This document shows, piece after piece, positions 1 to 64,000 of a stretch of DNA of 64,000 nt. The position numbers and the translations under genes were made by a program. Each line of letters starts with the position of its first letter. Positions within the stretch are counted from its first letter, which is position 1. The notes below the pieces were generated by a model that had not been told where the DNA came from, searched no databases, and was given only the letters and a program-made list of their open reading frames with translations. Origin of the DNA: Coffea arabica (Eukaryota; Streptophyta; Magnoliopsida; Gentianales; Rubiaceae); contig NC_092320.1 of assembly GCF_036785885.1 (NCBI RefSeq), forward strand, positions 10,293,557 through 10,357,556, written 5' to 3'.

Positions 1-2800
1 ACATGATATTATCGATCGGATTGACCAGTAAGAGAAGGAAAAACATAAATTTTCTACGATCACAAAAATGGCTACGTATGCAGTCTAGGAGTCACAGCTG
101 CAAATTGTTTAGAGCTGGAGACGCCGATGGGGACATGGTGTAAAATTATCATGTTCGCTGTCAGGAATAGAGAATCGGGCCAAATGCAGGTAGTTTTCGG
201 ACTGGTGCTTCAAAATCTGAGGGGCCATGGGATTTTAGCTACATGACACTTTGATCAATGTCAAAAAGGTCCCATTTTTTTCACTCTGTGATCTTGTGAT
301 CTCTCTCTCTCTCTCTCTCTCGCTAAATAACGGTTGCGGCCAATTGATGGGCAACGATAGGGCGCAGCGGAGAAGAAAAGATGCACATTACATGAGCTAG
401 TGCAGGCCTGCTGCATTAGTAGTACGCTGCTCGAGTAAAAATGCTCGAGCTCAAACTCGATCAAATTGATTTCAATTGGGTTTAGTCAAACTCATTCAAG
501 TTTTTAAGCTCAACTTTTAGGTAAATTTATAATACATAATTAAGTATTGCTATATAAATACATTACTCGATAAGGTTCAACGAGTATTTGAATTTTAATT
601 TTTTCTACTCGAATGCGGCTCCATTACGTTACTAACTAGCTTGAACTCGGGTAAAACTCGATCAACGCTAAATTTGAGTTAAATTTTTGACTGAGTTACT
701 TGCAAATCTGAGTTGAATAGCTTAGTTAATTTACAACCCTAGGTTAGTGACCGTGGTGGTGCGTGGTTCCTTGTATATTAATTTGATTATAATAATTTGA
801 TGCAAGTCCAAAAGTCAAAATCTATCAACTCATATTGGCTCAATGAATAATTTCTTCCGAGAAAACTCTATTTCAAGTTTGCTGTCAATGCTCTATTATC
901 AATTACTGATCGAGTATTTGTGAAAGAAATATTACTTACCAAATCTACGGGAAACTCTCCCTCTCCCAACCCTGCCCCTCAATCCAGAAAAGTGGGGAAA
1001 TGATTTTAATTTCGAATAATCGTCTTGGTATATATTAAGCTCCAATTGGAACTCTAAGAAGAGCTCTCACGGCCTCATATGCCACTGAGATCGAAGCTCA
1101 CACGCACAAACAAAAACCCTTTAGATGAATCGATCTAACACTACCATAGTAACCTGAGAAGTAAAAATAAATTTAAATTCAAATGATTTAGTGCATGATC
1201 AGCCCCTATCATGGCCAACTAGCGAGTTACCAACTCGGCAACGCACCTCTATTGTCAACATATCTTGCCCTTTGACGTCAAAGTCAAAGGAAAAAGTACG
1301 GTTGTTGATTTCAAAAGAACATATAGACCCCAAATACGACCGACTTGAAAATCGAAAATCCATTGGATCCTCAAAAATTAAAGTCTTACCATTATCGATC
1401 AAAATGCCTGTCTATACATGCCCGATGAAGAGTCTAGCTTTCAAGCTGTAACAGTCGCTGGTCCCGGCACAAATGCATGGAGATGGGACGGCCAAAACTT
1501 CAAAGCAGGACCAATCCTGAAACTAATGTACCCGGGCCTCTTGGTGGAGGATCTTGTCGTTTCGAGTAAGGCTATGATCAATAATTATGGCTATATATAT
1601 GATGCGTCTTCGGAAAAAATTCTTCGCCACTTACTGGGTAACAATGGATCCTTACATATGTATGTACCTTGTGTGTGGTATCAAGGACCTCAACCTTGTC
1701 AGTTGTGGTTGCTCCGTATGGACGCTGATAGAATAGATGTAGACATTAAAACGGCAAGATAGGATATAACAGCGCGCATAAGAATTTTTCTTTTAACTTA
1801 TTGAATTTTGTGTCCAAAACTGAATTCCAACTATCGAACTTTAAAATTAATTTCCCACCATCAACTCTTCTCTGCGATCAAAACTGTGATTGATGGCAGA
1901 GAGCCCAGATCTCATTCAAGTCTGGTTGTCATACGATTGATTCTTATTCAAACAAAAAACAAAGGAGAGTGTTATTTTGCATGGTTAAATTTAAGATCCC
2001 ATGTAAATGAAACTTTCTACACAGGTAATGCTGCAAGGAATCCACAGGTACAGTGTGCGTTTTTCTTCCTCAGAAAGATCTAGAATTCTTATCTTTGTAA
2101 AAAAAATTAGAGTTTGAAATAATACAAAATATTTATGGGGCATATGTTGCTTGGGATCAATAAATTTAAAGAAGAGAAGCATATTATTCGTTTGTATTTA
2201 CTTTTACATTCTCTGTGACAAGTCATTTTCATGTAGCAACGGTAATTTAGTTCGAAGTACAGAAGGGAAAACGCAGGCCTGCGGATTGTGGGGGACAACG
2301 CTGTTCTTTCTCTTTCAATCCTCCTAGAGTATGTTTGTATCTTCCAGAGCACAAATCAATTACCCTCTGAAAATGAAGCTAAAAGTGACCGCCTTCGCTC
2401 CGCCTCTGGCAGTCCGAATCACTACCACCAGGGTCCCTGTTATCTTGAAGAAGGAACTCAGAGGATGACTTCTTTACCTTTATATTTTCCTGTAAATCTT
2501 TTCTTCACTTTTTGAATTCTCATGCTTCCGTCCTTCTACCAGAAAAGCTCAAAAAACGAACTCCTGACAGTACTCTCTCCATGCAATGTTGTCAAGCGTT
2601 AACATTTTAACTAATTAGATAACTGCCATTTCCTTCATTCAACTAATGTACTACTATTAGAACATCATAATTTCAATTTTGTAAATTAATTTTTTTTTTT
2701 TTTGTAAAGATTATGCGTACAATAATGCCCATTTTACAGAGACATTATTATTTTTATTTTAGTTTTTTATCCAAAGACAACTCTAAACGTTACGAGAGAG
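1..2800. other. gene-free AT-rich stretch at window start
   Basis: I see no gene I can defend here. There is a (CT)n tract near 299-322. Several short open frames on both strands (the longest near 1418-1762) show no recognisable family motif, codon pattern or splice structure. The region looks like ordinary intergenic DNA of a plant nuclear genome. Confidence 0.5.
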
Positions 2801-3012
2801 CACTTGGGATCCTCGGTAACATGTCTTCTATGCCAATCCAATGCCATCTATAATATTGTGTCAAGTGTCCTGTTATTATTTACACTTATGTTAAACCAAA
2901 CCAAGTTGAATTATTAGAAAATTAAAGTGTAAATAATAATAAGACACTTGGTGCAATACTATAGGTGACATTGGATTGGCATAAAAAAACATGACATCGA
3001 GGATTCCAAGTG
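2801..3012. mobile_element. Mutator-type MITE, copy 1
   Basis: A 212-bp palindromic element. It starts CACTTGGGATCCTCGGTAAC and ends with the near-complement GAGGATTCCAAGTG; the arms are roughly 100 bp each with a short loop. The flanks acgagagag and acaggagag form an imperfect 9-bp target duplication (7 of 9 match). A second copy of the same family lies at 31625-31854 with a perfect 9-bp duplication, which supports assignment to the Mutator superfamily. It has no coding capacity. Confidence 0.8.
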
Positions 3013-4353
3013 ACAGGAGAGAGAGGAGGAAAAATAGAGAACTTGAAAGTCGAATTAAAAATCTTACCGTCAACTAACTAATCAATGGCCATGAATTGTT
3101 AATCAAAACACTAGCTTTGGACCAATAATTATGCCTATTTTGGGCGCATAGGGAAGGAGCTAAGGTGGGCTGGATCTAAAAACATGCAGATAAAGGAAAG
3201 AAATCAGAGTGAACTCTGGCCCAAGTAAGGATGACATGGATTTTCTACGTGAATGGACCATGGCCGATGAAGATGTAAACATGAAGTTGCGGTTAAGTAA
3301 CGAGTTTATGGGCCATAGTCCATCAAGACTAGTCACTTAGATTCCGTTTATCAGATGATTATATACATGATTATATATATATGTATATATATGTTAATGC
3401 AAGTAGTTGTTGGTTAATTTGTTACAAAAAAAAGTTATTGCGTGGAGTTCCTCCAACTTCTTCTAACAATAGTTTCTTGGCTTGACAGGCTTCATCTGGT
3501 TTTGCTTGCCTCTTCTGGAAATGTTTTAAGAAAATAATAATTAATGTAGTGAACAAAATGAAAAAAAAAAAAGAGAAAAATCGCACGCTAAAATAAGTTT
3601 TTTTTTTCTTAAAAAAAAAGACAATATGTAACTAGTAAATTGAAATACGTAAGTATATGGTAGGTGCAGTAATGCTTCATTTTCCTTGAGAACATGACAT
3701 GCAATATTTTCAACAACTGTGTTGCTTTTTTACTCACAAAAACAAAATTCAAGTAACCATATGGGCATTCTAAGAGCCCCAAATAAAGTGAAAAAGAAAG
3801 GGTTGGGGGGGACAGCCGATTTTCGGCTGATACCTTTGGTGAAAGGACCGGAGAGAAAGGTCCATTTGAGGTCAGAATAAGTCAGATACAGGCCAACTTG
3901 CCAAAGGATGAGAGGAGTCCCTTAAGGTTACACGGCAAGTTGGAAGAACTCAGGACAGGACCGGCCGATTGACGAGTGACGACGACCACATTTGGATAAG
4001 GCATCACGTACCCCATCAAATCAAAGATTCAAAGGCCTTTCTAATCTGCTTTATTATTGCTTTTAATCTGCCTAATTCCGGTTTTCTAGGATTTCTGTCA
4101 CTCTTTTGACAGTAAAAAATAGTAGCAGTATTATTAGAAAAAAAAACAAGCGACACTTTTCACACAATTTTTTTTTTTTAAAAAAAAAAATTTAGAACAA
4201 GCACAAACAACTTGTTTTAAGCTAACAGGTCAAATCATCAAACGTTATTATATTTGTGAAGGATAAGGTGCATCGTTTGGGATGACCTGGAACGGTAAAG
4301 CTTTAGCGTCCCTTTTCTTTTCCTGGAATTTGGATCATTATATAACAAGTAAC
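3013..4353. other. intergenic, no gene seen
   Basis: AT-rich DNA with homopolymer and TA tracts (for example around 3370-3395 and 4165-4190). No coding region, RNA gene or structured repeat could be supported. Confidence 0.5.
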
Positions 4354-4942
4354 TGTTAGGTTCATGAGTAAAGGATTATGTTCCACGTCGATTCGAGAAA
4401 TGGAGAAAGAGTAATTAATATGCAAGTAAGGGACCAAGACCTAATAGCTTAACCTGTTGAATCAGAATTGGGTTCCTGACTTACATATTGGACTCTTTGA
4501 TGGACTCTCTCGAGGTATTCTCCCCTAACAAATTGATATCAGAGCTTCAAGTTACAAAAACTGGGCTATTCATGGGCAAATAGATTCTTCTCGGAGTTGG
4601 ATCGGTGAAAATTCGTCAAGGGTTGGCAGGGGTCTAGAATGCAGTTTGAATATTGAAAAAGAGTGGGTTCATGATTGAAAGAAGAGATGACCTTAAGTGA
4701 TATGGTGGGCTTGCATTGGTTGTGTCCCACGTCGGTCCGAAAAATGAAGAAAGAGTAGTTAATATACAAGTAAGACCCGAGAAATGAAGAGAGAGTAGTT
4801 AATATGCAAGTAAGACCACAAGACCTAATAAATAGCTTAAACTTTTGGATCAGAATTAAATTCCTGACTTACATATTAATTCCTGACTTACATATTAGGC
4901 TTTTTGGTGAACTCTCTCGAGTCGAGGTGTTCTCCCCTAACA
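4354..4942 (+). mobile_element. small TRIM-like LTR element
   Basis: Two related direct repeats, about 4354-4530 and 4717-4942, each end in CTCCCCTAACA. The left one begins TGTTAGG, giving inverted TGTTAG...CTAACA termini. Just after the left repeat is TTGATATCAGAGCTT, close to the usual initiator-methionine tRNA primer binding site TGGTATCAGAGC. A purine-rich stretch (GGTGGGC) lies just before the right repeat. The internal part is under 200 bp and non-coding, which fits a terminal-repeat retrotransposon in miniature. The right repeat has an altered 5' end and internal duplications (GAC TTACATATTA appears twice). I see no clean target duplication. Confidence 0.6.
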
Positions 4943-5945
4943 TTAGCAACATGTATGTATACACAGGGGACTCGACAGAAAGATGTCCCATAAATGCTGG
5001 TGGTGGGGCGGTTTAATTTGTTGTGAGGCGGGTGCAACTTGTTGGGCTGGCACGAACACGAAGAAGAAGAAAGAAGAAGAAAGCTGATGAGGCCGATTTA
5101 TAATCGATCTGTGGTTGGTTCATTCATTTCAGGCGATACATGCACAAAGAAAGAAAGTGAAAATCGTCGCTTGGCTCATGACTGCCACACAAATCCCATT
5201 CATGCGAAGCTTTCGGTCTTCAACATCAAAAGTGAGAACAAAGACCTTTTGTAATTTTGACTGAAATACTCCTACCCACTGCCAGTTTGCTTCCTCTAAT
5301 TCCCGTGATGATACTCGTTTTATGTCCGCATCAGGCGCAGCAGAGATTGCTGAAAATAAAAATAGTATAAAAATTTTTATGGAGTCCAAGTTTGGCACGT
5401 ACGGAGTGTGATTGCACTTTTCCTTATGGTCTCATCCTGATTCAATAGTATGTGGTTTGCCTTTTTCTCCAGTTTCTAACACTTCTTGAGGCATGTACGC
5501 TTCTTCTTTTATTATCCCTTTTTTATTCGAGAGAACGGTTTGAGAGTCAAACGATAAACTTTATGATCACCTGACTAACTATCCATTAAATTAAACTGGG
5601 TGGTTATGAAAAATGCATCTGGATCCATGTATTTCTGAGAATCTCCAATTTTGAGCTGGCCGCCTCGATAGTAAGTTCAGACCAAGGCTAAGGACTATGT
5701 TGATCTAAGCTTAACTTCGACAGGTTAGAGGAACTAATGGGCTTCCTATTAGTAAAAAGTCCAGCCAATTCCAGAGCCCTAAAAACCCCGGCCTTTGGAA
5801 AATGCCACACACACACACACAACAAAAGTGGCCAGTCCCCCTCAAGAACCAGTGAAGCCTTTCTTCGCAGCGGTGAGCAGACCATTTCAAGCACCAAAAA
5901 GCAGACCATTTTCTAAACAAAATGATTTTAACCATTGTAATACCG
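4943..5945. other. intergenic, no gene seen
   Basis: Several short open frames on both strands lack family motifs. A (CA)n tract lies near 5808-5821. I see no supportable gene. Confidence 0.45.
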
Positions 5946-6165
5946 GTCCCGTTTGATAAGTGAGTTTATTAGATATTTATCTAAAATTTTACTGTAACTT
6001 ACTGTAGAAGTTGTAAAAAAAAATTTTTGAAACGTGTAAATTTTTGAATATTTTGAAGCGTATAATTTAAATTTTTTAAGAAATTTTTTGAGATTATTAT
6101 ACCTAAAATTGTTAAAAAACTGGTAACAGACAAATTTTTTGATAAAAAAACTTGGTTGCCGAGCA
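5946..6165. mobile_element. hAT-like MITE, family A copy 1
   Basis: The stretch begins GGTCCCGTTTGATAAGTGAG and contains the motif ACTGTAACTTACTGTAGAAG. The same order of motifs recurs at 39446-39668, which ends CCAAACAGGGTC, the complement of the expected terminus. The terminal GACCCNGTTTGG type is common in plant hAT MITEs. The right end of this copy is degraded, and no target duplication was established. Confidence 0.5.
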
Positions 6166-9100
6166 AAATTTCGAATGCAGTGTTGTTCCCCGTAAAAATG
6201 AAGACCATACGATGCCTTTGCAAGTTTCAATGGTACACATGACACAGGGTGTCAGTGAGTAGAAAGAATGAGACGCAGGGTGTAATGAATACGGTGGTTC
6301 AACTTCAACCTACGGTCGTTCTGTTGGCTCTATCCCCACAGCTCAACAAGGGCACGGCGCGCTTAATTGGTCCCAATTCTACCAAAAAAGAATTGCGGGC
6401 ATGCTGGGATTTGTTACGATAATTGACCAAACTTGTCTTCTTTGAAAAAAATCGACATTATGGTTGAGAAGTTAGGTAGTTAGAGGACTCCAACAAAATG
6501 CAGTAAATTTGATCCAAAACTCCCAAGTTCTGGTGTGTGAACTTGTTGAAGAAATGCTACTGTATACTATGTTGGTGGTGGTTGAGCAAATGGATGATGA
6601 TGCATCGATTTCGACTTTCGAACTTTCAATTCCAAGTAGTTATATATGCTCTTTGAAGCGAGCATGTACAACGAACGAATCACTCCGTTAGTGTTGCTAC
6701 AATATCCTATCATACTGTCAAATTTTCAACATCAAGAAGAAGAAACTCAATGAATTGGTTAATGTCACTACTGACTGACGACGTACATTAGCATGCATTA
6801 GGTAGACCTAATGCTGCAAGTGTGCTGGTTTAGGTCCAATGATTATGTCATTGATTGTACTAGGGGTGATGGTGATTAACGAACGGAAGCTCAAATCTAA
6901 ATTTGATAAAATCCTAATCGCTCGAAAATGAAGGAACCCTTTTGTGAGATGTGTTCATTCCAAGTTGAAGATAAGAGGGACTCCGGGCTGCCTTCCCTAT
7001 TTGTCAAAATCAAGATCCAAATCATCACCAATCGAATTATTTTGGTGGATAAGTTCTACTACGCTCAGCAAGCTATGTATGTGGGAAGCCATACAAAATA
7101 ATAAAATTATTATGGAAACGATTTTGGTTTGAAAAGGAGAGGGGAATTGAGACAGGACTGATTCTTCTTCATTCATTCCTGGTTTTTAATTGTTGCGCAA
7201 GGCCAACAATAAAAAAATTGGGGTTATTATTTTACGTAGTTGTTTGTTTTAAGGGGTTGCTTGTGAATATGAGATTCAACTTTCTTTGCGAAGCTGATTG
7301 TGACATACGGATATGGATGCTGAAAATGAATATGACGTTTGCTTCTTTCAAGCCACGAAACTTGAAAATTGGCTTCTGGTTTTTTTGCTTTCTTTCTTGC
7401 TTAGAGTTAGAGGAGGAACTTTTGTATTATCAAAGGAAATCATCCTGACGCAAGAGATGAGAGATAACTTTGGAGACCGACCAGCCCTCGCAATATATAT
7501 ATACAATATATAATAGTCACCACAATCAGTCAAAGGATTGAGTCAGTTGAAGTTCTTGCGATTTTAACGAATTGAAGATGCAAAAATAATAGATGATCAC
7601 TTCATCAATTATCACCAACAACGACTGCTTGCTTAATTTTCCTCGTTTGCTTTTTAAAATTTTGCAACAGAAGGGTTTTTTTTTTTTTTTGGGGAATTAA
7701 ATAAAAGTCAATAATTAATATTAGCTGAAAATCATGGTGGATTGCGTATCAGCGCATGCATTCTGAAAAATTTTTATTAATAATACTTTCCAAGAGAAAA
7801 GAAATCTGATGACTGATGAGGAGCCACCACCAACCACTACTACAGTCAAGAATGGATGTGAAATCCAACTTAAATACTTATTATATATTCAACAATGACA
7901 ATCACACTGCAAACGATAGGGCCAAGAACGAATCGCCATCGTGCGAAATTATTAATGTTCTGACAACAATTGATTGGCAAATTAACAATAATTTAGATTA
8001 TATCCATCCCCCAAGTTTATAATTTAGATGTCAAGGTAATTTACCTTACGTTCTTGTGTCAACTGGCAAAAAAAAATTTTTTTTTTTTTATTTATATACG
8101 TTGGCGATGATCCACTCGTACAACCAATGAAGTGGTTGTATTGTTTTCTGCGTAAAAGAAGAAAGAACTTTTGCATCTCTGCTACTTAGGACGAGCTCTT
8201 AGTTGAGCTCAATCTGTACGTGACTCGGTAGGATGTGAATATATTCATTTGGTCTGAAGTTGGACAAGTGAGGATCGATATATATATATATATATATGCA
8301 TAACGAAAACGACTAGGAGTCAGAAGAAGAAATCAAAAACTGGCCAATGTGAATGCATCTGTGGATTAGTAGTAGAGAGTTTAGCACAAAGATGAAGAAA
8401 TTGGTGCAAGAGTTACGTTGCATGAAAGGAATCACAGACTGTCTCGTCTCTGGCTGCTTTCTTTGTCGATAGAAATAATTAATAATGAAGTGAAAGGGAT
8501 CAACGTAGGTCCGGCCCCGCCCCCGACGTGGCGTCTTCATCTTGGTGTTTAGACTCTTCCGTAACTTGAAGAGCCGTCCACTTCCCGTGGTAAATTTCAA
8601 CGAGAAATAGGTGATAGGCAAGGATCAGAAGGAACTTTGTCCAAGAACCTAGATATACATGTATAAACACATATAATTCCAAGTTGATTGAAGAGTGAAG
8701 GGATCTTGAAATTTTTATTTTTTTTTTATAAGTGAATGGCAACCGCCAATCGAAAATACACAGCATCGAGTAAATCTCGTTCCGTACAATAACTCGTCAA
8801 TCATACGACGAAGAGGTCAGACGTACGAAACAAATCTCGTGCGACGAGCGAATGTCTCAACAGAGGTCAGTGTGTGAGTGAGCTGATCTCGATTTGTTAA
8901 TTAGAGAACTCTGGTCTATACGACGGCTCCGATCATGGATAAGGACCCCTTTGGAGAGCTAGAAGATGACCGCTGCTGTATTATAATTGAGTATAGACTG
9001 GGCCATTAGTGAATTGGCCAGTCCCATCGTAAACATTATTATTATTATCGACCATCCTATAGGGCGCTAGTAGTATGTATGCATGCCATCCATCCTCCAA

Positions 9101-10083
9101 GTGCCAGCATATTATTTACAAGAGAAACGAAGAAACTTCCTTTTTTTCCTCAGAGCAAGATGATAAAACACATATTTAGTAGGTATCCTCCGAAAAGAAA
9201 CTTGACTTTGTGACGCAATAGATGAATAAATTTGGCGTGAGCATAAAAGCAAGAAGACAGTCGTGACGGTGGAGAAAAGCCTGCGCACATTTACAATGTG
9301 GCAACGCAATGCAATAATAGAACTATGGAACTGAGTGTAGAAAAAGATGTGAACTACTCTGTTATTATAATAATAGCCCACATACATAGGGAGAGAATAT
9401 TAAAGGGGGGCGGGCAGTCACTCAAGCTATATGTGAAGGATGGAATTATTATTAAACTAGGAAAAAGCAGAAGGTTCGCAGTTAATTATTCAACTTTAGA
9501 CGTGTGTTTCTTGCAAAATCGTACGTAATACTTTTACTTTTTGATTGTTGTCCTGTCAATTAGAAGGAAGCTTAAAATTTCCATTCATCCGCCTTTTTTT
9601 TTTTTTTTTTTTATTTTACGACGACTTTTCTAGTTAAACTAGAAGTATAGAAGGATATATAGTATATACTTTACTTGAGGAAGTAAAATGGACTGCCAAT
9701 TTTGACTTGGTTGGAATTACCGTACAGTCACCGGGTTCAAAACTTCTGGTAGCTTTTCGTGTACATGAACATTTATTGTTCCTAATATGATGAATACATC
9801 AATTCTCATCACACCACTATTCCTACTAGCATAATTTTGTGGAAACATTTATTATTATTATTATTGTATCACGAAGTCCAATTCCTACAATTTTTGGCTC
9901 ATAGGTTAGTGAGATTGAGTTGGACACTTTGACTATTCATGTTACTAAATAGTACTAGTAATAAACGCTATCCGTTTCTTTCCATGAGCTGTTTTGCAAT
10001 ATTTCGGGGCTTTAAATAAAGTAAGGGTTTTTTTTCCCTCCTTTTTCTGGGCAAAAAATTTGGTCTTGTATTTGCTTACTGTA
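6166..10083. other. long intergenic stretch without a supported gene
   Basis: About 3.9 kb of AT-rich DNA. Short open frames (for example 8313-8621 and 8500-8766 on the minus strand) have no family resemblance and are interrupted. Simple repeats are present: (TA)n near 8278-8297, a T-tract near 9594-9613 and an ATT tract near 9851-9866. Nothing further is supportable. Confidence 0.45.
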
Positions 10084-10434
10084 TGCTCCCTCCCTTTTTT
10101 TATAACTGACGTTTAAAAAATTTACGCTAGTGTACTTTTATCTATCGTTTTATTATCCCCATACAGTATTAATTATTTTTTCACAATTTTACCCTTTTAT
10201 CTCTCTTTTCCAATACAGGGTTCTTAATTACTACTCCTAATAATTATTACTTCTCTCTTTGTAACAACCCTAGTAATTATCTACCCCTTCGTATTCTAGT
10301 GAGAGAAAACATGGGTGAATTGGACAATTAATGAGGGTACAAAAGGAAAGTAGTGTACAGATTTAAGCAATGAAAAACTTTTATTAATTGGTGTGCAAAA
10401 CCTTAAACGTCAGTTATAAAAGAAGGGAGGGAAT
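10084..10434. mobile_element. Stowaway-like MITE
   Basis: The left end reads CTCCCTCCC followed by TATAACTGACGTTTA. The right end is the complement (TAAACGTCAGTTATAAAAG then GGGAGGG). Terminal CTCCCTCC and TA dinucleotides just outside both ends are typical of Stowaway elements of the Tc1/mariner superfamily. It spans about 350 bp, has no transposase and is AT-rich inside. Confidence 0.7.
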
Positions 10435-10560
10435 ACTTTGGTAAAAATTAATTATGGAAAGTGATGATAGAAAAGCTCACAAGAATAATCTAAAGGCGAC
10501 ACTCTTTCTTTTTGCTAGATTTTGAATTTTAAAATTTTGGATTTTTTATTAAAAAAAATA

Positions 10561-10716
10561 AGGCCTTGTTTGGATTGTATTTTCTTGGAGTTTTTGTAAA
10601 AAAAATTATTGTAGCGATTTGATGTATGTGAGAAAAAAAAGATAATAAAAAAATATGATCACGAAAAACGACGCAAGTTTTGGACGAACGGAAAAATGGC
10701 TGTCCAAACACGGGGT
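10561..10716. mobile_element. hAT-like MITE, family B copy 1
   Basis: The left end GGCCTTGTTTGGATTG is complementary to the right end CTGTCCAAACACGGGGTC. The interior has ATTATTGTAGCGATTTGAT and a run resembling GATAATAAAAAAATATGATCACG. The same internal order occurs at 49757-49899. Non-coding. Confidence 0.55.
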
Positions 10717-13014
10717 CAGAGAAAGCAGTGGGATGTATAAGAAAAAACGTGATTGATAGAATCTATAAATCGGTTGAAATGGTGCAACAAAATCAAGCAT
10801 GATTTTTTCTCTCTAATGGTGCGTCATTGGGTAACATAACAACAAAGGGTATTAAGAGGAAGAATTCTGGTTGATGAGGTGGAATGCACCTCAAAACGTG
10901 CGGCATATTTTAGGGAACCGGAGTGCAATTTGATGTAGCAATTCAAAACCAAGAAAGATAGCCAAAACCAACACAGCAAAAGCTGTTGTAGATTGCGTAT
11001 CTGATCATAGATGCACTTTGCAATTCTGGCAATTCATCCACCAAAACAGCACTTGGATTCATTTATGGTCCATTTTCTTCAAATTTTTTGCTTGGATTTT
11101 GGTTTGGCTGTCACCTGGCTGCACTGAAAGAGGAGGCGTTGGGTTGGGTAGTGTGTGCAACAGAAATTGGAGCCGTAGCAGACACGAATTTGAAACAAAA
11201 GTGCAAAAGGAGGAGCCAACTCCAAACCCTTTACTTAACCTCTTTGCTCTCTGTCTCGAAGCGATCTCCTCCTTTTTTTTTTTAAATAAATCTCTTTTAC
11301 GCTTTGTTTTCAAACCAGAAAGTCCAAAACTACAGTGCTGTGGTGTGCCTTCTTGGTTGACTTTTTCTTTCGAGCCAAGCCAAGTCTCGTTCCATAATTT
11401 ATCAACCACAACAAGTAACAACCCAACACATGTCTTTCAAGTTTTGAACACACTCCCGAAAAGAAAAAGAAAAAAGAACCAGAATTTGGTCATTTTGGAA
11501 TCTTTAATGCTATACCTCAATGAAAAGAAAGAAGAACTGTCGAATTTTTTGGCAGTAGTACTTAATTTGGGCTTCAGATGGGTAAAATTTCAAGATGATC
11601 AGGAGATGCAATATTTATTATTTTTCCTTTTTTTTTTGGTTGGTCAAATAGTGATTAGTCCAATAGAGAGATCGAGTATATGACGAAGAAGTTCGGGAAA
11701 CTCAACATTGAAAGTTGATTTGGATTTGATGACTTTTATGCACGAGGGAGGGATCGGAATGCTGCCCCAACTTTCAAATGGAAATCAGATGATTCACCAA
11801 CTCGTGAGTCATGAGCTGCTGCGTAAATGGTCTGTTTCTAAAAAATTCACATGGGTGTACTGTGTACCTGTCTGATCCGGTGATAGTTCAATCTCCTTCG
11901 AATTACTTCTGGACCCCCTTAGATCCACCCTCTTCTCCTTAGTGTAGAATAGAATAGATTTATTGTTTCCAGAAAAAAAAAAAAAAAAAAGGAAGCCACA
12001 GAAGAAAAGTGACAAAAGCAAGGACAAATTTTCTGAAATTTTTAGCCACTACTACCGTTTCTAGGAGCTCGTGTATAAAATATTGAAGAACAAAAGTGAA
12101 AAACTAGCCATGCGCACACCTTCTTAGTTCTCGGTCATCCTAAAATTTTTGTGCCTATTATTAATACCTTTTTTGAAGTTGATATGGGACTAATAACTGA
12201 AGCCAACGCAAATCTATGCTAGTGTTTCAAACAAAACTCGAGAAAGTATCCATCACTTTTTAGTAAATCTTACACTTTATAAAAGATTAATTTTTAAAAT
12301 AATTGTCACTCATCCGTCAATAAATCGTGAATTATTGAAAGCGAAAAACCAAGTTCATCCATCAATACCTGTGAATTATTAAAAGCGAAAACAAGTAGTG
12401 CAAGTGGAGAACCGTAATTTCTAACTAGAATCCGGCCAAGCATCCGCCAGTTTTTATTTGTCAATTTTCAATAGTGACCCTAAAACAATACTCACAATAA
12501 TTATTCGACCAACTGGAAGAAATTTGAAGCTGATTAACACTTCTAGTTAGTAGTATCAAGCGTACGTCCCCTGTAGCTTCCTTTCACAAAAGCTAAAACG
12601 ATGTTACGCTTCTCCATTTTCCGCACCTATGTGTAAAGCATCAGAAACTATGGAATTTCATTTTCTTTTCGTTTCCTCAATCGCAGCCATAAAACTAGTA
12701 CAAGACGACAGGTCTTCCTTCATTCTACACCTCAAATTAAAAATGTAACGAACAAAACCACCCCAAAGGATCCTTTCTCCTTATCCTGATATGGGATATA
12801 TTTTTAGTCTTTTCAAAGGCAAGAGTCAAAAAGATTGTCCAAAATGACTCACAATTGAGTAGCATCTTATCAAAAACTCCGAGTCACATAATCAAATGTG
12901 CTTGCTTGAATTAGCGTGAATTTCTAAGCAGAAAAGATAGATCCCCAACCGACCTCCCCACCCAATCCCCCAACAATGTGTCCCACTTCCCTCCAATCTT
13001 TAGCTCTTTACTTG
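10717..13014. other. intergenic region upstream of the beta-galactosidase gene
   Basis: An open frame of 221 codons (11018-11683, +) lies here, but it is lysine-, phenylalanine- and serine-rich with no recognisable domain, and a minus-strand frame of similar quality overlaps it, so I do not call it a gene. The remaining sequence is AT-rich intergenic DNA, probably including distal promoter of the downstream gene. Confidence 0.4.
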
Positions 13015-13023
13015 TATAAATAG
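13015..13023 (+). promoter_or_regulatory. TATA box of the beta-galactosidase gene
   Basis: TATAAATAG is a consensus plant TATA box in a CT-rich context. It lies about 400 bp before the ATG of the downstream gene, so transcription probably starts near 13045-13055 and gives a 5' leader of about 370 nt. The position is inferred from sequence only. Confidence 0.6.
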
Positions 13024-13418
13024 CCATTAGCAGGCCTCCAAAGCTCTCATGCTTAAAAATCAAATTCTATTTCAAAGCCAAATTCGTACTTGCAGGCTGC
13101 CTGCCACCCTTGGCTCCATAAAAGCCAAAACCATCCTCCACAGAATACTATCATCAATATAGAATAAACACCTCATTCTCAAAAGAAGCACCGGAGAAAG
13201 ATTAGGAAAGGAAAAGGAGGCGGGACATAGGCTGCTTGTTATTTCCCTCTATTTTATCAGCTTCTTTTGTTGTTCTTTTGTATTTTAGTACAGACAAAAG
13301 GCAAAATTTTAAGAACGTAAAAAGCGAAGAACTCAAGGACAAAAAGGACCCCATTTGGCTTTGAGATTTGAGGCTCTGAAAAAAGAGAATAGGAGAATTC
13401 CGGGGCTCAATTAGGAAA

Positions 13419-16400
13419 ATGTTGAGAACCAACATTTTGTTGTTGATCATAGTTCTGGTATCATTTCTTAGTTGTACAGTTAGAGCCAAAGTCTCTTATG
13501 ATGGCAGGTCATTCATCATTAATGGTCAGAGAAAAATTCTTATTTCTGGCTCCATTCATTATCCCAGAAGCACTCCTGAGGTAACAATCGCCAATATGAA
13601 TATCCCCTGTTTTTTTCTTTTCGAGTATGCATGCTTTAGTGATGAATTTCTTTCTGATGAGTCTTTTTTCTTTTTTCAACTTATTTACTTGGGGTGGGAT
13701 GCAGATGTGGCCTGATCTTATACAGAAGGCTAAAGACGGAGGCTTGGATGTGATACAAACATATGTATTTTGGAATGTGCACGAGCCTTCTCCTGGAAGG
13801 GTATTCTTGAATTTCCAATCCACTTTTTTCTTGAACAATGATCAATTCTATCTGAAAACTAAAGGTTCCTTCCTGTAATCTATATTTATCTCGAATTTGT
13901 ATTTCTGCAGTATAATTTTGAGGGCAGGGGCGATATCGTCAGATTCCTCAAGCTAGTAAAAGCTGCTGGTCTTTACGCCCATCTTCGCATTGGCCCCTAC
14001 ATTTGTGCAGAATGGAACTTTGGGTAATGCAGATAAATAACTATCTACTACATTCATACGTTCACATGTATCTTAAATTTCTTTTATTAATGTTGAAATG
14101 GGAAGTAACACTGTACTAGTAATAGAAATGTATGGGTATTGGTTTTGGTATTGAATTCCTCTGTTTCTTCTGTGTTTTAATGATGCAGGGGTTTCCCGGT
14201 CTGGCTAAAATACGTGCCCGGCATGGAATTTAGGACAGACAACGGGCCTTTTAAGGTACTAACTCAACTACAGAAGGGCCCCTTTTTAAATCCACCAATG
14301 GCTGTGTTTTATGGTTCGGTTTTAGTTTGACTTCTGAAATTTACTTTTTGACCATGACGAAGGCGGCAATGCAAGGATTTGTTACGAAAATTGTCAACTT
14401 GATGAAGTCAGAAAATTTGTTCGAGCCTCAGGGAGGACCAATTATTATGTCCCAGGTTGGAAAATAAATACTTGTGATCTTTTTTTTTTTTTTTTTGTCT
14501 GTTTCCGTGTTTCTAGATGGGTATGGGTTCTGTTTCATTCGTGGTTTTTCGTTTATTACAAGGTCTGTTGCAACCAATTCTTAGGATTTATTTGGGATAT
14601 TTGCATGTTTCCAGATAGAGAACGAGTATGGCCCAGTTGAGTGGGAGATCGGAGCTCCAGGTAAAGCATATACCAAATGGGCGGCACAAATGGCTGTTGC
14701 TCAAAACACTGGTGTTCCATGGGTCATGTGCAAGCAAGATGATGCCCCTGATCCTGTTGTAAGCAATTCTTTCTACCACCTCTTTTTTTGCCCTTTTTTT
14801 TCCGAGTTTATTAGGGTGATATAGGGCCCAAATGGTTCCTAAAGCTTTTGGTTTTGTTTATTTTGTCCCTGGAAAGATTATCTTCAATCAGTAGAGTTTG
14901 GATGTTTGGTTATATGCTTGATATTTGACCCATTAGGTTTGGCTGAACAGATTTGGCTGATCTTACCGAGGGAAGTAAATTAATGCCCACAAATATGTCG
15001 GACAAATCTATTAATCTGAAAATGAATTTTGTATTCGGCTGCTGAATTCGATGTCTTTTCTGTTCCAGCTCTTCTCTTGAAGGTGAATCTGCAAAAGCGT
15101 TCCATTTTCTGTTCTCAAGCTTCTCATACTCTTTTTATTATATTGCAGATAGACGCTTGCAATGGTTTCTACTGTGAAGGTTTTGTTCCAAACAAGCCTT
15201 ACAAACCAAAAATGTTTACTGAAATCTGGACTGGCTGGTGAGTCACTCGAAAAAAAAAAAAAAAAAAATTCCCTTTTTATCCATTCCTGCTGTTCTCTAG
15301 GTTTTCGTGCTAATTAGAAGTTAAGAAACCTTCTGATGTCCCTCCTACTATATCCCAGGTATACACAATATGGAGGACCAAATCCCCATCGACCAGCAGA
15401 GGACTTGGCATATGCAGTTGCAAGGTTTATCCAAAACAATGGTTCATTTTTCAACTACTATATGGTTAGTCAAATCTTAAATGCATATTGGGAAACAAAT
15501 TCTAGCCCACTGCCTTTATATGATTTAGGTAATTAGCTTACTATGTTTTGAAATGTCTGTGTATTTTGTGTTTTTGCATTGGTGGCCGCAGTATCACGGA
15601 GGAACAAATTTTGGCCGGACTGCTTCTGGTCTTTTTGTTGCCACTAGCTATGACTATGATGCTCCAATTGATGAATATGGTACGTTTCAGTATCATACCA
15701 ATTTTAAATCTTCGATATTTTGTAAACTGCACATAAAATGGCATATGATGATCAAAAAGGATGAATGACTGTTTCGTGCAACATCGGATGTCCCTCACAG
15801 CAAAAGTGCAGCTCTCAATATGACTGCCTGTCTCTTCAGAACTTGAATACAACTTTTCATATATGTTGTGGTTAATTTACTAGGGCTACTGAATGAACCA
15901 AAATGGGGGCACCTGAGAGATCTGCATAAGGCTATCAAACAATGCGAACCAGCTATGGTTTCAACGTATCCCACAGTTATCTGGCTCGGGAAGAATCAAG
16001 AGGTAAATTGATTCCAGTTGGTTGACAACATCAGCAATTTTATTGGTGTTATCACCTCTTACTTTCTGAATCTAACTATGCTTCCATAAACTTGTTTAGG
16101 CTCATGTGTTTAAATCAAGATCTGGAGCTTGTGCTGCTTTCCTTTCTAACTATGACCCAACATACTCGGTGAGAGTGAGCTTCCAAAATCTTCCATATGA
16201 CCTGCCACCCTGGTCTGTCAGTATTCTTCCAGACTGCAAGACCGTAGTCTACAATACTGCAAAGGTAAGGAAATAGCTCTCTAAGGTGACCAGCGATTGT
16301 TTTCTTCCATTAGTCATGAAGGAGATTTGACATACATGTAAATATTCCTATCTGGTCGTTCTAATGTTTATTCTCCCCGTTTTCTGACCAAAATTTAATC

Positions 16401-18302
16401 TTTTTCTATGCATTCAAATTTCGTAGCTTTAGGCAACAATTAAACCTAAGCAACACCAGTGTATGGTCTTTTGCAGGTTAATTCCCCAAGCTCAGAGCCA
16501 TTGATGACACCTGTAGGTGGTAAATTATCATGGCAGTCGTACACTGATGAAACACCCTCTGCAGACGACAGTGATGTGCTTGTAATGAATGGATTGTGGG
16601 AGCAATTGAACGTGACAAGAGATTCCTCGGACTATTTGTGGTACCTGACAGAGTGAGTGTATATTATCTAATAAGTTCTTTAAAGCATTTTGTAAATCCT
16701 GTATCTAGATCTCAGTATCACTTTCAGTCTTCCTTTTAACCCGTCCCTGCTTGCCTCTTTTGATTCTCCAGCGTGAATATTGCATCCAATGAAGGATTCC
16801 TGAAGAGTGGACAGGACCCCCTTTTCACTGTTATGTCAGCTGGCCATGCCTTGCATGTTTTCATTAATGGTCAACTTTCAGGTAGTTAGATTTCCATAGT
16901 GTTTGCAAATTACCAAGTTCTGCCTTGACATTCTGTACATTTCTACTCACTTTTCGTCATGTTCTTATGCTAATACTTAACGGGTCTGTTTTTAGGGACG
17001 GTGTATGGTTCATTGGACAATCCAAAACTCACATACAGTAGCAATGTAAAACTTAGAGCTGGTGTCAACAAGATTTCTTTACTTAGTGTTGCAGTGGGAT
17101 TAGCGGTTAGTTTGCAGTTGATAATGTCCACATGCTTCCTAAATATTATCACTATTTGCATTTGGTTAAGCTTTCTTCAAGCGTACTAATTGCATTTTTC
17201 ATCGTATTTCAGAATGTTGGGGTGCATTTTGAAACCTGGAATACAGGTGTTCTGGGTCCAATAACCTTGAAGGGTCTAAATGAGGGCACAAGAGACCTGA
17301 CAAAGCAGAGATGGACATACAAGGTTCATTAGTATTTGCTTTTGTTTTTACTCTATATTGTGAGTTACCAAAAGAGGAAGAAAAATTCTAGAACTTCAGT
17401 TGCATGATTAGCTCCCATATCGACAAGTAACAAAAGCCTTGGAAGAAAAAGAAGAAACAAAAGCAGTTTGGTATCACTTCCGGTATCATAGCAAACCAAA
17501 CTGTTAATTAACAAAGTCAATTAATAAGTTGAAAGTTCATTGATTTGGGCGTGTTTGCAATAGCAAGTCTTTCAAATGGCTATTTCTTTCAAGAGATTGC
17601 CAGAATGCACGCTCATGGAGTAACACTTATTTGGCTGTTCATTATCAGGTTGGTTTGAAAGGTGAAGCTCAAAGTCTCCATACTGTCACGGGAAGTGCCT
17701 CTGTCGAGTGGGCAGAAGGATCATTGTTGGCTAACAAGCAGCCTCTGACATGGTACAAGGTAATTGTGTTTACCCTTATTTTTTGGTGGTTTGACTGGCA
17801 CAAGTTAAATGTGTTCTGATGATGCCCTAATCACTTCCTCAAAATTATAATTGAGACATTTCCTGCTAAAATTTCGTTTATTAATTCAAACAATGTACAC
17901 TTCCATTCAGACTACATTCGACGCACCCCCGGGAAACGATCCAATAGCTTTAGATATGGGCAGTATGGGGAAAGGAGAAGTGTGGGTAAATGGTCAAAGC
18001 ATTGGAAGGCACTGGCCGGCATATATTGCAAATGGCAACTGTGGTGGCTGTAATTATGCCGGGACTTTCTCAGAGAAGAAATGCCAGATGTATTGTGGAA
18101 AACCTTCTCAGAGATGGTAATTAATAATTTCAGCAATTAGATTATAGATTGTGTAAGCAATGCGATAACTTCTGATGACACTCTAAATTTTAGGTACCAT
18201 ATTCCTCGTTCTTGGCTGCAGCCAAGTGGAAATCTTTTGGTTGTGTTCGAAGAATGGGGTGGTGATTCAACTTGGTTGTATTTGGTTAAAAGGACAAGAT
18301 GA
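13419..18302 (+). CDS. BGAL: beta-galactosidase, glycoside hydrolase family 35 (18 exons)
   Basis: Encodes a secreted exo-beta-galactosidase, expected to remove galactose from wall polysaccharides or glycoproteins in the apoplast. Exons: 13419-13580, 13705-13800, 13911-14023, 14189-14255, 14363-14455, 14615-14758, 15149-15237, 15359-15464, 15592-15679, 15884-16002, 16100-16264, 16477-16652, 16772-16881, 16996-17105, 17213-17323, 17649-17759, 17911-18116, 18194-18302. All have GT-AG borders and sum to 2175 nt (724 residues). A signal peptide covers residues 1-23. The GH35 signature [15 protein letters not shown] is present, with acid/base Glu near 181; the nucleophile Glu is near 250 in [18 protein letters not shown] and the beta-rich jelly-roll parts follow. 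The protein ends after [17 protein letters not shown], so it lacks the C-terminal lectin-like domain found in longer plant paralogues. The last residues differ from the usual GISLVRR-type ending. The start is fixed by the signal peptide. Confidence 0.96.
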
Positions 18303-18411
18303 CTTGGTATCCAATCCAATGCTGGGATATACGAAGGCTCCAATTTGGTGTCACGAATGAAGAACTGTATAGGCATCATTCACTGTGAATAATTCACACT
18401 CTCGACCCGAC

Positions 18412-18790
18412 TGCAAATAAGCATGATGTATGTAAACGGCATACACTCTGCAAACAAAGGATAGCTAGCTCTCTTCAGATACTTTATACAACGGGGAATA
18501 GTACATCTCCTGTGTACACATCTTTTTTAAGTTTTAGAATTATGAGAAGTCCCGTATATGTATCTCATTAGCATGTCTGTCCGATTGGAGGCAACTCCAA
18601 ATAAGCCTGATGTATGCAGATGACATGCACTGAAAATCAATGCATAGCCCCCCCCCCCCCCCCCACCTGTATCTGGTTTTCTGATAAAACTGCGACTAGT
18701 GCATCTCCTCCATAGTCCATACATATCTTCTTTAAGCCTTTTTGTTTTGAGCAATCCTGTGTGCTTATCTCAGTAGCAAAGCCTGATTGG
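18412..18790. repeat. diverged tandem duplication in the 3' flank of the beta-galactosidase gene
   Basis: Two units of about 180-195 bp, about 18412-18587 and 18597-18790, share the order AAATAAGC(A/C)TGATGTATG, TAGT(A/G)CATCTCCT, ACATATCTTCTTTAAG-like, and ATCTCA(T/G)TAGCA ending in GATTGG. The second unit contains a run of about 17 C near 18648-18664. It probably lies in the 3' UTR or just after it. Divergence suggests an old duplication. Confidence 0.65.
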
Positions 18791-19948
18791 CCTGTCACTG
18801 TAAAATGTACTGATCTGACAACAGCCTTCTTGCAATGGTTATGCAGTTGCTAATCAAACTCCAGCTTGTAAGCTTGTTACTAAGCCGGAATCCTTCAGAG
18901 AGATTGAGCAAAAATAACTGGCAATGTGTTTTGTGGGACCATAAGCTTTTTAACAAATATTAGATCCAAAGTTTCAATGTAGATAAATATTTTCAAAGAA
19001 AAAGAAAAAATAATTTATCACGGTAATTTGTCAAAATATTTTAGCAAAAGTTATATTAATCGTCACTCACATATTATTAATATGAAATTTTATTCATTCA
19101 AAATTATAATTTTAGTTGGATGATGTCGGATCCTATCATCTTCACTGTTGAGTTTTGCAAACTTTCAAACTTAACTCGTCCAAAGGTTATTTCGACAAAT
19201 TGTACAACTTTATTTTGGCATTGATCAAGTTTCCAAATCATTTCAAACATGTTCCAAACTTCAAATCAGATGAAAATCATCACCTAGACACAAACCAAAC
19301 CAAAGAATCAAACAAGAAATCCAAAACTCTAAATTTTCGACTCTATTTTCTCCACAAGACTCAAACAGAGTTGCAATCAAATTACATCCAATGATTTAAA
19401 AGATCCTTAAGATCAAAATCCATGATAAATCTGAACCCAATAATCCTCAATCGATGGACTCAATTTCTAGCAAAAATTCCAGCAAGAAGTTGACCAACAA
19501 CCAAAAGCGAGCCTCTTCTGTTTATTAGGGACCAAAATCGATCATTTTGATTCTAAGGAACTACTAAAATATCACATCAATAATATGTGAGAAATGATTG
19601 ATGCAATTTTTTCAATACTTTAGTACCAAAACATATCACTTTTTTGGGCTAATACAATCACGCCCAAAATATTTCTTTTTTGGAATAAAATAATCACATG
19701 CAAAGTACATAAGATATTACTAGTAGATTTTAAAAAGCTCGGAGAACAAATTCAGGATATATTCGTGCAAAAAAGCATCAAGGTAAAAAATACGGGGAAC
19801 AATTTGCTCCCAATAGGTTGCGTACTACATTTGCTGCAACAGCATTTACTTATACTGCACTCGTACAAAGTTAAACATTATTATCCAATCAGGCCAATGA
19901 TTCTTTTCTAATTTGCAGTGAGGAAATTTCCTTCTCTACACAATCTCC
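18791..19948. other. intergenic region between convergent genes
   Basis: The region lies between the stop codons of the plus-strand beta-galactosidase gene and the minus-strand gene ending at 19949. It is AT-rich with weak internal repetition (ACATATTATTAATATGA-like near 19069 and again near 19578), possibly a decayed transposon. No gene seen. Confidence 0.45.
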
Positions 19949-22900
19949 TCACAAGAAAGCTGATGCACCTTTCAAGGCGTCGATGACATCCTCCAGGTCC
20001 TTGTAGTCTTGGGGATCTTGTCCTTGACGTTCCCACCGTACTAAGCTATGGACGAGGTCCCTATACATTATAAGTTTTGCTGCTTCATCAGCTTTAAAAT
20101 GGAGAAGCCTCTTGACGCACTTGAGGAGATAATTTCCAACCTTCAGTTTCATGCCATGAATAAACTTTAACCCCCTCTCCTCATTTTCAAATAAAGAAGC
20201 CGACATCTTCTCAGTTACATCAGTTAGATCAAAGACAACAGAGGCTCCAGCTACAGCCTCTTCTGCCGTACATGTTTGACTCCACGTAGTTGACTCTTCC
20301 TGCCATTCACAGATCCTTCCGTTTTGCTTCAGTCCATGAATTTGTGTTTCTGTCCATTTTAAGATAGTACCAGTTGCAGCATAATGCAAAAACAATTCAC
20401 ATCCTACCTCATCTACAGAATCAAGGAATCCAATCAAAATGCCTAATGGGATCATCCTAATTAATCTACTTTGCTGGCTGCAATCTCCTTGTGATATATG
20501 TGCTGCTACAGATGCAAAACCAGTAACTTGTCTGCAATATCTAACGCACACGTCATGAAATTCCTTCAACCAGATCCAATTTGAATGATTGTCATATTTG
20601 AGGATTCTGTTTTCAAGACACACCAATTCAATTTCACTTTCTTCCTTACAGCCCCGTGATGCCTGGTGGCATTTACCTGAGCTAAAGCGCTTTGAAGTCC
20701 ATAATCCTGATAGTTTGTTCAAATAATCAACTAGCAAGTCTTGATTAGATTCGGTAACAGGGTCCAATATCCATGCAATATACCTCGCTGCAGCAGCGCA
20801 ATAAGGCACTTCCTCATCATATGATTTATCAGTGGAGTGTATCATGTACTTTAAATGGGAAATGCCCTGAAAGTCTGGAGCAGAGAAGAGTAGTAGACAG
20901 GCAAACAAGAACCAATGAGGGAAGTTTATAGCAATAGCCCTGTTGTGGAGGAGAATAAACATAAGTTTCTTTGTATAAAAAAACTGGGGAATCAAAAGAC
21001 GTGGGTCTGCCATATAGCAAAACCATACCATAGAGATTTATGATCCACCAGTTCCATCTTCAACACCCCTTGCTCAGAACTTCCATTATAGTCTTTTCCC
21101 CCCTGAGAAACCAATCTGCTTATCTTCTGAACTAGCTGCTGAAAATTTTCCCACGACAGAGGTCCAGCCAAAATTCTTATAGATTTTTGCTTGTACGGGA
21201 AATATGCATCACAAAATGGCATTTTGGACCCAGTCTCCATTGATAAGCCCCACGACATTGGTCTGGAGACTATGTCTAGAACCAGTGAAACCAACTGAAT
21301 CTGAAGCCTCAACACAGAAGCCAAACCCCTGTCATTGAATCCTACCAAGTGAGGGAGCAGAGACATCAATTCATGTGAAAATAAAGAAGCTTATTCTTTT
21401 CTGACCAAGCATAAACAAGTTGCTGCAAATAGCAATAGTTCAAAATTCTAGCACGTGAAGATCAAAAATAACAAAAAGCCATCATGACAGACACCAGAAA
21501 GCGTAAAACCCCAAGCAAAGGGGGTGAACCCAGAGTCTGCTAAACTTCAATATCAAGTAGTCAAAACATCAGACCTATTGTAGACAACAGAGTTCATGAA
21601 ATTTGTGACTAGGAACTCACGTTAGTAGATACCAATTATGCAATAGGGCCCTAGCCTCAATGAAAAGAGATGGAGCAAGCGTCAAGGATATCAGTATAGA
21701 ATGCCATTCTGTCATCTCACTGAAGGCCATACTCAGGCAAAGAAAAGGTCTTTTATTGACCTCTTGCAAGATTTGCGACATATTATGTTTTAGAAGGGCA
21801 GGATCAAGATACCAACACAGCAACCTGCAAAGGTATTGGTTAATGCAAGATATGAAACAATCTGCGCATGACATATTGAGATGAGCAAACTGTTCAAGAA
21901 ATTACAAACCATAGAGGTCCTCTAAGCTCATTGGGGAATCAACCAAGATAACATGATGATTTCAGATGTCCAGCCATCTTCTTAATTCAAGCATTTACAT
22001 TTCACAGTCCACATTTTCACATCTACACCACTTCACCACGTAAAAAGATATAAAAAGTTTTGGACACTATTTACAAATGAACAAAGAGAGAAGATGCTAC
22101 TTATAATATCATATGAGAAAGAAGATCATGTAAGTAAACATATCTCGCATGTCCAACAATCAAAATAACTAAAAGAAATGGCAATTGGTGATCTACAAAA
22201 TAACTACAAAAAGTTCTGTCTTCAAATCAGCATTCGCAAGTACGTCAATTAGAGAAGTATTAATCAGCATTCTCAAGTATGTGATGGGGATAAAAATCAG
22301 CATTCTCGAGTATGTCAACTGGATAAAAATTAATCACAAAAGAGAAGGAACATAAAATATTCAGGACATTGAAGTGAATAGCACACTTTAAGGCAACACA
22401 TTGGCTGTAAAACATAGAGACCCTCAGATTGCTATATGGAATTCCAAAGTCCAGACCACCCACCTTACTGGCATATCTCTGCTGATACAACTTTCTTTTG
22501 GCACATGGGCAAGTAGCTTTTGAAAAGAAAGTTTCCATCCATCAACTGTTTTAACATCAAGAACAGCACTTGATCCCAAAGTGTACTTAAAGCGTGAAGC
22601 CAGTACCACCATGTGTAATGCAGCATGTACCATTGAGAGAGAAAGATCTCCTACAAGATGAAAAGGACGAACAATGTAGGCTAGTATATCAATTTCAAAC
22701 ACTAATATTAGTTCAATGGTTAATGCCAATTTCAGATCAGCATTATAGATTAAAGTAAGTTCTCACACCATTACTCCCTCCGCCCAACCATTTGAAGGTG
22801 TCCTACTTAACATTTTTGCAAGTCCAAAATGTACCCATCGTAGCCATTTCTATCCTTGAAATGCTAGTACACTTGGCATCTTTTATTATTTACTAGTAGT

Positions 22901-23565
22901 AATTTTTTTGCCATATCATCCAAAACTAGCCATCACAGCATTTTTAAGTAGTGTTGAAAGCTACAAAATTGAAATACAACAAAAACGTGATGCTAATATT
23001 CTTCAGAGAATGCACCAAAACAAAAAGAATATATCACAGAAAAGCAAATTTAGAATAGAAAGAACGTCCAAAAATACCTCGATGTCCTTCCAGTTTTTCC
23101 AAAACATCAACACATGCTTCTATAATTTCCGCGCAGTCTTGCCTACAAATCGATCCGCCAACTCGCAAGACCTCATTTTTACCAATTTTAATAACCTTAC
23201 ATTCGATAGAAGACGACAGAACTGCGACGATCGTCTTTACCGTGCAATCAAACACCGATTGGAAAACCTAACAAATAAAAGAAAGTATATTTAAAATAAA
23301 AAACTAAAATACAAAAGGGAAAACGTTGAAAAAGTTGTTGATTGAGTTTAGAGAGGACCTGCGGAGCAGTGAAGCACATGAGAGAGAGCGCAGTGTCCAG
23401 AACTCTGGTGCTAGGTTGAGTTTCGCTCAGGTTGAGAGAGCGATTCAGATTGGAGATCGTGATGGCGAGATCTTCATCATCTTCATTTGTAGCCGTTGGA
23501 TCTAGGGCTCCTGCATTCGAAGCAAGCGAGGAAAAAAGAGATGTTATTTCTGAAAATTTCGTCAT
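19949..23565 (-). CDS. uncharacterised plant protein, possibly Lines family (6 exons)
   Basis: Exons in coding order: 23359-23565, 23078-23267, 22464-22650, 21621-21824, 21029-21328, 19949-20939. All borders are GT-AG with matching phases. The sum is 2079 nt (692 residues). It starts MTKFSEITSLFSSLASNAGA and ends DVIDALKGASAFL. The body is mostly helical-looking, leucine-rich sequence with no catalytic motif I can recognise, no signal peptide and no clear membrane segment. The size, and a C-terminal stretch near residues 640-675 (LLKCVKRLLHFKADEAAKL), recall Lines homologues, animal proteins of about 750 residues with N- and C-terminal LINES domains; plants carry one poorly studied relative. 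That assignment is from memory and tentative. The gene structure itself is well supported because every splice keeps the frame. It is convergent with the beta-galactosidase gene. Confidence 0.85.
22780..22870. repeat. Stowaway-like MITE end inside an intron
   Basis: TTACTCCCTCCGCCCAACC at about 22780 is typical of a Stowaway terminus. It lies in the intron between the second and third exons of the minus-strand gene at 19949-23565. I could not find a matching complementary end, so this is probably a truncated or diverged copy. Confidence 0.4.
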
Positions 23566-23932
23566 AGCATCATCATACGCTGACGGACTGATGCTCAGAA
23601 CTCAGAAGACGAAAGGTTTCCCGCCAAAAAGCGGGAAGGAGATCTCGCGCAGAGGCTTTTATGGGATGGATCGCTTCTATTGGGCTTGGGCTTCAGGTTA
23701 CCATATGGGCTTCTAAGAATAATAAAATTAGTTGTTTGCAAAATTTTCTCTCTCTGTCCCTCTTTTTTTTTAAATTTTTATTTCTTGTCCTTCCTAATTG
23801 GTAGGTGTACATAATAACGTTTGCTTAGTGTATGTTGTTTCAATTTGATATTTGTTGCTAAGTAAGGAATGGATTAAAAGCATTTGATTTATACTATTAA
23901 TAAAGAAATGGTTCGTCTAACAAGTGCGTTAC

Positions 23933-24262
23933 TGTTATAAAACTAATAAAATGAAATACTACAATAGGAATTGAAGAAGGAGTAGAGAAAGGGAGAATGA
24001 TATTCTTATATTTCAACAAGATACAAAAGTCCTCTCAAAGGGTTTCAATGTACCTCTATATATAGGCACTACAAAATTAAAGGTACATAAATCCTATTAA
24101 ACATCCACTACTACAATAATATGAAGAAACTTATTAAACGATTTCTCCACTATATGAATAGATTTATGAATTGTAACTTCTATACATAATGTAATCATAA
24201 ATCATGAATTAATTCTCTTGGGAATACAAAGGAACATCCATACTTTTAATTGTTTGATAACA
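23933..24262 (-). repeat. LTR of the copia element (3' LTR in element orientation)
   Basis: 330 bp, near-identical to 27339-27668. Termini TGTTAT/ATAACA. It is preceded, in element orientation, by the polypurine tract at 24263-24271. Confidence 0.9.
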
Positions 24263-24633
24263 CTCCCCCTTGGATGTCCATTACACAAAGAATATGCCTC
24301 GTTAAAACCTTACTAGGGAAAAATCCAGTGGGACCAAAAATTCTAGTGAAGGAAAAAGAGTACACTATTCTTGTGTATTAATTTCTCCCCCTGATGCAAA
24401 CATCATTTGAGATCTTTTAATCGTCGCATTCCAATATTCTTTGCCAATTGCACTGAGATATGGTACTTCAGGACCAAGTATCTCTTCATCTTCCTCTCAC
24501 GATCTAAAAGGATCTTTATTAGGATCTAATGATCTGACGATCATTGGAATGCTTAATATATGTGTCTTATCCATATAAAATCGCTTTAATATCTTCCGGG
24601 TATATGCAGTTTGGTGGACAAAAATTTTACATT

Positions 24634-24984
24634 TCAAATGCTCAATTTGTAAACAAGGCAGAATTTTGTCTTTCCAAAATCTTTGATCTCAAATTCTTTT
24701 CTCAAATATTCAACATTATTTTGAATCTCTTCAGGAGTTCCAATCAAATTTAGATCATCAACATATACAACAATTATCACAAAATTTGATCCATTTTTCT
24801 TAATAAAAACACATGGACATATTGGATCATTGGTATAACCTTCTTTTGTCAGACATTCATTGAGACGGTTATACCACATACGTCCAGATTGTTTGAACCC
24901 ATACAGAGACCTTTGTAATTTAATAGAATAAATATTTTTAAGATTTCCATATAAATATGCAGTAACGACGTCCATTAGACGCAT
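24634..24984 (-). pseudogene. copia reverse transcriptase fragment
   Basis: A 116-codon open frame containing SLYGFKQSGRMWYNRLNE and the reverse transcriptase active-site box YVDDLN. Both are diagnostic for Ty1/copia polyproteins. Sequence upstream in the same orientation (to about 25320) continues the domain (WKDAIQSELDSL and RYKARLV-like stretches) but is interrupted by stops. It is the remains of the pol region of the element at 23933-27668 and not a host gene. Confidence 0.88.
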
Positions 24985-26513
24985 ATCTAATTTCTCATGT
25001 ACTGCAAAACTTCACAATATAACTAAATGTAATAGCATCCACTACAGGTGAATACGTTTCATTATAATCAAATCCAAGCCTTTGTGAAAATTCTTGGGTT
25101 ACAAGTCTTGCTTTATATCTCACAATTTCATTTTTCTCATTTCTTTTTCTCACAAATACCCATTTATATCATACTGGCTTTACACCTTCAGGTGTTTGGA
25201 CTACAGGTCCAAAAAACTTTTCTTGTAGCCAGTGAGTCCAATTCAGATTGGATCGCATCTTTCCACTTTGGCCAATCATTTATACACCGACATTCATCAA
25301 CCGATCTAGATTCATGATTCTCATCAACTTCTATAATATCAAGTGCTACATTTTATTAGGCTCCAATTAAATTTTTTTTATGATTTCATTCTCTTCAGAA
25401 ATTGGCTCTTCAGGAGCAACCTCTTCAAGAGGTTGAATTTTGTCATGACATTTAATTTCCGGAAATATTTGAAATCAATTTATACCTTATTTAGGTAGGC
25501 CGGCCTTAAATTTATTTGTAGCACTTGTGCATGTCCTTCAGGGACATCAATTTTAATCAAGGTATTTCCTGCAGGAATAGTTGATTCAATAACTCTTCTA
25601 GAGTCGATATATATATATCTGACAACTGGTTTGCAATTTTCTGCAAATGAATAATTTCTTGAACTTTCAGTTCACATTATTTTGTATGAGAATCGAGGAA
25701 ATCCAATTTTTCAGGTGATTTCCTTTCGATTGATTTCTTCCTCCCCTTAATGTCGGGAATCGTAATTCATCAGAATAAATAAATCATTTAATAGATCATT
25801 CATCAAATATTTTACGATATTTAATCGTAAAAAGTGATTCATACCCGACATAAATTCTAAATTTCTTTTGGAGCCATATATAATATAAAGGGGGTATGTA
25901 TAAATACTTGTCGGCTTTCAAATATTCTCACTTTTATCAAATCACATATCCATTGGGATCAGTAAACTTCTGGTTTGCTGCAATTGATGATTATAAATCA
26001 AAATGAGAATGAAGACAACTATATCGATAACCATTTCTCTCTCGAATGGTTACTATAATATAATTAACCTTTATCTCACTTGATTTCTATATATGATCTT
26101 TATTATTGTCTCATTTAATGTCTCAATTTGATATCCATTTCAACGGATATTCAAATTCAATAAATTTTTCGAAACATGGTAAAAAGTAGTACTTTATTCA
26201 TGATAAACTTTTCTCCTACGGAGAGAAATATAGTAGTGGCTCTTCTGGAGTTTTCAATCACTTAAGCATTAACACTAATTGTGTTTGTCTCTTTTGTTGA
26301 AAAATAGTGTATATAGTAACACTTATTAATGAGACACATATCATTATCACCATAATTCTTATGGGACAAATATCATCACTATAATCCTTTGATCCCAAAT
26401 GTTAAACATCTATTTCTTTTTCGGGAAGAAAAACTAATTAAATCAATCATCATACACCTTCAGGGTGTTTAAAGAAATTGGCCATGTGAAAATGCTATTA
26501 TAATTTTGATTCG

Positions 26514-26780
26514 TCAAATGTACTTCGGGACATTTATCTTTAGGACCTTTATTTTTGTGTCCTTATCATTATTATCCCACTTCAAGTGGTAACTTTTTCT
26601 CTTGTCATGGTAAAATATATATTTACCAAAATCATAATCATGGCAACAACCATAACTAATAAATTGAAATTTAGTCGCATTCACTTCTGGGAATGGACTA
26701 GAACTAGCATGCAATAAGTACAGAATACTTCTCAAATTTCTCTTAATATTGCTACTACAGGAGCATATTCGAGAAACCAA
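26514..26780 (-). pseudogene. copia gag remnant
   Basis: An 88-codon frame with YHDKRKSYHLKWDN, resembling the basic linker that precedes the zinc knuckle of plant copia gag proteins. The expected CCHC knuckle is not intact downstream. The position, close to the 5' LTR in element orientation, fits gag. Confidence 0.55.
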
Positions 26781-27338
26781 TTGTGGAGAATATCATTTTC
26801 AATTAAGAAATAATTCTAAACATAGTAAAATTGTGTACTTGCAGCCATAAGTAAATTTATCATATCAGATTTTGAAATAATGACCATTTTCTGGTGGCCA
26901 AATATTTTCGTTAAAGAACGACCATCTTCAGGTGATCGAATCTTTTTCTTTAAATATTTCAAAGGACAAGTAGATCATCAAATATAATTGATTTTCTATA
27001 ATAGCATCTCCAAAATTCATTGCATCAGAATATAAGTATTTATAACAAATAATTCTAAAGATAAATAAGTAGAATTAAAGGGAGAAATATTATCTCAAAG
27101 ATATCAAACAGTATATATTTGTGTTTAATGATTGCTCAGCAATAGACACTTGTATTTTTTTGATCATTCAAATGTTAGCCATAAGAAATTGAAATAAATT
27201 TATGTGTCAAAAATTTACCTCAATAAGTAGACAGAAGTTGCCGAAAAAATACGGGCAGAATCTCGTGTTTCACTTTTACTCAAGGTAGAGGCTCCGTTTT
27301 CACATTTTCCTCAAAAATAGAGACTCGTGCTGATAACG

Positions 27339-27668
27339 TGTTATAAAACTAATAAAATGAAATACTACAATAGGAATTGAAGAAGGAGTAGAGAAAGGGA
27401 GAATGATATCCTTATATTTCAACAAGATACAAAAGTCCTCTCAAAGGGTTTCAATGTACCTCTATATATAGGCACTACAAAATTAAAGGTACATAAATCC
27501 TATTAAACATCCACTACTACAATAATATGAAGAAACCTATGAAACGGTTTCTCCACTACATGAATAGATTTATGAATTGTAACTTCTATACATAATGTAA
27601 TCATAAATCATGAATTAATTCTCTTGGGAATACAAAGGGACATCCATACTTTTAATTGTTTCATAACA
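27339..27668 (-). repeat. LTR of the copia element (5' LTR in element orientation)
   Basis: 330 bp, matching 23933-24262 with about seven differences. Just outside, in element orientation, is CGTTATCAGCACGAG, which sits where a primer binding site is expected. I do not assign the tRNA. Confidence 0.9.
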
Positions 27669-30565
27669 ATTACTTCAATTGTTAGATTTTTTAAAAAGTA
27701 AGATTAATTAAACAGTGTGTATAAATGTAAATGATGATAATAATTATTAGTACGTGTATACATATGATAAGTTAAATGAAATTTAGATGTATTAACAAAC
27801 ACCTATTGGAAAACCCATAAAGAAATTTAACTTCAAATGACACGTAGCATCTCAGTATTTGTGTCGTATTTGAATGGTTTAATTACTACTAATAAGCGAC
27901 TTTATGTCTGCACTGTTTTTGAGTGAATAATTTAGATTTCCCCAAAATAGGTATTTTCTTGGTATTTTTCTTGTTTCTTTTTCGTTTCCCTAGATTTTTA
28001 AACGGTCCAGGTGATCTTGTGTGATTAGTCAGTATCCTTTTCATCCATCCACATTGGATTCATTTCACGAGGGTTGTTGAAATGAAAGATATGGATTTTA
28101 AGGTTCAAATCACCGTGATTAAATGAAGTTTTGCTATTTGAGGTATAAGCACCTGCGACCACCAAGGCGCAGGCATCACATAATTCGCATATATGATATA
28201 CCAATCATCTCAAAGTTGGAAAAACAAATATAGATTCTTTTTCTTTCACATCCCAGGTAGTTAATTAGTCATCTTGATGCTGCAATGCGGACTGACGAAA
28301 TGAAATGACATCTGCATGGTACATTGCATTTTTCACAAGATCTCCCTTGTCAATTTGCTTTGTCCTTTACTGTCTATGGTTGCTTTATTGTTTTTTCAAG
28401 CACTAACCATCGACCAAACTCTGTGATACTACGTCTTGGGGACTAAATTCAGATGCTGCATAATTCTAAAGCTCTTTGTAACATATGCTTATAATTCCAC
28501 ACGATTTATTCGTGTTAAAACTGATTTCTAGTGTGCATAATCATGAGTTGGGCTAAAATTTAGTGTCAACGTGAATTTGCAAATTGTAATACAGGACTAG
28601 ATAAAAGCCATTAATTTTGCCTAGAGCTCTAGCACGACTTATAAGACTGCTCTGAACAGATCGAGTTCAACTCAAATTCAAGTAATCCTAAACTTAAATA
28701 ACGAGCTAAGATAGAACGCGGGGGATGAGATGGTAAAATGCCCAAGCTAACACTAACACAAAAGCCCTGAACTTAACTTAAAGGCCATGGATCTCATCTT
28801 TCATTAAATTCAAATCACTTGCCATGGATCAGTGTTAATCATCTCCAGTAGTGTTGCAACTCACCAACTCTAAATTTGAACTTAGCATCTGTTAGCATTA
28901 GAAAAAAGATTAATAATAATCATAATAAAAAAGTGAAACAAGGGAAAGTGGCCAAAAAACAAAAAATGAAACAAAAAATAAAAGAAAAAGAAAACAAGAG
29001 ACAGGGATCCAGTGTCAGCAGAGAATAGTGTAGGAAATGATCCAAGGAAACAACGATAAAACCGATTTGATATGAAATCCCGGATTTTGTTCCTGTGTCA
29101 GTTGATAGAGGGGCGTACTAATTACTGGCTTGTTGTGCTGCTGGACCATGGATTCAATAACAGGACATGTCAAGAAGACGACGAATAATTTCCAACTGGA
29201 ATCAAGGACAGATATTGAAAAAAAAGAAAAGAAAAGGTAGTACTACTAATTAACTACTTACGTTTTACTAAATCGCCATTGAATAATTGTTGGTTAATTG
29301 AAGGGCCGTGAGCTTGGAAAAGTAGTCAAGAATTAAGGAAAAGAGAACCCTCCAAAATTAAAGCCTATAGCTATGTAATAAAAATCTTTTGCTCTCCATC
29401 ACCATCATCATTATCATACCTCTTGAGATTCCTTCTTCGCATATTTCAGTCATATATACTATTAGTTAGTTAATGGGCATGCCCTTTTCGTCCTTGCCCT
29501 GCTAAAGCATGGCTTGGCACCAAGATGATAACATTCTTTAGAGTACTAACATATGTTTTCTTTGTTGACAGTAGCAGTTAATCGAATGTTTGAATGCCAT
29601 TGGCCCTTTTTTCTCAAGAAAAAGTTGTTCACTGGCTTTTTAAGAATAAAGCTGAGGTACCCTTCATTTATGCTCCTAAGCCTAATCTATAAGATTTGCA
29701 AATCAGAATCATGGGCCACTAGCTAATATTCTAAAGAAACTCGTACAATTTGCAGGGCCAATACTTTTGATTTTGGAATTTCGAAGAAAAGAAACAAGTA
29801 AGATATAATTGTAATCGTAATCGTTCCGAAGGAAAAACAAAAAAAAGGGAAGAAAGATTGGTTTACCATATGATTAGGTTAATCACTTAATTAGTGATCA
29901 ATACAAAAGGGCCCTCAAGTTAATCAAATGGTCTATATAGCATTACAGGATTATGGATTACATCCTCAAGTAAGTAGGGCCGAAGAATTAATTTACCTAG
30001 GGAGCATTATCATTAATAAACATGTTAAAAAATATGATGAAAAGGAAAAGGAAAAGGAGGATGAAGTTATGCTAAAAACATATAGAATTTAAGAAAAAGT
30101 AATGTGGTAAACTTGTTGGGGTCTGCCATTTAGCAATTACAATAAGGAAAAAGGCTTTCTCGGGGAAGGGGGGTGGGGTGGGGTGCATTGGAGATTCTCA
30201 TTTGGTTGGTTGTGGTATGGTATAATTGGTGAATCGAAACAAATGTATGGCCGTATGGGGGTGGCAGATTGGTCTCTGACATGCACAATCATCAAAGAGT
30301 GATTGAAAGTCGAAACCAATGTGAGGGCAAAAAGAGACGTCAAGTGGGCCATTCCATTTGTTTGGGGCAAAATCTTTGCTCTACGGACTACAATAATAGA
30401 GTCTTCATGAACAGCTCCATCGATTTGACTATTCAATGTGCACTAAGACCCGTACCATGTCTCCAATATATTCGCCACAGTTTTATTTTCCGGACCTTTT
30501 GACACGGGAATTTCTATTTTACGTCCACTTCCATTCTAAGCCAAAGAAAAGAGATGGATTCAACC
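27669..30565. other. intergenic, no gene seen
   Basis: About 2.9 kb of AT-rich DNA without long or family-like open frames. Short purine-rich tracts are present near 28910-29000 and 30040-30060. No structured element could be defined. Confidence 0.5.
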
Positions 30566-30640
30566 AAAGGAGTCTATAGAAAATTTAGAGGAAATTGAAT
30601 CATCACTAGACTAGACAAGCATCTTAGCATCTATTGAAAT
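30566..30640. repeat. dispersed repeat fragment, copy 1 of 3
   Basis: GAGGAAATTGAATCATCACTAGACTAGACAAG-type sequence that recurs near 31086 and 32400 with divergence. It may be a SINE or LINE remnant, but the class is not determined. Confidence 0.4.
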
Positions 30641-30649
30641 GGTTCTCAT

Positions 30650-30920
30650 GAAATGGTTCTAAGTGGCCACCACCTCTCCTGGTGGGATGGGACGTTAGGA
30701 GTTCAATCCTTGCCTCCTACCAAATTGTCTGTCTCTCATGGATAACTCGGTTGGTCTCAGCAAGCCTCCTTAGGAGCTGGTGTCCAGTACCCGCAAGAGT
30801 CCGAATTCTGTGGTTATCGTGTTCGGGGGGATGGGGCCTCTCCTCCCGGGCCGGAGTGGAATTAGTCGGACCCCGTAAGTATTGACCCGGACACCCACTC
30901 CGTCAGCAAAAAAAAAAAAA
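30650..30920 (+). mobile_element. SINE-like retroposon with poly(A) tail
   Basis: About 270 bp ending in a run of A (30908-30920). Near its 5' end are TCTAAGTGGCC, similar to a tRNA-type A box, and GGAGTTCAATCCTTGCC, similar to the B box GGTTCGANTCC, at suitable spacing. The 67-codon open frame inside it is incidental. It looks like a tRNA-derived SINE. A clear target duplication was not found. Confidence 0.6.
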
Positions 30921-30924
30921 GTTG

Positions 30925-31085
30925 GAATCCTCTATGCTACTATTCGGTGTCAAATTCAGTGCCAATTCCACTTATCATATGATGGTAGAAGAAATTTAAA
31001 TAAACAGGACACTTGGCATAAATATGGAAGTGACACTGAATTGTCACTAGAAAAGTGGCACTGAGGATCTCATGTGCCAACCAAA
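30925..31085. repeat. MITE-like inverted repeat related to the Mutator MITE family
   Basis: The stretch shares ACAGGACACTTGGCA-like internal sequence and a GGCACTGAGGATCTCATGTG end with the elements at 2801-3012 and 31625-31854. It is much more diverged, so family membership is uncertain. Confidence 0.4.
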
Positions 31086-31290
31086 AGGGTCAATGGAGAA
31101 TTTAGAGGGAATTGAATCGCTACCGAACTAGACGAGTGTCTCTGTATTTATTGGTAAATTTTTCTAAAAATTACTGGAGAAAAATGTAATTCAAGAAACT
31201 TGAGCCCTTTAACCTACACATAACTACATAAGGAGAGCTTTAACCTTTTTCGCAGTGGCCAACTACCTCTACGATAGTTGGTTTATTTTC
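31086..31290. repeat. dispersed repeat, copy 2 of 3
   Basis: Contains GAGGGAATTGAATCGCTACC followed by GAACTAGACGAGTG, seen in altered form at 30566 and 32400. It ends near a CTACGATAGTTGG motif that is matched by GAGTAGTTGG in the third copy. Confidence 0.45.
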
Positions 31291-31624
31291 CAGACTTGTT
31301 GGTTGAAGGGAAAAGAGAGATTTACTGAAGCATACCTACAATTGGGAACAAATGCCTCACTGCTAATTTGCCTAACACTTCAATTGTTTTCTTTTTAACT
31401 TTTTATTAAAAAATGTAAGTAAACAAGATTATTGATTTACAATTGAACATTCAAAGGTTGGTTTTAGAGATTGGGTTAGTCAAATACTACTGCCTTTTTT
31501 TTTTTTTTTTGTTGTTTGGCCTTTTCATATCCTTGTTAACGAATTAAACACTCGGAGTCGAGGTGTTAATTAATTCTCCTACTCAGTCATACAGTAGTGA
31601 CAATGCCGCAGTCCACTTTTTAAT

Positions 31625-31854
31625 CACTTGGGATCCTCGGTGACATTTTTTCTATGGCAACCCAATGCCACCTATAATATTGCACCAAGTGTCCTGTTAT
31701 TATTTACACTTTAATTTTCTAATAATTCAACTTTTTTCTAATAATTCAACTTTGTTTGGTTTAACACAAGTGTAAATAATAACAGGACACTTGGTGCAAT
31801 ATTATAGGTGGCATTGGATTGGCATAGAAAAAATGTCACCGAGGATCCCAAGTG
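31625..31854. mobile_element. Mutator-type MITE, copy 2
   Basis: A 230-bp palindrome from CACTTGGGATCCTCGGTGAC to GAGGATCCCAAGTG. Arms of about 100 bp pair almost perfectly. It is flanked on both sides by the perfect 9-bp direct repeat ctttttaat (31616-31624 and 31855-31863), the target-site size of Mutator elements. It is clearly the same family as 2801-3012. No coding capacity. Confidence 0.9.
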
Positions 31855-32399
31855 CTTTTTAATGCGACATCTAATTTCTCTCAAGATGACAAATTTACTC
31901 TTTTTCAAGTGTATTCAGTATTTGACTATTGAAGGACATAAATAAATTATTATAGTATTTGATAGTAGATATTTGGTGTGGAAATAAAAACAGGTGCTGT
32001 GGATATAGTATCATTTGTCCTCAAGGGCATATGATGATATTTGAAGGACATAAATTCTGTCCAGTATTGTTGTTGTATATTCGTAGAACATAAACGTGTC
32101 GTGGAGAGAAAAATGGAGAAGTAGGATCCATGGCAGCAAAGCAAGCCAATCCAATCGGGGTTGGGAAACTGTTAATGAGGCTATCTGTCTCAGTGAGTGT
32201 CTCTATTTGCAGGGATTGGGACCTATCAGCTGGGGTGGGTCTGAACCTACGAGACCCTTCCCCACCCCTGCTCAGCTCAGAAAGATTACAAAATCATCAG
32301 CTCCAATTCAGCATTCCCTTCCATCTCTACTCATTTTTTTTTTAAATATGATAAAATTTATTCTATATCTTTTTTTACTCTACACTAATACTTTATATT

Positions 32400-32590
32400 A
32401 AGAGGAAAGGGAGGATGTAAGGGAAAATTCGAAGGAGATTAAACCGCTATCGAACCAGACAGGTACCTTTGCAGTCACGGATGAAATTTTCAGAAAATTC
32501 TAAATAGGAATACAGACTAGAGACTCCATCCCTTGACCAAAATCAGCAAGAGTTTTAAACATCCCCCCTAGAGTAGTTGGTTCCCTTCAA
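32400..32590. repeat. dispersed repeat, copy 3 of 3
   Basis: GAAGGAGATTAAACCGCTATC then GAACCAGACAGGTACC corresponds to the copies at 30566 and 31086. It ends near TAGAGTAGTTGG. Class unknown. Confidence 0.4.
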
Positions 32591-33647
32591 TCTCTACTTG
32601 CTGTCTCCTTTTTTAAAGGACGTATTGGAAACAGAGAATTTGGTTTGGGCCACAGGAGCTGAGTAGTGCAGGACATGGGACCCTGATAATTTGGTTTTAA
32701 TTTGTTTAATGCTACTTCATGTGAATAGCTAGTCTCCTTTCTTCCTACTTACTTCCAGCTCAACCAATTGTCAATTGTCCCCGGTGACAACTTGCGAACT
32801 GGGGCTGTCCTTCCTGAGAATTTTTTCCTTCCTGGGACTGGGGCTGTCCTTGGCCACTGCTCTAGTAGTTCACCAGTCAAATCCAGGTGTGCTGCAAAGA
32901 ATGTCTTAAGGGATTCAAACTTCGGCTAATGTCCTTTAGTTTACTAATCAAATCCGTTGTTTTAACATAAAAAAGGTCAAGGGGTTAAAGTTTCAACGCC
33001 TCTTTTATCTCCACAAAAAAAAAAAAAAAAGGGGGATGCCTTTTTTTGTTTAGTTGGAATGAGGAAAAAAGATCAGTACCATGCTACTATATTATATAGA
33101 ACGAGGAGAGCAATGGCGGAAAGGATAATACTATCAAACGAAGTGCATTGCATGCATAACCGGGTCTCTCGGATCCTGTCCTGTGAGGCACTGACCGAAC
33201 CAAAAGGGGACTATATTAGATGGTCCAAAGATGAGATCTAATGTTTCTTTATCTTTTCCTGCATATATATATATATATATATATATACACGCATATCTAT
33301 TCAAAGCTAAATATAATCGGGCAAGTTTGCTTTGATTATCAAGATTTCATCATCAATCAGAATTGGGAAATAAACAATGAGAAAGCAATAGAGAATATAA
33401 AAGAAGCTTCTTTAATTCATTCACCACATCTGAAAATGTCCCCATCTCTCCCTTTCATTCTCCCCCTATATTTCTAACATAGCAAGCCCTTTTTTTCGCT
33501 CTCCAATCCCCCTACAGACCATATGGAGAAAAAGAGAAAAACAAAGACTTTCCAAATGAATATAGAAGAAAATAGTAAGTGGAAATATATATTCCCCCCA
33601 AAAAAAAAAAAAAAAAACTGCCTAAATTCTAAAATCGCAACAAACTT

Positions 33648-35318
33648 TCATATGTCACTGCAGCCATAGTGTTGAAGAAGCCTATTGGCTTCTCTAAGAC
33701 CGCTGAAGTATGCACCATGTGTAGTTGAATAGTGGGTTCTATGTGTTGCTTCCCCTGCAAACAAAATTTGAAGCGGAGGAGAGGGAGATTTGGGAGCTGA
33801 TGAATTGCTTATCTTGGGCAATGGCTCAGCCATGGTGTCCATATCATCCCCACTTGATCCAACAGCGACATAACTATATGACCCCAAGAATAGAGGATCA
33901 TTCCCCCATTTGCTCTTCAAAATTTTGGCAAATTTTATGCATCTTAAGTTGGAGTTTTCTGCAGAATTTGCATCCCCATTGCATGGCTGGTTGGAATCTG
34001 ACGCAACATGGTAATGGGTGGATTTTGAAAACAAATTGGAGATTGTTGTTGAAACCCCATTAAGGATATCGTCGTCGTTAAGAGATTCAAGCTCCAGGGC
34101 CTCTTCACCTGCAAACCAGGATAAGAGAACACTGGACTTGCTGTAGATTGGACTGAGAGATGCTGTCCTTCTCATCCACCAAGGGATGTCTGGATGCCTT
34201 GATAATGTGTGGTCTGATTGATGGAAAACCATCTGCAGGTTCGGGAACTTGATGCTGCTCTTGAATTCTTGACCATTTGTTGGACTTAATTGCAAAAACA
34301 GCTTGTTAACAACTCCATACCCAAGTTTTGAAATTGCTTCAGTCTTGAAACCAGGAAGTGGAGGATCGAACATACCGGCATCTTCGCGAATTCCATGTTT
34401 AAGAACTCCCAGTGAAACTGTGAGAATGACATGGTCTGCTGACATGGTTGAACCATCCAGAAAATGTAGCTTCACTGGCATAGTACCATGACCGTTTGGG
34501 ACTGCTGCTATCGGTAAATGGCCGTCAGGCTGCCATTCTATTTTGGTGACCTTGCGGCCTAATTGAACCAAACCAGCGGGCAGTACAGAAGCCAGTGACT
34601 CAATTATGCTCAAGTAGCCTTTAGCAATGGTTATTTCTTCACCTGGAAACAGAATATACTCACTTTCGGCGTTATAATCCAGAGTATGCAAATCTCCAGC
34701 TGAGGTATATGTCCTCTGCGTGTTTTCGTGCATTGCAAAAATGGCCTCTTCGAGTGCTTTTCCGCTCCAATTCCCAAGCATTTTGACCTGATCCCGCTGG
34801 TGCTTCATCGAGCTCCAGTAAGCATCCAAGCCTTTTCGAAGAAAAGAACCAATACTGATGTTTCCAGGGCCGCAAGATTTAGCTGCAAGCTTGAGAGAAC
34901 TGACCGTTTCATCTTCAATCAATTTTCCCTGAGAAAAATCCATCAATTTCTTGAAAAGACTAGAAATTGGCTCAACAAGAGATGGATTCAACTCATATCC
35001 GCCTTCAGCTATTGTAACTGGCTCGTCCGAAAAGCTATCCATGCACTCCCATGGCTGCTCAGACTCGAGCGAATTGATTTCTCGAGCAATTTTGTGAACT
35101 GGGCTACCTTTAATACCGTGGATCCATGTAGCACCTATCTCAATCCTGTCACCACCAAACTCCGAGGTGTTGATCCTCCCACCAATTCTTGTTCCCCCTT
35201 CCACAACACAAAGCTCAAACAAATCTTTGGAGCCAGCTGATTTGTAGAGCTTGTTAGCAGCTGTTAGACCAGCCATTCCGGCTCCAATTATCACAATTCT
35301 TGGCTTCCTGGTAAGCAT
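33648..35318 (-). CDS. PAO5: polyamine oxidase, PAO5 type (intronless)
   Basis: Encodes a 556-residue FAD-dependent amine oxidase. PAO5-type enzymes are cytosolic and oxidise spermine or thermospermine (back-conversion or dehydrogenase activity); this is family knowledge. An N-terminal dinucleotide-binding motif GAGMAG is at residues 12-17, followed by VVEGGTRIGGRINTSEFGGD and IGATWIHGI (substrate/FAD pocket). The C-terminal FAD motif LFAGEATHRTHYSTTHGA lies near residue 520. A single exon without introns matches the known PAO5 gene structure. The frame stays open upstream to 35480, but the extra 54 codons are translated from a (GT)n microsatellite and 5' leader. I chose ATG 35318 because MLTRKPRIVIIGAG aligns with family N-termini. 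No signal peptide is expected. The upstream repeat could vary in length between individuals. Confidence 0.95.
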   Translation of the reverse strand: MLTRKPRIVIIGAGMAGLTAANKLYKSAGSKDLFELCVVEGGTRIGGRINTSEFGGDRIEIGATWIHGIKGSPVHKIAREINSLESEQPWECMDSFSDEPVTIAEGGYELNPSLVEPISSLFKKLMDFSQGKLIEDETVSSLKLAAKSCGPGNISIGSFLRKGLDAYWSSMKHQRDQVKMLGNWSGKALEEAIFAMHENTQRTYTSAGDLHTLDYNAESEYILFPGEEITIAKGYLSIIESLASVLPAGLVQLGRKVTKIEWQPDGHLPIAAVPNGHGTMPVKLHFLDGSTMSADHVILTVSLGVLKHGIREDAGMFDPPLPGFKTEAISKLGYGVVNKLFLQLSPTNGQEFKSSIKFPNLQMVFHQSDHTLSRHPDIPWWMRRTASLSPIYSKSSVLLSWFAGEEALELESLNDDDILNGVSTTISNLFSKSTHYHVASDSNQPCNGDANSAENSNLRCIKFAKILKSKWGNDPLFLGSYSYVAVGSSGDDMDTMAEPLPKISNSSAPKSPSPPLQILFAGEATHRTHYSTTHGAYFSGLREANRLLQHYGCSDI

Positions 35319-35421
35319 TTTTTGAGTATCTCTTGCACTTCCTCTAGCACACAAACTGAAATACAAAACAAAGACAGCAGAGAGTGAAATTGTGAAGTGA
35401 GAAATGTACCCTAAGGAGGGA

Positions 35422-35426
<5 letters not shown>

Positions 35427-35456
<30 letters not shown>
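35427..35456. repeat. (CA)n microsatellite in the PAO5 5' leader
   Basis: About 14-15 CA units on the plus strand, just over 100 bp upstream of the PAO5 start codon. On the coding strand it reads (GT)n and stays in frame with the ORF. Confidence 0.85.
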
Positions 35457-35457
<1 letters not shown>

Positions 35458-35480
35458 GAGAGCAGCATATATTGCCTCAA

Positions 35481-37370
35481 GAAGAGGGCTCTCTTTTCCC
35501 GGCTAGTTTCTTTGTACTTACTTTTACATTGTTTATTTCCATCTAATAAAAACAGGGCTCTACTTTTCTTGAACCCGCTCTAGCCTCTACCTCCAGCTAC
35601 ACGTATCAAATGCCCCAATGAGGCAATGACACTGATAAAACATCTTTTTAGTCTCCCACAATCCCGCTGGATACCTGTAGAACTATCCTCCATCATAATG
35701 TACTTGAGAGTGTCATAAATATTAAGGGCTCACGCATCTTGTATGTGTCTGTATGTAGATGAAATATCGAGCAGTGTGTGTTTAGTTACCCCGGGAGGTA
35801 GAATATATTGATAAGAACACCAATAATAGGCTGATGATGCCTTTTACCAACCTCACATGTGTATCAGGTACCGACGGCCCACCAATGCCAACACTTTTGA
35901 TGGTGCTGATTACTCCATCAGCTTCCATCTCATGAACTCCTTTCGATCTTTTCGACCTGCTAATTAGTCAGATTGCTAAACATTGATTAAGTTTCTTTTC
36001 TTTTCATATTTTACCCCCACCCTGTGATGGACAATTATCGTGTGGATTATGTTATCCCTCTCATTCAACGCTAACCTGTGTGACATAGATTTGGTTTACG
36101 TATGAGGTTTCAGTTCCATGCTAAGACAGCATTGGCCAACACGGATTTTCAACTGCTTAGATTGGTGTCATGTTTTACTTTTAAAGTTATCTTGAAATAG
36201 CAATCTCTTTCAAAGCGCAACATCTGAAATTTGTATCGATCCCTCTAGATTCTAATGTGTTGAGAAGCAGACATCTTGGTGTATTCAGCATGCCCCATAT
36301 GTTTTTTGGACCCATATGGGGCGTTCTGGAAGCAAACATCAATGGGAAATTTATCTCTACTGAATCTTTAGAAGCACAAAAACTAAACAATAATATTGAT
36401 TCCGATGATAATGAGCTGCTTAAGAATCAGTTCAAGATCACACACAGTGCTTTGCTTCCAAATCCATATATATATATATATATATATCGATTCCACGCTC
36501 AAAAACCTTTTTTTTTTTATAGATACTATAATGGTTGAGTAGAACCCTTTACAGCCCTTGGACAAATTTTTTACCAGATGTTCTTAGCGGATTTTGCAAC
36601 AGCTTAGAAAATCCTCTAACCCTACGCATTTTGCAAAAGAGGGTGCTTATGCAGATTAATATGTGTAGCTCAAAAGTCTAATCTTAAAGATGCGACATTT
36701 TTACTGAAGTGAGTCATGGTCAGAGTGCTTTGATGGTTAACGTGCACGTATTATTCAAAAAAAAACTTGGATTAGCAAGTCTTTAAAACGGGGCTAGAGA
36801 CCTAGACCGGTCATTTTTTAATATTAATCATACTGGTATTGGAGTAGTCACTACTCGATCTAGTCACCATCTCCAGCCTATTTTTCTCCCTCAAGAGTAT
36901 ATGATTAACCAGTTTGCATTAAAGAAATCTATATCCTTTTATCAAATCTTCATAAAAGGCTGTGCAGATATGTAAGCATCGTGGGTTGATGATCAAGGAA
37001 GAAATCAATGAAGGGGAAAAAAGCTTGAGCAAGATTAGATGTTTCAAAGGTGATGCTTGAAAAGATTAATTATGTCTATTGCTCTTTTCTGTCGGTCCAC
37101 GGGTTTTTAGCCGCAGCCCCAAAATTATGATTCATCATCATTTTCACTACTTGCAAACGTTATCATTGCTCCTTTTACAAGAGTTTTGATTCCTACGTCG
37201 TACCTGTTACTATTGTAACAAGAAGGGTTTTGATTAAATCCTGTAATGCTGTCAAACAGAATCTCAAGAAGGCAGATTTGCTGCTTAGCAGGACTGGTAT
37301 TTTGCGGGATAACATTTAATGAAGAAAAGCATTCTACTACTTTTAATTAAGCTTTTTTTTTTTTAAAATT

Positions 37371-37413
<43 letters not shown>

Positions 37414-38259
37414 TAGCAATAATCTAAATTTAAGCTTAATTTCAAGTTCTGCATTCAGAATTCAACTGAGTTCCTCAATGCATGATTAAATAGCCTGCAT
37501 GAAGACGATGAGTGTCTTAATTAGCTTCCTCCCGCCAAGAATATATGCTAGAGATGTAAGTATCAAAATCTCGTATGACTGGTATGAGTTCCATATTGCA
37601 AAGAAATTATTGCTGTGTGTGTGTGTGTGTTTGAGTTCTTATTAATCCTGCCAATCAAGCCAAGTTGATATCTGATAAATTTTTATTCCAAGGAAAATGA
37701 TGTATGTATAATTTTATAGAAGAAGCTGTCACTTGAGACAAAACACATTTACATAAAAATCCCAACTCATCAGTACTAATATTGCTGAAGCTGATCATAC
37801 AGCATTAAAAAGTTGATTGCAAGTGACCAAATCAAGACTAGTCTAATTATAGCAGGTACTTGCATTCATTATTATATAGTTCTTGTTTGAATTCAAGAGC
37901 GCATCATTAATTTGGGGTACTAGAGTACGTATAAATAATCACTTAAGGTGATGCATCATTATCAAGGTTTAATATCAATGCCTGACGAAGAAGTCAAAGT
38001 AGTCCTTGAGTTCCAAATTGCACTCCACGTCCTCTCTGGTCTGGTGAATGAGACTCCTCAGCATAATCTCCCCCTTGAGCGCCCAAAAGGATTCGAGTCA
38101 AATAGGTAGAAATATCACAACATCTATGTATGCTTTGACGGTCGTGCTAGGTATTAGCATACCAACGTCATCGCATCAATTTCTTGATCAAACAAGCGGC
38201 CCATCTCTTGCGCATTTATTGATAGCCCTATAAACAAAAAAAAAAAAAAAACTTCTATC
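35481..38259. other. intergenic, simple repeats only
   Basis: About 2.8 kb upstream of PAO5. It contains microsatellites: (TA)n near 36466-36487, (AC)n followed by (AT)n near 37370-37410, and (GT)n near 37614-37631. Short open frames have no family resemblance. No gene supported. Confidence 0.5.
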
Positions 38260-38275
38260 TATTTATATTTATATC

Positions 38276-39411
38276 GAGAAAAATCGTCCAAAATGTCCCT
38301 CACATTTTATAAAATGACCTTTTTCGTCCCTCACTTTTAAAAGTGTAATTTTATGTCTCTTTCATATTCACATCGGTCAAATTTAGTCCCTAACTAGGTT
38401 TCCAATCATTTTTTGGCCGGAATCCATCACGTGTAAGGCACGTGATCATTTTTGAAGGGTAAATTTGTCAAATTATATTTTACATAATCTGATCTATAGT
38501 CCTCCACATTTTTATAAAACAAATTTTTTCGTCCCTCACATTTTATAAAATAATTTTTTCATCCCTCACATTTCACAAAATGAATTTCTTTATCCCTCAC
38601 ATTTCAAAAAATGAATATTTCCATCCCTCATTAATTATGTATGTGAGGGAAATTCTAAAAAAAAAGTATGTGAATACATTTTGTTTAAATACATGTATAT
38701 GTCTATTTGATTTTGCTTAATAATACGAATAGCATAAATATATGTATGTGTCTATTTGATTTCACTTAACAATACGAATACCATATATTATGCGTGATCA
38801 TTTGATTTCATCTGGTATTAGCTAGTAAATAATCTTGCATTCATTGTCAAGTTGGCCAATAAAACTATTTTCGATCAAAATACAATAAGAATATGCAAAT
38901 TAAAGTTCTATTGGTAAATATTAGTCATAATTATACAAGAAGAGAAGATAGCCCACAAGTTGGACCCAATTACATACATGTGTTTATGCTATTATTATTA
39001 AGCAAAATCAAATAGACATATACATGTGTTTAAAAAAATGTATTCACACACATAATTAGTGAGAAATGAAAATTTCATTTTTTGAAATGTGAGGGATGGA
39101 AAAATTCATTTTGTGAAATGCGAGGGATGAAAAAAATTATTTTATAAAATGTGAGCGAAAAAAAATTTATTTTATAAAATGTGGAGGACTATAGATCAGA
39201 TTATGTAAAATATAATTTGACAAATTTACCCTTAAAAAATGATCACGTGCCTTGCACATGATGGATTCCCGCAAAAAAATGATCGGAAACTTGGTTAGGG
39301 ACTAAATTTGTCCGATGTGAATATGTAAGGGATATAAAATTACACTTTTAAAAGTGAGGGACGAAAAAAGTTATTTTACAAAATGTGAGGGACGTTTTGG
39401 ATGATTTTCCC
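38276..39411. mobile_element. foldback Mutator-like element with very long arms
   Basis: A 1136-bp element whose ends read GAGAAAAATCGTCCAAAATG and, complemented, GGGAAAATCATCCAAAACG. Arms of roughly 470 bp are inverted copies (for example CATGTATATGTCTATTTGAT near 38693 and its complement near 39018), leaving a loop of about 200 bp. Repeated GTCCCTCACATTTTATAAAA-type units make each arm internally repetitive. The direct repeat tatttatatttatat flanks both sides (38260-38274 and 39412-39426), consistent with a Mutator target duplication extended by low complexity. No transposase. Confidence 0.85.
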
Positions 39412-39445
39412 TATTTATATTTATATATATGCACCGTGGTACTTC

Positions 39446-39668
39446 TATCTATTATTTGACAAGTGAGTTTTTTTGGTGTTTGTCTAAAACTTTACTGTAA
39501 CTTACTATAGAAGTTTTTAAAAAAAATTTTTGAATTGTGTAAATTTTTGTATATTTTGAAGTGTATAGTTTAAAAACTTTAAGAAGTTTTTTGATATTAC
39601 TGTAGTAAAAGTTTTTAAAAAACTTATAGCAGACAAACTTGGCAAAAAACTCAAATTCCAAACAGGGT
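39446..39668. mobile_element. hAT-like MITE, family A copy 2
   Basis: Shares TTTACTGTAACTTACTATAG, GTGTAAATTTTTG and TATTTTGAAG in the same order with 5946-6165. The right end CCAAACAGGGTC is the complement of the left end of that copy. The left end is damaged. Confidence 0.55.
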
Positions 39669-40417
39669 CAATTGGTGTTTGTTTATGTAGGAAAACGTAC
39701 TAGTAACTAATGGAGTTACGGATTTTGGATTCAAAATTTTCTACTTCCGTTTCTTAAGTTCCATGTGTTTTCTGCTTTAAAATTTTTTTTTTTTAATAAA
39801 GATGGAGTTAATATACATTTGATGAATTAGGAGGGTGGTTCGGTCGGTCCATCAATGCTCTTACTTAAAACATATGAAGAAAAAAAGCAAGAAAATATTA
39901 TGGGTTGTTGATTGTTGATGATGGTCGGTTTCGATGAGACTAGCAAATTTTGCTTTTTTTCTTTTTTATGTTTGATTTGGAACAATTGAAATGAAAATGA
40001 AGTGATGGGTGGTCTTGTCCTTTTCATCTCGTCCTGGTGTCTTTCACTTTCACTTTCACTTTCACTGCTTGGGGGTTGGGGGGCTACGTCACCCACTCCT
40101 TTTCTTCGTATATAATTTCAGACAAGAAAAGGAAACGCCATGCTGTGCGGGGCTATGTTTGTCATTGCAGACTCTTCTGTTCATCATTTACGGCGCAATC
40201 TATAAGTTATTGTACACTTCCCATTTGGACCATTCGGTTGCCGTCCAATATACTACAACTACAACTTCCAATTGTAATATGTTCTTTTCCGGTAGAAAAA
40301 AAGGGGGGGGGGGGGGGGAGGCCTGCTTTCTTTTACAATTTGCTCAACAGCATTATTGCTAAGGGGTCATATGCATGGATTGGCCTTGTAATTGCACCTT
40401 CACGAACGAGTGATTAT
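39669..40417. other. intergenic, no gene seen
   Basis: Contains a short tandem of CTTTCA/TTTCAC units near 40037-40065 and a run of about 16 G near 40303-40318. Open frames spanning these are low-complexity artefacts. Confidence 0.5.
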
Positions 40418-41041
40418 TTAGAACCGAGCATCACATTTGTCCGGTGAAAGAGTAAGTGACAGGCGGCCCAATCCCACGATTACGTTAAAAATTGGCCCTG
40501 CATGGCAGCCTGAAATTGACGTCTGGGCACCCCGCGGACCGCCATTTCGGCCATTGTCACGTTTGAAACCGAGTCCCCTGGAGAATTTCCCCATGCAAGA
40601 ACAGTCAATCACATGATAGAATGGCTTATTCCCAGTATAATTCCCAGTGAAACTAGTAGAGAAATCAATTCTTGTGCCAAAATATAAGTCCAATGCTGCT
40701 CAAGAAGAATGCTTCTGCTAGCCAGAGGAATTGAAACTTTCCCGGTGGATTAGACTTGCCACTCGTACAAAATAGCAGCAGGGCAGAGGCAATACCTAGT
40801 GATGCAGCAATTACAAAAACCAGAAGCCATGATTTTTTATAAAGAAAGTTCCACGTTACTGCCAATAGGACAGGGGCTTATGCAGTTGACATAACTGCAA
40901 TGAACTTGGACCATCTCTCCCCACAAATTATTGGAATCGTCAATTTCCTAGGCAAGTCAAGAGGCAATTCTAGTGTGCACAGAATTTTTCCGAAAGAGCA
41001 CCTTAGTACTATATCTTTCTGTTTAACAACTGCATATTATC

Positions 41042-41679
41042 TGATACGAAATATGGGCCGCTTATGGGCCATGTTTTGGGCTGCAAGAGATTGAATCTTT
41101 TAGTAATAGTTAGTAGTTTATTTTCTAGATTTCTATTTTTTTTGCTAGGAATAAATTCGGTCCAAGACCTCATGTTGAGTTGGATCCGATTTATAGAGTC
41201 TAGGCTCACTATAACTTAAGTTGGTTAATTAGCTTTTATTGGGTTATGTTGGGCCAGCTTAAAGCCTTCATTGGATCAATTATAAGCTGACCATTAGATA
41301 GTGGATTTGAGTAGTGGAATCGGACCAAAGGCCTAGCCTAGCCGAGTTAGGGTTTTGTCTTGTAAGGCTATATATAGCCTAGGTTTTCATTCATTAAAGG
41401 ACAGAATTCAGATTTTATAACATAATTGTGAGTTTATTCACTCTCTCTTGCTTCAAGGGAATTTCCTTTGAATACTTGAGAATTAATCTCAAGTTGTTCA
41501 TCGAACTTATCAATCAAGTAGTCTCCTTGATTGTGGCGTTCTTCTAAATATACTTTGGTTCACTAAACTGGCTAGTCATGGGTTAAGGATTCTCCTTAGT
41601 TCGTGGCTCATGATTCTAGCAGGGTCAAAGTTCCGCAAATCCACTCAACTTGGTGTTCGTCTAGATCCGTCTCACATCA
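41042..41679 (+). repeat. 5' LTR of the non-autonomous element
   Basis: 638 bp, TGAT...ATCA termini. GGCTATATATAGCC near 41366 is a palindromic TATA-like promoter core. It is followed after two bases by the primer binding site. Confidence 0.9.
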
Positions 41680-41999
41680 TCTGGTATCAGAGCTTCGGCT
41701 CTTGATTCAGGTTAATATCCTTTTTCTTTTCTTATTTGTCTATTTTTTTTTTCTATCGAAACCCTAGCCGCCTTTCAATTTTAAAAGAAAAAAAAAATTT
41801 TTGGTTCTTGTTTTTTTTTAATTATTTTATCACTTGAGTCTAACCTACCCCCTTGATTGAACGAGGTTGGAATTTCTTGGTGTGATTACGTTCTTGAAAA
41901 CAGGTTTTTCAAGGGTTTAACTCCCATTAAATTTCTTCCAAGTGAAGTCCTAACCTTGCATCGAGTCGTCAAAAGCAAAAAAAAAAAATAAATAAAAAT

Positions 42000-42107
42000 A
42001 CTGTTCACAGCGGTACTGTTCATCGGAACTGTTCACACTGTAGCAGTACTGTTCATCGCCGCACTGTAGCAGTACTGTTCATCGTACTGTAGCAGTACTA
42101 TTCATCC
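42000..42107. repeat. tandem-like array of CTGTAGCAGTACTGTTCATCG units
   Basis: Three to four degenerate units of about 20 bp (CTGTAGCAGTACTGTTCATC, with shorter GTACTGTTCATCG pieces) in the interior of the LTR element. Similar units are familiar from the untranslated interior of plant LTR retrotransposons. Function unknown. Confidence 0.7.
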
Positions 42108-42293
42108 GAAAATTATTATTTTTTTTTTTCTCTTTTTTTCCCATACCTTGTGGTTGTTTCTTGTTGTTCTTGCTTCTTGTAGTTGGCTTGATAATTTCTT
42201 GAAGTTCTTGGATTACATATAACATTCTCCGAGTTACTCCTTTGTAAACAAGCATTCGATTTGAGGACAAATCGTCTTTCAAGAGGAGGGGAA

Positions 42294-43055
42294 TGATGAG
42301 AACATGAAGATTTGCATGGATTCCTTTCATTTTACAAGTCTGCACATTCTAATGATGGTTGATGGTGCAATCGGGCTCGAGAATCATTGAAGATCCAAAT
42401 TTTCCAAATTTTAATTGGCTTCCAAATCTTGATTGGTATCTTGATTGATATCTTGATTGATTTCCAAATTGAGAGTTAAGTAAGTTGTTTGAATTAGGGA
42501 TAAAGGCTAAGGTCATGTTGACCATAGTTAAGCCAATTTGAATTAGTTAGTTTCCTATTCTAGTTGAATTAGAGTTTTAGGAAAGCAGTTAATTGCTTCC
42601 AAATTTGTTTAGGAAGTTGTGTCAAATTTAGAAGTCAAGTCAAATAAGAAAACTTGTATTGTTTCCAATTTAGATTAGGGTTTTGAGTCTTGCAAGGCTA
42701 TAAATAGCCAACTTTATTTAACTATTGAAAAACACAATTATGAGATGAATAAAAAATTGAGAGTTTTCTCTTTCTTGTTCCTTTGGGAGCGTTCCTTGAT
42801 ACAAAGTGAGTTGTATCTCCTTTGTTCAAGTTTCGGCTTATCAATTCAAGACCATGTTGAATTGTGGCGCCTTCTACACTTGCCTGAGGTTCACTAATTC
42901 GTTTGGTTACGGGTTGAGATAATATCAACAAGTTCGTAGTCACGGGGATTAGAGGGGTCGTAAGGTCTTTCCATCTTTGTATCCATAACCTGGTCAAGAT
43001 AGATCCTTCCGCTGCCTGATCGATTTGGTTCTTCAAGACAGGTTCTTGTTGGGTC
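42294..43055 (+). repeat. second, diverged LTR-like block within the element
   Basis: It starts TGATGAGAACATG right after a polypurine tract and follows the same order of landmarks as the 638-bp LTR: a GGCTATAAATAGCC core, TTGTGGCG, GGTTCACTAA and a GGGTTGAGAT/GGGTTAAGG region. The sequence is otherwise different. It appears to be a related LTR from another subfamily, joined to the right LTR at 43056-43059. Confidence 0.6.
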
Positions 43056-43693
43056 GAGTACGAAATATGGGCCGCTTATGGGCCATGTTTTGGGCTGCAA
43101 GAGATTGAATCTTTTAGTAATAGTTAGTAGTTTATTTTCTAGATTTCTATTTTATTTGCTAGGAATAAATTCGGTCCAAGACCTCATGTTGAGTTGGATC
43201 CGATTTATAGAGTCTAGGCTCACTATAACTTAAGTTGGTTAATTAGCTTTTATTGGGTTATGTTGGGCCAGTTTAAAGCCTTCATTGGATCAATTATAAG
43301 CTGACCATTAGATAGTGGATTTGAGTAGTGGAATCGGACCAAAGGCCTAGCCTAGCCGAGTTAGGGTTTTGTCTTGTAAGGCTATATATAGCCTAGGTTT
43401 TCATTCATTAAAGGACAGAATTCAGATTTTATAACATAATTGTGAGTTTATTCACTCTCTCTTGCTTCAAGGGAATTTCCTTTGAATACTTGAGAATTAA
43501 TCTCAAGTTGTTCATCGAACTTATCAATCAAGTAGTCTCCTTGATTGTGGCGTTCTTCTAAATATACTTTGGTTCACTAAACTGGCTAGTCTTGGGTTAA
43601 GGATTCTCCTTAGTTCGTGGCTCGTGATTCTAGCAGGGTCAAAATTCCGCAAATCCACTCAACTTGGTGTTCGTCTAGATCCGTCTCACATCA
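43056..43693 (+). repeat. 3' LTR of the non-autonomous element
   Basis: Nearly identical to 41042-41679 from TACGAAATATGGG onward (43059). The first three bases are GAG instead of TGA. It ends in ATCA directly before the target duplication ttatc. Confidence 0.88.
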
Positions 43694-44548
43694 TTATCCT
43701 CATCATAATTCTTTAAGGTTGCAGAATCATCATCTGCAACAAAGTTGCCTGCAGTTCTGGGGATTCCTGTCGGTCGTTTTTCACTAACGCCAATTTTCAG
43801 TTTTGGTGGCAGATTAGGCTTCTTTTTCCCTCTCTGCAAGAATTTCTGATGCAAAAATGGAACCAACATATATAGAAGCAACAGAGGTAGAAAAGCAAGA
43901 CAGAAACATTCCCTGTAATACTGGAAGAAATAACTTTTCTGCTTTGGTGCCTGATTGAAATGCTTATGATTCCAACGACCACACAGGACACAAGAAATGC
44001 ACCACCCAAAATGCTATTCAGGCCAATATCATCAGTATTTCATCTCCCATGAAAGTATGCCGGCAAAAACGTCCGATGCGCCATTTCGAAGAGATAGAAG
44101 AGTTACACCAGCAACGGTTGGGGAGAGCTTCAAACATCTTGATAAGCCCATTAGTGAGGAACAAAAGTAACTGTTGGCAGTGTCACCAAGGAGATTGAAA
44201 AGCAATGCTAGCCAAAAAGCAAGCAAACTATAACCAAGTCCTGGGCTAAATGTGCAATAAAACAGCTCCAGATAGGAAACGTAGTCCTGTGGTTGACATC
44301 CCAAGTGGGATTTTACATATAAGCACAGCTCTACTACTTGTAGGTTTGAATCTCATTACAACCATTATCTTCATTCAACAAGATTTGGTAGTTCTTGATA
44401 GAAGGGTTTTTCCCTTGTTGAAGTTGTTTAGGAAATTTGAGTTTGAAGATTTAATATTGATACTGAGGCATAAGGTAAGAAAAAGGAAGATTACGTTGAG
44501 AAAAACAGTGAGACACTCGGCTTTGCGAATTAAGAGGAACAATCCCAT

Positions 44549-45633
44549 GGTTTAGCAACCATAGGGAGAGGAAAATAGAAAGAAAGAGTTGTGTGGGAGA
44601 GAAAATTAATGAGGTCCGATGTTGAATGAATCAAGAATCCTAACAAATGTCTCGTACAGGGACATGCATGATTGAACAATCATAAGGGACTTTTTGAGGA
44701 ATAAAGAAACACTTAAAGAATCACACTATATAACCTATTGATGCTAAGGTTTATGATTCGAGGAGATTCTCATTAATAATTTCGTGACCATGCCGAATAC
44801 ACCTTAGTTTCAGGCAGCCAAGGTTACCATTTTTCAGACACTGCTTCCCCCGGTTGGTAGAATAGAAAACTAACATGCGATATTTGCTCTAGCTAGCCAA
44901 TATACATTTTCTCTGGTTATGCCCAGAGATAAGTCGATGAAAGGAGATGGGCTATTGTATCATACAAATTTTTGGATCATACAAAATGTCAAAAGCAATA
45001 ATGGGCATGGCTCCAAATTTTTGGATCAAGAAAGCAAATTTCTGTAGTAAAGTGCAAATGGGCTCGAACTAATGGATAAATGGAGGGACTTCCTTCCGCG
45101 TCATACTTTTAATGGTTACAAATATTGATGAAAATCTGTCGTCATAAGTAAAAAAGTTTATATTATTGAATGAATTTTTTTTTTCTTAAATACTTGGTAA
45201 TAAATTGAATAAATTGATAGCGATTTTCTTTGACCACGAGACATGTATTGTAAGAGTTTCTATCGAAAAATTTTGAAATTTTCATTCTACTTAATCACCT
45301 AAACTACTTGAATGCATGCCTCTTTGGCAACTTGATTACTTTACTCATCTTCAAATCTTACACGTATAAGCTTGATGGATAAGAATAAGGGCTAATCTTA
45401 TATGCACTATTACAGTTAGATGTATGACAAATGAGTAAAAATTTAGATTTCAAATTTAAATTTAAATAAATTGTCATGCATCCAATGACGACAGTATATA
45501 TGTACATTGTCAATGTAGATGATTAATTCTAAAAATAAATTAATAATTCAGCAAAGCAAAAGGCATGTTATTTTACTCCATTTCAGGTGTTGATGCACAA
45601 AGTCACCAATTTTGGAATTAGGTTGCCATAACT
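44549..45633. other. intergenic, no gene seen
   Basis: AT-rich DNA upstream of the CCX pseudogene with no recognisable open frame, RNA gene or defined repeat. Confidence 0.5.
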
Positions 45634-45990
45634 TGTTGTTGATAATGAACTAGACATTGCCATGTCATTTGAGACACTAACCGTATCAATTACCCTTTTA
45701 ATCTTAACTCATAAGTCGTAACTGAAAAATATAGAACCTAGATTACATAGATGGATTCTGAATTTATCCTTTCAACATTCGCATACTTCTTATGGCAATA
45801 GCCTATGCCTTGTCTTGCCTTTTTCCGAGAGCAGAATCATCAAAAAATTTAAAATTCATCATAAGTAAAATGCAATTTTAAGTAAGCATAATTTATGATT
45901 AATTTCTGAACAATGAAATTAAGTAAAACACACTTGCTGCTTTTGAAATCATATATTCTTTTTATGAATGAATGGAGAAACCTGACTCTC
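45634..45990 (+). repeat. diverged direct repeat, copy 1
   Basis: It starts GTTGTTGATAATGAACTAGA, continues through CATGTCATTTGAG, TTTCAACATTCG and AATTTATGATTAATTTCT, and ends near GAGAAACCTGACT. The same series of blocks occurs at 47925-48236. Divergence is perhaps 15-20 percent by eye. Confidence 0.7.
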
Positions 45991-47312
45991 CTATTCTTCA
46001 TAGGACGTTTTACCATGTAAGAGAGTTTTTCAACCATCATTTATCTTTTTCGCCCCTATTTTTCTCATTGACAGATCCCATTTTTCCCACCGATGGAGGC
46101 TTCCACTATATTTTTTTGAATCAACAAAATGTTGTGTTCTACCACAGACAGCCACCTACCACAGAAAACCAAAAAATTTTGATTGTTTTTTTTTTTCACA
46201 ACGGAGAACGTTGGTTTGACTTGAACGGAGAAATTTTTCCAATTTGAAAAAGTCCCATGCTCAATCTTTGAATTGTCAAATAAATATATGTTTGACAAGT
46301 TGATAGATCTAGCCATGGGTAAATTCCGTGGGACTAACTGCTTCCTTCAGATCTATGGCATTACTACTATAAAGGAGGAAAACTGTCCAAATCGCTATAT
46401 TATTATTATTCAACAGTTAGATGGCATTCTAAAGGAGTATTTCTAGAATCAGCCCACCACCAATCATAATCCTTGAGGTTTTTCTTTTGATGGAAATATA
46501 TGACAAGATTATCGACGACAAAACTATGTATGAAAAAAGTTAAGGTTTCTTAGAAAGAGATATACATGTTTTTATGTGAGGAATTACCCTAATCGCCTCG
46601 GGCCGGCAACAGGATGACAGTGGAAAATATATAGGTAAACAGGTTATTATGCGTGCCGCTTAAAGATGTATCCTTAAGGCCTTGCTGTGGAAAGGACGTT
46701 TCTCATACTGTCTGCCCCAAGTTCGGCCAGCTATATGCTTCACGATGCACCTTAGTTGTCTTCCTTATCATGTGCTGTATATTAAGATTGTTTTAACTTT
46801 TTGCTGTTCTACTAGAATTTTGTAGCTTTGTTTCTACATATATGCCCAAAATGTTGATGTGAAATTGCTTTTTGAGAGGATGGGCCATTTCGTTTTCCCT
46901 TTGAAGTACCTATTTAAGGCGTTATTTCATTGTGTTGTTAATGACAATAATACAAGCAGTAGTCGTGGATGAAAAGTTTTGGCTGATAATTCTGTATTAA
47001 CAAAAAATGGACATGACGTTTTAAATATTGTCTTATCGAGACTGTAAAATCTGACTCAGTCCTGCACCAGTAACATTTTAGATGCTGAAAAACTTTTATC
47101 TTCTACTTTCTTTACTGAATAACTGTGCTATTTTTTTTTTTGTTGTTTGTAGGAAAATCTAGCACACAACAAATCGTTTTATCATTATGCATTAAATCAT
47201 ATCATAGTAGATTGCTAGTATTGTTTACAGTCCGTCCATATCAATTTGCTAGTATTGTGCTTATCAAATAGGTAAATTAAGTAGATGAGGTAGCTCAGAT
47301 TTTTTATAACTA
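45991..47312. other. sequence between direct repeats, no clear gene
   Basis: No family-like open frame could be supported. A frame near 46600-46790 rich in cysteine is short and unrecognised. The stretch lies between the two direct repeats, upstream of the gene fragment at 47313-47910. Confidence 0.4.
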
Positions 47313-47910
47313 TTCCGCCGGGGTGTAATAACTTGCTTCAAAGATCTTGCCGAGGAGAAAATTTATCATAGTGGTGTAATGGCTAAAAAAGTTTTTCTTG
47401 CTGGAGAAAAAGTCAAGCTTTTGTTTGCTCTGTTCAATTGCAAAGATAGCAAGGAAAAGGAGTGGAAAGACGACATGCAACTTTGAGATGGGGTGCTTGG
47501 GGCATATGTTCAATGATATACTGCCACCACCGCAGCCTCCCGCATCCTTAGTTGCAAAATACAAGTCTTTTTGTAAAGTAAAAGATTATTTCGGGTGAGT
47601 TTCTAGATCTTTTTTGGTGTTTATGAACTTTTTATGTTTTATTCCTTGACTGAGTTTTATTTCATTTTTCCTTCAGACCAAAAGTGTATCATCATTCATA
47701 TCTCTTGTCTCATGAAGAGCGCGAAGCTTTTCAGATTCATGCACGTCCAAGGTTGAAAGGTAGAATGCTACAATGAAAAAATACAGTTTCAGTCAGGTAC
47801 TGGATTGCTAGGATTGATGAGGCGAGAGTCTGCGGTGCAGTACTTATTTACCCTTACCTTAAGCGCCAAGAAAAAGCTAATGAACTAGCTTGTCTGGTGC
47901 CAAACCCACC
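47313..47910 (+). pseudogene. orphan fragment of an unrecognised protein gene
   Basis: Two stretches look coding. The first (about 47313-47594) reads in one frame GVMAKKVFLAGEKVKLLFAL, then after a stop, in a neighbouring frame, MGCLGHMFNDILPPPQPPAS and VAKYKSFCKVKDYFG. It meets a good donor (GGGTGAGTTT) at about 47595. The second begins after a pyrimidine-rich acceptor at about 47679 and reads PKVYHHSYLLSHEEREAFQ and HARPRLKG with the phase kept. A third, around 47797-47928, reads YWIARIDEARVCGAVLIYPY. Splice sites plus protein-like composition suggest a real gene fragment, but the frame breaks argue it is dead. I do not recognise the family. Confidence 0.4.
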
Positions 47911-47924
47911 TGTTGACATAAAAT

Positions 47925-48236
47925 GTTGTTGATAATGAACTATACATCGTCATGTCATTTGAGGCACTAACTACATCAATTACCTTTTTAATCCTAAGTC
48001 ACAAGCAGCAATTGAAAAATATAATTTATCCTTTCAACATTCGTGTGCTTCCTGTGGCAATAGTCTGTGTTGCCCCGTCTGTTTTCAAGAGCAGAATTAT
48101 CAAAAATTCAAAATTCATCGTAACTAGAATGCAATTTCAAGTAGCAAAATTTATGATTAATTTCTAAAGGCAAACCTCCCTACTGTTTTTGAGATTATAT
48201 ATGCTTTTGTATGAATGAACGAAGAAACTTGACTTG
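47925..48236 (+). repeat. diverged direct repeat, copy 2
   Basis: Matches 45634-45990 block by block, with small deletions. It ends near GAAACTTGACT. The pair encloses the gene fragment and could be old LTRs or a segmental duplication. Confidence 0.7.
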
Positions 48237-48755
48237 TTTTTAGCTTTCTAATTAAACGAAGGCAAATATTTGAGTTCCTAAATCATCGGCATATATTTCT
48301 CTAACATTTAATTTTCAACATTGTTTTCGATGTTGTACCTACAACTCTTTTTATAGGACCCTTGCACATATAATTGGAAATATGAATAGTTGTCTTGTTC
48401 CCATGTTTAAACATAGGAATGTACTTGATTGAATTTGTTGAAAAAGATATAAAAAACTAAAATCTATTGTAATTTATTAGAACTTTCTATAAAAGGTACC
48501 TAATGTAAATTTTTTTAAATAATTCTTTAATTCATTAGAAAATAAAAAGGCAAAAATTGAGATGTACGTCAATTTTTAGTTACTTACGATAATTTATGCT
48601 ATTCAAATTTTTTCACCAAAAAAAAATTTACATATTTCCAATCATTACATCTACATCTATATCACCATTTTTCCTTTAATTAATTTCTCCTGCCTTACTT
48701 ATTCTTTAATCTTTATAACTTTATTTGACTCCTGCACGTCACATAACAATAAATC
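48237..48755. other. intergenic, no gene seen
   Basis: AT-rich, without family-like open frames or defined repeats. Confidence 0.5.
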
Positions 48756-48922
48756 ATTTTGGATAGAGTATTATTTGAAATAATTATTGTAGCACTTTTT
48801 ATGGTGTGATATATGTGAGATAAAAAGGTTGTTGGAAATATAAAAAGGTGGGTTGGGAAATGTGTTTATAATGTAAGCGAAATATTATTTGAAATAATTT
48901 TACTATCCAAACAAGCCCAATT
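48756..48922. mobile_element. hAT-like MITE related to family B
   Basis: The left arm TTTTGGATAGAGTATTATTT and the right end CTATCCAAACAAGCCC are complementary. Inside are ATTATTGTAGCAC and GATATATGTGAGATAAAAAG, as in the copies at 10561 and 49757. Confidence 0.5.
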
Positions 48923-48954
48923 CTTTTTTGTTTGCCTATGTACAACAATTCAAT

Positions 48955-48957
<3 letters not shown>

Positions 48958-49011
<54 letters not shown>
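48958..49011. repeat. (AT)n microsatellite
   Basis: About 26 TA/AT units. It is the longest simple repeat in the window. Confidence 0.9.
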
Positions 49012-49015
<4 letters not shown>

Positions 49016-49756
49016 CATACTTCTTAATCAAAACATTTAATTGAGAGTCAAAATTATAAGTAAATGCGAATGGTCTACGAACTCATGTCACAAAAGAAAA
49101 TTCCACGGAGTGAGTATTATTTATCGGAACACGGTAGTCATTGTAATACTACCAAACGACCAATAAGAAGCCAGTAGTAATATTTTGTACATAGAGTCGT
49201 TACACGATATTTCACTCATGAATTCATTCACCCCTGAAGTTTCAATAATCAATGGTTCACGGCAATCAATCAATCAATCCTAAGGGAGTAGTAGGAATCA
49301 AAAGTATGCATTTACTAATAGGAATGAATGAATGAATAATCCTAAGGGAGTAGTGTTATCCTAACCCAATATCCCTAATACTACAATCCAGTGACTAATA
49401 TAAGATGCTAATATTCAGCTTTCATCCACTCAAAAAATTTTCAATAATCATTTATTCATTCGTTGATGCTGTTATTTAGAACACAATAGTGATAAATAGT
49501 GCTAAGCCGTAACTAATGTGATGGAAATTTCTCTACTAGTAGTAATAGGAATGACTATTGGAAAGGTGCTTACCTAACCACATTAATTTAACACATGCAA
49601 AGCTAATACATAACTCCTCCAAATAGATTTTGTGATTATTCATTTATGTATTACGTTGATAGGCAGAAGTTAAAAAAAAGTTTTTTTTTTAGGCTCTGAA
49701 ACGCGTAATGTCTTAAGTAGTTTATATAGTCCTCAGTCATGATATCCTGCACGATT
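49012..49756. other. intergenic, no gene seen
   Basis: Contains a local near-duplication of CCTAAGGGAGTAGT (about 49279 and 49342) with flanking CAATCAATCAATC and GAATGAATGAATG tetranucleotide runs. No gene. Confidence 0.5.
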
Positions 49757-49899
49757 GTGTTTGGATTGTATTTTTTTAGATTTTTTGTAGAAAAATTATT
49801 GTAACGATTTGATATATGTGAAGTAAAAAGATAATAAAAAAATATGTTCACGGAAAACGTAGCAATTTTTCTTTAAAAAACTGCTGTCCAAACAGGGCA
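49757..49899. mobile_element. hAT-like MITE, family B copy 2
   Basis: TGTTTGGATTGTATTTTTTT at the left and CTGCTGTCCAAACAGGGCAC at the right. ATTATTGTAACGATTTGAT and a GATAATAAAAAAATATGTTC run inside match the element at 10561-10716. Confidence 0.55.
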
Positions 49900-49969
49900 C
49901 AATTTCCGACGGCAAGTCTTAGTCCAGAGCCCACTTGACTCAGCCCAGCCGCTACCTCCTCTTGAGTAA

Positions 49970-50920
49970 GTGCCTGTTTGGTAACATAAAAAAGTGCTGA
50001 AATTGAATTCATTCAGACATTCAGATGTTGTGGGTGTTTGATAAATAAAAATTCACCTGCTGAACTTATTAAGTGGTGCTGAATTTGTATGTATTTTTTT
50101 CAGCACAAGAATCGTAGCTGAATGTTTAATTTGATAAGAGTCAAGAGATTTACTTCAACTACTTTATCATTCTACCAAATATATCCCTGTTTGTTAATTA
50201 CATTCAAAATCCTTATTTAATTAAACAACCTAATATTCCCTATTCAAAATCCTTATTTAATTAAACAAAACAACTTGATATTCTCTATTCAAAAATTTTT
50301 TTTAACAATAATATTTTTTTGCAGTAATTTTCATCCACAAACATTTATATTTTGATATTTTTTTTGTGCAAATAAATATTATTTATGTGATGCAGCTTAT
50401 CCACACACACATGACTTTATGACACCATATCGAAATATTAGATATTGGTTGTCTGATTTTCGAAATGGTTCTCGTCCAAGATCAAAAGAAGAACGCTTTA
50501 AACCAAGCACATGCAAGATTGAGAAATGTAATTGAACGTGCTTTTGGAGTATTAAAAGCTCGTTTTCCCATTCTCAAAACGATGAAACCATACCCTTTTT
50601 CCCACACAAAGAAACATTGTCATTGTATGCATTGCTCTTCACAATTATTGTCATTTTCATACCTAACAATTTTAAGTTAATTAAATCATAGGTTCTATTT
50701 CCTTTTTGGATTAAAAGATAGAAGGGCAAAATTGTACAATTTAGCTTATTAAGCATTAAGTTATGAATATTTATCAAACAGTATAAATAGATTCAGCATT
50801 AAGATTCAGACATTCATATATCTCTTTTCAGTACTTAAAATTCAGCAAATTAATTATTTCAGTATTCAGAATTCAGAGTTCAGAATTCAGAATTCAGATT
50901 CAGTGTTATCAAACGGAGCC
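49970..50920 (+). mobile_element. PIF/Harbinger derivative with transposase remnant
   Basis: A 951-bp element with ends GTGCCTGTTTGGTAACA and, complemented, GGCTCCGTTTGATAACAC. It is flanked by the 3-bp duplication TAA (49967-49969 and 50921-50923), the target-site size of PIF/Harbinger. The subterminal right end is dense in ATTCAGAATTCAG repeats. It contains a short transposase fragment at about 50465-50620. Confidence 0.82.
50465..50680 (+). pseudogene. Harbinger (DDE-type) transposase fragment
   Basis: A 71-codon frame with NALNQAHARLRNVIERAFGV followed by LKARFPILKTMKPYPF, the conserved C-terminal block of plant PIF/Harbinger and ALP1-like nucleases. Only this block remains. The downstream sequence is frameshifted, so no active enzyme is made. 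Confidence 0.88.
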
Positions 50921-51914
50921 TAAGTCTTAACTAGCATTTTTTTTTTTTTGTGAAGGAGTCTTAACTAGCATTTGATGCAGGGCACAACAAAGTGAGGATA
51001 ACCATTAATTAATTAATATTTAACGTACCAAGGACCGGACGGGTTGGTATTCCGGAAATCACTCATGCTTTCTACCCAAAAAAAAACCACTCATTCTTAG
51101 CCCTTAGGAACTGCTTGCTTGCTGGTACTATTTCAAATTCTTCAATTTTCCCCGCGTACATGATACAACTGCTACGCATTGTCAGATTAAAGTCCGAGCA
51201 TAATAATTAGAAATGAAAAGGATATGAGAAGGGGTGAGAGGTGTAAAAAAAAAGAAAAGAAAAGAAAAGAGTGTGGTGTCCCCATCCATGCTAACTTGCC
51301 CAAGAAAACTTTGAAGAATTTCTAATTATCTACCAGAAGTTACATGATAAGAAAATGCTATCATCGTTCCAAGTGAAGGAAACAAAGGCTTAGATGGAGG
51401 AGGATTTGATGGTAAAGCAAGAGAAATTATGAGTAAAAAATTTTAGATTCGAAATCTCCTACTTACTTACGGAAAAAGGAAAAAAAAACTTACGTGCAAA
51501 ATTGCAATCATATTTAAAGCTGGGCGCTTCTTTCGTGAAATAGACTTGCATGATAGGCCAGAACCGATTAAAAGGTCAATCACATTATTGTGAATAAGAA
51601 CATCCGAAAAAAAAAGGGACAGAAAGAAGGGAAAGAAGAAGATGCTGCATTGAGGAAAACAAGAAGTGTGATTTGTATTTTTGAGCAGGATAACAACTCT
51701 GACTTGCTAGTTTTGCAGGTTTAGGATGATTTGCTCTGCTTCTGCTTTGAATATCAGTGTAGGATAGATCATAAAGCAGGAAACTCTGAACAGTGCGCCG
51801 ACGGATGAAATTGGAAAGTTTTTACCTAGTAACTGCTCCGGGTCTAGTTTTAAGTTTCTTTTGTTGTGTTGTGTGTGAGAATTTTAAAAATTCAAAAGAA
51901 GGGAAAAAATGAAC
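50921..51914. other. intergenic, no gene seen
   Basis: A purine-rich tract (AAAAGAAAAGAAAAG) lies near 51249-51270. No coding region or defined repeat supported. Confidence 0.5.
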
Positions 51915-51923
51915 TTCAAAAGA

Positions 51924-52312
51924 GGAAAAATATCGGTTTTTCATCCCTAAATTTTGAGTCATGGGCATATTTCGTCCTCAATCTTTTTGACATAACACAT
52001 TTAGTATTTGAACTATCAATTTTTATCCTCCAATGAAAAACTAATTAGTAATTTGAACGAAAATTGGACACCTGATGAATTTGAATCCGTTGACTGAAAA
52101 GCCTTGCATAACTTAAAATTAGCAAAATAGGACAACTAGTTTTACTCTCCCAACTCCAATTTCCATTTATATTGATTAATTTCTTATTTGAGGATGAAAT
52201 TGGTAAAAAATTGACAGTTCAGATACTAAATGTGTTATGCAGGAAGTTTAAGAACAAAATATGTGAATATGTGCATGACCGAAAATTTAAGGACGAAAAC
52301 TGGCATTTTTCC
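51924..52312. mobile_element. small MULE with perfect 9-bp target duplication
   Basis: A 389-bp element with arms of about 130 bp, starting GGAAAAATATCGGTTTTTCA and ending in the complement of GGAAAAATGCCAGTTTTCG. Both arms contain ATAACACATTTAGTAT(T/C)TGAAC. It is flanked by identical ttcaaaaga (51915-51923 and 52313-52321). Non-autonomous. Confidence 0.88.
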
Positions 52313-52321
52313 TTCAAAAGA

Positions 52322-52698
52322 AGACAAAATCCGCTCCACGTTTTCTTTTTCAACTGCTGTTCAATTTTCTAATTTTCTAGAGGAGTATTATTACAGCAGT
52401 TGTCGCGGTACCAGTAGCTAGAATTATAGAACTGTGCTCATGCCACCAAACCAAACCACCTGAGTCCCACAATGTCCAAAAACCACCAATACCGCCGCCG
52501 CCTCGGCCTACCCCGGTTTTAACTCACTCCCATTAGCTTAGATCAAATGTAACCCTGCAGAGCCTTGAGTCTTGACCACCCCCTACTGTTACTATTTACA
52601 GTAGTGAAGCCTCTTTAAATCTTTTTACTGCTTCGTATATTCGTATTATTTTAGCCCCTTTCCCCCGAACGTTTTCCACACAACCAACTCCTTCCAAT
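52322..52698. other. 3' flank of the small acidic-protein gene
   Basis: No gene seen. Probably 3' UTR and downstream DNA of the minus-strand gene ending at 52699. Confidence 0.45.
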
Positions 52699-53332
52699 TT
52701 ACCGTGCCCCACCTAACAAATCCTCCTCACCCAGAAGAAGTTTCACCCACATATTTTCACCGTCACCGTCAGAAGGAGTCGTCTCGCACAAGTCACTGCT
52801 GCCGCTTGGCGATTTTACAAAAATACCCTCCAGATAATCATTTCCCCCCCTCCACCCACCACCCCGGGCTATTACCTCCTCCTCCTCCTCCTCCGCAGCG
52901 GCGTCCGAGCCCCACGCTCCACGGCTATCGGTCTCATCCACGTTCAGCTCCCTAGCCAGCTTCCTCAACGCAACCCGAAAGCTTCCCATGTCGACGCTCG
53001 CCATGACCGTTGAGTCGGAGTCCGAGTACGACGACCCGCAAGACTCCTCGTTGCCGTTGATGGTGACGTAGGCCGACGACGACTGAAAAATCACCGGCGT
53101 CATGTACGGGTCCTCGATGAACCTCACCTTAACGTTAAACTGCTGCGCTGACGACGACGAAGCCTCCAAGGAGGAGGAGTCCAAGAGCTCCGAAAGCTCC
53201 GTGACAGGCCAATGAGGCCATCACGTCGTCTTGATCCTGGTCGCCGTCGCCCTCGGTTCTGAGCTTTTTCCGGACGACGTCGTAGTCACATTCAGTCGTT
53301 TGTCTCTTTCCAGTTCCTTCTTCTTCTTCCAT
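52699..53332 (-). CDS. small acidic plant protein, apparently frameshifted
   Basis: Two overlapping frames fit one protein of about 210 residues. The first part (from ATG 53332) reads MEEEEGTGKRQTTECDYDVV, then VRKKLRTEGDGDQDQDDVMASL. At about 53201-53215 the coding sense moves by one base to VTELSELLDSSSLEAS, FNVKVRFIEDPYMTPVIF, SSSAYVTINGNEESCGSS, a run of six Glu, and a C-terminus ending LLLGEEDLLGGAR. The span is 634 nt, one base more than a multiple of three, which fits a single-base insertion. If the break is real, the gene makes either a 65-residue N-terminal product or a 161-residue product from internal ATG 53184. An assembly error is equally possible. Composition is acidic and serine-rich without a signal peptide or membrane segment. 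I do not recognise a named family. Confidence 0.65.
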
Positions 53333-53515
53333 TTTCTTCGCCAGGAGAGCAAAGGGGTGGTGGTTTTTAACTTTTTTTTGGGGGAGAAAGGGTGGACGCG
53401 AAAAAAAGAGAGATTTTACTGGAGGAATAAGGTAAGGATGAAGAGGTGTCGGAATTTCTCACATTGTGAGTGGAGGCTGTGGGGTAATGAAGACCACTGG
53501 GATTGGGGAGGTGGG

Positions 53516-53530
53516 CTTATATATATATAG
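53516..53530 (-). promoter_or_regulatory. TATA box of the small acidic-protein gene
   Basis: On the minus strand CTATATATATATAAGCCC lies about 185 bp upstream of ATG 53332, a suitable place for a core promoter followed by a 5' leader of about 150 nt. The leader contains GGG/CCC homopolymer-rich DNA. Confidence 0.5.
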
Positions 53531-53562
53531 ATTTCGGGTTTTTTTTTATGTTTTTTGTGTTT

Positions 53563-54193
53563 GGGGGGGGGGGGTTTGGAGCCTGTAGGCTGTGGGAATG
53601 AATGTATAGTAGATTGCAGGAGAATGAAAATGGAGGGAGGGGTGAGTGGTTTTGACTGAGTTGACGGTGCCACGCGAAGAATGAGGGGATTTGGGGTAGA
53701 GAGATAGTGACGCGGGGAGTAGGTGATGACGTGGAGGAACTCTACTAGACTACAACTGCTTATTAGGCCCTTCGTTGAATTGGAAGTTACATACTTTGGT
53801 ACTACTACTAATGTGTGTGTGTGTGTGTGTGTGGCAGTGCAGGATTGGGAGTGTGAGACTGGAGGGTGGAGGAGGTTAGGGAGGAATCCATTATCCATCT
53901 CTCCATGCTAGGACCTGCTAACTAGTCTGGTACTACTAGTAAATGAGGAACTGAGGAAGTAGTACTCCACTACTTTGCTTTGCTGCTAGTACAGACGAAG
54001 ATGGAAGTGAAGGGTGGATGGATGGATTGATGGTCAAAGGTGATGATTAAAATCGGTTTGCTGAAATTGGTAAAATCAGTTACCGTACTGAAATGAAACT
54101 GTGGATGTGGATGACGGATGGTCAAAGGTGATGATTCAAATTGGTTGGCTGGAGTCCGTTCTGGAATTATTTGTCATCAAAAGATTGGTTATA
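53563..54193. other. upstream region with simple repeats
   Basis: Contains a run of about 10 G near 53564-53573 and (GT)n at about 53812-53832. A minus-strand open frame of 160 codons across 53416-53898 is low-complexity (proline, histidine-threonine) and overlaps the promoter, so it is not called. Confidence 0.45.
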
Positions 54194-54202
54194 TATATAT
54201 AT

Positions 54203-55573
54203 GGGTAAAATACATTAAACCCCTTGTGATTTGGGTTATTATCATAAAGCCTCCTCGTTGTTTAAAAACCCCCCATATAAATTCTTTGTGCTTTGGACTT
54301 CTTTGGAAAATGGATGAAAATCATCCAAATTGATTGAAAGTGAATTACACACGCTTGACAAGCGAGTGTGATAACAATACATCAAGGGTAATGTGGTAAT
54401 TTTACATTTTTTTTCTTTTCTTTTTTTCCTTGTTCTTTCTTTGTTTTCTTTCTTCTGAACTATCTGGAGTAGAAAAACATAAGAAACAACTGAAGCAAAA
54501 TCAACACCAACCTTTGTTAATCTTACTTTTCTTTTTTTCTTCTTTCCTTCCTCCTTCTTTTTCTTCCTTTTTTTTTTTCATTTTTTCTCCTTTCCCTTCT
54601 GGTGCAACTACAAGTAGAAACCTAAAGCTCCATTACCTTTGATAAACCCTCTCAAATCAGACTTGAATTTCTCTCACCAACTCAAAATCTCCCTTAAACA
54701 TACAATTCATTCGATTTTTTAAACCAGAGACACCACCATCTCATAGCCTTCAGGTGATCCCTTTCCCCTTCGTTCTCATCCACCGCCACCATCAATTCGC
54801 TTCGCCGCTGTTGCCATCGGCACTACTGCTTAGATTTCCTGGTATAGGTCACATTGCCAAGTCCGTCAATGACTACAAGGCCAGTCTAGATCTCATTTCG
54901 ATAGATAATCTGCCTAAGCCACTCGCCATTGCAGACGTCTCTCCAACTCCGATGCATGGCTTGAAGCTCCATATTGCCCATCAAGGTGTTCCCGGAGCTT
55001 TCAGCGAAGCCACTGTCGGCAAAGTTTATATGAACATGCGAAGTGGGTTATCGGGGGTAATTCTTAATGTGTAGACATTTTTGATCTAGTGATTTTTGTG
55101 AAGAAATTTTGTGGGTTTTAGTTGAATTTTGATTTCTCATTGCCTAAATCTAATACAAGTTGACTTTAATTTGAGCGGTTTCTATTTAATTTAGTATTGA
55201 GATTCTTGGCGTTGATATTAATTTGATTTGATCCATTTCAGTATGAAGGAAGAAAAGAAAAGGAAAAGGAAGAAAAATGCAAAAAAAAAAAGAGGTATGG
55301 TATAAATGATTGATAGTTGAACCTAGAGATGATGACAATGGAAAGGACATCAGTGTTTGCAGCATGAAAGGCAGGTTGAACCTAAATTAACTATTGGTAC
55401 ATTTTGAAAACGGGGTTAGCATTGGAATTTAACGTCTTTCCGTCAATTTGGATGATTTACATCCATTTTCCAAAAAAGTCCAAAGCACAAGGAGTTTATA
55501 TGAGGGTTTTTAAATAATGAGGAGGTTTTATGACAATAATCCAAACCACAAGGGGGTTTAATGTATTTTACCC
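54203..55573. mobile_element. Pack-MULE carrying an arogenate dehydratase gene fragment
   Basis: A 1371-bp element bounded by 138-bp terminal inverted repeats (54203-54340 and 55435-55573) that start GGGTAAAATACATTAAACCC. The repeats match at most positions. The flanking 9-bp tatatatat on both sides fits a Mutator target duplication, though it is low-complexity. The interior (about 54350-55430) is not transposase; it contains a recognisable piece of a host plastid enzyme gene (54830-55065). The size, inverted repeats and captured exon are the defining features of Pack-MULEs. Confidence 0.88.
54754..55074 (+). pseudogene. ADT: captured arogenate/prephenate dehydratase (ADT) fragment
   Basis: The frame of 106 codons reads, from about residue 40, DYKASLDLISIDNLPKPLAI then ADVSPTPMHGLKLHIAHQGV and PGAFSEATVGKVYMN. 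This matches the start of the catalytic domain of plant arogenate dehydratases (LPKPL, SP-PMHG, AYQGVPGA-SEAA-GKAYPN), plastid enzymes of phenylalanine synthesis. Only the last part of the transit-linker region and the first 35 or so residues of the domain are present. After KVYMN the match ends and the frame soon stops. Substitutions such as YQGVPGAY to HQGVPGAF indicate relaxed constraint. It cannot encode a working enzyme, but it could be transcribed as a chimeric RNA. Confidence 0.88.
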
Positions 55574-57670
55574 TATATATATATATATACACACACACAC
55601 ATATATATAAGCTGAGATGTGAGTCGACCAGGGGCCTTTTCCGGCCGGGGAAGGTAAAGCAAAACGTTCTTTTAGCAGTCTGGCTTTTTATCCGGAGAAA
55701 CTCCACCTACCAACTGCCAAGCGGTAGTAAATTCTTTTTTTAAAAATGGTAGTAGTACTACCTTCTAGCAGTGTACAATTGAATTCGGGCGTCAGTCTCC
55801 CCCTTTTGTCCTTTTTATCCACGCCACCTCTGAGCTCTCTAGCCAGAGTCTGGTACTACGTACTACCACTACTACTACTCCGACCAAAGAATGCTGCTGC
55901 CAAGTCGGACTCAAGAGGTGTTTCTTGCAATGCAATAATGTAGGGTGTAGATGATGGGTCTTCTCCTGCAGTTCTCTAGTTTATGTAATCTTATCTTTGT
56001 GAGTTTAGTGGGTCTTTCGTATTACCTCTAAAATATAGTTGAGTTCTTATCTCTGCTTAAAATAGGATACCATAAAGCGCAACGTTTACCATTTGTATTT
56101 CACCTCAAAAAAAATAAAATAAATTTAAGCGTCCTTAATTTCATCATAGAATATTTTATTGGTTAAATGCACGACGTCGTGCTCGTAAAGAAAAAGAAAA
56201 TTGGACCGTGTTGCTTGATTTTGAAATGGCATCGTGAAGTTAAACTGTCCAATTTCGGAGTAACACCAAAGCGTATTGAACCGTATACAAATTTGTGACC
56301 AGATTTTTCTGTCCCTTTTCAGTTTCCGGCGATGCTTTTCACTCCAAGGTGCTCATTTGGAGCTGACCATATGAGAGGGGGGGGGGGGGGTAAAACGTAG
56401 CAATTCAATAAAGAAATTGAAGAGGGAGGAAAAGTAAATATTTTTTATCCTGCTACTGCTCGGACTGTGTAATTATATGCTTCAATATCTTCAGGGAAAC
56501 CTTAATATATCTTGCACGACGTAAAGGTCAAACTACGTGTGTGTATGCGATCTAAAAACTTCAGAAAGTAGAATCAATGAATATAATTTTGGCCGAAATT
56601 GCTAGATGTGCTCTTTTTTTCCGGATACAGAAACAAACACACACACTGAATTAGACTAAGCACGACAGTTAACGGATAAACCGACCGATAAACAAGCCAT
56701 CTAAAGGGGACTCATAGAGCAACTCGATCCAGCCAATTGATTGCTAGATGTGCTCTCGATACATAGATTTTCTAGTAATTTTTTATCGAAAGGCGATTGT
56801 ATAAAGTCGGTATAGGCTGTTCCTTTTTGGGCCATATATCCCCACCCAAACGAAACAAAGATTAAAAGTGTGAAAAATTGACCTAATTGTGAAGCACGTA
56901 AATATCATCATTTAAGGAAACTCATTATTACGGTATAAATAAAGCACATATTCAACAAGACTAAAGAGACTGGCTACCTTACCTAGCTGGTGGGTTGCTC
57001 GCCGTTGTCGAACTTGAGTTGGCACGGTGTGCAACTTTGAACAGCAGTTGAACTCCACCTGCGCAGGAATCTAGTTAATCCAAATTTCCGAAGATCAGCT
57101 CCTTGAACTACCACTCCTACACAATGCCACCAAACCAAACCACAGCACCTACCACCACATCTTCCATCCAAATTTTATCTCATCAGCCGGCCGAATTCCA
57201 TGCTCCAACAATCCTCAGAACCTTCTCTCAGCCTATTGGTTGTTCTTCAGTAAATTATCTTCATTGTTATTGTTGAATCCAATATTCATTATCCGCTTCA
57301 CCTGAAAATTTCCCAACCACTTCTATGGAAACAATTGAGCATTAAAATATAAATTTCCTTGTCAAACACCGTAGGCCTCAGCTGCTCGCACCCGTAATTC
57401 ACCAGCATTCAATAATTAGTATCAACGGCAGAGAATGTTGGACCCATGATTGGTAAAATACCGAATCACATATGCAGATCCTACAGAATTGTAAACTGGC
57501 AGAATCAAGTCGGAACACAAATTCCACAGTTCTAAATGCTAGAATATACTACCGGCTATTCCAGTTCCTCTACCAAGGAAAACAAAAAGAAAATACCCCC
57601 GGAGTACAATGCTAGATACAGAAACAGTTTTTAACAAGAAGTTCAGCAGCTCAATGAACCATTAACTCTC
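55574..57670. other. intergenic between the Pack-MULE and the MSI4-like gene
   Basis: Starts with TA/CA microsatellite DNA (55574-55610) and includes a run of about 13 G near 56378-56390. Short frames, such as 56983-57171 on the minus strand, have no family match. The last few hundred bases are probably the 3' UTR of the minus-strand WD40 gene. Confidence 0.45.
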
Positions 57671-60600
57671 TCAAGCCTTGGAAGTGCACTCGATTACATG
57701 ATCTTTGAAATGTTGGAGCTCAGCTAAAACCTCATCCTCAGGCCTGTATAATAAGTCAGTCATGCGCCATATCTGCAAATTACAACCACCAGATGCAAAA
57801 TCAAGGGAAAACCGTCAAGAGGGATCAAAGCCAGTAGAATGCTACATCTGCCAAGAATACCACCACCCCCATAAAAGAAGAAAACATCTCATACCTGTAA
57901 CGTGCCCCCACCACCGCTACTTTCACCATCATCAGAAACACTGACAACCGTCCATGGATCAGAGGCATTCCAGTGAAAGTCGACAACTTTGTCCCTGGAG
58001 AACATATAGAGAACATTTTCACTATCAAAAGATCTTAACATTGTCTATAGGCCAACAAGCATCCAGATAAGAGAAATATGTTTGCCATTAGTACTGAAAT
58101 TACGACTGAGCCAGTAAGGATGCAAATCAAATGCTTTTTAATCGTTTAGACTAGATAGAAACGAAAACCAATAGTAAGTTTTTAATTGTGTTTTTCTAAG
58201 AATAATTCACCATGGTCCATTGTTGATGGCACACAAATATTTTGATTTGACACAGCCAGAGGCAGATGGCAAGAACAGAATATCTCAAGTTAAGCAGCCA
58301 GAAGTAAAGATGATTTCTGCAAGTCCAAAATATAACTTAAATATCATTTAGATATCACAATACTTTTAACAAACAAATGAGTCAACCCGTGCAGGTGAAC
58401 CACACATGGATTGAATAGACTAGGTCAGCCACCAATAATTTACTGCATAGTGCTAACTAACCTGTGCCCAGCATGTTGGAAAAATAACCCAGGAGGACTA
58501 CTTGGAGACCTTGTCCCGCTTTCTATCTTTTTGCCAACCTACAGGACAAGCAAGGAAAGAAATTAGTCTCATAGAAATCAGATGGTATATATGAGATGTA
58601 CATATAGTCAGTTCGCAGGCTGATGTGAGAAGCTGATTACAATCTTACACATTCGCATTCAGATATATTGACATATGACAGCAATTGAAAATTTTCCTAT
58701 CATAGAATATGATTTGTGAGAAATTTCTTAACCATAGCCCTCTGTAGAAGAGTTGACAGCAAGCCCATAAATAACGAGAGCGCAAGAGAGGGGGGGGGGG
58801 TCGCAGAGAGAGAGAGGCTTCAACACCTTTTCATAATCCCAGATGTTCAATAAACCATCCTCTGCAGAGCTCCCAAAGACAGTGGACTTGTCAGGAGACC
58901 ACTGGAATAGAAAATAATTGCTTGGTTATCAGAAGTATTCAATAGATACATATAAATCGAAAGATTCAAGAACAAAATGATCACCTGAACACAAAGAACA
59001 GCAGCTGTATGACCTTCAAATTTATGCACTAGTGACTCGACTCCATCAGTTGTTAGTTTCCGGCGATCAAACAAGCGAACAGAGTGATCTGCAGACCTGA
59101 AATAACAGCATGACTCAACAAAGCTTCTAAACCTTTTTTGCAAATCAAGTTGCAGAGATCTGAACAAATTATGTTTGGAGTTTCACGCATACAGAATTCC
59201 TCACAAATGTTTTTGGCATTTGCATTCCAATATCCATTTGTACCTTTTACCTCAATCAAATGACAACACACCCATATCATCCTGGTAAAGCCCTCCTACC
59301 AGACCTCCATATGACACTTAACATTTTTGTCTTTAACAAATTTCCCTTTGGGGTACTCAAGCTTTCATGTACTCTATCCTATTTACTTGCCTCCACTTAT
59401 CCTTTGATCTCGACTTCTAGCCATGTACATGACATACAACAATCTCAGAGACCATCCGCAGTCAAAATCATTAGATTTAAACGTGAACTGGTTATTCTGC
59501 TTGTACAAGAAGCCCTCACAACAGCAGAAGTCATTTGAAGATTGACGTTGTCTAATGAATCAGATAATTCCAAGTATACTCTTCCTTTCCTTCCCATAGT
59601 ACTCTAACGCTACTATCCTTGCGAATTTAACTGAAGGCTAAAAGAGATTTTTGCATTATAGATCCAAAAAAAGGTGGAAACCTGGGTCACATCACTTGAG
59701 TAATTTGGTGACACTAATATGGGAACAATTAATAGATAAAAGACTCTTCTGCAGACAAATCTCAAACATCTATCTAATTCTGCCTATCAACATTAGATTA
59801 CAGACTATGATTAGGGAAGGAAGTTAATTTCATTCAAGAAAGAAAAGGGGCAAGAAGTTTCAAATCTACAATTTAACAATTGATAATATTCTGTGTGGAC
59901 CTTTTCAAGTACCATAGGCAATACTTAGTTTGGGAAAACCACGACAAATACAGATAGAGAAACACAATTAAGTTGCATCTTCGAGAACCAACAATCCTGG
60001 ATCAATCAGGTTGAAAGAGTTGAAAGCAGAAAGGAAGCAGAATCTGCTACACCAACAAGCTGATACAACTGAACTTCTTTTAGATTTAACAATTCATAAA
60101 AAACTAGTAATAGCTTGAAGCACTACAGTGTGGAAACGAGGAAACTTGTAGAAACAAACCACATATCCACAAGCAATATGAATATGGACTGTGAGAAGCT
60201 ACAGTTGGATAGCATCAGCAGCCATATCTTTAACAACATGATGACACTCAAAACAGTTTTAACGTCAATAGAAAGAAATCCCTGACGCTTTACAGTTACA
60301 AGCATACCCAGTGAGAATCAGGTTTTGATCATGAGGATTCCAATCCACACAGTGGAGATCAGCATTATGTGCCTTTTCAACCTATTCGAGCAGTGAAAAA
60401 GGAACTCCAGATTAATCCAAACAATAAGTTTGTACAACACTAATAAGGAACTTATATTGAAAACTAAGAAACAAGAGTGATAAAATAATCCAACAATAAA
60501 TTTGTATAGCACTACTGAGATATTTATGCTGAAAATGAGGATAACATGCGCCAAAAATTGCTATAACGAAACATTAGCCAGTCAAGGCCAACACCTAACA

Positions 60601-63600
60601 CATACAACAACACATTCCTCACAGCATGGAACCAATTATGCAGTTTGGAGTAACAACTCGAACACCTTAAATCTGTAAAACCTATGTTCTTTTAACCCAA
60701 ATAAGCATAAAAAATAATTTAAATGTCAGAATTCTGTACAAATCTAAATAACACATACTTGAAACAGAAAGGAGGCCCCAAGTATAAGGCCATCAAGGAA
60801 ACACCACCTCACCTTCAAAATTGGGTTATTTCCAACACGTGCATCCCATAATATTAGGCAAGAATCATCCCCAACACTACAGAACTCCTGTGAACTGCAT
60901 AAAATTTCTAGGATTATTAATTTCAAATGGCCGCACAAAAGGCTCAACGAAAATAACTTAATCAGGGGGGAAAAAAATCAAAGATGGTATCCAAGTTCCC
61001 AAGTTCATTTCATGGAACCATTTTCAGCAAAAGGTCCAGGAGATCAGGTCCAAACATCACTACTAAAATCCAGAAGCATATTGTTTCAAGGCAGTAAAAG
61101 ATGGTCCAGATACATTCAAAAAGGATTACAGCGTAACTCAAGGAAAGTATACCAGAGAACACCAGCTGAGATCAAAAGGACCTTCCTTACTAAAAAAGGA
61201 TCAGAAATACTGCCTAGATTCAGCCTAATGTTTGTTTCCCTTCACAAAAGTTGGGTCCATGGAAATCTAATCTTCGTAGTAGGTTGGACCAACATCAATC
61301 ATTAGCAACATGGATAAATCACGAAAACCTTGTCAATTTTCTTTCTGTTTAAATCACCAAATAAATTTACAATAGCCGAAAAAGTAACCTTGATGGGCAA
61401 AACTGCACATCTTCAACAGTGTCATCATGCCCCTGAAAAATACCACGTGGTCCAACAGGACTATTATCAGCAGTTTTCACAATTGACCCAGTAGAACCAG
61501 TTGCCTTTGATGCATCTGCGGCCGATGCAGATATGTGGTCATGGATACTCCAGAGAACCACAGATTTGTCCTTTCCTGTTGAAAAGGTCCATCAGCTAAA
61601 TATTCTCAAAAATATGAACTAAAGATCTATCTAATAAAACACATCACAAAAAAAATCAACAGAAGTTCAAAGTTCATTCAAGAGAACAGCATGAAACCAA
61701 GACATCATTTGAGCATGACATTAAAAGAACATCACACAATTATATTATCTGATGGCGCACTCATAAGATTTGCTTAACCTCTTTTTTCTGCATTATTCCT
61801 TTTCTATCCACCCCTCTGTCAGAGTGTTGATGTTGGGGGTGCTGGAGGAGGGGTTAAACCACCAGCAGGCTTTCCCTTGGGCAGTGATGCAGTAATCACT
61901 TTGATGAATGAAAGGAAACATTTACAGAATATGATCACAAGTAGTAGTAGTAATAATAATAATAATAATAATGCAACTTTATAAACAGGAAATATCAAAA
62001 ACAGAATTACTTTGAAAACTGCAACCACTTGAACAATAACTAATTTCAAAAAATGACAGGAAAAAACCACGGTAGCATCATTCCAACCTCCAGAGAGCAC
62101 AAAAGGCTCAGTTGGGCACATTGCAAGAGCAAATTCAGCATTATCTTTGTGCCCCATCAGCACCTGCAAAATGAAAGAAGGTTATCTTGGATTTTTATAA
62201 AAGAGCATGTTGCTGCAGTTACAAAGTCCACAAAACATATTGTAGAATTTTCATGAGAATCCCAGAGAAACAAACAGTTATTGATTAAGTTCTTAGAAGA
62301 AAGGTACTTCCTTCCCAACAGATGAAGCTAAAAACGAAGGAGAAAAAGAAGAAAGAAAGACAGGAGAACTATACTTGGAATACACTGACAGCAAAATTTA
62401 TTGTTTCATTGTAGTTACCAGCCTGTACCGATTACTGCTTGGTCCTGTTCATTTTCTTTTCCTTTTTTTTTTTTAAAGTCAACTTTAGCCAGAACATGAA
62501 AACTTCAATTAAACCACCCAATATTATTGGACACCTTACACATTTGTAAGTGATTTGAAAGCAAGAGAAGAAAAGTACACAACAAGCCAATGAAACAGAA
62601 TGGTCTTTGAACCAAATCCCAATTCCATGACTACAAGAATCTGACCACCAAGCACATAGTTAACAACAAAGGGAATAATAACTGCAACACAAAGTGGTTA
62701 ATTGTACAGAACAGTATAGCAACTGATGATATTTTTCAGTTCTACATTTAGAGTTGAGCAGGATGCGACACGTGCAGGACCAAGCAGTCATCAGTCACTT
62801 GCACAACAAAAGAAACAAAGAAACAAAGGACAAATGAAACAATGGATCAATATGAATTACCAAAACTAATTTTTAGGGCAATGCAAGAGAATGCTTACCA
62901 GATCAGGACGAGACTCAGCAGCTCCTAGAACAGCATGCCTGTTCGGTTGAGCTTCAATGTCCCAAATGAGGACCTAATTTGGAAGCCATTAAACTATGTT
63001 AAAAGATTCTCATATTCTCCAGAAACGAGCATAACATCAGTGAGCCACTTACTTCAGGGCAATCAGTATGCGTCGCAACAATGTTTTTATTCTGAGGAAG
63101 TTCCCTGATTCTGTTTACCTGCAATATGATTGTATATTACCAGACTATAAGCAAAATTCCCCCGGACCATGAACCAGTGAATATAAGAAATCTTGAAATA
63201 TGTAATCAAGATTTATAGAGATTATCCGGATAAGCAGCAAGAACACCAAACCAAAATGCAATGGACACAAATTAAGCAATACATCGGATCATCCAGGAAT
63301 TCCAAACAGTGATGCTAGGATTAAAATTCAAATTTCACTGATGCCAGTTAGTCACTTTTTGTGGCATCATAACATTCAGCAGTATGCTTGCAGGTAATAC
63401 AAGTAACATGTGGAACTGAAAATGTTACTTGACAATACCTCTCCAGGATGTATGATAGTCTTGTACTTCTTAACAAATGGTGACCTTGCTTCTTCATTAA
63501 ACTATCAACCAACCAATAACAAAATCAGCATAATTTGTTGCAAGCCACAACTAAAATAAAAGATAAACATGCTAACATAGATTAGGATTACATTTGCTAT

Positions 63601-63678
63601 GTGATTTTCAGCAGCAACCCGAGGCTTGACAACATCGCAGTTCGCTATGATCAGTGTATTTGGTACTGTATGATCAGT
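57671..63678 (-). CDS. MSI4: WD40 histone-binding protein MSI4/FVE-like, 3' 13 exons (5' end outside window)
   Basis: Encodes the C-terminal 391 residues of an RBBP4/MSI-class WD40 protein. In Arabidopsis FVE/MSI4 acts with histone deacetylase and Polycomb-type complexes to repress FLC and promote flowering. Exons in coding order: 63592-63678, 63439-63501, 63053-63118, 62899-62973, 62088-62163, 61389-61575, 60813-60894, 60308-60381, 58985-59096, 58827-58901, 58462-58538, 57895-57994, 57671-57772. They sum to 1176 nt with consistent phases. Landmarks: PNTLIIANCDVVKPRVAA, SPFVKKYKTIIHPGEVNRIR, VLIWDIEAQPNRHAVLGAA, NAEFALAMCPTEPFVLSGG, EFCSVGDDSCLILWDAR, ADLHCVDWNPHDQNLILTGS, WSPDKSTVFGSSAEDGLLNI, DKVVDFHWNASDPWTVVS. 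The N-terminal histone-H4-binding helix and first exons lie beyond 64000. The largest intron (59097-60307) is 1.2 kb. No defect seen. Confidence 0.95.
58788..58818. repeat. G-run and (GA)n tract in an intron of the MSI4-like gene
   Basis: A run of about 10 G followed by GAGAGAGAGAG within the intron just upstream of the exon 58827-58901 on the plus strand (just downstream in gene orientation). Confidence 0.8.
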
Positions 63679-64000
63679 CTGTTGGGTGAAAAAAAAGGAT
63701 CAACATGAGCAAATATCGGTAGAATCACATATTCTAAATCAAGCAACAACCATCCTCTCTGTAAGCCTGAGGTTGAGTGTGTGTTTTTCTGAGACAGCAG
63801 CCAAATCAAACTCTAATAATAACAAGCCAATAACTAATAAATAATAACAAAAGCACTGAACATCTCCATTAAACAACAAAATTCTACCTATGGTGTATCT
63901 CATCATTTGTGAAAGATATGTAAAACCAAATAAATAAAAATTAATGACAAAGAATATCTAGTTATTAACAAGTAATACATCAACATCACAGCTTCAAATA
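63679..64000 (-). other. intron sequence of the MSI4-like gene
   Basis: Upstream of the first exon in view. AT-rich without coding character, so it is taken to be part of an intron whose 5' exon lies outside the window. Confidence 0.6.

Follow-up and report, generated by a model that had tools for sequence, protein, structure and literature searches.

Does the 1371-bp unit at positions 54203-55573 of the 64-kb window analyzed here (the whole stretch of Coffea arabica DNA, 64,000 nucleotides) represent a transposon that has taken up part of a host gene, and if so, to which kind of transposon does it belong? We favor, with a probability of roughly 0.8, the reading that it is a non-autonomous Mutator-like element (Pack-MULE) that captured a genomic piece of an arogenate dehydratase (ADT) gene and then inserted into a TA microsatellite. 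The original prediction had likewise proposed gene capture by a Mutator-like element, on three grounds: long inverted repeats, a 9-bp flanking repeat and an ADT-like peptide. The three turn out to carry rather different weight.

The unit is bounded at both ends by terminal inverted repeats (TIRs) of 138 bp. The left one (54203-54340, plus strand, beginning GGGTAAAATACATTAAACCCC) was delimited by BLAST and alignment, and the right one (55436-55573, minus strand) shares with it 124 of 137 aligned bases. The complete alignment of the two arms spans 139 columns at 89.2% identity (124 identities, 13 mismatches and two single-base gaps), with complete agreement over the outermost 21 bases, and BLAST within the window gives the pair an E-value of about 7e-47. 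The 138-bp inverted repeats that had been predicted are therefore real. When the flanks are included, the inverted match grows to 153 columns, since a TA repeat, as found in the flanks, is its own reverse complement. Eleven of the mismatches are transitions and two are transversions, an excess that would fit aged, methylated DNA. The arms may already have differed when the element inserted, and their identity is therefore not read here as an age. The left subterminal region is rich in T and the right one in A, and we tried these inner inverted stretches as an extension of the TIRs. The candidate was rejected: with a low-complexity filter nothing better than E = 1.9 was obtained, and the unfiltered pairing covers 27-34 bases at 71-85% (E about 1e-4). 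No further copy of the TIR was found in the 64-kb window, where BLAST matches other than the arms themselves, up to E = 10, extend over at most 24 bases. The literal TIR strings did not occur in the literature searched; for shorter strings from the element ends, no title among the matches listed concerns plant transposons.

Repeats of other kinds are present elsewhere in the window. Just left of the element lies a 35-bp direct repeat (54029-54063 and 54117-54151, 91% alike, 88 bp apart). At 23933-27668, two 330-bp direct repeats (97.9% alike), which start with TG, end with CA and have near-identical 5-bp flanks (GTTAC and ATTAC), resemble an LTR retrotransposon of about 3.7 kb. A second pair of direct repeats, at 41045-43694, is 636 bp long and 99.2% identical, measures 2.65 kb end to end and shows no TG...CA at the BLAST limits; it is possibly a recent LTR-type element or a local duplication. 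Inverted repeats at 38257-39430, which align over 494 columns at 84.8% and are separated by about 220 bp, indicate a long-inverted-repeat or foldback element, and near-palindromic units at 2801-3012 and 31622-31857, mutually 77% alike, perhaps form a foldback MITE family. By eye, the stretch at 10083-10437, which is absent from the inverted pairs at E 1e-6, has the ends CTCCCTCC... and ...GGGAGGG, which we take to be those of Stowaway-type MITEs. As for genes, a long single frame on the minus strand (33648-35579) encodes a flavin amine oxidase domain in full (Pfam PF01593, E = 1.8e-62); presumably it is related to plant polyamine oxidases, which it resembles.

Which superfamily do the ends of the 1371-bp element indicate? 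By the thresholds given in an excerpt of PMC3310237, the TIRs of a Pack-MULE measure about 100 bp or more and are at least 80% identical; here we find 138 bp and 89.2%. The same excerpt gives 100-500 bp as the typical length of MULE TIRs, and because the arms lie inside this range we count their length and 89% identity in favor of a MULE. The flanks contribute less than had been supposed. The element sits between a (TA)n tract at 54190-54202 on the left and another at 55574-55589 on the right; these tracts would house any target-site duplication, and their repeated letters mask its length. The letters of the proposed 9-bp flanking repeat, TATATATAT, are truly present on both sides within the (TA)n microsatellite, but they are weak evidence: among the lengths tried, 1-20 bp, left and right coincide at 1, 3, 5, 7, 9, 11 and 13 and differ at all the rest. 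Since the target site is itself (TA)n, the 9-bp repeat tells nothing beyond this parity, and we rejected it as proof of a Mutator insertion; the assignment to Mutator consequently depends mainly on TIR length. The flanks allow duplications of 9 and 11 bp, equally of 3 and 5 bp, and do not allow 10 bp. If the ends are placed correctly, this parity speaks against the 8-bp duplication of hAT and the 2-bp TA of mariner elements; slippage in the TA tract in steps of two bases would preserve it. A more general caution follows, namely that a "9-bp target duplication" within a TA microsatellite should not be taken as evidence of Mutator insertion.

A competing proposal is that the unit is a gene-fragment-carrying TIR element of the PIF/Harbinger, hAT, CACTA or Tc1/mariner superfamilies, that is, a Pack-TYPE element other than a MULE. 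We consider this unlikely. Pack-TYPE elements have been found across all main plant TIR superfamilies, and in rice only 52.4% of the PIF elements found have the TTA/TAA duplication, while CACTA duplications are 5 nt long (PMC8903248, in the part available). Duplications of 3 or 5 bp suit the flanks here as well as those of 9 or 11 bp, so parity does not by itself exclude CACTA and PIF. Against these groups stands TIR length, which outside the MULEs is usually below 50 bp according to the excerpt of PMC3310237, making 138 bp long for any of them. A 3-bp duplication would here read TAT, not TTA or TAA; the even-length duplications of hAT (8 bp) and mariner (TA) misfit the flanks; and the ends of this element lack the letters CACTA, with which CACTA elements begin.

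The Pack-MULE reading further implies the lack of a transposase. Every one of the 20 ORFs that overlap the element and have 35 codons or more, the longest having 135, was scanned against Pfam at E-values up to 1, and none yielded a transposase. Four weak matches among them (E 0.015 to 0.35) are to unrelated families and fall below the cut-offs. No Rfam family reached its gathering score in positions 50000-60000.

What does the element carry instead? A stop-to-stop frame runs on the plus strand from 54667 to 55074, with 135 stop-free codons (54667-55071) followed by TAG at 55072-55074; its first ATG, at 54952, would open a 40-residue peptide. Both peptides quoted in the original prediction sit in this frame. 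The frame also includes IAHQGVPGAFSEATVGK, which is encoded on the plus strand at 54973-55023 and has 12 of its 17 residues in common with a petunia ADT3 peptide, VAYQGVPGAYSEAAAGK, reported in the accessible part of PMC6318282; QGVPGAFSEA belongs to this match. Scanned with BLOSUM62 against six frames of the whole window (127,900 positions), the ADT3 peptide scores 68 of a possible 86 at 54973-55023 and 26 at the runner-up site. The best score among 1000 shuffled versions of the peptide was 39, and among 500 first-order Markov copies of the element it was 26. The predicted host-gene fragment is thus borne out by a match above the shuffle and next-site controls. The captured piece extends approximately from 54845 to 55045 on the plus strand (48.8% GC), with outer limits set by eye around the measured core at 54973-55023. 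Upstream of the core lies LPKPL...PMHG, which we take to be typical of ADT linkers. The ADT identification, which is probable, accordingly draws on one 17-residue published peptide and the linker-like sequence before it.

Profile searches add little to this identification. Pfam gave no match to an ADT or prephenate dehydratase family for the ORFs and pieces of the element, its one result being the unrelated family DsbC_N at E = 0.25 with a 47-amino acid piece. Of the three overlapping pieces tried, only the shortest (29 amino acids) matched the NCBIfam prephenate dehydratase profile PRK11899, weakly (E = 0.15, profile positions 6-29 of 283); the 47- and 69-amino acid pieces did not. No PDB sequence was matched up to E = 10. 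Prokaryotic genomes do encode prephenate dehydratases, and in the prokaryote contigs scanned the 69-residue piece gave 145 pattern matches, none of them confirmed as a relative at an E-value of 1e-3 or below. The host-gene fragment characteristic of a Pack-MULE is therefore represented by the controlled 12/17 match, with profile support weak or absent.

Three further ADT peptides from the available portion of PMC6318282 bear on how much of the gene is present. Their best scores in the window are 27 of 75, 23 of 36 and 23 of 54, which were equalled or exceeded by 220, 418 and 320 of 500 shuffles, respectively, in an ungapped scan in which one peptide, of only seven residues, says little. Because they do no better than shuffles, the ADT-like piece is to be regarded as a fragment. 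The comparison supports the view that the element holds the start of the ADT catalytic domain and, to judge from these three peptides, lacks the remainder. A complete gene would have catalytic and regulatory domains; here the frame stops at the TAG at 55072 and the three peptides are unmatched. A longer intact ADT locus, which the original prediction had set against capture, was sought with these peptides across the window; they matched nothing beyond shuffles, and an intact locus was rejected on this basis. The state of the cargo leans toward decay: it carries 5 replacements in 17 residues relative to the sole ADT peptide compared, and no ATG precedes the PMHG methionine (54952) in frame. These replacements, together with the transition excess between the TIRs, would fit an old, methylated, silent copy.

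The remaining interior is of mixed character. Next to the left TIR, a T-rich subterminal stretch (54341-54610, plus strand, 47% T) is perhaps the element's own sequence, and between it and the ADT piece lies a stretch of 43.6% GC (54611-54844, plus strand) which, judging by composition, may be captured. Downstream of the ADT piece we predict an intron-like GT...AG stretch of 185 bp (55057-55241, plus strand) with a plant-intron-like composition (27% GC, 47% T). It is one of several donor/acceptor pairs, since the scan over 54601-55400, a simple one using plant consensus letters, returned four donor-like and five acceptor-like sites and the donor at 55057 scores 4 of 7, exactly the threshold. 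The stretch may have arrived with the ADT piece or may derive from a second gene. Splicing over 55057-55241, if it occurs, would continue the frame into a purine-rich, lysine-coding tail. This tail is not evidence of coding, because purine-rich DNA has few stops.

Could the element nevertheless be active at the RNA level? One proposal, compatible with the Pack-MULE reading rather than exclusive of it, is that the element is transcribed and that the ADT piece or a TIR hairpin gives rise to small or antisense RNAs lowering expression of the parent ADT gene. We judge this very unlikely. The TIRs do pair in a predicted RNA fold of the whole element (-424.5 kcal/mol, a value with no shuffle control), and the available part of PMC13317346 describes sequence-capturing maize elements as reservoirs of siRNA. 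On the other side, the captured piece is short, with those same five residues unlike petunia ADT3. Long TIRs enable any element to fold in this way, so that a hairpin of this kind would be expected regardless. Regulation of ADT by the element is a guess. Equally doubtful is a short chimeric transcription unit, reading the ADT piece from the methionine at 54952 and spliced over 55057-55241 to the tail rich in lysine codons, or else an RNA from it with a tuning effect on the parent ADT gene. According to the accessible text of PMC6318282, one petunia ADT3 isoform follows from an internal transcription start and begins at a second in-frame methionine; the captured piece may carry the corresponding start region. 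Least credible of all is the view that no transposon captured anything and that inverted repeats came to surround an ADT gene in decay or an ordinary pseudogene: the ADT-like stretch does adjoin an intron-like one, but it is enclosed by paired ends with 138 bp of homology and 21 identical outermost bases, and none of the three further ADT peptides was found in the window.

Returning to the Pack-MULE reading, the TIRs, the truncated ADT-like piece and the position within (TA)n are directly observed, while superfamily, capture, mobility and silence are what we infer, with the following history. An element with 138-bp TIRs would at some earlier time have acquired a genomic ADT piece, comprising the end of the linker and the first strand of the catalytic domain, together with other sequence, possibly including an intron. 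Gene capture is usually attributed to an accident of repair or template switching, which may have operated here. The element would then have entered the TA microsatellite, moved by a transposase that recognized the TIRs and that an autonomous relative presumably provided in trans. The cargo is truncated and has drifted, and the element is therefore most likely silent today, a fossil with no influence on the synthesis of phenylalanine.

How does the element compare with known systems? With the Pack-MULEs of rice, tomato and other plants it shares long TIRs, an interior in which no transposase was found and a host-gene fragment; it differs in that the length of its target-site duplication is masked by (TA)n. 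With Pack-TYPE elements outside the MULEs, such as Pack-CACTA (in the part of PMC8903248 available), it shares the general form of a TIR element with coding DNA, whereas its TIRs are much longer, its flank parity misfits hAT and mariner and its ends are not CACTA. With petunia ADT3, as excerpted in PMC6318282, and other plant ADTs it has in common the 12 of 17 residues of VAYQGVPGAYSEAAAGK, whereas what is visible here is confined to the beginning of the catalytic domain. The original reading of Pack-MULE capture therefore survives as a long-TIR element without recognizable transposase that carries an ADT domain start, its 9-bp support having shrunk to parity. No paper in the literature searched mentions both arogenate dehydratase and Pack-MULE, and in a wider search none of the papers listed mentions arogenate dehydratase. 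Over 3000 gene-capturing long-TIR elements are known in rice alone, according to the available parts of PMC13317346 and PMC8903248, and the locus is best read as a new instance of a common, well-known kind of event. Expression of the element or silencing of its parent, if true, would raise its significance, as ADT feeds the supply of phenylalanine; on the best reading, the element is one more gene capture by a long-TIR plant transposon.
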